From Ulva prolifera (Eukaryota > Chlorophyta > Ulvophyceae > Ulvales > Ulvaceae), in NCBI GenBank assembly GCA_023078555.1, contig CM041197.1:7027810-7091809 (forward strand): a stretch of DNA of 64,000 nt, read 5' to 3'. Under the pieces are notes generated by a model, which made no database searches, was not told the origin of the DNA, and saw only the letters and a list, made by a program, of their open reading frames with translations. A program made the translations under genes and the position numbers. Below are positions 1 to 64,000 of this stretch, one piece after another (position 1 is the first letter of the stretch; every line of letters starts with the position of its first letter).

Positions 1-93
1 TGCGCACGCCCGCACGACCAGATATGCACATACAGTTTCAACAGCTCCATTGCAGACATGAAGAAGGTTATTATGTCATGCATTCGTGTTCGA

Positions 94-785
94 GGACGTC
101 CTGGTGTCCAGGAGTGCTTTGTGCACCATCGCACGCCACGTGCGTTGTCCATGCACGCCATGTGCGTTGCCCATGCACGGCACGTGCGCACGCCCGCACG
201 ACCAGATATGCACATGCAGCTTTAACAGGTCCATTGCTGACATGAAGAAGGTAATCATTTGGTGCATTCGTGTTTGAGGACGTCCTGGTGCGCAGGAGTG
301 CATCCTGCACCATCGCACGTCACGTGCGTTGCCCATGCACGGCACGTGCGCACGCCCGCACGACCAGATATGCACTTTCAGGTTTGGCAATTCCTTTGAT
401 GACATAAAGAAGGTAATCATTTGGTGCATTCGTGTTTGAGGACGTCCTGGTGTCCAGGAGTGCTTTGTGCACCATCGCACGTCACGTGCGTTGTCGATGC
501 ACGCCATGTGCGTTGCCCATGCACGGCACGTGCGCACGCCCGCACGACCAGATATGCACATTCAGTTTTAACAGGTCCATTGCAGACATGAAGAAGGTAA
601 TCATTTGGTGCATTCGTGTTTGAGGACGTCCTGGTGCCCAGGAGTGCATCCTGCACCATCGCACGTCACGTGCGTTGCCCATGCACGGCACGTGCGCACG
701 CCCGCACGACAAGATATGCACTTGCAGGTTTGGCAATTCATTTGAAGACATAAAGAAGGTAATCATTTGGTGCATTCGTGTTTGA
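94..785 (+). repeat. Satellite A 346-bp dimer higher-order unit (representative copies)
   Basis: At the left end the array alternates long and short monomers: 184+162 bp, then 184+162 bp. Dimer boundaries at GGACGTCC are 94, 440 and 786. The long monomer has the TTTTAACAGG linker and the short one the TTTGGCAATTC linker, so length and linker type co-vary, as expected for a two-monomer higher-order repeat. The same 346-bp spacing recurs elsewhere, for example between comparable points at 14,329 and 14,675. Further right the order is mosaic, with periods such as 669 and 485 bp between 1,367 and 3,190, which are sums of 184, 162 and 161. Confidence 0.85.
99..113. other. Conserved hairpin in the satellite A core (representative copy)
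   Basis: TCCTGGTGTCCAGGA is a perfect 6-bp inverted repeat with a 3-nt loop, directly overlapping the palindrome GGACGTCC at 94-101. The dyad recurs in most monomers. The loop changes between TGT, TGC and AGT while both 6-bp arms stay intact. A minority with GTCCAGGTG or GTACAGGTG lose one or two pairs. A role is unknown. Confidence 0.7.
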
Positions 786-3700
786 GGACGTCCTGGTGTC
801 CAGGAGTGCTTTGTGCACCATCGCCCGCCACGTGCGTTGTCCATGCACGCCATGTGTGTACCCCATGCACGGCACGTGCGCACGCCCGCACGACCAGATA
901 TGCACATGCAGTTTTAACAGGTCCATTGCAGACATGAAGAAGGTAATCATTTGGTGCATTCGTGTTTGAGGACGTCCTGGAGTCCAGGACTGCTTTGTGC
1001 ACCATCGCACGCCACGTGCGTTGTCCATGCACGCCATGTGCGTTGCCCATGCACGGCACGTGCGCACGCCCGCACGACCAGATATGCACTTGCAGGTTTG
1101 GCAAATCCTTTGAAGACATAAAGAAGGTAATCATTTGGTGCATTCGTGTTTGAGGACGTCCTGGTGTCCAGGTGTGTTTTGTGCACCATCGCACGTCACG
1201 TGCGTTGCCCATGCCCGGCACGTGCGCACGCCCGCACGACCAGATATGCACATGCAGTTTTAACAGGTCCATTGCAGACATGAAGAAGGTAATCATTTGG
1301 TGCATTCGTGTTTGAGGACGTCCTGGTGCCCAGGAGTGCATCCTGCACCATTGCACGTCACGTGCGTTGCCCATGCACGGCACGTGCGCACGCCCGCACG
1401 ACCAGATATGCACTTGCAGGTTTGGCAATTCCTTTGAAGACATAAAAAGGCAATCATTTGGTGCATTCGTGTTTGAGGACGTCCTGGTGTCCAGGAGTGC
1501 TTTGTGCACCATTGCACGTCACGTGCGTTGCCCATGCACGGCACGTGCGCACGCCCGCACGACCAGATATGCACATGCAGGTTTAATAGGTCCATTGCAG
1601 ACATGAAGAAGGTAATCATTTGGTGCATTCGTGTTTGAGGACGTCCTGGAGTCCAGGAGTGCTTTGTGCACCATCGCACGCCACGTGCGTTGTCCATGCA
1701 CGCCATGTGCGTTGCCCATGCACAGCACGTGCGCACGCCCGCACGACCAGATATGCACTTGCAGGTTTGGCAATTCCTTTGAAGACATAAAGAAGGTAAT
1801 CATTTGGTGCATTCGTGTTTGAGGACGTCCTGGTGTCCAGGTGTGTTTTGTGCACCATCGCACGTCACATGCGTTGCCCATGCCCGGCACGTGCGCACGC
1901 CCGCACGACCAGATATGCACATGCAGTTTTAACAGGTCCATTGCAGACATGAAGAAGGTAATCATTTGGTGCATTCGTGTTTGAGGACGTCCTGGTGCCC
2001 AGGAGTGCATCCTGCACCATCGCACGTCACGTGCGTTGCCCATGCACGGCACGTGCGCACGCCCGCACGACCAGATATGCACTTGCAGGTTTGGCAATTC
2101 CTTTGAAGACATAAAAAGGCAATCATTTGGTGCATTCGTGTTTGAGGACGTCCTGGTGTCCAGGAGTGCTTTGTGCACCATTGCACGCCATGTGCGTTGC
2201 CCATGCACGGCACGTGCGCACGCCCGCACGACCAGATATGCACTTGCAGGTTTGGCAAATCCTTTGAAGACATAAAGAAGGTAATCATTTGGTGCATTCG
2301 TGTTTGAGGACGTCCTGGTGTCCAGGTGTGTTTTGTGCACCATCGCACGTCACGTGCGTTGCCCATGCCCGGCACGTGCGCACGCCCGCACGACCAGATA
2401 TGCACATGCAGTTTTAACAGGTCCATTGCAGACATGAAGAAGGTAATCATTTGGTGCATTCGTGTTTGAGGACGTCCTGGTGCCCAGGAGTGCATCCTGC
2501 ACCATTGCACGTCACGTGCGTTGCCCATGCACGGCACGTGCGCACGCCCGCACGACCAGATATGCACTTGCAGGTTTGGCAATTCCTTTGAAGACATAAA
2601 AAGGCAATCATTTGGTGCATTCGTGTTTGAGGACGTCCTGGTGTCCAGGAGTGCTTTGTGCACCATTGCACGTCACGTGCGTTGCCCATGCACGGCACGT
2701 GCGCACGCCCGCACGACCAGATATGCACATGCAGGTTTAATAGGTCCATTGCAGACATGAAGAAGGTAATCATTTGGTGCATTCGTGTTTGAGGACGTCC
2801 TGGAGTCCAGGAGTGCTTTGTGCACCATCGCACGCCACGTGCGTTGTCCATGCACGCCATGTGCGTTGCCCATGCACAGCACGTGCGCACGCCCGCACGA
2901 CCAGATATGCACTTGCAGGTTTGGCAATTCCTTTGAAGACATAAAGAAGGTAATCATTTGGTGCATTCGTGTTTGAGGACGTCCTGGTGTCCAGGTGTGT
3001 TTTGTGCACCATCGCACGTCACGTGCGTTGCCCATGCCCGGCACGTGCGCACGCCCGCACGACCAGATATGCACATGCAGTTTTAACAGGTCCATTGCAG
3101 ACATGAAGAAGGTAATCATTTGGTGCATTCGTGTTTGAGGACGTCCTGGTGCCCAGGAGTGCATCCTGCACCATCGCACGTCACGTGCGTTGCCCATGCA
3201 CGGCACGTGCGCACGCCCGCACGACCAGATATGCACTTGCAGGTTTGGCAATTCCTTTGAAGACATAAAAAGGCAATCATTTGGTGCATTCGTGTTTGAG
3301 GACGTCCTGGTGTCCAGGAGTGCTTTGTGCACCATTGCACGTCACGTGCGTTGCCCATGCACGGCACGTGCGCACGCCCGCACGACCAGATATGCACATG
3401 CAGGTTTAATAGGTCCATTGCAGACATGAAGAAGGTAATCATTTGGTGCATTCGTGTTTGAGGACGTCCTGGTGCCCAGGAGTGCATCCTGCACCATCGC
3501 ACGTCACGTGCGTTGCCCATGCACGGCACGTGCGCACGCCCGCACGACCAGATATGCACTTGCAGGTTTGGCAATTCCTTTGAAGACATAAAAAGGCAAT
3601 CATTTGGTGCATTCGTGTTTGAGGACGTCCTGGTGTCCAGGAGTGCTTTGTGCACCATTGCACGTCACGTGCGCTGCCCATGCACGGCACGTGCGTTGCC

Positions 3701-4099
3701 CATGCACGGCACATGCGCACGCCCGCACGACCAGATATGCACATGCAGTTTTAACCGGTCCATTGCAGACATGAAGAAGGTAATCATTTGGTGCATTCGT
3801 GTTTGAGGACGTCCTGGTGCCCAGGAGTGCATCCTGCACCATCGCACGTCACGTGCGTTGCCCATGCACGGCACGTGCGCACGCCCGCACGACCAGATAT
3901 GCACTTGCAGGTTTGGCAATTCCTTTGAAGACATAAAAAGGCAATCATTTGGTGCATTCGTGTTTCAGGACGTCCTGGTGTCCAGGAGTGCTTTGTGCAC
4001 CATTGCACGTCACGTGCGCTGCCCATGCACGGCACGTGCGCACGCCCGCACGACCAGATATGCACATGCAGGTTTAATAGGTCCATTGCAGACATGAAG

Positions 4100-5930
4100 A
4101 AGGTAATCATTTGGTGCATTCGTGTTTGAGGACGTCCTGGAGTCCAGGAGTGCTTTATGCACCATCGCACGCCACGTGCGTTGTCCATGCACGCCATGTG
4201 CGTTGCCCATGCACAGCACGTGCGCACGCCCGCACGACCAGATATGCACTTGCAGGTTTGGCAATTTCTTTGAAGACACAAAGAAGGTAATCATTTGGTG
4301 CATTCGTGTTTGAGGACGTCCTGGTGTCCAGGAGTGCTTTGTGCACCATCGCACGCCACGTGCGTTGTCCATGCACGCCATGTGCGTTGCCCATGCACGG
4401 CACATGCGCACGCCCGCACGACCAGATATGCACATGCAGTTTTAACCGGTCCATTGCAGACATGAAGAAGGTAATCATTTGGTGCATTCGTGTTTGAGGA
4501 CGTCCTGGTGCCCAGGAGTGCATCCTGCACCATCGCACGTCACGTGCGTTGCCCATGCACGACACGTGCGCACGCCCGCACGACCAGATATGCACTTGCA
4601 GGTTTGGCAATTCCTTTGAAGACATAAAAAGGCAATCATTTGGTGCATTCGTGTTTGAGGACGTCCTAGTGTCCAGGAGTGCTTTGTGCACCATTGCACG
4701 TCACGTGCGTTGCCCATGCACGGCACGTGCGCACGCCCGCACGACCAGATATGCACATGCAGGTTTAATAGGTCCATTGCAGACATGAAGAAGGTAATCA
4801 TTTGGTGCATTCGTGTTTGAGGACGTCCTGGAGTCCAGGAGTGCTTTGTGCACCATCGCACGCCACGTGCGTTGTCCATGCACGCCATGTGCGTTGCCCA
4901 TGCACAGCACGTGCGCACGCCCGCACGACCAGATATGCACATGCAGTTTTAACCGGTCCATTGCAGACATGAAGAAGGTTATCATTTGGTGCATTCGTGT
5001 TTGAGGACGTCCTGGTGCCCAGGAGTGCATCCTGCACCATCGCACGTCACGTGCGTTGCCCATGCACGACACGTGCGCACGCCCGCACGACCAGATATGC
5101 ACTTGCAGGTTTGGCAATTCCTTTGAAGACATAAAAAGGCAATCATTTGGTGCATTCGTGTTTGAGGACGTCTTGGTGTCCAGGAGTGCTTTGTGCACCA
5201 TTGCACGTCACGTGCGTTGCCCATGCACGGCACGTGCGCACGCCCGCACGACCAGATATGCACATGCAGGTTTAATAGGTCCATTGCAGACATGAAGAAG
5301 GTAATCATTTGGTGCATTCGTGTTTGAGGACGTCCTGGAGTCCAAGAGTGCTTTGTGCACCATCGCACGCCACGTGCGTTGTCCATGCACGCCATGTGCG
5401 TTGCCCATGCACAGCACGTGCGCACGCCCGCACGACCAGATATGCACTTGCAGGTTTGGCAATTTCTTTGAAGACACAAAGAAGGTAATCATTTGGTGCA
5501 TTCGTGTTTGAGGACGTCCTGGTGTCCAGGAGTGCTTTGTGCACCATCGCACGCCACGTGCGTTGTCCATGCACGCCATGTGCGTTGCCCATGCACGGCA
5601 CATGCGCACGCCCGCACGACCAGATATGCACATGCAGTTTTAACCGGTCCATTGCAGACATGAAGAAGGTAATCATTTGGTGCATTCGTGTTTGAGGACG
5701 TCCTGGTGCCCAGGAGTGCATCCTGCACCATCGCACGTCACGTGCGTTGCCCATGCACGGCACGTGCGCACGCCCGCACGACCAGATATGCACTTGCAGG
5801 TTTGGCAATTCCTTTGAAGACATAAAAAGGCAATCATTTGGTGCATTCGTGTTTGAGGACGTCCTGGTGTCCAGAAGTGCTTTGTGCACCATCGCACGCC
5901 ACGTGCGTTGTCCATGCACGCCATGTGCGT
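4100..5930 (+). repeat. Satellite A segmental duplication, copy 1 (offset 2,418 bp)
   Basis: The order and diagnostic variants of about ten monomers here recur 2,418 bp downstream. Landmark pairs are 4,122/6,540, 4,306/6,724, 4,549/6,967, 4,813/7,231, 5,056/7,474, 5,320/7,738 and 5,504/7,922. The copies differ by scattered substitutions, for example GCTTTATGC near 4,155 against GCTTTGTGC in the second copy. Edges are approximate; similarity in the expected monomer order is lost near 5,930. Confidence 0.8.
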
Positions 5931-6517
5931 TGCCCATGCACGGCACATGCGCACGCCCGCACGACCAGATATGCACATGCAGTTTTAACCGGTCCATTGC
6001 AGACATGAAGAAGGTAATCATTTGGTGCATTCGTGTTTGAGGACGTCCTGGTGCCCAGGAGTGCATCCTGCACCATCGCACGTCACGTGCGTTGCCCATG
6101 CACGGCACGTGCGCACGCCCGCACGACCAGATATGCACTTGCAGGTTTGGCAATTCCTTTGAAGACATAAAAAGGCAATCATTTGGTGCATTCGTGTTTG
6201 AGGACGTCCTGGTGTCCAGGAGTGCTTTGTGCACCATCGCACGCCACGTGCGTTGTCCATGCACGCCATGTGCGTTGCCCATGCACAGCACGTGCGCACG
6301 CCCGCACGACCAGATATGCACTTGCAGGTTTGGCAATTCCTTTGAAGACATAAAGAAGGTAATCATTTGGTGCATTCGTGTTTGAGGACGTCCTGGTGTC
6401 CAGGAGTGCTTTGTGCACCATCGCACGCCACGTGCGTTGTCCATGCACGGCACGTGCGCACACCCGCACGACCAGATATGCACATGCAGGTTTAATAGGT
6501 CCATTGCAGACATAAAG

Positions 6518-8350
6518 AAGGTAATCATTTGGTGCATTCGTGTTTGAGGACGTCCTGGAGTCCAGGAGTGCTTTGTGCACCATCGCACGCCACGTGCGTT
6601 GTCCATGCACGCCATGTGCGTTGCCCATGCACAGCACGTGCGCACGCCCGCACGACCAGATATGCACTTGCAGGTTTGGCAATTTCTTTGAAGACACAAA
6701 GAAGGTAATCATTTGGTGCATTCGTGTTTGAGGACGTCCTGGTGTCCAGGAGTGCTTTGTGCACCATCGCACGCCACGTGCGTTGTCCATGCACGCCATG
6801 TGCGTTGCCCATGCACGGCACATGCGCACGCCCGCACGACCAGATATGCACATGCAGTTTTAACCGGTCCATTGCAGACATGAAGAAGGTTATCATTTGG
6901 TGCATTCGTGTTTGAGGACGTCCTGGTGCCCAGGAGTGCATCCTGCACCATCGCACGTCACGTGCGTTGCCCATGCACGACACGTGCGCACGCCCGCACG
7001 ACCAGATATGCACTTGCAGGTTTGGCAATTCCTTTGAAGACATAAAAAGGCAATCATTTGGTGCATTCGTGTTTGAGGACGTCCTAGTGTCCAGGAGTGC
7101 TTTGTGCACCATTGCACGTCACGTGCGTTGCCCATGCACGGCACGTGCGCACGCCCGCACGACCAGATATGCACATGCAGGTTTAATAGGTCCATTGCAG
7201 ACATGAAGAAGGTAATCATTTGGTGCATTCGTGTTTGAGGACGTCCTGGAGTCCAGGAGTGCTTTGTGCACCATCGCACGCCACGTGCGTTGTCCATGCA
7301 CGCCATGTGCGTTGCCCATGCACAGCACGTGCGCACGCCCGCACGACCAGATATGCACATGCAGTTTTAACCGGTCCATTGCAGACATGAAGAAGGTTAT
7401 CATTTGGTGCATTCGTGTTTGAGGACGTCCTGGTGCCCAGGAGTGCATCCTGCACCATCGCACGTCACGTGCGTTGCCCATGCACGACACGTGCGCACGC
7501 CCGCACGACCAGATATGCACTTGCAGGTTTGGCAATTCCTTTGAAGACATAAAAAGGCAATCATTTGGTGCATTCGTGTTTGAGGACGTCTTGGTGTCCA
7601 GGAGTGCTTTGTGCACCATTGCACGTCACGTGCGTTGCCCATGCACGGCACGTGCGCACGCCCGCACGACCAGATATGCACATGCAGGTTTAATAGGTCC
7701 ATTGCAGACATGAAGAAGGTAATCATTTGGTGCATTCGTGTTTGAGGACGTCCTGGAGTCCAAGAGTGCTTTGTGCACCATCGCACGCCACGTGCGTTGT
7801 CCATGCACGCCATGTGCGTTGCCCATGCACAGCACGTGCGCACGCCCGCACGACCAGATATGCACTTGCAGGTTTGGCAATTTCTTTGAAGACACAAAGA
7901 AGGTAATCATTTGGTGCATTCGTGTTTGAGGACGTCCTGGTGTCCAGGAGTGCTTTGTGCACCATCGCACGCCACGTGCGTTGTCCATGCACGCCATGTG
8001 CGTTGCCCATGCACGGCACATGCGCACGCCCGCACGACCAGATATGCACATGCAGTTGTAACCGGTCCATTGCAGACATGAAGAAGGTAATCATTTGGTG
8101 CATTCGTGTTTGAGGACGTCCTGGTGCCCAGGAGTGCATCCTGCACCATCGCACGTCACGTGCGTTGCCCATGCACGGCACGTGCGCACGCCCGCACGAC
8201 CAGATATGCACTTGCAGGTTTGGCAATTCCTTTGAAGACATAAAAAGGCAATCATTTGGTGCATTCGTGTTTGAGGACGTCCTGGTGTCCAGGAGTGCTT
8301 TGTGCACCATCGCACGCCACGTGCGTTGTCCATGCACGCCATGTGCGTTG
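6518..8350 (+). repeat. Satellite A segmental duplication, copy 2 (offset 2,418 bp)
   Basis: This is the second copy of the block at about 4,100-5,930. Shared rare variants include AGTCCAAGAG (5,338 and 7,756) and the TTTCTTTGAAGACACAAAG linker type. Unequal exchange within the array is the usual explanation for such blocks. Edges are approximate. Confidence 0.8.
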
Positions 8351-10000
8351 CCCATGCACAGCACGTGCGCACGCCCGCACGACCAGATATGCACTTGCAG
8401 GTTTGGCAATTCCTTTGAAGACATAAAGAAGGTAATCATTTGGTGCATTCGTGTTTGAGGACGTCCTGGTGTCCAGGAGTGCTTTGTGCACCATCGCACG
8501 CCACGTGCGTTGTCCATGCACGGCACGTGCGCACGCCCGCACGACCAGATATGCACATGCAGGTTTAATAGGTCCATTGCAGACATGAAGAAGGTAATCA
8601 TTTGGTGCATTCGTGTTTGAGGACGTCCTGGAGTCCAGGAGTGCTTTGTGCACCATCGCACGCCACGTGCGTTGTCCATGCACGCCATGTGCGTTGCCCA
8701 TGCACAGCACGTGCGCACGCCCGCACGACCAGATATGCACTTGCAGGTTTGGCAATTTCTTTGAAGACACAAAGAAGGTAATCATTTGGTGCATTCGTGT
8801 TTGAGGACGTCCTGGTGTCCAGGAGTGCTTTGTGCACCATCGCACGCCACGTGCGTTGTCCATGCACGCCATGTGCGTTGCCCATGCACGGCACATGCGC
8901 ACGCCCGCACGACCAGATATGCACATGCAGTTTTAACCGGTCCATTGCAGACATGAAGAAGGTTATCATTTGGTGCATTCGTGTTTGAGGACGTCCTGGT
9001 GCCCAGGAGTGCATCCTGCACCATCGCACGTCACGTGCGTTGCCCATGCACGGCACGTGCGCACGCCCGCACGACCAGATATGCACTTGCAGGTTTGGCA
9101 ATTCCTTTGAAGACATAAAAAGGCAATCATTTGGTGCATTCGTGTTTGAGGACGTCCTGGTGTCCAGGAGTGCTTTGTGCACCATCGCACGCCACGTGCG
9201 TTGTCCATGCACGCCATGTGCGTTGCCCATGCACAGCACGTGCGCACGCCCGCACGACCAGATATGCACTTGCAGGTTTGGCAATTCCTTTGAAGACATA
9301 AAGAAGGTAATCATTTGGTGCATTCGTGTTTGAGGACGTCCTGGTGTCCAGGAGTGCTTTGTGCACCATCGCACGCCACGTGCGTTGTCCATGCACGGCA
9401 CGTGCGCACGCCCGCACGACCAGATATGCACATGCAGGTTTAATAGGTCCATTGCAGACATGAAGAAGGTAATCATTTGGTGCATTCGTGTTTGAGGACG
9501 TCCTGGAGTCCAGGAGTGCTTTGTGCACCATCGCACGCCACGTGCGTTGTCCATGCACGCCATGTGCGTTGCCCATGCACAGCACGTGCGCACGCCCGCA
9601 CGACCAGATATGCACTTGCAGGTTTGGCAATTTCTTTGAAGACACAAAGAAGGTAATCATTTGGTGCATTCGTGTTTGAGGACGTCCTGGTGTCCAGGAG
9701 TGCTTTGTGCACCATCGCACGCCACGTGCGTTGTCCATGCACGCCATGTGCGTTGCCCATGCACGGCACATGCGCACGCCCGCACGACCAGATATGCACA
9801 TGCAGTTTTAACCGGTCCATTGCAGACATGAAGAAGGTTATCATTTGGTGCATTCGTGTTTGAGGACGTCCTGGTGCCCAGGAGTGCATCCTGCACCATC
9901 GCACGTCACGTGCGTTGCCCATGCACGACACGTGCGCACGCCCGCACGACCAGATATGCACTTGCAGGTTTGGCAATTCCTTTGAAGACATAAAAGGCAA
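7680..10000 (+). repeat. Satellite A 875-bp pentameric higher-order repeat, about 2.6 copies
   Basis: Equivalent points recur every 875 bp: 7,738/8,613/9,488, 7,922/8,797/9,672, 8,252/9,127 and 9,040/9,915. The value 875 equals 3x184 + 162 + 161, a five-monomer unit. The third copy breaks off near 9,990, where a further single-base deletion occurs (ATAAAAGGC instead of ATAAAAAGGC). This is the most homogeneous part of the A array and probably the most recently amplified. Confidence 0.8.
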
Positions 10001-11639
10001 TCATTTGGTGCATTCGTGTTTGAGGACGTCCTGGTGTCCAGGAGTGCTTTGTGCACCATTGCACGTCACGTGCGTTGCCCATGCACGGCACGTGCGCACG
10101 CCCGCACGACCAGATATGCACATGCAGGTTTAATAGGTCCATTGCAGACATGAAGAAGGTAATCATTTGGTGCATTCGTGTTTGAGGACGTCCTGGAGTC
10201 CAGGAGTGCTTTGTGCACCATCGCACGCCACGTGCGTTGTCCATGCACGCCATGTGCGTTGCCCATGCACAGCACGTGCGCACGCCCGCACGGCCAGATA
10301 TGCGCTTGCAGGTTTGGCAATTCCTTTGAAGACATACAGAAGGTAATCATTTGGTGCATTCGTGTTTGAGGACGTCCTCGTGTCCAGGAGTGCTTTGTGC
10401 ACCATCGCACGCCACGTGCGTTGTCCATGCACGCCATGTGCGTTGCCCATGCACGGCACATGCGCACGCCCGCACGACCAGATATGCACATGCAGTTTTA
10501 ACCGGTCCATTGCAGACATGAAGAAGGTAATCATTTGGTGCATTCGTGTTTGAGGACGTCCTGGTGCCCAGGAGTGCATCCTGCACCATCGCACGTCACG
10601 CGCGTTGCCCATGCACGGCACGTGCGCACGCCCGCACGACCAGATATGCACTTGCAGGTTTGGCAATTCCTTTGAAGACATAAAGAAGGTAATCATTTGG
10701 TGCATTCGTGTTTGAGGACGTCCTGGTGTCCAGGTGTGTTTTGTGCACCATCGCACGTCACGTGCGTTGCCCATGCCCGGCACGTGCGCACGCCCGCACG
10801 ACCAGATATGCACATGCAGTTTTAACAGGTCCATTGCAGACATGAAGAAGGTAATCATTTGGTGCATTCGTGTTTGAGGACGTCCTGGTGCCCAGGAGTG
10901 CATCCTGCACCATCGCACGTCACGTGCGTTGCCCATGCACGGCACGTGCGCACGCCCGCACGACCAGATATGCACTTGCAGGTTTGGCAATTCCTTTGAA
11001 GACATAAAAAGGTAATCATTTGGTGCATTCGTGTTTGAGGACGTCCTGGTGTCCAGGAGTGCTTTGTGCACCATTGCACGTCACGTGCGTTGCCCATGCA
11101 CGGCACGTGCGCACGCCCGCACGACCAGATATGCACATGCAGGTTTAATAGGTCCATTGCAGACATGAAGAAGGTAATCATTTGGTGCATTCGTGTTTGA
11201 GGACGTCCTGGAGTCCAGGAGTGCTTTGTGCACCATCGCACGCCACGTGCGTTGTCCATGCACGCCATGTGCGTTGCCCATGCACTGCACATGCGCACGC
11301 CCGCACGACCAGATATGCACATGCAGTTTTAACCGGTCCATTGCAGACATGAAGAAGGTAATCATTTGGTGCATTCGTGTTTGAGGACGTCCTGGTGCCC
11401 AGGAGTGCATCCTGCACCATCGCACGTCACGTGCGTTGCCCATGCACGGCACGTGCGCACGCCCGCACGACCAGATATGCACTTGCAGGTTTGGCAAGTC
11501 CTTTAAGGACATAAAGAAGGTAATCATTTGGTGCATTCGTGTTTGAGGACGTCCTGGTGTCCAGGTGTGCTTTGTGCACCATCGCACGTCACGTGCGTTG
11601 CCCATGCCCCGCACGTGCGCACGCCCGCACGACCAGATA

Positions 11640-14600
11640 TGCACATGCAGGTTTGACAATTCTATTGAAAACATGAAGAAGGTTACCATGTTATGCATTC
11701 TTTTTTGAGGATGTCCTGGTGTCCAGGAGTGCTTTGTGCACCATCGCACGCCACGTGCGTTGTCCATGCACGCCATGTGCGTTGCCCATGCACGGCACGT
11801 GCGCACGCCCGCACGACCAGATATGCACTTTCAGGTGTGGCAATTCCTTTGATGACATAAAGAAGGTAATCATTTGGTGCATTCGTGTTTGAGGACGTCC
11901 TGGTGTACAGGTGTGCTTTGTGCACCATCGCACGTCACGTGCGTTGCCCATGCCCGGCACGTGCGCACGCCCGCACGGCCAGATATGCACATGCAGGTTT
12001 GACAATTCTATTGAAAACATGGAGAAGGTTATCATGTTATGCATTCGTGTTTGAGGATGTCCTGGTGTCCAGGAGTGCTTTGTGCACCATCGCACGCCAC
12101 GTGCGTTGTCCATGCACACCACTTGCGTTGCCCATGCACGGCACGTGCGCACGCCCGCACGACCAGATATGCACTTGCAGGTTTGGCAATTCCTTTGATG
12201 ACATAAAGAAGGTAACCATTTGGTGCATTCGTGTTTGAGGACGTCCTGGTGTACAGGTGTGCTTTGTGCACCATCGCACGTCACGTGCGTTGCCAATGCC
12301 CGGCACGTGCGCACGCCCGCACGACCAGATATGCACATGCAGGTTTGACAATTCTATTGGAAACATGGAGAAGGTTATCATGTTATGCATTCGTGTTTGA
12401 GGATGTCCTGGTGTCCAGGAGTGCTTTGTGCACCATCGCACGCCACGTGCGTTGTCCATGCACGCCATGTGCGTTGCCCATGCACGGCACGTGCGCACGC
12501 CCGCACGACCAGATATGCACTTGCAGGTTTGGCAATTCTATTGAAGACAAAAAGAAGGTAATCATTTGGTGCATTCGTGTTTGAGGATGTCCTGGTGTCC
12601 AGGAGTGCTTTGTGCACCATCGCACGCCACGTGCGTTGTCCATGCACGCCATGTGCGTTGCCCATGCACGGCACGTGCGCACGCCCGCACGACCAGATAT
12701 GCACTTGCAGGTTTGGCAATTCTATTGAAGACAAAAAGAAGGTAATCATTTGGTGCATTCGTGTTTGAGGATGTCCTGGTGTCCAGGAGTGCTTTGTGCA
12801 CCATCGCACGCCACGTGCGTTGTCCATGCACGCCATGTGCGTTGCCCATGCACGGCACGTGCGCACGCCCGCACGACCAGATATGCACATGCAGTTTTAA
12901 CAGGTCCATTGCAGACATGAAGAAGGTAATCATTTGGTGCATTCGTGTTTGAGGACGTCCTGGTGTCCAGGAGTGCTTTGTGCACCATTGCACGTCACGT
13001 GCGTTGCCCATGCCCCGCACGTGCGCACGCCCGCACGACCAGATATGCACATGCAGGTTTGACAATTCTATTGAAAACGTGATGGAGGTTACCATGTTAT
13101 GCATTCTTTTTTGAGGATGTCCTGGTGTCCAGGAGTGCTTTGTGCACCATCGCACGCCACGTGCGTTGTCCATGCACGCCATGTGCGTTGCCCATGCACG
13201 GCACGTGCGCACGCCCGCACGACCAGATATGCACATGCAGTTTTAACAGGTCCATTGCAGACATGAAGAAGGTAATCATTTGGTGCATTCGTGTTTGAGG
13301 ACGTCCTGGTGCGCAGGAGTGCATCCTGCACCATCGCACGTCACGTGCGTTGCCCATACACGGCACGTGCGCACGCCCGCACGACCAAATATGCACGTGC
13401 AGGTTTGGCAATTCCTTTGCAGACATAAAGAAGGTAATCATTTGGTGCATTCGTGTTTGAGGACGTCCTGGTGTCCAGGAGTGCTTTGTGCACCATTGCG
13501 CGTCACGTGCGTTGCCCATGCACGGCACGTGCGCACGCCCGCACGACCAGATATGCTCTTTCAGGTTTGGCAATTCCTTTGATGACATAAAGAAGGTAAT
13601 CATTTGGTGCATTCGTGTTTGAGGACGTCCTGGTGTACAGGTGTGCTTTGTGCACCATCGCACGTCACGTGCGTTGCCCATGCCCGGCACGTGCGCACGC
13701 CCGCACGACCAGATATGCACATGCAGGTTTGACAATTCTATTGAAAACATGGAGAAGGTTATCATGTTATGCATTCGTGTTTGAGGATGTCCTGGTGTCC
13801 AGAAGTGCTTTGTGCACCATCGCACGCCACGTGCGTTGTCCATGCACGCCATGTGCGTTTCCCATGCACGGCACGTGTGCACGCCCGCACGACCAGATAT
13901 GCACTTGCAGGTTTGGCAATTCCTTTGAAGACAAAAAGAAGGTAATCATTTGGTGCATTCGTGTTTGAGGATGTCCTGGTGTCCAGGAGTGCTTTGTGCA
14001 CCATCGCACGCCACGTGCGTTGTCCATGCACGCCATGTGCGTTGCCCATGCACGGCACGTGCGCACGCCCGCACGACCAGATATGCACTTGCAGGTTTGG
14101 CAATTCCTTTGAAAACAAAAAGAAGGTAATCATTTGGTGCATTCGTGTTTGAGGACGTCCTGGTGTCCAGGAGTGCTTTGTGCACCATCGCACGCCACGT
14201 GCGTTGTCCAGGCACACCATGTGCGTTGCCCATGCACGGCACGTGCGCACGCCCGCACGACCAGATATGCACATGCAGGTTTGGCAATTCATTTGGAGAC
14301 ATAAAGAAAGTAATCATTTGGTGCATTCGTGTTTGAGGACGTCCTGGTGTCCAGGAGTGCTTTGTGCACCATCGCACGCCACGTGCATTGTCCATGCACG
14401 CCATGTGCGTTGCCCATGCACGGCACGTGCGCACGCCCGCACGACCAGATATGCACATGCAGTTTTAACAGGTCCATTGCAGACATGAAGAAGGTAATCA
14501 TTTGGTGCATTCGTGTTTGAGGACGTCCTGGTGTCCAGGAGTGCTTTTTGCACCATCGCACGTCACGTGCGTTGCCCATGCCCCGCACGTGCGCACGCCC

Positions 14601-17206
14601 GCACGACCAGATATGCACATGCAGGTTTGACAATTCTATTGAAAACGTGATGGAGGTTACCATGTTATGCATTCGTGTTTGAGGACGTCCTGGTGTCCAG
14701 GAGTGCTTTGTGCACCATCGCACGCCACGTGCATTGTCCATGCACGCCATGTGCGTTGCCCATGCACGGCACGTGCGCACGCCCGCACGACCAGATATGC
14801 ACATGCAGTTTTAACAGGTCCATTGCAAACATGAAGAAGGTAATCATTTGGTGCATTCGTGTTTGAGGACGTCCTGGTGCCCAGGAGTGCATCCTGCACC
14901 ATCGCACGTCACGTGCGTTGCCCATACACGGCACGTGCGCACGCCCGCACGACCAGATATGCACTTTCAGGTTTGGCAATTCCTTTGATGACATAAAGAA
15001 GGTAATCATTTGGTGCATTCGTGTTTGAGGACGTCCTGGTGTACAGGTGTGCTTTGTGCACCATCGCACGTCACGTGCGTTGCCCATGCCCGGCACGTGC
15101 GCACGCCCGCACGACCAGATATGCACATGCAGGTTTGACAATTCTATTGAAAACATGGAGAAGGTTATCATGTTATGCATTCGTGTTTGAGGATGTCCTG
15201 GTGTCCAGGAGTGCTTTGTGCACCATCGCACGCCACGTGCGTTGTCCATGCACGCCATGTGCGTTGCCCATGCACGGCACGTGCGCACGCCCGCACGACC
15301 AGATATGCACTTGCAGGTTTGGCAATTCCTTTGAAGACAAAAAGAAGGTAATCATTTGGTGCATTCGTGTTTGAGGATGTCCTGGTGTCCAGGAGTGCTT
15401 TGTGCACCATCGCACGCCACGTGCGTTGTCCATGCACGCCATGTGCGTTGCCCATGCACGGCACGTGCGCACGCCCGCACGACCAGATATGCACTTGCAG
15501 GTTTGGTAATTCCTTTGAAGACAAAAAGAAGGTAATCATTTGGTGCATTCGTGTTTGAGGACGTCCTGGTGTCCAGGAGTGCTTTGTGCACCATCGCACG
15601 CCACGTGCGTTGTCCATGCACACCATGTGCGTTGCCCATGCACTGCACGTGCGCACGCTCGCACGACCAGATATGCACATGCAGTTTTAACAGGTCCATT
15701 GCAGACATGAAGAAGGTAATCATTTGGTGCATTCGTGTTTGAGGACGTCCTGGTGTCCAGGAGTGCTTTGTGCACCATTGCACGTCACGTGCGTGGCCCA
15801 TGCACGGCACGTGCGCACGCCCGCACGACCAGATATGCACTTGCAGGTTTGGCAATTCATTTGAAGACATAAAGAAAGCAATCATTTGGTGCATTCGTGT
15901 TTGAGGACGTCCTGGTGTCCAGGAGTGCTTTGTGCACCATCGCACGCCACGTGCATTGTCCATGCACGCCATGTGCGTTGCCCATGCACGGCACGTGCGC
16001 ACGCCCGCACGACCAGATATGCACATGCAATTTTAACAGGTCCATTGCAAACATGAAGAAGGTAATCATTTGGTGCATTCGTGTTTGAGGACGTCCTGGT
16101 GCCCAGGAGTGCATCCTGCACCATCGCACGTCACGTGCGTTGCCCATACACGGCACGTGCGCACGCCCGCACGACCAGATATGCACTTTCAGGTTTGGCA
16201 ATTCCTTTGATGACATAAAGAAGGTAATCATTTGGTGCATTCGTGTTTGAGGACGTCCTGGTGTACAGGTGTGCTTTGTGCACCATCGCACGTCACGTGC
16301 GTTGCCCATGCCCGGCACGTGCGCACGCCCGCACGACCAGATATGCACATGCAGGTTTGACAATTCTATTGAAAACATGGAGAAGGTTATCATGTTATGC
16401 ATTCGTGTTTGAGGATGTCCTGGTGTCCAGGTTTGATTTGTGCACCATCGCACGCCACGTGCGTTGTCCATGCACGCCATGTGCGTTGCCCATGCACGGC
16501 ACGTGCGCACGCCCGCACGACCAGATATGCACATGCAGTTTTAACCGGTCCATTGCAGACATGAAGAAGGTGAAAATTTGGTGCATTCGTGTTCGAGGAC
16601 GTCCTGGTGCCCAGGAGTGCATCCTGCACCATCGCACGTCACGTGCGTTGCCCATGCACGGCACGTGCGCACGCCCGCACGACCAGATATGCACATGCAA
16701 TTTTAACCGGTTTATTGCAGACATGAAGAAGGTAATCATTTGGTGCATTCGTGTTTGAGGACGTCCTGGTGCCCAGGAGTGCATCCTGCACCATCGCACG
16801 TCACGTGCGTTGCCCATACACGGCACGTGCGCACGCCCGCACGACCAGATATGCACTTTCAGGTTTGGCAATTCCTTTGATGACATAAAGAAGGTAATCA
16901 TTTGGTGCATTCGTGTTTGAGGACGTCCTGGTGTACAGGTGTGCTTTGTGCACCATCGCACGTCACGTGCGTTGCCCATGCCCGGCACGTGCGCACGCCC
17001 GCACGACCAGATATGCACATGCAGGTTTGACAATTCTATTGAAAACATGGAGAAGGTTATCATGTTATGCATTCGTGTTTGAGGATGTCCTGGTGTCCAG
17101 GTTTGATTTGTGCACCATCGCACGCCACGTGCGTTGTCCATGCACGCCATGTGCGTTGCCCATGCACGGCACGTGCGCACGCCCGCACGACCAGATATGC
17201 ACATAT
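11640..17206 (+). repeat. Divergent distal part of satellite A with an additional linker subtype
   Basis: From about 11,650 a new linker type appears: TTTGACAATTCTATTGAAAAC followed by a GTTATCATGTTATGC or GTTACCATGTTATGC segment. It often follows monomers with a GTGTACAGGTGTGC core in place of GTGTCCAGGAGTGC. These monomers are interspersed with ordinary ones and form longer, less regular periods, with comparable points at 13,615, 15,021, 16,243 and 16,913. The pattern fits the known tendency of satellite array edges to be less homogenised than the centre. Confidence 0.8.
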
Positions 17207-17209
17207 ACA

Positions 17210-17226
17210 TTAGGGGTTAGGGGTTA
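17210..17226 (+). repeat. Telomere-like tract TTAGGGG x2.4 at the satellite A inversion point
   Basis: The 17 bases TTAGGGGTTAGGGGTTA are two full TTAGGGG units plus TTA. The tract is absent from all other A or B monomers I read and lies exactly where the A monomers reverse. To its left the forward unit ends in CAGATATGCACAT; to its right the sequence starts CCGTGCATGGGCAACG, the reverse complement of CGTTGCCCATGCACGG. Its G-rich strand points rightward, as expected for a cap on the right end of the left-hand array. It resembles (T)TTAGGG-type eukaryotic telomere repeats but is too short to identify the lineage. A chance origin cannot be excluded. Confidence 0.65.
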
Positions 17227-17991
17227 CCGTGCATGGGCAACGCACGTGACGTGCGATGGTGCACAAAGCACACCTGGACACCAGGACGTCCTCAAACACG
17301 AATGCACCAAATGATTACCTTCTTTATGTCTTCAAAGGAATTGCCAAACCTGCATGTGCATATCCGGTCGTGCGGGCGTGCGCACGTGCCGTGCATGGGT
17401 AACGCACATGGCGTGCATGGACAACGCACGTGGCGTGCGATGGTGCACAAAGCACTCCTGGACACCAGGACGTCCTCAAACACGAATGCACCAAATGATT
17501 ACCTTCTTTATGTCTTCAATGGAATTGTTAAACCTGTAAGTGCATATCTGGTCGTGCGGTTGTGCGCACGTGCCGTGCATGGGCAACGCACATGGCGTGC
17601 ATGGACAATGCACGTGGCGTGCGATGGTGCACAAAGCACTCCTGGACACCAGGACGTCCTCAAACAGGAATGCATGACATAATAACCTTCTTCATGTCTG
17701 CAATGGAGCTGTTGAAACTGTATGTGCATATCTGGTCATGCGGGCGTGCGCACGTGCCGTGCATGGGCAACGCACATGGCGTGCATGGACAACGCACGTG
17801 GCGTGCGATGGTGCACAAAGCACTCCTGGACACCAGGACATCCTCAAACACGAATGCATTACATGATAACCTTCTCCATGTTTTCAATAGAATTGTCAAA
17901 CCTGCATGTGCATATCTGGTCGTGCGGGCGTGCGCACGTGCCGTGCATGGGCAACGCACGTGACGTGCAATGGTGCACAAAGCACTCCTGG
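17227..17991 (-). repeat. Satellite A array, inverted orientation
   Basis: About 4.3 monomers of satellite A occur as the reverse complement, recognisable by GTGCATGGGCAACGCAC, GTGCACAAAGCACTCC and TGGACACCAGGACGTCC. One monomer (about 17,508-17,729) carries a rare linker otherwise seen only at the very start of the window. The last inverted monomer has the TTTGACAATTC-type linker in reverse complement. The array stops within CACTCCTGG at 17,991, where satellite B begins. The junction shares TGG with the B consensus GCATGGTTCC, a 3-bp microhomology. Confidence 0.95.
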
Positions 17992-19101
17992 TTCCATGTC
18001 CGTGCAGTATGTCGGGCACTATGTTGGGCACTATGTAGGCATGGTTCCATGTCCGTGCACTATGTCGGGCACTATGTTGGGCACTATGTAGGCATGGATC
18101 CATGTCCGTGCAGTATGTCGGGCACTATGTTGGGCACTATGTAGGCATGGTTCCATGTCCGTGCAGTATGTCGGGCACTATGTTGGGCACTATGTCGGGC
18201 ACTATGTAGGCATGGTTCCATGTCCGTGCAGTATGTCGGGCACTATGTCGGGCACTATGTAGGCATGGTTCCATGTCCGTGCAGTATGTCGGGCACTATG
18301 TTGGGCACTATGTAGGCATGGTTCCATGTCCGTGCGGTATGTCGGGCACTATGCCGGGCACTATGTAGGCATGGTTCCATGTCTGTGCAGTATGTCGGGC
18401 ACTATGTTGGGCACTATGTGGGCATGGTTCCATGTCCGTGCGGTATGTTGGGCACTATGTTGGGCACTATGTAGGCATGGTTCCATGTCCGTGCGGTATG
18501 TCGGGCACTATGCCGGGCACTATGTTGGGCACTATGTAGGCATGGTTCCATGTCCGTGCAGTATGTCGGGCACTATGTTGGGCACTATGTAGGCATGGTT
18601 CCATGTCCGTGCGGTATGTCGGGCACTATGTCGGGCACTATGTTGGGCACTATGTAGGCATGGTTCCATGTCCGTGCAGTATGTCGGGCAATATGTCGGG
18701 CACTATGTAGGCATGGTTCCATGTCCGTGCAGTATGTCGGGCACTATGTCGGGCACTATGTAGGCATGGTTCCATGTCCGTGCAGTATGTCGGGCACTAT
18801 GTTGGGCACTATGTAGGCATGGTTCCATGTCCGTGCAGTATGTCGGGCACTATGTTGGGCACTATGTAGGCATGGTTCCATGTCCGTGCGGTATGTCGGG
18901 CACTATGTCGGGCACTATGTTGGGCACTATGTAGGCATGGTTCCATGTCCGTGCAGTATGTTGGGCACTATGTCGGGCACCATGTAGGCATGGTTCCATA
19001 TCAGCAGTATGTCGGGCACTATGTCGGGCACTATGTAGGCATGGTTCCATGTCCGTGCAGTATGTCGGGCACTTTGTCGGGCACTATGTAGGCATGGTTC
19101 C

Positions 19102-20950
19102 ATGTCCGTGCAGTATGTCGGGCAGTATGTTGGGCACTATGTAGGCGTGGTTCCATGTCCGTGCAGTATGTCAGGCACTATGTCGGGCACTATGTTGGCA
19201 TGGTTCCATGTCGGTGCAGTATGTCGGGCACTATGTCGGGCACTATGTAGGCATGGTTCCATGTCCGTGCAGTATGTCGCGCAGTATGTTGGGCACTATG
19301 TAGGCATGGTTCCATGTCCGTGCAGTATGTCAGGCACTATGTTGGGCACTATGTTGGGCACTATGTAGGCATGGTTCCATGTCCGTGCAGTATGTCGGGC
19401 ACTATGTTGGGCACTATGTAGGCATAGTTCCATGTCCGTGCAGTATGTCGAGCACTATGTTGGGCACTATGTCGGGCACTATGTAGGCATGGTTCCATGT
19501 CCGTGCAGTATGTCGGGCACTATGTTGGGCACTATGTCGGGCACTATGTAGGCATGGTTCCATGTCCGTGCAGTATGTCGGGCACTATGTTGGGCACTAT
19601 GTAGGCATGGTTCCATGTCCGTGCAGTATGTCGGGCACTATGTTGGGCACTATGTAGGCATGGTTCCATGTCCGCGCGGTATGTCGGGCACTATGTCGGG
19701 CACTATGTTGGGCACTATGTAGGCATGGTTCCATGTCCGTGCAGTATGTCGGGCACTATGTTGGGCACTATGTAGGCATGGTTCCATGTCCGTGCAGTAT
19801 GTCGGGCACTATGTTTGGCACTATGTAGGCATGGTTCCATGTCCGTGCGGTATGTCGGGCACTATGTCGGGCACTATGTTGGGCACTATGTAGGCATGGT
19901 TCCATGTCCGTGCAGTATGTTGGGCACTATGTCGGGCACTATGTAGGCATGGTTCCATGTCCGTGCAGTATGTCGGGCACTATGTCGGGCACTATGTAGG
20001 CATGGTTCCATGTCCGTGCAGTATGTCGGGCACTATGTCGGGCACTATGTAGGCATGGTTCCATGTCCGTGCAGTATGTCGGGCAGTATGTTGGGCACTA
20101 TGTAGGCATGGTTCCATGTCCGTGCAGTATGTCAGGCACTATGTCGGGCACTATGTTGGCATGGTTCCATGTCCGTGCAGTATGTCGGGCACTATGTCGG
20201 GCACTATGTAGGCATGGTTCCATGTCCGTGCAGTATGTCGCGCAGTATGTTGGGCACTATGTAGGCATGGTTCCATGTCCGTGCAGTATGTCAGGCACTA
20301 TGTTGGGCACTATGTTGGGCACTATGTAGGCATGGTTCCATGTCCGTGCAGTATGTCGGGCACTATGTTGGGCACTATGTAGGCATGGTTCCATGTCCGT
20401 GCAGTATGTCGAGCACTATGTTGGGCACTATGTCGGGCACTATGTAGGCATGGTTCCATGTCCGTGCAGTATGTCGGGCACTATGTTGGGCACTATGTCG
20501 GGCACTATGTAGGCATGGTTCCATGTCCGTGCAGTATGTCGGGCACTATGTTGGGCACTATGTAGGCATGGTTCCATGTCCGTGCAGTATGTCGGGCACT
20601 ATGTTGGGCACTATGTAGGCATGGTTCCATGTCCGTGCAGTATGTCGGGCACTATGTTTGGCACTATGTAGGCATGGTTCCATGTCCGTGCGGTATGTCG
20701 GGCACTATGTCGGGCACTATGTTGGGCACTATGTAGGCATGGTTCCATGTCCGTGCAGTATGTTGGGCACTATGTCGGGCACTATGTAGGCATGGTTCCA
20801 TGTCCGTGCAGTATGTCGGGCACTATGTCGGGCACTATGTAGGCATGGTTCCATGTCCGTGCAGTATGTCGGGCACTATGTCGGGCACTATGTAGGCATG
20901 GTTCCATGTCCGTGCAGTATGTCGGGCAGTATGTTGGGCACTATGTAGGC
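19102..20950 (+). repeat. Satellite B tandem duplication with 961-bp period
   Basis: A run with the unusual variants TCGGGCAGTATG, TATGTTGGCATGG and TCGCGCAGTATG occurs at about 19,102-19,368 and again at 20,063-20,329, an offset of 961 bp. The surrounding monomers (for example TCGAGCACTATG near 19,449 and 20,410) keep the same offset. The edges were not measured exactly. Confidence 0.7.
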
Positions 20951-23900
20951 ATGGTTCCATGTCCGTGCAGTATGTCAGGCACTATGTTGGGCACTATGTT
21001 GGGCACTATGTAGGCATGGTTCCATGTCCGTGCAGTATGTCGGGCACTATGTTGGGCACTATGTAGGCATGGTTCCATGTCCGTGCAGTATGTCGGGCAC
21101 TATGTTGGGCACTATGTCGGGCACTATGTAGGCATGGTTCCATGTCCGTGCAGTATGTCGGGCACTATGTTGGGCACTATGTCGGGCACTATGTAGGCAT
21201 GGTTCCATGTCCGTGCAGTATGTCGGGCACTATGTTGGGCACTATGTAGGCATGGTTCCATGTCCGTGCAGTATGTCGGGCACTATGTTGGGCACTATGT
21301 GGGCATGGTTCCATGTCCGTGCAGTATGTCGGGCACTATGTTGGGCACTATGTCGGGCACTATGTAGGCATGGTTCCATGTCCGTGCAGTATGTCGGGCA
21401 CTATGTTGGGCACTATGTAGGCATGGTTCCACGTCCGTGCGGTATGTCGGGCACTATGTCGGGCACTATGTAGGCATGGTTCCATGTCCGTGCAGTATGT
21501 CGGGCACTATGTTGGGCACTATGTAGGCATGGTTCCATGTCCGTGCAGTATGTCGGGCACTATGTTGGGCACTATGTAGGCATGGTTCCATGTCCGTGCA
21601 GTATGTCGGGCACTATGTTGGGCACTATGTAGGCATGGTTCCATGTCCGTGCGGTATGTCGGACACTATGTCGGGCACTATGTTGGGCACTATGTAGGCA
21701 TGGTTCCATGTCCGTGCAGTATGTTGGGCACTATGTTGGGCACTATGTGGGCATGGTTCCATGTCCGTGCAGTATGTTGGGCACTATGTCGGGCACTATG
21801 TAGGCATGGTTCCATGTCCGTGCAGTATGTCGGGCACTATGTCGGGCACTATGTAGGCATGGTTCCATGTCCGTGTAGTATGTCAGGCACTATGTCGGGC
21901 ACTATGTAGGCATGGTTCCATGTCCGTGCAGTATGTCGGGCACTATGTTGGGCACTATGTGGGCATGGTTCCATGTCCGTGCAGTATGTCGGGCACTATG
22001 TTGGGCACTATGTCGGGCACTATGTAGGCATGGTTCCATGTCCGTGCAGTATGTCGGGCACTATGTTGGGCACTATGTAGGCATGGTTCCATGTCCGTGC
22101 GGTATGTCGGGCACTATGTCGGGCACTTTGTCGGGCACTATGTAGGCATGGTTCCATGTCCGTGCAGTATGTCGGGCACTATGTTGGGCACTATGTAGGC
22201 ATGGTTCCATGTCCGTGCGGTATGTCGGGCACTATGTCGGGCACTATGTTGGGCACTATGTAGGCATGGTTCCATGTCCGTGCAGTATGTCGGGCACTAT
22301 GTCGGGCACTATGTAGGCATGGTTCCATGTCCGTGCAGTATGTCGGGCACTATGTCGGGCACAATGTAGGCATGGTTCCATGTCCGTGCAGTATGTCGGG
22401 CACTATGTTGGGCACTATGTAGGCATGGTTCCATGTCCGTGCGGTATGTCGGGCACTATGCCGGGCACTATGTTGGGCACTATGTAGGCATGGTTCCATG
22501 TCCGTGCAGTATGTTGGGCACTATGTCGGGCACTATGTCGGGCACAATGTAGGCATGGTTCCATGTCCGTGCAGTATGTCGGGCACTATGTTGGGCACTA
22601 TGTAGGCATGGTTCCATGTCCGTGCGGTATGTCGGGCACTATGTCGGGCACTATGTTGGGCACTATGTAGGCATGGTTCCATGTCCGTGCAGTATGTCGG
22701 GCACTATGTTGGGCACTATGTAGGCATGGTTCCATGTCCGTGCGGTATTTCGGGCACTATGTCGAGCACTATGTAGGCATGGTTCCATGTCCGTGCAGTA
22801 TGTCGGGCACTATGTTGGGCACTATGTAGACATGGTTCCATGTCCGTGCGGTATGTCGGGCACTATGTCGGGCACTATGTTGGGCACTATGTAGGCATGG
22901 TTCCATGTCCGTGCAGTATGTCGGGCACTATGGTGGGCACTATGTAGGCATGGTTCCATGTCCGTGCGGTATGTCGGGCACTATGTCGAGCACTATGTAG
23001 GCATGGTTCCATGTCCGTGCAGTATGTCGGGCACTATGTTGGGCACTATGTAGACATGGTTCCATGTCCGTGCGGTATGTCGGGCACTATGTCGGGCACT
23101 ATGTAGGCATGGTTCCATGTCCGTGCAGTATGCCGGGCACTATGTCGGGCACTATGTAGGCATGGTTCCATGTCCGTGCAGTATGTCGGGCACTATGTTG
23201 GGCACTATGTAGGCATGGTTCCATGTCCGTGCAGTATGTCGGGCACTATGGTGGGCACTATGTAGGCATGGTTCCATGTCCGTGCAATATGTCGGGCACT
23301 ATGTCGGGCACTATGTAGGCATGGTTCCATGTCCGTGCAGTATGTCGGGCACTATGTTGGGCACTATGTAGGCATGGTTCCATGTCCGTGCGGTATGTCG
23401 GGCACTATGTCGGGCACTATGTTGGGCACTATGTAGGCATGGTTCCATGTCCGTGCAGTATGTTGGGCACTATGTCGGGCACTATGTAGGCATGGTTCCA
23501 TGTCCGTGCAGTATGTCGGACACTATGTCGGGCACTATGTAGGCATGGTTCCATGTCCGTGCGGTATGTCGGGCACTATGTCGGGCACTATGTTGGGCAC
23601 TATGTAGGCATGGTTCCATGTCCGTGCAGTATGTTGGGCACTATGTCGGGCACTATGTAGGCATGGTTCCATGTCCGTGCAGTATGTCGGGCACTATGTC
23701 GGGCACTATGTAGGCATGGTTCCATGTCCGTGCAGTATGTCGGGCACTATGTCGGGCACTATGTAGGCATGGTTCCATGTCCGTGCAGTATGTCGGGCAG
23801 TATGTTGCGCACTATGTAGGCATGGTTCCATGTCCGTGCAATATGTCAGGCACTATGTCGGGCACTATGTTGGGCACTATGTAGGCATGGTTCCATGTCC

Positions 23901-24695
23901 GTGCACTATGTCGGGCACTATGTTGGGCACTATGTAGGCATGGTTCCATGTCCGTGCAGTATGCCGGGCACTATGGTGGGCACTATGTAGGCATGGTTCC
24001 ATGTCTGTGCGGTATGTCGGGCACTATGTCGGGCACTATGTTGGGCACTATGTAGGCATGGTTCCATGTCCGTGCAGTATGTTGGGCACTATGTCGGGCA
24101 CTATGTAGGCATGGTTCCATGTCCGTGCAGTATGTCGGGCACTATGTCGGGCACTATGTAGGCATGGTTCCATGTCCGTGCAGTATGTCGGGCACTATGT
24201 TGGGCACTATGTAGGCATGGTTCCATGTCCGTGCGGTATGTCGGGCACTATGTCGGGCACTATGTTGGGCACTATGTAGGCATGGTTCCATGTCCGTGCA
24301 GTATGTTGGGCACTATGCCGGGCACTATGTAGGCATGGTTCCATGTCCGTGCAGTATGTCGGGCACTATGTCGGGCACTATGTAGGCATGGTTCCATGTC
24401 CGTGCACTATGTCGGGCACTATGTTGGGCACTATGTAGGCATGGTTCCATGTCCGTGCAGTATGCCGGGCACTATGTCGGGCACTATGTAGGCATGGTTC
24501 CATGTCCGTGCAGTATGTCAGGCACTATGTTGGGCACTATATAGGCATGGTTCCATGTCCGTGCACTATGTCGGACACTATGTTGGGCTCTATGTAGGCA
24601 TGGTTCCATGTCCGTGCAGTATGCCGGGCACTATGTCGGGCACTATGTAGGCATGGTTCCATGTCCGTGCAGTATGTCAGGCACTATGTCGGGCA

Positions 24696-26320
24696 CTATG
24701 TAGGCATGGTTCCATGTCCGTGCAGTATGTCGGGCACTATGTCGGGCACTATGTAGGCATGGTTCCATGTCCGTGCAGTATGTCGGGCACTATGTTGGGC
24801 ACTATGTAGGCATGGTTCCATGTCCGAGCGGTATGTCGGCACTAGGTCGGGCACTATGTTGGGCACTATGTAGTCATGGTTCCATGTCCGTGCAGTATGT
24901 CGGGCACTATGTCGGGCACTATGTAGGCATGGTTCCATGTCCGTGCGGTATGTCGGGCACTATGTCGGGCACTATGTTGGCATGGTTCCCTGTCCGTGCA
25001 GTATGTCGGGCACTATGTTGGGCACTATGTAGGCATGGTTCCATGTCCGTGCGGTATGTCGGGCACTATGTCGGGCACTATGTTGGCATGGTTCCCTGTC
25101 CGTGCAGTATGTCAGGCACTATGTCGGGTACTATGTAGGCATGGTTCCATGTCCGTGCAGTATGTCGGGCACTATGTTGGGCACTATGTAGGCATGGTTC
25201 CATGTCCGTGCGGTATGTCGGGCACTATGTTGGGCACTATGTTGGGCACTATGTAGGCATGGTTCCATGTCCGTGCAGTATGTCGGGCACTATGTCTGGC
25301 ACTATATAGGCATGGTTCCATGTCCGTGCAGTATGTCGGCCACTATGTCTGACACTATATAGGCATGGTTCCATGTCCGTGCAGTATGTCGGGCACTATG
25401 TCTGACACTATATAGGCATGGTTCCATGTCCGTGCAGTATGTCGGGCACTATATTGGGCACTATGTAGGCATGGTTCCATGTCCATGCGGTATGTCGGGC
25501 ACTATGTCGGGCACTATGTTGGGCACTATGTAGGCATGGTTCCATGTCCGTGCACTATGTCGGACACTATGTTGGGCTCTATGTAGGCATGGTTCCATGT
25601 CCGTGCAGTATGCCGGGCACTATGTCGGGCACTATGTAGGCATGGTTCCATGTCCGTGCAGTATGTCAGGCACTATGTCGGGCACTATGTAGGCATGGTT
25701 CCATGTCCGTGCAGTATGTCGGGCACTATGTCGGGCACTATGTAGGCATGGTTCCATGTCCGTGCAGTATGTCGGGCACTATGTTGGGCACTATGTAGGC
25801 ATGGTTCCATGTCCGAGCGGTATGTCGGGACTATGTCGGGCACTATGTTGGGCACTATGTAGGCATGGTTCCATGTCCGTGCAGTATGTCGGGCACTATG
25901 TTGGGCACTATGTAGGCATGGTTCCATGTCCGTGCGGTATGTCGGGCACTATGTCGGGCACTATGTTGGGCACTATGTAGGCATGGTTCCATGTCCGTGC
26001 AGTATGTCGGGCACTATGTTGGGCACTATGTAGGCATGGTTCCATGTCCGTGCGGTATGTCGGGCACTATGTCGGGCACTATGTTGGCATGGTTCCCTGT
26101 CCGTGCAGTATGTCGGGCACTATGTTGGGCACTATGTAGGCATGGTTCCATGTCCGTGCGGTATGTCGGGCACTATGTCGGGCACTATGTTGGCATGGTT
26201 CCCTGTCCGTGCAGTATGTCAGGCACTATGTCGGGTACTATGTAGGCATGGTTCCATGTCCGTGCAGTATGTCGGGCACTATGTCTGGCACTATGTAGGC
26301 ATGGTTCCATGACCGTGCAG
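24696..26320 (+). repeat. Satellite B local duplications (989- and 1,107-bp offsets)
   Basis: The monomer group at 24,696-24,938 recurs at 25,685-25,927 (offset 989), including the rare TCCGAGCGGTATGTC unit, which carries an independent small deletion in each copy (TCGGCACTAGG near 24,837 and TCGGGACTATG near 25,826). A group with GGTTCCCTGTCC at about 24,986 and 25,091 recurs about 1,107 bp downstream. These are overlapping unequal-exchange products. Confidence 0.65.
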
Positions 26321-26599
26321 TATGTCGGGCACTATGTTGGGCACTATGTAGGCATGGTTCCATGTCCGTGCGGTATGTCGGGCACTATGTTGGGCACTAT
26401 GTAGGCATGGTTCCATGTCCATGCGGTATGTCGGGCACTATGTCGGGCACTATGTTGGGCACTATGTAGGCATGGTTCCATGTCCGTGCACTATGTCGGG
26501 CACTATGTTGGGCACTATGTAGGCATGGTTCCATGTCCGTGCAGTATGTCAGGCACTATGTTGGGCACTATGTAGGCATGGTTCCATGTCCGTGCAGTA

Positions 26600-28100
26600 T
26601 GTCGGGCACTATGTTTGGCACTATGTAGGCATGGTTCCATGTCCGTGCGGTATGTCGGGCACTATGTCGGGCACTATGTTGGGCACTATGTAGGCATGGT
26701 TCCATGTCCGTGCAGTATGTTGGGCACTATGTCGGGCACTATGTTGGCATGGTTCCCTGTCCGTGCAGTATGTCAGGCACTATGTCGGGTACTATGTAGG
26801 CATGGTTCCATGTCCGTGCAGTATGTCGGGCACTATGTTGGGCACTATGTAGGCATGGTTCCATGTCCGTGCGGTATGTCGGGCACTATGTCGGGCACTA
26901 TGTTGGGCACTATGTAGGCATGGTTCCATGTCCGTGCGGTATGTCAGGCACTATGTCGGGCACTATGTTGGGCACTATGTAGGCATGGTTCCATGTCCGT
27001 GAAGTATGTCGGGCACTATGTTGGGCACTATGTAGGCATGGCTCCATGTCCGTGCAGTATGCCGGGCACTATGTCGGGCACTATGTAGGCATGGTTCCAT
27101 GTCCGTGCAATATGCCGGGCACTATGTCGAGCACTATGTAGGCATGGTTCCATGTCCGTGCAGTATGTCGGGCACTATGTTGGGCACTATGTAGGCATGG
27201 TTCCATGTCCGTGCGGTATGTCGGGCACTATGTCGGGCACTATGTTGGGCACTATGTAGGCGTGGTTCCATGTCCGTGCAGTATGCCGGGCACTATGCCG
27301 GGCACTATGTAGGCATGGTTCCATGTCCGTGCAGTATGTCGGGCACTATGTCTGACAGTATATAGGCATGGTTCCATGTCCGTGCAGTATGTCGGGCACT
27401 ATGTTGGGCACTATGTAGGCATGGTTCCATGTCCGTGCGGTATGTCGGGCACTATGTCTGGCACTATGTTGGGCACTATGTAGGCATGGTTCCATGTCCG
27501 TGCAGTATGTCGGGCACTATGTCTGGCACTATATAGGCATGGTTCCATGTCCGTGCAGTATGTCGGGCACTATGTTGGGCACTATGTAGGCATGGTTCCA
27601 TGTCCGTGCGGTATGTCGGGCACTATGTAGGGCACTATTTAGGCATGGTTCCATGTCCGTGCAGTATGTCAGGCACTATGTCGGGCACTATGTAGGCATG
27701 GTTCCATGTCCGTGCGGTATGTCAGGCACTATGTCGGGCACTATGTTGGGCACTATGTAGGCATGGTTCCATGTCCGTGCAGTATGTCGGGCACTATGTC
27801 TGGCACTATATAGGCATGGTTCCATGTCCGTGCAGTATGTCGGGCACTATGTTGGGCACTATGTAGGCATGGTTCCATGTCCGTGCAGTATGTCGGGCAG
27901 TATGTTGGGCACTATGTCGGGCACTATGTAGGCATGGTTCCATGTCCGTGCAGTATGTCGGGCACTATGTTGGGCACTATGTAGGCATGGTTCCATGTCC
28001 GTGCGGTATGTCGGGCACTATGTAGGGCACTATTTAGGCATGGTTCCATGTCCGTGCAGTATGTCAGGCACTATGTCGGGCACTATGTAGGCATGGTTCC
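26600..28100 (+). repeat. Satellite B long-range duplicate, copy 1 (offset 5,995 bp)
   Basis: Rare variants and their spacing match a block 5,995 bp downstream. The pairs are the run at 26,615/32,610, TCTGACAGTA at 27,351/33,346 and the GGGCAGTATG unit at 27,886/33,881. An intermediate partial copy lies 1,698 bp downstream (GAAGTATG at 27,001/28,699 and TCTGACAGTA at 27,351/29,049). Immediately upstream the offset is 5,111 (25,991/31,102), so the two copies differ by an 884-bp insertion or deletion. Confidence 0.7.
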
Positions 28101-31100
28101 ATGTCCGTGCGGTATGTCAGGCACTATGTCGGGCACTATGTTGGGCACTATGTAGGCATGGTTCCATGTCCGTGCAGTATGTCGGGCACTATGTTGGGCA
28201 CTATGTAGGCATGGTTCCATGTCCGTGCGGTATGTCAGGCACTATGTCGGGCACTATGTTGGGCACTATGTAGGCATGGTTCCATGTCCGTGCGGTATGT
28301 CGGGCACTATGTCGGGCACTATTTAGGCATGGTTCCATGTCCGTGCAGTATGTCAGGCACTATGTCGGGCACTATGTAGGCATGGTTCCATGTCCGTGCG
28401 GTATGTCAGGCACTATGTCGGGCACTATGTTGGGCACTATGTAGGCATGGTTCCATGTCCGTGCAGTATGTCGGGCACTATGTTGGGCACTATGTAGGCA
28501 TGGTTCCATGTCCGTGCGGTATGTCGGGCACTATGTCGGGCACTATGTTGGGCACTATGTAGGCATGGTTCCATGTCCGTGCGGTATGTCGGGCACTATG
28601 TCGGGCACTATGTCGAGCACTATGTAGGCATGGTTCCATGTCCGTGCAGTATGTCGGGCACTATGTTGGGCACTATGTAGGCATGGTTCCATGTCCGTGA
28701 AGTATGTCGGGCACTATGTTGGGCACTATGTAGGCATGGCTCCATGTCCGTGCAGTATGCCGGGCACTATGTCGGGCACTATGTAGGCATGGTTCCATGT
28801 CCGTGCAATATGCCGGGCACTATGTCGAGCACTATGTAGGCATGGTTCCATGTCCGTGCAGTATGTCGGGCACTATGTTGGGCACTATGTAGGCATGGTT
28901 CCATGTCCGTGCGGTATGTCGGGCACTATGTCGGGCACTATGTTGGGCACTATGTAGGCGTGGTTCCATGTCCGTGCAGTATGCCGGGCACTATGCCGGG
29001 CACTATGTAGGCATGGTTCCATGTCCGTGCAGTATGTCGGGCACTATGTCTGACAGTATATAGGCATGGTTCCATGTCCGTGCAGTATGTCGGGCACTAT
29101 GTTGGGCACTATGTAGGCATGGTTCCATGTCCGTGCGGTATGTCGGGCACTATGTAGGGCACTATTTAGGCATGGTTCCATGTCCGTGCAGTATGTCGGG
29201 CACTATGTCGGGCACTATGTAGGCATGGTTCCATGTCCGTGCGGTATGTCAGGCACTATGTCGGGCACTATGTTGGGCACTATGTAGGCATGGTTCCATG
29301 TCCGTGCAGTATGTCGGGCACTATGTCTGGCACTATATAGGCATGGTTCCATGTCCGTGCAGTATGTCGGGCACTATGTTGGGCACTATGTAGGCATGGT
29401 TCCATGTCCGTGCGGTATGTCGGGCACTATGTCTGGCACTATGTTGGGCACTATGTAGGCATGGTTCCATGTCCGTGCAGTATGTCGGGCACTATGTCTG
29501 GCACTATATAGGCATGGTTCCATGTCCGTGCAGTATGTCGGGCACTATGTTGGGCACTATGTAGGCATGGTTCCATGTCCGTGCGGTATGTCGGGCACTA
29601 TGTAGGGCACTATTTAGGCATGGTTCCATGTCCGTGCAGTATGTCAGGCACTATGTCGGGCACTATGTAGGCATGGTTCCATGTCCGTGCGGTATGTCAG
29701 GCACTATGTCGGGCACTATGTTGGGCACTATGTAGGCATGGTTCCATGTCCGTGCAGTATGTCGGGCACTATGTCTGGCACTATATAGGCATGGTTCCAT
29801 GTCCGTGCAGTATGTCGGGCACTATGTTGGGCACTATGTAGGCATGGTTCCATGTCCGTGCAGTATGTCGGGCAGTATGTTGGGCACTATGTCGGGCACT
29901 ATGTAGGCATGGTTCCATGTCCGTGCAGTATGTCGGGCACTATGTTGGGCACTATGTAGGCATGGTTCCATGTCCGTGCGGTATGTCGGGCACTATGTAG
30001 GGCACTATTTAGGCATGGTTCCATGTCCGTGCAGTATGTCAGGCACTATGTCGGGCACTATGTAGGCATGGTTCCATGTCCGTGCGGTATGTCAGGCACT
30101 ATGTCGGGCACTATGTTGGGCACTATGTAGGCATGGTTCCATGTCCGTGCAGTATGTCGGGCACTATGTTGGGCACTATGTAGGCATGGTTCCATGTCCG
30201 TGCAGTATGTCGGGCACTATGTCTGGCACTATATAGGCATGGTTCCATGTCCGTGCAGTATATCGGGCACTATGTTAGGCACTATGTAGGCATGGTTCCA
30301 TGTCCGTGCGGTATGTCGGGCACTATGTCGGGCACTATTTAGGCATGGTTCCATGTCCGTGCAGTATGTCAGGCACTATGTCGGGCACTATGTAGGCATG
30401 GTTCCATGTCCGTGCGGTATGTCAGGCACTATGTCGGGCACTATGTTGGGCACTATGTAGGCATGGTTCCATGTCCGTGCAGTATGTCGGGCACTATGTT
30501 GGGCACTATGTAGGCATGGTTCCATGTCCGTGCGGTATGTCGGGCACTATGTCGGGCACTATGTTGGGCACTATGTAGGCATGGTTCCATGTCCGTGCGG
30601 TATGTCGGGCACTATGTCGGGCACTATGTCGAGCACTATGTAGGCATGGTTCCATGTCCGTGCAGTATGTCGGACACTATGTTGGGCACTATGTAGGCAT
30701 GGTTCCATGTCCGTGCAGTATGTCGGGCACTATGTTGGGCACTATGTAGGCATGGTTCCATGTCCGTGCGGTATGTCGGGCACTATGTCGGGCACTATGT
30801 TGGGCACTATGTAGGCATGGTTCCATGTCCGTGCACTATGTCGGGCACTATGTTGGGCACTATGTAGGCATGGTTCCATGTCCGTGCGGTATGTCGGGCA
30901 CTATGTCGGGCACTATGTTGGGCACTATGTAGTCATGGTTCCATGTCCGTGCAGTATGTCGGGCACTATGTCGGGCACTATGTAGGCATGGTTCCATGTC
31001 CGTGCAGTATGTCGGGCACTATGTCGGGCACTATGTAGGCATGGTTCCATGTCCGTGCAGTATGTCGGGCACTATGTTGGGCACTATGTAGGCATGGTTC

Positions 31101-32594
31101 CATGTCCGTGCAGTATGTCGGGCACTATGTTGGGCACTATGTAGGCATGGTTCCATGTCCGTGCGGTATGTCGGGCACTATGTCGGGCAGTATGTTGGCA
31201 TGGTTCCCTGTCCGTGCAGTATGTCGGGCACTATGTTGGGCACTATGTAGGCATGGTTCCATGTCCGTGCGGTATGTCGGGCACTATGTCGGGCACTATG
31301 TTGGCATGGTTCCCTGTCCGTGCAGTATGTCAGGCACTATGTCGGGTACTATGTAGGCATGGTTCCATGTCCGTGCAGTATGTCGGGCACTATGTCTGGC
31401 ACTATGTAGGCATGGTTCCATGACCGTGCAGTATGTCGGGCACTGTGTTGGGCACTATGTAGGCATGGTTCCATGTCCGTGCGGTATGTCGGGCACTATG
31501 TTGGGCACTATGTAGGCATGGTTCCATGTCCGTGCGGTATGTCGGGCACTATGTCGGGCACTATTTTGGGCACTATGTAGGCATGGTTCCATGTCCGTGC
31601 AGTATGTCGGGCACTATGTCGGGCACTATGTAGGCATGGTTCCATGTCCGTGCAGTATGCCGGGCACTATGTCGGGCACTATGTAGGCATGGTTCCATGT
31701 CCGTGCAGTATGTCGGGCACTATGTTGGGCACTATGTAGGCATGATTCCATGTCCGTGCAGTATGCCGGGCACTATGTCGGGCACTATGTAGGCATGGTT
31801 CCATGTCCGTGCAGTATGTCAGGCACTATGTCGGGCACTATGTAGGCATGGTTCCATGTCCGTGCAGTATGTCGGCCACTATGTCTGACACTATATAGGC
31901 ATGGTTCCATGTCCGTGCAGTATGTCGGGCACTATGTCTGACACTATATAGGCATGGTTCCATGTCCGTGCAGTATGTCGGGCACTATGTTGGGCACTAT
32001 GTAGGCATGGTTCCATGTCCGTGCGGTATGTCGGGCACTATGTTGGGCACTATGTTGGGCACTATGTAGGCATGGTTCCATGTCCGTGCAGTATGTCGGG
32101 CACTATGTCTGGCACTATATAGGCATGGTTCCATGTCCGTGCAGTATGTCGGGCACTATGTTGGGCACTATGTAGGCATGGTTCCATGTCCGTGCGGTAT
32201 GTCGGGCACTATGTAGGGCACTATTTAGGCATGGTTCCATGTCCGTACAGTATGTCAGGCACTATGTCGGGCACTATGTAGGCATGGTTCCATGTCCGTG
32301 CGGTATGTCAGGCACTATGTCGGGCACTATGTTGGGCACTATGTAGGCATGGTTCCATGTCCGTGCAGTATGTCGGGCACTATGTCTGGCACTATATAGG
32401 CATGGTTCCATGTCCGTGCAGTATGTCGGGCACTATATTGGGCACTATGTAGGCATGGTTCCATGTCCATGCGGTATGTCGGGCACTATGTCGGGCACTA
32501 TGTTGGGCACTATGTAGGCATGGTTCCATGTCCGTGCAGTATGTCAGGCACTATGTTGGGCACTATGTAGGCATGGTTCCATGTCCGTGCAGTA

Positions 32595-34095
32595 TGTCGG
32601 GCACTATGTTTGGCACTATGTAGGCATGGTTCCATGTCCGTGCGGTATGTCGGGCACTATGTCGGGCACTATGTTGGGCACTATGTAGGCATGGTTCCAT
32701 GTCCGTGCAGTATGTTGGGCACTATGTCGGGCACTATGTTGGCATGGTTCCCTGTCCGTGCAGTATGTCAGGCACTATGTCGGGTACTATGTAGGCATGG
32801 TTCCATGTCCGTGCAGTATGTCGGGCACTATGTTGGGCACTATGTAGGCATGGTTCCATGTCCGTGCGGTATGTCGGGCACTATGTCGGGCACTATGTTG
32901 GGCACTATGTAGGCATGGTTCCATGTCCGTGCGGTATGTCAGGCACTATGTCGGGCACTATGTTGGGCACTATGTAGGCATGGTTCCATGTCCGTGAAGT
33001 ATGTCGGGCACTATGTTGGGCACTATGTAGGCATGGCTCCATGTCCGTGCAGTATGCCGGGCACTATGTCGGGCACTATGTAGGCATGGTTCCATGTCCG
33101 TGCAATATGCCGGGCACTATGTCGAGCACTATGTAGGCATGGTTCCATGTCCGTGCAGTATGTCGGGCACTATGTTGGGCACTATGTAGGCATGGTTCCA
33201 TGTCCGTGCGGTATGTCGGGCACTATGTCGGGCACTATGTTGGGCACTATGTAGGCGTGGTTCCATGTCCGTGCAGTATGCCGGGCACTATGCCGGGCAC
33301 TATGTAGGCATGGTTCCATGTCCGTGCAGTATGTCGGGCACTATGTCTGACAGTATATAGGCATGGTTCCATGTCCGTGCAGTATGTCGGGCACTATGTT
33401 GGGCACTATGTAGGCATGGTTCCATGTCCGTGCGGTATGTCGGGCACTATGTCTGGCACTATGTTGGGCACTATGTAGGCATGGTTCCATGTCCGTGCAG
33501 TATGTCGGGCACTATGTCTGGCACTATATAGGCATGGTTCCATGTCCGTGCAGTATGTCGGGCACTATGTTGGGCACTATGTAGGCATGGTTCCATGTCC
33601 GTGCGGTATGTCGGGCACTATGTAGGGCACTATTTAGGCATGGTTCCATGTCCGTGCAGTATGTCAGGCACTATGTCGGGCACTATGTAGGCATGGTTCC
33701 ATGTCCGTGCGGTATGTCAGGCACTATGTCGGGCACTATGTTGGGCACTATGTAGGCATGGTTCCATGTCCGTGCAGTATGTCGGGCACTATGTCTGGCA
33801 CTATATAGGCATGGTTCCATGTCCGTGCAGTATGTCGGGCACTATGTTGGGCACTATGTAGGCATGGTTCCATGTCCGTGCAGTATGTCGGGCAGTATGT
33901 TGGGCACTATGTCGGGCACTATGTAGGCATGGTTCCATGTCCGTGCAGTATGTCGGGCACTATGTTGGGCACTATGTAGGCATGGTTCCATGTCCGTGCG
34001 GTATGTCGGGCACTATGTAGGGCACTATTTAGGCATGGTTCCATGTCCGTGCGGTATGTCAGGCACTATGTCGGGCACTATGTTGGGCACTATGT
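32595..34095 (+). repeat. Satellite B long-range duplicate, copy 2 (offset 5,995 bp)
   Basis: This is the second copy of the block at about 26,600-28,100, recognised by the same order of rare variants: GAAGTATG followed by GGCTCCATG, GTGCAATATGCC, TAGGCGTGG, and TCTGACAGTATATAGG. The near-identity of both copies implies recent multi-kilobase exchange or amplification. Confidence 0.7.
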
Positions 34096-37000
34096 AGGCA
34101 TGGTTCCATGTCCGTGCAGTATGTCGGGCACTATGTTGGGCACTATGTAGGCATGGTTCCATGTCCGTGCAGTATGTCGGGCACTATGTCTGGCACTATA
34201 TAGGCATGGTTCCATGTCCGTGCAGTATATCGGGCACTATGTTAGGCACTATGTAGGCATGGTTCCATGTCCGTGCGGTATGTCGGGCACTATGTCGGGC
34301 ACTATTTAGGCATGGTTCCATGTCCGTGCAGTATGTCAGGCACTATGTCGGGCACTATGTAGGCATGGTTCCATGTCCGTGCGGTATGTCAGGCACTATG
34401 TCGGGCACTATGTTGGGCACTATGTAGGCATGGTTCCATGTCCGTGCAGTATGTCGGGCACTATGTTGGGCACTATGTAGGCATGGTTCCATGTCCGTGC
34501 GGTATGTCGGGCACTATGTCGGGCACTATGTTGGGCACTATGTAGGCATGGTTCCATGTCCGTGCGGTATGTCGGGCACTATGTCGGGCACTATGTCGAG
34601 CACTATGTAGGCATGGTTCCATGTCCGTGCAGTATGTCGGGCACTATGTTGGGCACTATGTAGGCATGGTTCCATGTCCGTGCAGTATGTCGGGCACTAT
34701 GTTGGGCACTATGTAGGCATGGTTCCATGTCCGTGCGGTATGTCGGGCACTATGTCGGGCACTATGTTGGGCACTATGTAGGCATGGTTCCATGTCCGTG
34801 CACTATGTCGGGCACTATGTTGGGCACTATGTAGGCATGGTTCCATGTCCGTGCAGTATGTCGGGCACTATGTCTGGCACTATATAGGCATGGTTCCATG
34901 TCCGTGCAGTATGTCGGGCACTATGTTGGGCACTATGTAGGCATGGTTCCATGTCCGTGCGGTATGTCGGGCACTATGTAGGGCACTATTTAGGCATGGT
35001 TCCATGTCCGTGCAATATGTCAGGCACTATGTCGGGCACTATGTAGGCATGGTTCCATGTCCGTGCGGTATGTCAGGCACTATGTCGGGCACTATGTTGG
35101 GCACTATGTAGGCATGGTTCCATGTCCGTGCAGTATGTCGGGCACTATGTTGGGCACTATGTAGGCATGGATCCATGTCCGTGCAGTATGTCGGGCACTA
35201 TGTCTGGCACTATATAGGCATGGTTCCATGTCCGTGCAGTATGTCAGGCACTATGTTGGGCAATATGTAGGCATGGTTCCATGTCCGTGCAGTATGTCGG
35301 GCACTATGTCTGGCACTATATAGGCATGGTTCCATGTCCGTGCAGTATGTCGGGCACTATGTTGGGCACTATGTAGGCATGGTTCCATGTCCGTGCGGTA
35401 TGTCGGGCACTATGTCGGGCACTATGTAGGCATGGTTCCATGTCCGTGCAGTATGTCAGGCACTATGTCGGGCACTATGTAGGCATGGTTCCATGTCCGT
35501 GCGGTATGTCGGGCACTATGTTGGGCACTGTGTAGGCATGGTTCCATGTCCGTGCAGTATGTCGGGCACTATGTTGGGCACTATGTAGGCATGGTTCCAT
35601 GTCCGTGCAGTATGCCGGGCACTATGTCGGGCACTATGTAGGCATGGTTCCATGTCCGTGCAATATGCCAGGCACTATGTCGAGCACTATGTAGGCATGG
35701 TTCCATGTCCGTGCAGTATGCCGGGCACTATGCCGGGCACTATGTAGGCATGGTTCCATGTCCGTGCAGTATGCCGGGCACTATGTCGGGCACTATGTAG
35801 GCATGGTTCCATGTCCGTGCAGTATGTCACGCACTATGTCGGGCACTATGTAGGCATGGTTCCATGTCCGTGCAGTATGTCGGGCACTATGTCTGACACT
35901 ATATAGGCATGGTTCCATGTCCGTGCAGTATGTCGGGCACTATGTTGGGCACTATGTAGGCATGGTTCCATGTCCATGCGGTATGTCGGGCACTATGTCG
36001 GGCACTATGTCGAGCACTATGTAGGCATGGTTCCATGTCCGTGCGGTATGTCGGGCACTATGTCGGGCACTATTTAGGCACGGTTCCATGTCCGTGCAGT
36101 ATGTCCGGCACTATGTCGGGCACTATGTAGGCATGGTTCCATGTCCGTGCGGTATGTCAGGCACTATGTCGGGCACTATGTTGGGCACTATGTAGGCATG
36201 GTTCCATGTCCGTGCAGTATGTCGGGCACTATGTTGGGCACTATGTAGGCATGGTTCCATGTCCGTGCGGTATGTCGGGCACTATGTCGGGCACTATGTC
36301 GAGCACTATGTAGGCATGGTTCCATGTCCGTGCAGTATGTCGGGCACTATGTTTGGCACTATGTAGGCATGGTTCCATGTCCGTGCAGTATGCCGGGCAC
36401 TATGCCGGGCACTATGTAGGCATGGTTCCATGTCCGTGCAGTATGCCGGGCACTATGTCGGGCACTATGTAGGCATGGTTCCATGTCCGTGCAGTATGTC
36501 GGGCACTATGTTGGGCACTATGTAGGCATGGTTCCATGTCCGTGCGGTATGTCGGGCACTATGTCGGGCACTATTTAGGCATGGTTCCATGTCCGTGCAG
36601 TATGTCAGGCACTATGTCGGGCACTATGTAGGCATGGTTCCATGTCCGTGCGGTATGTCGGGCACTATGTCGGGCACTATGTCGAGCACTATGTAGGCAT
36701 GGTTCCATGTCCGTGCAGTATGTCGGGCACTATTTTTGGCACTATGTAGGCATGGTTCCATGTCCGTGCGGTATGTCGGGCACTATGTCGGGCACTATGT
36801 TGGGCACTATGTAGGCATGGTTCCATGTCCGTGCGGTATGTCGGGCACTATGTCGGGCACTATGTCGGGCACTATGTAGGCATGGTTCCATGTCCGTGCA
36901 GTATGCCGGGCACTATGTCTGGCACTATATAGGCATGGTTCCATTTCCGTGCAGTATGTCGGGCACTATGTTGGGCACTATGTAGGCATGGTTCCATGTC

Positions 37001-39393
37001 CGTGCGGTATGTCGGGCACTATGTCGGGCACTATTTAGGCATGGTTCCATGTCCGTGCAGTATGTCAGGAACTATGTCGGGCACTATGTAGGCATGGTTC
37101 CATGTCCGTGCGGTATGTCAGGCACTATGTCGGGCACTATGTTGGGCACTATGTAGGCATGGTTCCATGTCCGTGCAGTATGTCGGGCACTATGTTTGGC
37201 ACTATGTAGGCATGGTTCCATGTCCGTGCAGTATGCCGGGCACTATGCCGGGCACTATGTAGGCATGGTTCCATGTCCGTGCAGTATGCCGGGCACTATG
37301 TCGGGCACTATGTAGGCATGGTTCCATGTCCGTGCAGTATGTCGGGCACTATGTTGGGCACTATGTAGGCATGGTTCCATGTCCGTGCGGTATGTCGGGC
37401 ACTATGTCGGGCACTATTTAGGCATGGTTCCATGTCCGTGCAATATGCCGGGCACTATGTCGAGCACTATGTAGGCATGGTTCCATGTCCGTGCAGTATG
37501 TCGGGCACTATGTTCGGCACTATGTAGGCATGGTTCCATGTCCGTGCGGTATGTCGGGCACTATGTCGGGCACTATGTCGGGCACTATGTAGGCATGGCT
37601 CCATGTCCGTGCAGTATGTCGGGCACTATGTTGGGCACTATGTAGGCATGGTTCCATGTCCGTGCGGTATGTCAGGCACTATGTCGGGCACTATGTTGGG
37701 CACTATGTAGGCATGGTTCCATGTCCGTGCAGTATGCCGGGCACTATGTCGGGCACTATGTAGGCATGGTTCCATGTCCGTGCAGTATGTCGGGCACTAT
37801 GTTGGGCACTATGTAGGCATGGTTCCATGTCCGTGCGGTATGTCAGGCACTATGTCGGGCACTATGTTGGGCACTATGTAGGCATGGTTCCATGTCCGTG
37901 CAGTATGCCGGGCACTATGTCGGGCACTATGTAGGCATGGTCCCATGTCCGTGCGGTATGTCGGGCACTATGTCGAGCACTATGTAGGCATGGTTCCATG
38001 TCCGTGCAATATGCCGGGCACTATGTCGAGCACTATGTAGGCATGGTTCCATGTCCGTGCAGTATGTCGGGCACTATGTTGGGCACTATGTAGGCATGGT
38101 TCCACGTCCGTGCGGTATGTCGGGCACTATGTCGGGCACTATGTCGGGCACTATGTAGGCATGGCTCCATGTCCGTGCAGTATGCCGGGCACTATGTCGG
38201 GCACTATGTAGGCATGGTCCCATGTCCGTGCGGTATGTCGGGCACTATGTCGAGCACTATGTAGGCATGGTTCCATGTCCGTGCAGTATGCCGGGCACTA
38301 TGTTGGGCACTATGTAGGCATGGTTCCATGTCCGTGCGGTATGTCAGGCACTATGTCGGGCACTATGTTGGGCACTATGTAGGCATGGTTCCATGTCCGT
38401 GCAGTATGCCGGGCACTATGCCGGGCACTATGTAGGCATGGTTCCATGTCCGTGCAGTATGCCGGGCACTATGCCGGGCACTATGTAGGCATGGTTCCAT
38501 GTCCGTGCAATATGCCGGGCACTATGTCGAGCACTATGTAGGCATGGTTCCATGTCCGTGCAATATGTCGGGCACTATGTTGGGCACTATGTAGGCATGG
38601 TTCCATGTCCGTGCGGTATGTCGGGCACTATGTCGGGCACTATGTCGGGCACTATGTAGGCATGGTTCCATGTCCGTGCAGTATGTCGGGCACTATGTTG
38701 GGCACTATGTAGGCATGGTTCCATGTCCGTGCGGTATGTCAGGCACTATGTCGGGCACTATGTTGGGCACTATGTAGGCATGGTTCCATGTCCGTGCAGT
38801 ATGCCGGGCACTATGTCGGGCACTATGTAGGCATGGTCCCATGTCCGTGCGGTATGTCGGGCACTATGTCGAGCACTATGTAGGCATGGTTCCATGTCCG
38901 TGCAGTATGCCGGGCACTATGTCGGGCACTATGTAGGCATGGTTCCATGTCCATGCAGTATGTCAGGCACTATGCCGGGCACTATGTTGGGCACTATGTA
39001 GGCATGGTTCCATGTCCGTGCAATATGCCGGGCACTATGTCGGGCACTATGTAGGCATGGTTCCATGTCCGTGCAATATGCCGGGCACTATGTCGGGCAC
39101 TATGTAGGCATGGTTCCATGTCCGTGCGGTATGTCGGGCACTATGTCGGGCACTATGTAGGCATGGTTCCATGTCCGTGCAGTATGTCGGGCACTATGTT
39201 GGGCACTATGTAGTCATGGTTCCATGTCCGTGCGGTATGCCGGGCACTATGTCGGGCACTATGTTGGGCACTATGTAGGCATGGTTCCATGTCCGTGCAG
39301 TATGCCGGGCACTATGTCGGGCACTATGTAGGCATGGTTCCATGTCCGTGCAGTATGTCGGGCACTATGTCGGGCACTATGTAGGCATGGTTC

Positions 39394-39396
39394 CAT
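39394..39396 (+). other. Target site duplication CAT, left copy
   Basis: This is the last satellite B triplet before the CACTA element, within GGTTCCAT. The identical triplet follows the right end at 45,954-45,956. A 3-bp duplication is the characteristic target duplication of CACTA transposons. Confidence 0.88.
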
Positions 39397-39423
39397 CACT
39401 AGGACAAAAGGGCAGTTAGGCAA
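39397..39423 (+). repeat. Left terminal inverted repeat of the CACTA element
   Basis: It begins CACTAGGACAAAAGGG. Compared with the reverse complement of the right end (CACTAGGGAAAGGGGG...), positions 1-7, 10-11, 14-16, 19-21, 23-24 and 27 match. Satellite B contains CACTATG in every sub-repeat, but CACTAGG with the following bases is not satellite sequence. Confidence 0.85.
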
Positions 39424-39759
39424 CATGCCTTTCCACTGTGTCATGATCAAATCCATTACGGATCTCATGAATCGGCACCTTGGCTTTGTGTGTCTCCCAT
39501 GTTGTGACAAGCCGATCACACAATGGATGCATGGCTTTGGCAGTGTGGACCAGGGCATTCCGGTGTGGACAGCACACTTTCCATCGGGATCGCCCTGGGA
39601 AGTACATAATGCATCGTGGCATGAGCCTCATACAGCACCACGCTGGCATGCATGAGATGTTCTGCCAGCATGTTTAAATTGCGGTCCACCAGGGTGAGCA
39701 GCCTGACCATGATGGTTCAGAGACCATCTCAGCCCATGGCAGAGTGAATTGGTTTGGCT
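39424..39759. other. CACTA left subterminal region, no gene recognised
   Basis: Short open frames exist on both strands (for example + 39,425-39,655, 76 codons, and - 39,416-39,649), but they overlap each other in several frames and resemble nothing I know. The region holds the left copy of an inverted subterminal motif at 39,693-39,715. Confidence 0.5.
39693..39715 (+). repeat. Subterminal motif, left copy
   Basis: GGTGAGCAGCCTGACCATGA followed by TGG matches, with one gap and few mismatches, the reverse complement of 45,564-45,588 in the right part of the element. A shorter core, GGTGAGCAGC, is the reverse complement of 45,195-45,204. In En/Spm-type elements, repeated motifs in the subterminal regions bind an element-encoded protein; whether these do is inference. 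Confidence 0.55.
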
Positions 39760-39982
39760 CCATGCTGGGGCAAGGGTTGACCATATTTGCATACACCTCT
39801 CTACAACCCACATTGGATGTGCATCACCTCTGGTCCACTGTGGACTGTCTGCACCCCTTCATACAAACAATCACCAACATTCCCCATGCTGGGGCATGGG
39901 TATACCAGACTTGCACACACCTCTTAGGAAAATGCTGTGGGTGTGCATCAGTTTTGGTCCATCATGGAATGTCCACCCCCCA
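39760..39982 (+). repeat. Imperfect 124-bp direct repeat, two copies, in the CACTA left arm
   Basis: Copy 1 starts at 39,760 and copy 2 at 39,884, both with CCATGCTGGGGCA. The copies share CCATGCTGGGGCAWGGGT, TTGCAYACACCTCT, TGTGCATCA and TGGTCCA in the same order and spacing, at moderate identity, so the duplication is old. It is not coding as far as I can see. Confidence 0.65.
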
Positions 39983-41390
39983 CCATGAGAATGTTCGCCC
40001 ATAACTAATTACTGAGTGGTGTCCACAATGAAATAACGGCAGCCATGCGGGATTCTTGACATCACACGAAAGCCAGAATCATTTCCATTCTACAGTATAC
40101 AGCGATGCATACTGGATGTGCGACATGGAGTGTGTGCAAAATTGGGATTCCACAGTGGATGGTGCATGATCATGGTGGCGTTCATTCAAAATCACCGTAC
40201 TGTGGGTGCGCATGCCGGCGATGCATCATGGTGCCAGTTGTGGTTCACCCCATGCTGGTGGCCAGCAGGGCACCCAGGGCTGTTGTGTTCCCGCCATGCC
40301 CATCAGCATGGCCACTCGTGGCAATGCTAATGGCGCATGGCAGGCTCACCTTCCTGCGTGCCGCTGCTCACTGCACCGCGTCGGAGGCTGTGAGGATGCA
40401 ATCATACCCGGTTCCAGTGCAAGGCAATGGTGCACATTGAGGTGCACACTTTGGTAAGAACATCAGCCGTTGAAGATGACAAAGGCTGGCTGGCTGTGCA
40501 TGCATTCATCATGTGTCAATAACATTGCGTAGCAAGCTCAAGTCATGACAAAGTGATGATTGCACTGCGTTCGCATGCCACGCATGGCCGCAAGACACAC
40601 ATCACGGATATCCGAGCACACATACAAACCTAGCTCAGCTGTGAAGGCTATGTATGTGTACTGTGTTCTGCAGCCTGGTCATGCCAGAGTTCTTGGCAGA
40701 TAGAGGTGCATGGCATAGTCACACCAAATAAGATGGCGGAGATACAATACTAAAAGCACATACCTGGCTTTGAGCGGTCCTGATTTGCACCAATATCCTG
40801 CACTCAGCTGAAGTCAGTATGAGGAGCACCGTCGGTCGATCGCAGGTCACAAATTTAGTCCGGATTTAGCTTCACATTGCATGGTAAAACATTACCCCAT
40901 TTCAGGCAGCGCAGGCAGAGCAGCTTCAATACCTGGCGGTGACAAATGTTCAGCAGAAATTAATCTCTTGAAGCATTCTTGAGTCAGGAAAGTTTTCACC
41001 TGCACACGATCGAGAGAGGTCGTAGTCTAACAACAGTCTAACAATAGTGCATATATCGTCCATCAGCTCAGAGTGGTTCCCACATGACCTTCACCCTGCA
41101 GCTGCTAGCTTCATGTCAGTATCTGCGCATTTTACATTGATCAGATTGCGGCGTACTTGTGAAGCGACGGACAGCTCAATCAGCACCACGTCGAGCATCC
41201 GCAGGTGCTCACATCCTTGAAGAGGATGGCGCACCGCATCACTAACCTCGGAAAATTGCATGATCACTTCTGCGCTGTGTGAGACGCTCCATTGCAGAGC
41301 TGTAGTAATGCGGTGGTCAACAGTCCTTGCGTAACAATGAGGACGCTGACGTTCCGGATACCACGCAACACTGCAGCTATCATGTACTTC
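39983..41390. other. CACTA interior, no recognisable gene or repeat
   Basis: This is about 1.4 kb of unique-looking sequence. The longest frame is + 40,105-40,440 (111 codons), Cys-, Pro- and Val-rich, and overlapped by two other + frames. No domain was recognised. It is a candidate for decayed or intron-split coding sequence, or captured genomic DNA. Confidence 0.4.
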
Positions 41391-42093
41391 TCAAAAGTGA
41401 TCAAATGTGACTGCATAGTTCAGCAAACGATCCGAGAGTCTGCCCGTTGGCGTTAGTGCTCTGTGTAAGCAGGAGAGTGGCTGCGCAGTAGTAACGGGCC
41501 GCGGCCAAGCCCACGTACACCCGAAGATATGTACCAAGGACGATGACAATCGTCCGTGACTCCTTGCTCTTGACATATAAAGGTCGTGTGTCTTCGATCA
41601 GCACTGCCATGATCGCCGAATTGACCCCAGCGCCACATGCGCATTACTGCGACAAGCCAAATGGCGGAGGGTGCACCGCATACACCAGGAACGCCCGGAC
41701 GCATGCTGCCCGCTGACGATCAGAACTAATTTGTAAATCTCATTCTGGTTACAATTTCGTGCAAGGCCGTCATGCGAGTTCTGATCATGTGTGTGATGCT
41801 CGGGCAACATGATGTACATCGTTGAGCATGCACGTCGTACTTCTCCGCCAACCTTTCTCCAACGTTATATGACAGCTGAATTGGCGATAAAATAGGTCGA
41901 CAGCTTGCGTGGGCCTGAGATGTGTACACATGTGCTGCACTCCGTGCTGGCCACACACCTGATGCAAGCTGTGGTCACCAACCAAGAGAAGATCTCTGAA
42001 CCATTGCGAGTAAAGATAGTGGCTATTCTCTGAGGTATGCGGTCCTGCCCTGCTGAAGAGTGTGGCATTTGGGCATATGATGGCTGATCTCAC
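41391..42093 (-). other. Cluster of overlapping minus-strand frames in the CACTA interior, unidentified
   Basis: Several minus-strand frames of 61-102 codons tile this 0.7 kb in all three frames: 41,785-42,093, 41,726-41,956, 41,598-41,819, 41,453-41,704 and 41,401-41,610. The last has a protein-like composition with a hydrophobic middle (IVIVLGTYLRVYVGLAAARYY). No family was recognised. The clustering on one strand could mark exons of a gene with frameshifts or introns, or be chance. A protein-level search is needed before calling it coding. Confidence 0.2.
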
Positions 42094-42937
42094 AGGTGAT
42101 GTCTACCTCCGTTGCAGCCCCCTAGGCCTGATGTGAGACACAATACCATTGCATGAGGTACAGTCACATGCTTAGCATGTCTGCAAATGGCTTGATGCCA
42201 TAGATTCGAGTCGCCGTTCCAAATTGGATCATGCTGCCTCGACACCGTGATGACACCGTGATCATGTTACACGTGTGCATGACCTTGTATCTGATGACCA
42301 AATCAATGATATGATATTTTCTTTTGCAGGTGGAGGAAATGGGTGAATCATGCAGATCTCGGATTCCTACAGTGGCCTATTACGATCGCTGACAGGCCTG
42401 GGCAATCGTGCAACCGGGATCACCATGTGCAGAGTCATATGTGGCTAACTGCAGTCATGGCAGTCATGCAGGCATTAAGCCATTGAGGCACCAGCTGGAC
42501 TAGCAGTAGTAGTGAACGGGTAGTGAGCGATTGTGGTCTGCGTGATTGCTATCAAATGTAACCTTGTTCAAAGATACAAGGCGGCATGCTCTGGCAGGGC
42601 CATGAAAGCTTTATGCACGGTGTGATGTAGTGATTTTGGAGTCTTTGCAGAAACTGCATCCAGTGCCGGCGCCATGTGTTTTGAGCCAGCCCTCTTTCTG
42701 GATCTGATCGTTGAGAGCATCGCTGAGAGCACCATCGCGGCATGTACACAAAACACCGAAGCCGCTTGAAGTGATGGAATGCCTGAATGCGTTGTGTCGT
42801 ACGAAACATGCTAGAGCATGGCTGTGCATATACAATAGAAAAGCGTAGCTTCACTCAATGTCACTCAATGTGCCTCGTGAAACATGCATACATGTAAACC
42901 TGAACATGTGCAAATCCATTTCAGACCACTGTGGTAT
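42094..42937. other. CACTA interior with a possible splice acceptor, no gene recognised
   Basis: TATTTTCTTTTGCAG ends at 42,329, a good match to a eukaryotic 3' splice site. It is followed by a 20-codon frame to TGA (VEEMGESCRSRIPTVAYYDR). A GAG|GTATGC donor-like site lies upstream near 42,033. Minus-strand frames of up to 100 codons (42,552-42,854) overlap in three frames and are not recognised. A spliced gene is only a hypothesis. Confidence 0.2.
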
Positions 42938-43871
42938 GAATCAGTCCGGCTCTGATGCCTTGCATGTGCTTTCCAGGCTTGTATCACAATTGCGGCAGTT
43001 CCAGGTGCTCAGCAGCCAGTAGCAATGATCTGAGGCAGCCCTTCTGCAGCGATCAGGCCCTGATGAGGATCATTCCCTGCTATAAATATGGTCAGGAAGC
43101 AGCATGGCTTTGCAGAATGTCAAAATACGATGCGGCTACAAAGCTGTGCAGAATTGCAGCTGTTTGCGTTTCCCGAATACTCTCCTCATGCACAGAGTCA
43201 CACATTGCCACAGACAAGTGTAGGGTGAATCAAATCAAGCCAAACTTGAACAGACTATGCCATATGAATGTGAGATAGCTGGGGTAGGCTTGAATCAGTC
43301 CTGCCCTGATGCCTTGCATGTGCTTTCCAGGCTTGTATCACAATTGTGGCAGTTGCAGGTGCTCAGCAGCCAGTAGCAATGGTCTGAGGCAGCCCCCCCG
43401 CAGCGATCAGGCCCTGATGAGGATCATTCCCTGCTATAAATATGGTCTGGAAGCAGCATGGCTTTGCAGAATGTCAAAATTCGATGCGGCTACAAAGGTG
43501 TGCAGAATTGCAGCTGTTTGCGTTTCCCGAATACTCTCCTCATGCACAGAGTCACACATTGCCACAGACAAGTGTAGGGTGAATCAAATCAAGCCAAACT
43601 TGAACAGACTATGCCATATGAATGTGAGATAGCTGGGGTAGGCTTGAATCAGTCCTGCCCTGATGCCTTGCATGTGCTTTCCAGGCTTGCACCACAATTG
43701 TGGCAGGTCCAGGTGCTCTGCAGCCAGTAGCAATGTTCTGAGGCAGCCCTCCCGCAGCGATCAGGCCCTGTTGAGGATCATTCCCTGCTGGAAATATGGT
43801 CTGGAAGCAGCATGACTTTGCAGAATGTCAAAATTCGATGCAGCTACGAAGTTGTGCAGAATTGTAGCTGG
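42938..43871 (+). repeat. 354-bp tandem repeat inside the CACTA element, about 2.6 copies
   Basis: GAATCAGTCC starts at 42,938, 43,292 and 43,646, two exact 354-bp steps. Copies 1 and 2 are very similar over their whole length. Copy 3 is more diverged and stops near 43,870, after GTAGCTG. Because 354 is a multiple of three, copies 1 and 2 each contain a 107-codon frame (42,955-43,278 and 43,309-43,632) with near-identical translations. Copy 3 does not keep it. TATAAATA occurs in copies 1 and 2 (43,081 and 43,435) but reads GGAAATA in copy 3. Confidence 0.92.
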
Positions 43872-45118
43872 CCGCGTTTGTGTTTGCAGTGTACTGAAGC
43901 AGCATGAAGGGATAGAGCATTAGAATATGTAGTAGCTGTAGAGACTTGCTGTGTTCTGGTAGTGCCTGTGTTCTGACACGTGCAGCCACACCAACCCCAT
44001 TTGCACAGCTGATGGCGCACCCATCCCAAGAAAAATTGTCTTTTCAATGCAAGTACAACAAGGGTAAGGACCACTGACATGCTTTTTCGGACTTGGGGTG
44101 GGTCCTTCTTAGCCGCTGGTGTGGACGCAACCGTGACCCGACAGTGCAGCAGCGTCACGGTGCTCTGGCGAAGAGGTGAATGCTGCAGGCACATACATTC
44201 GCTTGCATCTCCCGCGACCGTGGCGTCGGTGAGCCGCAGCCTTGGCATGGACAGCGGATATGTCTGGAGTGCAGTCAAGTGGAGCCCCTGTGGCAATGTC
44301 ATAGTGTTTACGCATTTGTTAGTACAAGCTGACCTGATCAGGAAAAAGGCATTTCATGCACACTTCCAGAGCATTGGCCATGCGATCGTGCTCCAGGCAT
44401 TGGTCATTACGCCAATCAAATCACTCGACTATAGCTCATTGAAATGCTAAACAAGCAGATACTTGGTTTTATCGTTTGGTGAACACACGACTTCGGCATG
44501 CGTGTCATGGACCATCGTGTCGACGTTTTCAACAAGACGGCTGTGCTGTTGCCCGTCAATACCTCCATCAATGCGCGCAAGCTATGCCGCTCAAGCGATA
44601 TCAGCAATCACCGTTTACTCATCTTCTTTGCGACATCGACTGACATGGTTCAATCTGCGCCGATGAATGCGTGCGTAACGCAGGCGAGTGCGACGGCACC
44701 GGCACCTTCAGATACGTTGTTTGTGTTGACTGCACTGACTGGTTTGATCGCTTTAGCTCGGTAGCTTTGCAAGTCGCAACAGTCTCAATGGACACTTGAG
44801 CTGCACGCAACCTAACTGCTGCTAGCTGCATTTTTGGCTTCGTACCGAATCGATGCCTCATGGCGTATCAGAATGCTTGCCGTCCATGGGGCCTTTTTTA
44901 GCACATTAACTGCAGCATGGTGTACCTTGTGGACTGTTTCAACAGACTTTTGTCATGTGCTCTTGGCGGCGTGAGCCTCCCGTCCACCGCAGCATTCTTG
45001 CTTAGCAAGCAAGCTAGTGCTTGGAGTACTTCACTCTGTGGTCAATGTTTGCCACCAACAGGGAGGCATCCTAAAGGCTACATGATCGTGACAGCTGCTC
45101 ACAGCTGTGTCTTTCCAT
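43872..45118. other. CACTA interior, unidentified frames on both strands
   Basis: The longest minus frame is 43,844-44,302 (152 codons, with a hydrophobic stretch SVVLTLVVLALKRQFFLGW), overlapped by + 44,079-44,450 (123 codons) and by a second minus frame. Plus frames 44,463-44,666 and 44,498-44,764 follow. None resembles a family I can name with confidence. Mutual overlap on both strands argues that most are chance frames. Confidence 0.25.
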
Positions 45119-45694
45119 CCACTGGTGCTGCCACGATGGTGAGAGCTGAACCCATGCCGTGGCCTGGCCTTAATGCTGTGCCATGGTGGTCTGAGCTGCT
45201 CACCACTGTGGCTGTTGAGGTAACGCACACCATTGCAGAGGTCACCCTTACCAAAGTAGAGTTTGCAAGTGCCCATCGTGGTTCCAATAACATGTCGTGA
45301 GCACAATGGCCGCAGGTGCTGCCACGACGGTGAGAGCTGCACTCATTGCCGTGCCCTGGCCTCAATGCAGTCCCACAATGGTCAGAGATGTGCACCACCG
45401 TGGATGTTTCAGGTACACGCACCATTGTACATGTCATGCTCACCATGGTAGAGTTTTCAAATACCCATAATGGTTACAATTACGTGTTGTACGCACAGTG
45501 GCCACTGGTGCTGCCATGATGGTGAGAGCTGAGCCCCATGGCGTGGCCTGGCCTCAATTCAGCGCCATGATGGTCAAAGCCGCTCACCACCATGGCTATT
45601 TGAGGTAATGCACACCGTTGCACAACTCACCCTCACCATAGTGGAGTTTCCATTTGCCCATACTGGTTCCAAATACATGTTGCACGCACAATGG
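45119..45694 (+). repeat. Diverged 191-bp tandem repeat, three copies, in the CACTA right arm
   Basis: Copies start at 45,119, 45,310 and 45,502 with GGTGCTGCCAYGAYGGTGAG near the 5' end. They share GTGGCCTGGCCTYAAT, CACCATTG, GTAGAGTTT-like and GGTTCCAAT-like segments in order, with substantial divergence between copies. Each copy contains, in reverse orientation, a version of the motif seen near the left end (45,195-45,204 and 45,564-45,588). The position near the terminus suggests a subterminal repeat region. Confidence 0.8.
45564..45588 (-). repeat. Subterminal motif, right copy (inverted)
   Basis: The reverse complement begins GGTGAGCGGCTTTGACCATC and continues ATGGC. It pairs with the left motif at 39,693-39,715 (GGTGAGCAGCCTGACCATGA + TGG). 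Opposite orientation at the two ends is what inverted-terminus elements show. Confidence 0.55.
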
Positions 45695-45926
45695 CCCAGA
45701 CGCAGCGCCACCTTGGTGATGATGTAGTCCGCTATGGCTACAGTGGGGCCATGTTGGCACGAGAGAGCCGCCACGCCAACGTGGTCCAATAGTATTCCAA
45801 GGCACGCTGTGAAGCAGTCCAACATGGATTCCCATCCGTTCCGGGGTGACCCTGTGGGGCGCTAGCCTCCTGCGTGGATTTGCGCAAACCTACGTGGAAC
45901 CTGTGTATCCATGATGGATGTGCCCG
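45695..45926. other. CACTA right subterminal region, no gene recognised
   Basis: This is unique-looking sequence between the 191-bp repeat and the right terminus. Minus frames 45,574-45,825 and 45,596-45,835 extend into it but overlap each other and match nothing known to me. Confidence 0.4.
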
Positions 45927-45953
45927 TCCCCCAACCCCCCCCTTTCCCTAGTG
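45927..45953 (-). repeat. Right terminal inverted repeat of the CACTA element, C-rich on + strand
   Basis: It ends CCCTAGTG. Inside it is C5-AA-C8 at 45,928-45,942, so the minus strand reads G8-TT-G5 just inside CACTAGGGAAA. It is the inverted partner of 39,397-39,423, with the outermost 7 bp perfect. Confidence 0.85.
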
Positions 45954-45956
45954 CAT
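45954..45956 (+). other. Target site duplication CAT, right copy
   Basis: The first bases after the CACTA element, CAT followed by GTCCGTGC, resume the satellite B monomer at exactly the point where the left side stopped. Confidence 0.88.
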
Positions 45957-46515
45957 GTCCGTGCCGTATGTCAGGCACTATGTCGGGCACTATGTAGGCA
46001 TGGTTCCATGTCCGTGCAGTATGTCGGGCACTATGTCTGACACTATATAGGCATGGTTCCATGTCCGTGCAGTATGTCGGGCACTATGTTGGGCACTATG
46101 TAGGCATGGTCCCATGTCCGTGCGGTATGTCGGGCACAATGTCGGGCACTATGTCTGACACTATATAGGCATGGTTCCATGTCCGTGCAGTATGTCGGGC
46201 ACTATGTTGGGCACTGTGTAGGCATGGTTCCATGTCCGTGCGGTATGTCGGGCACTATGTCGGGCACTATGTTGGGCACTATGTAGGCATGGTTCCATGT
46301 CCGTGCAGTATGTCGGGCACTATGTCGAGCACTATGTAGGCATGGTTCCATGTCCGTGCAGTATGCCGGGCACTATGTTGGGCACTATGTAGGCATGGTT
46401 CCATGTCCGTGCGGTATGTCAGGCACTATGTCGGGCACTATGTTGGGCACTATGTAGGCATGGTTCCATGTCCGTGCAGTATGCCGGGCACTATGCCGGG
46501 CACTATGTAGGCATG

Positions 46516-47340
46516 GTCCCATGTCCGTGCGGTATGTCGGGCACTATGTCGAGCACTATGTAGGCATGGTTCCATGTCCGTGCAGTATGCCGGGCACTAT
46601 GTCGGGCACTATGTAGGCATGGTTCCATGTCCATGCAGTATGTCAGGCACTATGTCGGGCACTATGTTGGGCACTATGTAGGCATGGTTCCATGTCCGTG
46701 CAATATGCCGGGCACTATGTCGGGCACTATGTAGGCATGGTTCCGTGTCCGTGCAATATGCCGGGCACTATGTCGGGCACTATGTAGGCATGGTTCCATG
46801 TCCGTGCGGTATGTCGGGCACTATGTCGGGCACTATGTCGGGCACTATGTAGGCATGGTTCCATGTCCGTGCAGTATGTCGGGCACTATGTTGGGCACTA
46901 TGTAGTCATGGTTCCATGTCCGTGCGGTATGCCGGGCACTATGTCGGGCACTATGTTGGGCACTATGTAGGCATGGTTCCATGTCATTGCAGTATGCCGG
47001 GCACTATGTCGGGCACTATGTAGGCATGGTTCCATGTCCGTGCAGTATGTCGGGCACTATGTCGGGCACTATGTAGGCATGGTTCCATTTCCGTGCAGTA
47101 TGTCAGGCACTATGTCGGGCACTATGTAGGCATGGTTCCATGTCCGTGCAGTATGTCGGGCACTATGTCTGACACTATATAGGCATGGTTCCATGTCCGT
47201 GCAGTATGTCGGGCACTATGTTGGGCACTATGTAGGCATGGTCCCATGTCCGTGCGGTATGTCGGGCACTATGTCGAGCACTATGTAGGCATGGTTCCAT
47301 GTCCGTGCAGTATGCCGGGCACTATGTCGGGCACTATGTA
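46516..47340 (+). repeat. Satellite B paralogue of the CACTA flanks (uninterrupted empty-site copy)
   Basis: The variant order here (GGTCCCATG unit, GTCGAGCAC, TCCATGCAG, two GTGCAATATGCC units, a TAGTCATGG unit, a GCGGTATGCC unit) matches the order left of the element up to 39,396. Past GGTTCCAT at 47,088 it matches the order right of the element from 45,954 (TCAGGCAC, then CTGACACTATATAGG, then TTGGGCAC before GGTCCCATG). It is therefore the same higher-order unit without the insertion. Confidence 0.8.
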
Positions 47341-48639
47341 GGCATGGTTCCATGTCCATGCAGTATGTCAGGCACTATGTCGGGCACTATGTTGGGCACT
47401 ATGTAGGCATGGTTCCATGTCCGTGCAGTATGCCGGGCACTATGTCGGGCACTATGTAGGCATGGTTCCATGTCTGTGCGGTATGTCGGGCACTATGTCG
47501 GGCACTATGTCGGGCACTATGTAGGCATGGTTCCATGTCCGTGCAGTATGTCGGGCACTATGTTGGGCACTATGTAGTCATGGTTCCATGTCCGTGCGGT
47601 ATGTCGGGCACTATGTCGGGCACTATGTCGAGCACTATGTAGGCATGGTTCCATGTCCGTGCAGTATGTCGGGCACTATGTTGGGCACTATGTAGGCATG
47701 GTTCCATGTCCGTGCGGTATGTCGGGCACTATGTCGGGCACTATGTTGGGCACTATGTAGGCATGGTTCCATGTCCGTGCAGTATGCCGGGCACTATGCC
47801 GGGCACTATGTAGGTATGGTTCCATGTCCGTGCAGTATGCCGGGCACTATGTCGGGCACTATGTAGGCATGGTTCCATGTCCGTGCAATATGCCGGGCAC
47901 TATGTCGAGCACTATGTAGGCATGGTTCCATGTCCGTGCGGTATGTCGGGCACTATGTCGGGCACTATGTCGGGCACTATGTAGGCATGGTTCCATGCCC
48001 GTGCAGTATGTCGGGCACTATGTTGGGCACTATGTAGGCATGGTTCCATGTCCGTGCGGTATGTCAGGCACTATGTCGGGCACTATGTTGGGCACTATGT
48101 AGGCATGGTTCCATGTCCGTGCAGTATGCCGGGCACTATGTCGGGCACTATGTAGGCATGGTTCCATGTCCGTGCAGTATGTCGGGCACTATGTCGGGCA
48201 CTATGTAGGCATGGTTCCATGTCCGTGCGGTATGTCGGGCACTATGTCGGGCACTATGTCGGGCACTATGTAGGCATGGTTCCATGTCCGTGCAGTATGT
48301 CGGGCACTATGTTGGGCACTATGTAGGCATGGTTCCATGTCCGTGCGGTATGTCAGGCACTATGTCGGGCACTATGTTGGGCACTATGTAGGCATGGTTC
48401 CATGTCCGTGCAGTATGCCGGGCACTATGTCGGGCACTATGTAGGCATGGTCCCATGTCCGTGCGGTATGTCGGGCACTATGTCGAGCACTATGTAGGCA
48501 TGGTTCCATGTCCGTGCAGTATGCCGGGCACTATGTCGGGCACTATGTAGGCATGGTTCCATGTCCATGCAGTATGTCAGGCACTATGTCGGGCACTATG
48601 TTGGGCACTATGTAGGCATGGTTCCATGTCCGTGCAGTA

Positions 48640-51600
48640 TGCCGGGCACTATGTCGGGCACTATGTAGGCATGGTTCCATGTACGTGCAATATGCCGGGC
48701 ACTATGTCGGGCACTATGTAGGCATGGTTCCATGTCCGTGCGGTATGACGGGCACTATGTCGGGCACTATGTCGGGCACTATGTAGGCATGGTTCCATGT
48801 CCGTGCAGTATGTCGGGCACTATGTTGGGCACTATGTAGTCATGGTTCCATGTCCGTGCGGTAAGTCAGGCACTATGTCGGGCACTATGTTGGGCACTAT
48901 GTAGGCATGGTTCAATGTCCGTGCAGTATGTCGGGCACTATGTTGGGCACTATGTAGGCATGGTTCCATGTCCGTGCGGTATGTCGGGCACTATGTCGGG
49001 CACTATGTTTTGCACTATGTAGGCATGGTTCCATGTCCGTGCAGTATGCCGGGCACTATGTCGGGCACTATGTTGGGCACTATGTAGGCATGGTTCCATG
49101 TCCGTGCAGTATGCCGGGCACTATGTCGGGCACTATGTAGGCATGGTTCCATGTCCGTGCAGTATGCCGGGCACTATGTCGGGCACTATGTAGGCATGGT
49201 TCCATGTCCGTGCAGTATGTCAGGCACTATGTCGGGCACTATGTTGGGCACTATGTAGGCATGGTTCCATGTCCGTGCAGTATGCCGGGCACTATGTCGG
49301 GCACTATGTAGGCATGGTTCCATGTCCGTGCAGTATGTCGGGCACTATGTCTGACACTATATAGGCATGGTTCCATGTCCGTGCAGTATGTCAGGCACTA
49401 TTTCGGGCACTATGTAGGCATGGTTCCATGTCCGTGCAGTATGTCGGGCACTATGTCTGACACTATGTAGGCATGGTCCCATGTCCGTGCAATATGCCGG
49501 GCACTATGTCGGGCACTATGTAGGCATGGTTCCGTGTCCGTGCAATATGCCGGGCACTATGTCGGGCACTATGTAGGCATGGTTCCACGTCCGTGCGGTA
49601 TGTCGGGCACTATGTCGGGCACTATGTCGGGCACTATGTAGGCATGGCTCCATGTCCGTGCAGTATGCCGGGCACTATGTCGGGCACTATGTAGGCATGG
49701 TCCCATGTCCGTGCGGTATGTCGGGCACTATGTCGAGCACTATGTAGGCATGGTTCCATGTCCGTGCAGTATGCCGGGCACTATGTTGGGCACTATGTAG
49801 GCATGGTTCCATGTCCGTGCGGTATGTCAGGCACTATGTCGGGCACTATGTTGGGCACTATGTAGGCATGGTTCCATGTCCGTGCAGTATGCCGGGCACT
49901 ATGTCGGGCACTATGTAGGCATGGTTCCATGTCCGTGCAGTATGTCGGGCACTATGTCGGGCACTATGTAGGCATGGTTCCATGTCCGTGCGGTATGTCG
50001 GGCACTATGTCGGGCACTATGTCGGGCACTATGTAGGCATGGTTCCATGTCCGTGCAGTATGTCGGGCACTATGTTGGGCACTATGTAGGCATGGTTCCA
50101 TGTCCGTGCGGTATGTCAGGCACTATGTCGGGCACTATGTTGGGCACTATGTAGGCATGGTTCCATGTCCGTGCAGTATGCCGGGCACTATGTCGGGCAC
50201 TATGTAGGCATGGTCCCATGTCCGTGCGGTATGTCGGGCACTATGTCGAGCACTATGTAGGCATGGTTCCATGTCCGTGCAGTATGCCGGGCACTATGTC
50301 GGGCACTATGTAGGCATGGTTCCATGTCCATGCAGTATGTCAGGCACTATGTCGGGCACTATGTTGGGCACTATGTAGGCATGGTTCCATGTCCGTGCAG
50401 TATGCCGGGCACTATGTCGGGCACTATGTAGGCATGGTTCCATGTACGTGCAATATGCCGGGCACTATGTCGGGCACTATGTAGGCATGGTTCCATGTCC
50501 GTGCGGTATGACGGGCACTATGTCGGGCACTATGTCGGGCACTATGTAGGCATGGTTCCATGTCCGTGCAGTATGTCGGGCACTATGTTGGGCACTATGT
50601 AGTCATGGTTCCATGTCCGTGCGGTAAGTCAGGCACTATGTCGGGCACTATGTTGGGCACTATGTAGGCATGGTTCAATGTCCGTGCAGTATGTCGGGCA
50701 CTATGTTGGGCACTATGTAGGCATGGTTCCATGTCCGTGCGGTATGTCGGGCACTATGTCGGGCACTATGTTTTGCACTATGTAGGCATGGTTCCATGTC
50801 CGTGCAGTATGCCGGGCACTATGTCGGGCACTATGTTGGGCACTATGTAGGCATGGTTCCATGTCCGTGCAGTATGCCGGGCACTATGTCGGGCACTATG
50901 TAGGCATGGTTCCATGTCCGTGCAGTATGCCGGGCACTATGTCGGGCACTATGTAGGCATGGTTCCATGTCCGTGCAGTATGTCAGGCACTATGTCGGGC
51001 ACTATGTTGGGCACTATGTAGGCATGGTTCCATGTCCGTGCAGTATGCCGGGCACTATGTCGGGCACTATGTAGGCATGGTTCCATGTCCGTGCAGTATG
51101 TCGGGCACTATGTCTGACACTATATAGGCATGGTTCCATGTCCGTGCAGTATGTCAGGCACTATTTCGGGCACTATGTAGGCATGGTTCCATGTCTGTGC
51201 AGTATGTCGGGCACTATGTCTGACACTATGTAGGCATGGTCCCATGTCCGTGCGGTATGTCGGGCACTATGTCGAGCACTATGTAGGCATGGTTCCATGT
51301 CCGTGCAGTATGCCGGGCACTATGTCGGGCACTATGTAGGCATGGTTCCATGTCCATGCAGTATGTCAGGCACTATGTCGGGCACTATGTTGGGCACTAT
51401 GTAGGCATGGTCCCATGTCCGTGCGGTATGTCGGGCACTATGTCGAGCACTATGTAGGCATGGTTCCATGTCCGTGCAGTATGCCGGGCACTATGTCGGG
51501 CACTATGTAGGCATGGTTCCATGTCCATGCAGTATGTCAGGCACTATGTCGGGCACTATGTTGGGCACTATGTAGGTATGGTTCCATGTCCGTGCAGTAT

Positions 51601-52040
51601 GCCGGGCACTATGTCGGGCACTATGTAGGCATGGTTCCATGTACGTGCAATATGCCGGGCACTATGTCGGGCACTATGTAGGCATGGTTCCATGTCCGTG
51701 CGGTATGACGGGCACTATGTCGGGCACTATGTCGGGCACTATGTAGGCATGGTTCCATGTCCGTGCAGTATGTCGGGCACTATGTTGGGCACTATGTAGT
51801 CATGGTTCCATGTCCGTGCGGTAAGTCAGGCACTATGTCGGGCACTATGTTGGGCACTATGTAGGCATGGTTCAATGTCCGTGCAGTATGTCGGGCACTA
51901 TGTTGGGCACTATGTAGGCATGGTTCCATGTCCGTGCGGTATGTCGGGCACTATGTCGGGCACTATGTTTTGCACTATGTAGGCATGGTTCCATGTCCGT
52001 GCAGTATGCCGGGCACTATGTCGGGCACTATGTAGCCATG
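48640..52040 (+). repeat. Satellite B block in three copies (offsets 1,763 and 1,197 bp)
   Basis: A distinctive run contains GTACGTGCAATATGCC, GCGGTATGACGGGC, TAGTCATGG, GCGGTAAGTCAGG, GGTTCAATGTCC and TATGTTTTGCAC. It occurs three times, with GTAAGTCAGG at 48,861, 50,624 and 51,821. The first interval is 1,763 bp and the second 1,197 bp, so one copy has lost or gained monomers. The shared rare variants imply recent amplification. Confidence 0.75.
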
Positions 52041-55000
52041 GTTCCATGTCCGTGCAGTATGCCGGGCACTATGTCGGGCACTATGTTGGGCACTATGTAG
52101 GCATGGTTCCATGTACGTGCAATATGCCGGGCACTATGTCGGGCACTATGTAGGCATGGTTCCATGTCCGTGCGGTATGCCGGGCACTATGTCGGGCACT
52201 ATGTTGGGCACTATGTAGGCATGGTTCCATGTCCGTGCAGTATGCCGGGCACTATGTCGGGCACTATGTAGCCATGGTTCCATGTCCGTGCAGTATGCCG
52301 GGCACTATGTCGGGCACTATGTAGGCATGGTTCCATGTCCGTGCAGTATGTCAGGCACTATGTCGGGCACTATGTTGGGCACTATGTAGGCATGGTTCCA
52401 TGTCCGTGCAGTATGCCGGGCACTATGTCGGGCACTATGTAGGCATGGTTCCATGTCCGTGCAGTATGTCGGGCACTATGTCTGACACTATATAGGCATG
52501 GTTCCATGTCCGTGCAGTATGTCAGGCACTATTTCGGGCACTATGTAGGCATGGTTCCATGTCCGTGCAGTATGTCGGGCACTATGTCTGACACTATATA
52601 GGCATGGTTCCATGTCCGTGCAGTATGTCGGGCACTATGTTGGGCACTATGTAGTCATGGTTCCATGTCCGTGCGGTATGTCAGGCACTATGTCGGGCAC
52701 TATGTTGGGCACTATGTAGGCATGGTTCCATGTCCATGCAGTATGTCGGGCACTATGTTGGGCACTATGTAGGCATGGTTCCATGTCCGTGCGGTATGTC
52801 GGGCACTATGTCGGGCACTATGTTGGGCACTATGTAGGCATGGTTCCATGTCCGTGCAGTATGCCGGGCACTATGTCGGGCACTATGTAGGCATGGTTCC
52901 ATGTCCGTGCAGTATGTCAGGCACTATGTCGGGCACTATGTAGGCATGGTTCCATGTCCGTGCAGTATGTCGGGCACTATGTCGGGCACTATGTAGGCAT
53001 GGTTCCATGTCCGTGCAGTATGTCGGGCACTATGCTGGGCACTATGTAGGCATGGTTCCATGTCCGTGCGGTATGTCAGGCAGTATGTCGGGCACTATGT
53101 TGGGCACTATGTAGGCATGATTCCATGTCCGTGCGGTATGTCGGGCACTATGTCGGGCACTATGTTGGGCACTATGTAGGCATGGTTCCATGTCCGTGCG
53201 GTATGTCGGGCACTATGTCGGGCACTATGTAGGCATGGTTCCATGTCCGTGCAGTATGTCAGGCACTATGTCGGGCACTATGTAGGCATGGTTCCATGTC
53301 CGTGCGGTATGTCAGGCACTATGTCGGGCACTATGTTGGGCACTATGTAGGCATGGTTCCATGTCCGTGCAGTATGCCGGGCACTATGCCGGGCACTATG
53401 TAGGCATGGTTCCATGTCCGTGCAGTATGCCGGGCACTATGCCGGGCACTATGTAGGCATGGTTCCATGTCCGTGCAATATGCCGGGCACTATGTCGAGC
53501 ACTATGTAGGCATGGTTCCATGTCCGTGCAGTATGTCGGGCACTATGTTGGGCACTATGTAGGCATGGTTCCATGTCCGTGCGGTATGTCGCGCACTATG
53601 TCGGGCACTATGTCGGGCACTATGTAGGCATGGTTCCATGTCCGTGCAGTATGTCGGGCACTATGTTGGGCACTATGTAGGCATGGTTCCATGTCCGTGC
53701 GGTATGTCAGGCACTATGTCGGGCACTATGTTGGGCACTATGTAGGCATGGTTCCATGTCCGTGCAGTATGCCGGGCACTATGTCGGGCATATGTAGGCA
53801 TGGTCCCATGTCCGTGCGGTATGTCGGGCACTATGTCGAGCACTATGTAGGCATGGTTCCATGTCCGTGCAGTATGCCGGGCACTATGTCGGGCACTATG
53901 TAGGCATGGTTCCATGTCCATGCAGTATGTCAGGCACTATGTCGGGCACTATGTTGGGCACTATGTAGGCATGGTTCCATGTCCGTGCAGTATGCCGGGC
54001 ACTATGTCGGGCACTATGTAGGCATGGTTCCATGTCCGTGCAATATGCCGGGCACTATGTCGGGCACTATGTAGGCATGGTTCCATGTCCGTGCGGTATG
54101 TCGGGCACTATGTCGGGCACTATGTCGGGCACTATGTAGGCATGGTTCCATGTCCGTGCAGTATGTCGGGCACTATGTTGGGCACTATGTAGTCATGGTT
54201 CCATGTCCGTGCGGTATGCCGGGCACTATGTCGGGCACTATGTTGGGCACTATGTAGGCATGGTTCCATGTCCGTGCAGTATGCCGGGCACTATGTCGGG
54301 CACTATGTAGGCATGGTTCCATGTCCGTGCAGTATGTCGGGCACTATGTCGGGCACTATGTAGCCATGGTTCCATGTCCGTGCAGTATGTCAGGCACTAT
54401 GTCGGGCACTATGTAGGCATGGTTCCATGTCCGTGCAGTATGTCGGGCACTATGTCTGACACTATATAGGCATGGTTCCATGTCCGTGCAGTATGTCGGG
54501 CACTATGTTGGGCACTATGTAGGCATGGTCCCATGTCCGTGCGGTATGTCGGGCACTATGTCGAGCACTATGTAGGCATGGTTCCATGTCCGTGCAGTAT
54601 GCCGGGCACTATGTCGGGCACTATGTAGGCATGGTTCCATGTCCATGTAGTATGTCAGGCACTATGTCGGGCACTATGTTGGGCACTATGTAGGCATGGT
54701 TCCATGTCCGTGCAATATGCCGGGCACTATGTCGGGCACTATGTAGGCATGGTTCCATGTCTGTGCGGTATGTCGGGCACTATGTCGGGCACTATGTCGG
54801 GCACTATGTAGGCATGGTTCCATGTCCGTGCAGTATGTCGGGCACTATGTTGGGCACTATGTAGTCATGGTTCCATGTCCGTGCGGGGTGTCGGGCACTA
54901 TGTCGGGCACTATGTCGAGCACTATGTAGGCATGGTTCCATGTCCGTGCAGTATGTCGGGCACTATGTTGGGCACTATGTAGGCATGGTTCCATGTCCGT

Positions 55001-56599
55001 GCGGTATGTCGGGCACTATGTCGGGCACTATGTTGGGCACTATGTAGGCATGGTTCCATGTCCGTGCAGTATGCCGGGCACTATGCCGGGCACTATGTAG
55101 GCATGGTTCCATGTCCGTGCAGTATGCCGGGCACTATGTCGGGCACTATGTAGGCATGGTTCCATGTCCGTGCAATATGCCGGGCACTATGTCGAGCACT
55201 ATGTAGGCATGGTTCCATGTCCGTGCAGTATGTCGGGCACTATGTTGGGCACTATGTAGGCATGGTTCCATGTCCGTGCGGTATGTCGGGCACTATGCCG
55301 GGCACTATGTCAGGCACTATGTAGGCATGGTTCCATGTCTGTGCAGTATGTCGGGCACTATGTTGGGCACTATGTAGGCATGGTTCCATGTCCGTGCGGT
55401 ATGTCAGGCACTATTTCGGGCACTATGTTGGGCACTATGTAGGCATGGTTCCATGTCCGTGCAGTATGCCGGGCACTATGTCGGGCACTATGTAGGCATG
55501 GTTCCATGTCCGTGCAGTATGTCGGGCACTATGTCGAGCACTATGTAGGCATGGTTCCATGTCCGTGCGGTATGTCGGGCACTATGTCGGGCACTATGTC
55601 GGGCACTATGTAGGCATGGTTCCATGTCCGTGCACTATGTCGGGCACTATGTTGGGCACTATGTAGGCATGGTTCCATGTCCGTGCGGTATGTCGGGCAC
55701 TATGTCGGGCACTATGTTGGGCACTATGTAGGCATGGTTCCATGTCCGTGAAGTATGCCGGGCACTATGTCGGGCACTATGTAGGCATGGTTCCATGTCC
55801 GTGCAGTATGCCGGGCACTATGTCGAGCACTATGTAGGCATGGTTCCATGTCCGTGCAGTATTCCGGGCACTATGTCGGGCACTATGTTGGGCACTATGT
55901 AGGCATGGTTCCATGTCCGTGCAGTATGCCGGGCACTATGTCGAGCACTATGTAGGCATGGTTCCATGTCCGTGCAATATGCCGGGCACTATGTCGAGCA
56001 CTATGTAGGCATGGTTCCATGTCCGTGAAGTATGCCGGGCACTATGTCGGGCACTATGTAGGCATGGTTCCATGTCCGTGCAGTATGCCGGGCACTATGT
56101 CGAGCACTATGTAGGCATGGTTCCGTGTCCGTGCAGTATTCCGGGCACTATGTCTGGCACAATGTAGGCATGGTTCCATGTCCGTGCAGTATGTCGGGCA
56201 CTATGTTGGGCACTATGTAGGCATGGTTCCATGTCCGTGCGGTATGTCGGGCACTATGTCGGGCACTATGTTGGGCACTATGTAGGCATGGTTCCATGTC
56301 CGTGCAGTATGCCGGGCACTATGTCGGGCACTATGTAGGCATGGTTCCATGTCCGTGCAGTATGCCGGGCACTATGTCGAGCACTATGTAGGCATGGTTC
56401 CATGTCCGTGCAGTATGCCGGGCACTATGTCGGGCACTATGTAGGCATGGTTCCATGTCCGTGCAGTATGCCGGGCACTATGTTGGGCACTATGTAGGCA
56501 TGGTTCCATGTCCGTGAAGTATGCCGGGCACTATGTCGGGCACTATGTAGGCATGGTTCCATGTCCGTGCAGTATGCCGGGCACTATGTCGAGCACTAT

Positions 56600-58860
56600 G
56601 TAGGCATGGTCCCATGTCCGTGTGGTATGTCGGGCATTATGTCGGGCACTATGTAGGCATGGTTCCATGTCCGTGCAGTATGTCGGGCACTATGTTGGGC
56701 ACTATGTAGGCATGGTTCCATGTCCGTGCGGTATGTCGGGCACTATGTCGGGCACTATGTTGGGCACTATGTAGGCATGGTTCCATGTCCGTGTAGTGTG
56801 CCGGGCACTATGTCGGGCAATATGTAGGCATGGTTCCATGTCCGTGCAATATGCCGGGCACTATGTCGAGCACTATGTAGGCATGGTTCCATGTCCGTGA
56901 AGTATGCCGGGCACTATGTCGGGCACTATGTCGGGCACTATGTAGGCATGGTTCCATGTCCGTGCAGTATGCCGGGCACTATGTCGAGCACTATGTAGGC
57001 ATGGTCCCATGTCCGTGCGGTATGTCGGGCATTATGTCGGGCACTATGTAGGCATGGTTCCATGTCCGTGCAGTATGTCGGGCACTATGTTGGGCACTAT
57101 GTAGGCATGGTTCCATGTCCGTGCGGTATGTCGGGCACTATGTCGGGCACTATGTTGGGCACTATGTAGGCATGGTTCCATGTCCGTGCAGTATGCCGGG
57201 CACTATGTTGGGCACTATGTAGGCATGGTTCCGTGTCCGTGCAGTATGCCGGGCACTATGTCGAGCACTATGTAGGCAAGGTTCCATGTCCGTGCAGTAT
57301 GCCGGGCACTATGTTGGGCACTATGTAGGCATGGTTCCATGTCCGTGCAGTATGCCGGGCACTATGTCGGGCACTATGTAGGCATGGTTCCATGTCCGTG
57401 CAGTATGTCGGGCACTATGTTGGGCACTATGTAGGCATGGTTCCATGTCCGTGCGGTATGTCGGGCACTATGTCGGGCACTATGTTGGGCACTATGTAGG
57501 CATGGTTCCATGTCCGTGCAGTATGCCGGGCACTATGTTGGGCACTATGTAGGCATGGTTCCGTGTCCGTGCAGTATGCCGGGCACTATGTCGGGCACTA
57601 TGTAGGCAAGGTTCCATGTCCGTGCAGTATGCCGGGCACTATGTTGGGCACTATGTAGGCATGGTTCCATGTCCGTGCAGTATGCCGGGCACTATGTCGG
57701 GCACTATGTAGGCATGGTTCCATGTCCGTGCAGTATGCCGGGCACTATGTCGAGCACTATGTAGGCATGGTTCCATGTCCGTGCAGTATGCCGGGCACTA
57801 TGTCGGGCACTATGTAGGCATGGTTCCATGTCCGTGCAGTATGCCGGGCACTATGTTGGGCACTATGTAGGCATGGTTCCATGTCCGTGAAGTATGCCGG
57901 GCACTATGTCGGGCACTATGTAGGCATGGTTCCATGTCCGTGCAGTATGCCGGGCACTATGTCGAGCACTATGTAGGCATGGTCCCATGTCCGTGTGGTA
58001 TGTCGGGCATTATGTCGGGCACTATGTAGGCATGGTTCCATGTCCGTGCAGTATGTCGGGCACTATGTTGGGCACTATGTAGGCATGGTTCCATGTCCGT
58101 GCGGTATGTCGGGCACTATGTCGGGCACTATGTTGGGCACTATGTAGGCATGGTTCCATGTCCGTGTAGTGTGCCGGGCACTATGTCGGGCAATATGTAG
58201 GCATGGTTCCATGTCCGTGCAATATGCCGGGCACTATGTCGAGCACTATGTAGGCATGGTTCCATGTCCGTGAAGTATGCCGGGCACTATGTCGGGCACT
58301 ATGTCGGGCACTATGTAGGCATGGTTCCATGTCCGTGCAGTATGCCGGGCACTATGTCGAGCACTATGTAGGCATGGTCCCATGTCCGTGCGGTATGTCG
58401 GGCATTATGTCGGGCACTATGTAGGCATGGTTCCATGTCCGTGCAGTATGTCGGGCACTATGTTGGGCACTATGTAGGCATGGTTCCATGTCCGTGCGGT
58501 ATGTCGGGCACTATGTCGGGCACTATGTTGGGCACTATGTAGGCATGGTTCCATGTCCGTGCAGTATGCCGGGCACTATGTTGGGCACTATGTAGGCATG
58601 GTTCCGTGTCCGTGCAGTATGCCGGGCACTATGTCGAGCACTATGTAGGCAAGGTTCCATGTCCGTGCAGTATGCCGGGCACTATGTTGGGCACTATGTA
58701 GGCATGGTTCCATGTCCGTGCAGTATGCCGGGCACTATGTCGGGCACTATGTAGGCATGGTTCCATGTCCGTGCAGTATGCCGGGCACTATGTCGGGCAC
58801 TATGTAGGCATGGTTCCATGTCCGTGCGGTATGTCGGGCATTATGTCGGGCACTATGTAG
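56600..58860 (+). repeat. Satellite B tandem duplication, 1,373-bp offset
   Basis: GTGTAGTGTGCCGGG with a following GGGCAATATG unit occurs at 56,791 and 58,164, an offset of 1,373 bp. Adjacent variants (GTGTGGTATG with GGGCATTATG, AGGCAAGGTTCC) keep the same order in both copies. Confidence 0.7.
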
Positions 58861-61019
58861 GCATGGTTCCATGTCCGTGCAGTATGTCGGGCACTATGTT
58901 GGGCACTATGTAGGCATGGTTCCATGTCCGTGCGGTATGTCGGGCACTATGTCGGGCACTATGTTGGGCACTATGTAGGCATGGTTCCATGTCCGTTGTA
59001 GTGTGCCGGGCACTATGTCGGGCACTATGTAGGCATGGTTCCATGTCCGTGCAGTATGCCGGGCACTATGTCGAGCACTATGTAGGCATGGTTCCGTTTC
59101 CGTGCAGTATTCCGGGCACTATGTCTGGCACAATGCAGGCATGGTTCCATGTCCGTGCAGTATGTCGGGCACTATGTTGGGCACTATGTAGGCATGGTTC
59201 CATGTCCGTGCGGTATGTCGGGCACTATGTCGGGCACTATGTTGGGCACTATGTAGGCATGGTTCCATGTTCGTGCAGTATGCCGGGCACTATGCCGGGC
59301 ACTATGTAGGCATGGTTCCATGTCCGTGCAGTATGCCGGGCACTATGTCGAGCACTATGTAGGCATGGTTCCATGTTCGTGCAGTATGCCGGGCACTATG
59401 TCGGGCACTATGTAGGCATGGTTCCATGTCCGTGCAGTATGCCGGGCACTATGTCGAGCACTATGTAGGCATGGTTCCGTGTCCGTGCAGTATTCCGGGC
59501 ACTATGTCTGGCACAATGCAGGCATGGTTCCATGTCCGTGCAGTATGTCGGGCACTATGTTGGGCACTATGTAGGCATGGTTCCATGTCCGTGCGGTATG
59601 TCGGGCACTATGTCGGGCACTATGTTGGGCACTATGTAGGCATGGTTCCATGTCCGTGCAGTATGCCGGGCACTATGCCGGGCACTATGTAGGCATGGTT
59701 CCATGTCCGTGCAGTATGCCGGGCACTATGTCGAGCACTATGTAGGCATGGTTCCATGTTCGTGCAGTATGCCGGGCACTATGTCGGGCACTATGTAGGC
59801 ATGGTTCCATGTCCGTGCAGTATGCCGGGCACTATGTTGGGCACTATGTAGGCATGGTTCCATGTCCGTGAAGTATGCCGGGCACTATGTCTGGCACAAT
59901 GCAGGCATGGTTCCATGTCCGTGCAGTATGTCGGGCACTATGTTGGGCACTATGTAGGCATGGTTCCATGTCCGTGCGGTATGTCGGGCACTATGTCGGG
60001 CACTATGTTGGGCACTATGTAGGCATGGTTCCATGTCCGTGCGGTATGTCGGGCACTATGTCGGGCACTATGTTGGGCACTATGTAGGCATGGTTCCATG
60101 TCCGTGAAGTATGCCGGGCACTATGTCGGGCACTATGTAGGCATGGTTCCATGTCCGTGCAGTATGCCGGGCACTATGTCGAGCACTATGTAGGCATGGT
60201 TCCGTGTCCGTGCAGTATTCCGGGCACTATGTCTGGCACAATGCAGGCATGGTTCCATGTCCGTGCAGTATGTCGGGCACTATGTTGGGCACTATGTAGG
60301 CATGGTTCCATGTCCGTGCGGTATGTCGGGCACTATGTCGGGCACTATGTTGGGCACTATGTAGGCATGGTTCCATGTCCGTGCAGTATGCCGGGCACTA
60401 TGCCGGGCACTATGTAGGCATGGTTCCATGTCCGTGCAGTATGCCGGGGCACTATGTCGAGCACTATGTAGGCATGGTTTCCATGTTCGTGCAGTATGCC
60501 GGGCACTATGTCGGGCACTATGTAGGCATGGTTCCATGTCCGTGCAGTATGCCGGGCACTATGTTGGGCACTATGTAGGCATGGTTCCATGTCCGTGAAG
60601 TATGCCGGGCACTATGTCGGGCACTATGTAGGCATGGTTCCATGTCCGTGCAGTATGCCGGGCACTATGTCGAGCACTATGTAGGCATGGTCCCATGTCC
60701 GTGCGGTATGTCGGGCATTATGTCGGGCACTATGTAGGCATGGTTCCATGTCCGTGCAGTATGTCGGGCACTATGTTGGGCACTATGTAGGCATGGTTCC
60801 ATGTCCGTGCGGTATGTCGGGCACTATGTCGGGCACTATGTTGGGCACTATGTAGGCATGGTTCCATGTCCGTGAAGTATGCCGGGCACTATGTCGGGCA
60901 CTATGTAGGCATGGTTCCATGTCCGTGCAGTATGCCGGGCACTATGTCGAGCACTATGTAGGCATGGTTCCATGTCCGTGCAGTATTCCGGGCACTATGT
61001 CGGGCACTAGTGTTGGGCA

Positions 61020-62570
61020 CTATGTAGGCATGGTTCCATGTCCGTGCAGTATGCCGGGCACTATGTTGGGCACTATGTAGGCATGGTTCCATGTCCGTGC
61101 AGTATGCCGGGCACTATGTCGAGCACTATGTAGGCATGGTCCCATGTCCGTGCGGTATGTCGGGCATTATGTCGGGCACTATGTAGGCATGGTTCCATGT
61201 CCGTGCATTATGTCGGGCACTATGTTGGGCACTATGTAGGCATGGTTCCATGTCCGTGCGGTATGTCGGGCACTATGTCGGGCACTATGTTGGGCACTAT
61301 GTAGGCATGGTTCCATGTCCGTGTAGTGTGCCGGGCACTATGTCGGGCACTATGTAGGCATGGTTCCATGTCCGTGCAATATGCCGGGCACTATGTCGAG
61401 CACTATGTAGGCATGGTTCCATGTCCGTGCAGTATGCCGGGCACTATGTCGGGCACTATGTAGGCATGGTTCCATGTCCGTGCAGTATGCCAGGCACTAT
61501 GTCGGGCACTAAGTAGGCATGGTTCCATGTCCGTGCAGTATGTCGGGCACTATGTCTGGCACAATGCAGGCATGGTTCCATGTCCGTGCAGTATGTCGGG
61601 CACTATGTTGGGCACTATGTAGGCATGGTTCCATGTCCGTGCGGTATGTCGGGCACTATGTCGGGCACTATGTTGGGCACTATGTAGGCATGGTTCCATG
61701 TCCGTGAAGTATGCCGGGCACTATGTCGGGCACTATGTAGGCATGGTTCCATGTCCGTGCAGTATGCCGGGCACTATGTCGAGCACTATGTAGGCATGGT
61801 TCCATGTCCGTGCAGTATTCCGGGCACTATGTCGGGCACTATGTTGGGCACTATGTAGGCATGGTTCCATGTCCGTGCAGTATGCCGGGCACTATGTTGG
61901 GCACTATGTAGGCATGGTTCCATGTCCGTGCAGTATGCCGGGCACTATGTCGAGCACTATGTAGGCATGGTCCCATGTCCGTGCGGTATGTCGGGCATTA
62001 TGTCGGGCACTATGTAGGCATGGTTCCATGTCCGTGCATTATGTCGGGCACTATGTTGGGCACTATGTAGGCATGGTTCCATGTCCGTGCGGTATGTCGG
62101 GCACTATGTCGGGCACTATGTTGGGCACTATGTAGGCATGGTTCCATGTCCGTGTAGTGTGCCGGGCACTATGTCGGGCACTATGTAGGCATGGTTCCAT
62201 GTCCGTGCAATATGCCGGGCACTATGTCGAGCACTATGTAGGCATGGTTCCATGTCCGTGCAGTATGCCGGGCACTATGTCGGGCACTATGTAGGCATGG
62301 TTCCATGTCCGTGCAGTATGCCAGGCACTATGTCGGGCACTAAGTAGGCATGGTTCCATGTCCGTGCAGTATGTCGGGCACTATGTCTGGCACAATGCAG
62401 GCATGGTTCCATGTCCGTGCAGTATGTCGGGCACTATGTTGGGCACTATGTAGGCATGGTTCCATGTCCGTGCGGTATGTCGGGCACTATGTCGGGCACT
62501 ATGTTGGGCACTATGTAGGCATGGTTCCATGTCCGTGCAGTATGCCGGGCACTATGTCGGGCACTATGTA
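61020..62570 (+). repeat. Satellite B tandem duplication, 831-bp offset
   Basis: GTGTAGTGTGCC at 61,321 and 62,152, the CACTAAGTAGG variant, and the GGCACAATGCAGG run at 61,519/62,350 all show an 831-bp offset. A similar 725-bp offset links 59,426 and 60,151 just upstream. Confidence 0.7.
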
Positions 62571-64000
62571 GGCATGGTTCCATGGCCGTGCAGTATGCCG
62601 GGCACTATGTCGAGCACTATGTAGGCATGGTTCCATGTCCGTGCAGTATGCCGGGCACTATGTCGGGCACTATGTAGGCATGGTTCCATGTCCGTGCAGT
62701 ATGCCGGGCATTATGTCGGGCACTATGTAGGCATGGTTCCATGTCCGTGCAGTATGTCGGGCACTATGTTGGGCACTATGTAGGCATGGTTCCATGTCCG
62801 TGCAGTATGCCGGGCACTATGTCGGGCACTATGTAGGCATGGTTCCATGGCCGTGCAGTATGCCGGGCACTATGTCGAGCACTATGTAGGCATGGTTCCA
62901 TGTCCGTGCAGTATGCCGGGCACTATGTCGGGCACTATGTAGGCATGGTTCCATGTCCGTGCAGTATGCCGGGCACTATGTCTGGCACAATGCAGGCATG
63001 GTTCCATGTCCGTGCAGTATGTCGGGCACTATGTTGGGCACTATGTAGGCATGGTTCCATGTCCGTGCGGTATGTCGGGCACTATGTCGGGCACTATGTT
63101 GGGCACTATGTAGGCATGGTTCTATGTCCGTGTAGTGTGCCGGGCACTATGTCGGGCACTATGTAGGCATGGTTCCATGTCCGTGCAATATGCCGGGCAC
63201 TATGTCGAGCACTATGTAGGCATGGTTCCATGTCCGTGCAGTATGCCGGGCACTATGTCGGGCACTATGTAAGCATGGTTCCATGTCCGTGCAGTATGCC
63301 AGGCACTATGTCGGGCACTATGTAGGCATGGTTCCATGTCCGTGCAGTATGTCGGGCACTATTTCTGGCACTATGTAGGCATTGTTCCATGTCCGTGCAG
63401 TATGTCGGGCACTATGTCTGGCACAATGCAGGCATGGTTCCATGTCCGTGCAGTATGTCGGGCACTATGTTGGGCACTATGTAGGCATGGTTCCATGTCC
63501 GTGCGGTATGTCGGGCACTATGTCGGGCACTATGTTGGGCACTATGTAGGCATGGTTCCATGTCCGTGCAGTATGCCGGGCACTATGTCGGGCACTATGT
63601 AGGCATGGTTCCATGGCCGTGTAGTATGCCGGGCACTATGTCGAGCACTATGTAGGCATGGTTCCATGTCCGTGCAGTATGCCGGGCACTATGTCGGGCA
63701 CTATGTAGGCATGGTTCCATGTCCGTGCAGTATGCCGGGCACTATGTTGGGCACTATGTAGGCATGGTTCCATGTCCGTGCAGTATGCCGGGCACTATGT
63801 CGAGCACTATGTAGGCATGGTTCCATGTCCGTGCAGTATGCCGGGCACTATGTTGGGCACTATGTAGGCATGGTTCCATGTCCGTGCAGTATGCCGGGCA
63901 CTATGTTGAGCACTATGTAGGCATGGTTCCATGTCCGTGCAGTATGTCAGGCACTATGTCGGGCACTATGTAGGCATGGTTCCATGTCCGTGCAGTATGT

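Follow-up and report, generated by a model that had tools for sequence, protein, structure and literature searches.

Transposons of the CACTA/EnSpm (CMC) type have CACTA termini, make 3-bp duplications of their target and carry clusters of short repeats near their ends, and non-coding, dSpm-like copies occur beside coding relatives with the same ends. In the Chapaev and Mirage groups the target duplication measures 4 bp and 2 bp, respectively. The element described here lies in a 64-kb stretch of DNA (the window) and agrees with the general CACTA/EnSpm pattern in its CAC(TA)..(TA)GTG termini, its 3-bp duplication, its clusters of short subterminal repeats and its standing as a non-coding copy beside same-ended coding relatives. 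It differs from dSpm-like derivatives in that deletion from the coding relative does not by itself account for its interior: by BLAST the two have only their end regions and a 46-bp patch in common. It differs from the class at large in its subterminal motif, a 9-bp gapped palindrome (CCANNNTGG), and in the putative transposase of its long relatives, which Pfam Transposase_21 does not match.

Two published sets can be compared by description. Jozin and the related Chenopodium CACTA elements, as presented in the excerpts of PMC8978399, likewise have 3-bp duplications, subterminal repeats and, in some elements, internal tandem repeats; unlike the present family they are from a plant, encode recognised Transposase_21, TAD and DUF4216, and have subterminal units of 10-20 bp rather than 9 bp. 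They also have DUF4218 beside Transposase_21 (same excerpts); likeness to DUF4218 here stays below the cut-off. The fungal EnSpm families, in the excerpts of PMC12730594, are classified by the same CAC..GTG ends and 3-bp duplications, and their second D and last E enclose C(2)C and H(3-4)H, but they are fungal and carry a TET/JBP gene. The same excerpts give PlavakaA TGT..ACA ends with a 2-bp duplication, PlavakaB CATCA..TGATG ends with a 2- or 3-bp duplication, and Zisupton (of KDZ) an 8-bp duplication.

The element is 6,557 bp long (39397..45953, forward strand), recognised by its termini, target duplication, empty site and genomic matches, and it interrupts a satellite B array on the forward strand that extends from 17989 to 39396 on its left and from 45954 to 64000 on its right. 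Its left terminal repeat (39397..39423, forward strand) opens with a perfect CACTAGG and is imperfect thereafter; the right one (45927..45953, reverse strand) ends in CCTAGTG and has a C homopolymer tract inside it. CAT can be read directly on either side (39394..39396 and 45954..45956). CACTAGG, CCTAGTG and the CAT flanks stand where the original prediction had put them, and we obtained the same count of 18 matches over the first 27 bases of both ends. The further claim that removing the segment and one CAT leaves a continuous satellite B monomer was borne out by BLAST: when 60 bp from each side are joined with a single CAT retained, intact satellite monomers of the window align to them over 120/120 bp, ungapped, at 98.3%, and all eight among the matches listed (the best four per side) are ungapped in like manner. 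The satellite holds the 5-mer CACTA 1,536 times in 39,437 bp, so the bare motif is worthless as evidence here; the 7-mers CACTAGG and CCTAGTG occur twice and three times, respectively, in the window.

What decides the matter is the presence of copies elsewhere in the same genome (88.9 Mb, photosynthetic, with genes for chlorophyll-a/b-binding, LHCII-like proteins). The element has 61 matches there, the window copy included. A left-end pattern finds 18 matches and, with 30 specified bases, fits 13 other places without mismatch; a right-end pattern (27 specified bases, just inside the right terminal repeat) fits 13 places, and the backwards-pattern control of each finds none. Perfect 3-bp target duplications flank all six two-ended copies of the window's type, or seven of nine two-ended copies when three long ones are included, the chance of a single 3-bp flank match being about 1/64. 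Together the end matches and the duplications establish that the element is real and mobile. Of the two observations that the original prediction named as refuting it, a lack of other copies with these ends and homology running beyond them, neither was made: the other copies stop at the same bases and have unrelated flanks. Four loci (L014, L015, L016 and L018) have their first 1,667 bases in common and the same left flank as L002, so we count them as duplicated DNA rather than as separate insertion events. An Rfam search of these loci gave no rRNA.

Both ends are crowded with CCANNNTGG. Nine copies lie in the left subterminal region (39638..40258) and 17 in the right (45131..45917), that is, within the first and last 1,000 bp of the element, where 200 shuffles gave means of 1.19 and 0.85 and maxima of 6 and 5. 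The motif was first spotted by eye in this element. No other of the 64 triplet palindromes exceeds 4 copies in the element's ends, and the remaining 57,443 bp of the window hold no CCANNNTGG. Terminal and interior copies number 26 and 2 in the window element and 30 and 4 in its long relative. Two left-hand copies sit at identical positions (242 and 311) in both, so common descent, and not function, could keep part of the pattern. With that proviso, CCANNNTGG is a plausible candidate for a transposase-binding site.

The interior is of another kind. It contains a 354-bp tandem repeat of 2.6 copies (42937..43879, forward strand), found by trf and seen as repeated BLAST blocks in L003-L010, whose copy number varies among the genomic copies, and a 192-bp tandem repeat of 3.0 copies (45119..45696, forward strand), which overlaps the right subterminal region. 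At 44139..44141 the window copy has a single CGA where other copies hold a further 941-956 bp with CGA on both sides. A separate transposon at this point is disfavoured: the segment has seven matches in the genome, five of them nearly whole length, and each lies within a copy of the window's family. Since it sits only there, and in some copies that are only about 89-93% identical to the window copy, it is simpler to suppose that certain copies have lost it by deletion between CGA repeats.

Coding capacity appears to be absent. The longest stop-to-stop frame of the window element, at 169 aa, falls within what 200 mononucleotide shuffles produce (median 146, 95% point 193); when 10 of its 49 listed frames were put to Pfam, the only two matches lay below the cut-off; Rfam found nothing in the element, and a plasmid collection held no match to it. 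It is very likely that the window element makes no protein, and the autonomous element implied by the original prediction gives way to a non-autonomous one.

A gene does occur in longer relatives, at four loci, three of which, 19-22 kb in length, have both ends. C2:6381385-6400351, which was read from end to end, is 18,967 bp long with the target duplication GTA. By BLAST it matches the window element at the 5' end (1-202, 69%), at the 3' end (5723-6557, 835 bp, 87%) and in the 46-bp patch only, and its coding region has no counterpart there. In the other two two-ended long copies the 3-bp flanks disagree (C2:3761908-3781507, acg/tgc; C3:6397764-6419761, ccc/agg); one of them has a right flank common to another locus, which may point to rearrangement.

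The gene in C2:6381385-6400351 is divided among several exons and shows the motifs D, D, C(2)C, H(4)H and W-x-E-R, like CACTA/EnSpm (CMC) transposases. A 170-aa query taken from it has 16 matches in the genome. The main exon (query residues 29-170) is 98% identical and stop-free in the four long loci, within open frames of 423-478 aa; the remaining matches fall in the short first exon at those loci, in two broken C1 loci and in two loci 26-27% identical. In blastp against frames of ten loci of the genome's second CACTA family and its relatives, the catalytic piece matched L054 (3.4e-6) and L075 (1.6e-8) and the C-terminal piece L040 (2.0e-7) and L077 (1.7e-8), while the N-terminal piece had no homologue among those frames. 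D, D and CxxC are invariant in all three aligned sequences, and H-x4-H followed by W-x-E-R is found in the long element and in L034, L039-L050, L077, L078, L079 and L080. DUF4218 is the top Pfam match, below the cut-off, in six of seven scanned sequences with this transposase exon (E 0.0053-0.13); the seventh is the long element itself, for whose exons, whether taken singly or joined, Pfam offered nothing relevant. With the Pfam and N-terminal searches empty, membership among the transposases rests on the motifs and on homology to those sub-cut-off relatives. The D, D, C(2)C, H(4)H and E residues, seen in the long element's gene and in related frames, fit the signature D, D, C(2)C, H(3-4)H, E (PMC12730594) and are candidate catalytic residues. 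The original prediction had suggested a search with Transposase_21; run on the genome, this profile (PF02992) gave no match, and the control was likewise silent in all 14 genomes, so we do not take this result as absence. The candidate helper was reached only through the shared termini.

How else might the segment be explained? One could suppose that two short motifs are paired by chance, or that the assembly is at fault where it meets the satellite, in which CACTA is extremely common. Yet on four contigs (C1, C2, C3 and C5) there are copies with both ends that terminate at identical bases, between matching 3-bp flanks and in differing surroundings; these copies refute that view, and its probability is negligible. 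It is also very improbable that the window copy is itself autonomous, its transposase too divergent or intron-split to recognise. The CACTA genes of this genome are intron-split and Pfam scarcely detects them, so the lack of a Pfam match says little by itself; but the longest frame is of a size that shuffling also gives, BLAST finds no counterpart here to the long element's coding region, and in tblastn the long element's frames (at least 50 aa) match the window element only at 2-602 and 5674-6556, the shared ends. Frames of ten loci of the second family and others gave four tblastn matches at E 0.004-0.010, two of them interior (4674-4796), in a search in which four transposase pieces did match the long element they came from. 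Autonomy of this copy is thus largely refuted.

More serious, though still unlikely, is movement by the second and much commoner CACTA family, with ends CACTAGGAGAATGGCGAC, in place of the long relatives. It too has CACTAG termini and 3-bp duplications (AGA, TTC), it and its relatives account for 150 transposase matches among those listed, and one of its copies is nested in a copy of the window's family. Its 300-bp ends, however, have no BLAST match to those of the window element beyond CACTAG, and CCANNNTGG occurs three times in its first 1,000 bp and once in its last, where shuffles reach at most 2 in either, which is at most a trace of the clusters common to the window element and the long relative. 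The 17.7-kb nested element C1:3931097-3948780 was considered as the autonomous form and rejected: its ends and subterminal motifs differ, which assigns it to the second family. We also think it decidedly improbable that the element belongs to a related CMC group (Plavaka, Chapaev, Mirage) or to KDZ and not to EnSpm/CACTA proper. The 3-bp duplication departs from the 4 bp of Chapaev and the 2 bp of Mirage. In the excerpts of PMC12730594 the wider CMCT group has this signature of C(2)C and H(3-4)H in common, but CAC..GTG ends with 3-bp duplications are described as consistent with EnSpm, and the termini and duplications drawn there for Plavaka and Zisupton are not those of CACTAGG..CCTAGTG with 3 bp.

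We therefore hold with high confidence that the 6,557-bp segment is a non-autonomous CACTA/EnSpm-type DNA transposon, inserted in satellite B with duplication of CAT and presumably moved by a transposase from its long relatives. Independent copies, the empty site and a CMC-type transposase gene in longer same-ended relatives all back the predicted CACTA-type insertion. Movement would presumably be by cut-and-paste: relatives of about 19-22 kb would supply the transposase, which may bind the CCANNNTGG palindromes near both ends and bring those ends together; cuts would be made next to CACTAGG/CCTAGTG, and the element would be joined to its new site with a 3-bp stagger. More tentatively, and leaning slightly against it ourselves, we suggest that this is a divergent CACTA lineage of an alga that has a subterminal code to itself. 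One transposase, which the models Transposase_21 and DUF4218 miss, would read the CCANNNTGG palindromes, and a large non-autonomous partner, whose tandem-repeat interior is wholly unlike, would use those ends and have out-copied it.

The original prediction also spoke of a new or unnamed family. The kind is well known; that the family is new remains plausible, weakly tested by the exact text of one 16-base terminal string, which was not found in open-access paper text. Among the titles and openings of abstracts listed for CACTA/EnSpm elements in green algae or beside satellites, none likewise dealt with a family of this sort in a green alga. In most respects this is unexceptional transposon biology within a satellite. 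Beyond that, it shows that termini can lead to a CACTA family of an alga that escaped the standard transposase profile, and it offers a master and partner pair in one genome, with the same ends, the same subterminal palindromes and different interiors, in which CCANNNTGG offers a candidate site of transposase binding that can readily be tested.

Direct reading places the window element at window positions 39,397-45,953 (6,557 bp), with CACTAGG at its start, CCTAGTG at its finish, CAT flanking both sides, and 18/27 positions identical between its two termini, all as originally predicted. The original prediction also held that removal of the segment and one CAT leaves a continuous satellite monomer. 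This is borne out: when 60 bp of left flank and 60 bp of right flank are joined through a single CAT, the rebuilt empty site aligns to satellite monomers, ungapped, over 120/120 bp at 98.3%. With four matches allowed per side, all eight matches shown were of this quality, and they lie on both sides of the insertion. The host array (53/171-bp periods) extends from 17,989 to the end of the window. Please note that a bare CACTA is no proof of an element, because the satellite carries this 5-mer 1,536 times; CACTAGG occurs twice in the window. Two observations concern the satellites themselves. Satellite A (346-bp unit, 162/184-bp subunits) apparently flips at window 17155-17228, units past 17,228 being the reverse complement of earlier ones, and satellite B seemingly also occurs far from the window, as the start of contig C2 (L060, positions 1-300) resembles it.

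The genome containing the window comprises 88.9 Mb in 44 contigs. The host is photosynthetic, with 38 matches to the chlorophyll-a/b-binding family; the one searched further is similar to chlorophyll a-b binding proteins of solved structure and to Lhcb proteins, which may place the host in the green lineage. The window element finds 61 matches in this genome, itself counted, and the others longer than 3 kb are 96-98% identical to it. When up to three mismatches are allowed, the left-end pattern occurs at 18 places (14 without mismatch, the window's own among them) and a pattern immediately internal to the right end at 13; backwards control patterns gave no match for either end in the same scan.

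Pairing ends by position and strand yields nine two-ended copies, six of window type and three longer. The further copies expected from the original prediction, with the same termini and 3-bp duplications, were thus found, as the 3-bp flanks are identical in 6/6 window-type copies: the window copy itself (CAT), C3:6895675-6903286 (CCC), C3:6145772-6155168 (ATG), C3:4796452-4804265 (ACA), C1:3922967-3949186 (CGG, with a nested 17.7-kb element), and C5:8822729-8833528 (GTG, ends alone read). Among the longer copies, C2:6381385-6400351 has GTA on both sides, and the flanks do not match at C2:3761908-3781507 (acg/tgc) and C3:6397764-6419761 (ccc/agg). At least the former of these two loci is likely rearranged, because the right flank at C2:3781507 is identical to that at C2:3860535.

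Window-type copies differ in length through a 354-bp tandem array (2.6 units in the window element, which also has a 192-bp array of 3.0 units). A 941-956-bp internal segment is absent from the window copy and from two others (L003/L009 and L004/L010); its seven genomic matches all lie in copies of this family, with CGA on either side where it is present. In L007, ~309 bp (1192-1500) are inserted in the 354-bp array, and the flanking matches overlap by 5 bases. Broken copies also occur. Right ends were not found in L002 with L031 or in L005 with L024, and L017 and L025 show a poly-C expansion at the right end. At L008 4787-4803, the 16-base left end CACTAGGACAAAAGGG is doubled in tandem, as if duplicated during insertion or repair. 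Five loci (L014, L015, L016, L018, and L002) have a common left flank and element start; four of them, on the small contigs C13, C15, and C16 and on C2, change to other DNA past element position 1,667. The copy at C2:10563095-10580888 (L019, L072), for which no left end was found, is interrupted at element 955-957 by ~16.9 kb, and its two parts overlap by 3 bases, which looks like the insertion of another element.

No protein was found in the window element by frame length, Pfam, or tblastn. Its longest stop-to-stop frame (169 aa) exceeds the median of 200 mononucleotide shuffles (146) but falls below their 95% point (193). Of the 49 listed frames that reach 60 aa, ten were scanned against Pfam, giving two matches, both below cut-off. 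In tblastn (E up to 0.01), frames of the long relative matched only element 2-602 and 5674-6556, the end regions common to both elements. Frames of ten other transposase loci gave four matches (E 0.004-0.010), two of them interior (4674-4796). As a control, all four transposase pieces recovered their source, the long element.

These long relatives are the likely helper. The one read through, C2:6381385-6400351 (18,967 bp), has the same outermost bases as the window element and aligns with it over 202 bp at the 5' end (69%) and 835 bp at the 3' end (87%). The two also share a 46-bp patch (element 546-591), and the 192-bp repeats give additional matches from element position 5674 on. This long relative carries a multi-exon gene on the opposite strand, with exon joins set by eye. 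The other three are known from end sequences and from matches to a 170-aa query (two exons joined), which finds 16 in the genome. Its main exon (query 29-170) is matched at 98% identity, with no stop, at C2:3775099, C2:6387290, C3:6403645, and C2:3854131, in open frames of 423-478 aa. The short first exon is matched in the same four loci across one TGA, which we place at the proposed splice donor. The remaining matches lie in two broken loci on C1 (10522xxx, 10646xxx) and, at 26-27% identity, at C1:8792545 and C10:960991. Both ends are kept at three of the four main-exon loci. The fourth, C2:3854131, has the right end at C2:3860535 downstream of it, and a scan allowing 3 mismatches gave no left end that belongs to it.

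The gene of the long element has no relevant Pfam match, and a Transposase_21 search of the whole genome was silent, as was its control. Against the small set formed by the frames of ten loci, to which these E-values refer, its catalytic piece matched L054 (second CACTA family, ends CACTAGGAGAATGGCGAC..GTCGCCATTCTTCTAGTG) at 3.4e-6 and L075 at 1.6e-8, and its C-terminal piece L040 (second family) at 2.0e-7 and L077 at 1.7e-8; the N-terminal piece matched none. These matches relate the catalytic and C-terminal pieces to transposase-like frames in the second family and in relatives. A three-sequence alignment keeps both aspartates (D-G, D-x-P) and a C-x-x-C. The C-terminal exon carries H-x4-H, ~20 residues, and W-x-E-R in the long element, L034, L039-L050, L077, L078, L079, and L080, a pattern whose regular expression occurred once in 50 six-frame shuffles of the long element. 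DUF4218, which is described as accompanying Transposase_21 in plant CACTA elements (PMC8978399), was the top Pfam match in 6/7 scanned C-terminal-exon sequences (E 0.0053-0.13, all below the curated cut-off); the seventh, from the long element itself, had no DUF4218 match.

Transposase exons from the second family and relatives abound (150 listed places, most rows without a stop), and their frame lengths point to several families. An element that looks complete lies at about C10:1819.07k-1837.02k (duplication TTC). Another (C1:3931097-3948780; L006, L034, L037, L038; 17,684 bp, duplication AGA), with CACTAGGAGAATGGCGAC..GTCGCCATTCTTCTAGTG ends, is nested in a copy of the window element's family and itself hosts a Copia-type retrotransposon with 355-bp LTRs 99.7% identical. 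A 702-aa frame of this nested element (L037 and neighbours; element positions 6885-8990, minus strand) has no Pfam match; our impression only is that it ends in an Ulp1-type peptidase.

The gapped palindrome CCANNNTGG first came to notice on visual inspection of the window element; fairer tests are the left end of the long element and a comparison of all 64 possible triplet palindromes. In the window element, the first 1,000 bp contain 9 copies (200 shuffles: mean 1.19, maximum 6), the last 1,000 bp 17 (mean 0.85, maximum 5), and the 4,557 bp between two. The remaining 57,443 bp of the window contain none, and the next-highest count among the 64 at the ends of the window element is 4. The long element has 12 in its first kb, 18 in its last, and 4 in the 16,967 bp between. 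Its 12 left-hand copies all fall past position 203 and hence beyond the 5' alignment, one of them inside the 46-bp patch. Distant common descent may also lie behind the pattern, because two copies, at 242 and 311, coincide in both elements. Read most simply, the palindromes would be binding sites for the transposase of the long element. In the second family, the first kilobase has 3 copies and the last has 1 (shuffle maxima 2 and 2), a trace at most.

The window element is of a known kind, CACTA/EnSpm, and its family is new as far as could be tested; one exact-text search of an open-paper library for a 16-base terminal string found nothing. Its ends are like those of the long element, whereas its interior, with the 354-bp and 192-bp arrays, is unlike. 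In the most likely mechanism, the window copy would contribute its ends alone: the transposase of the long element would bind the palindromes near both of them, pair the two, cut beside CACTAGG/CCTAGTG, and insert the window element at a new site with a 3-bp stagger.
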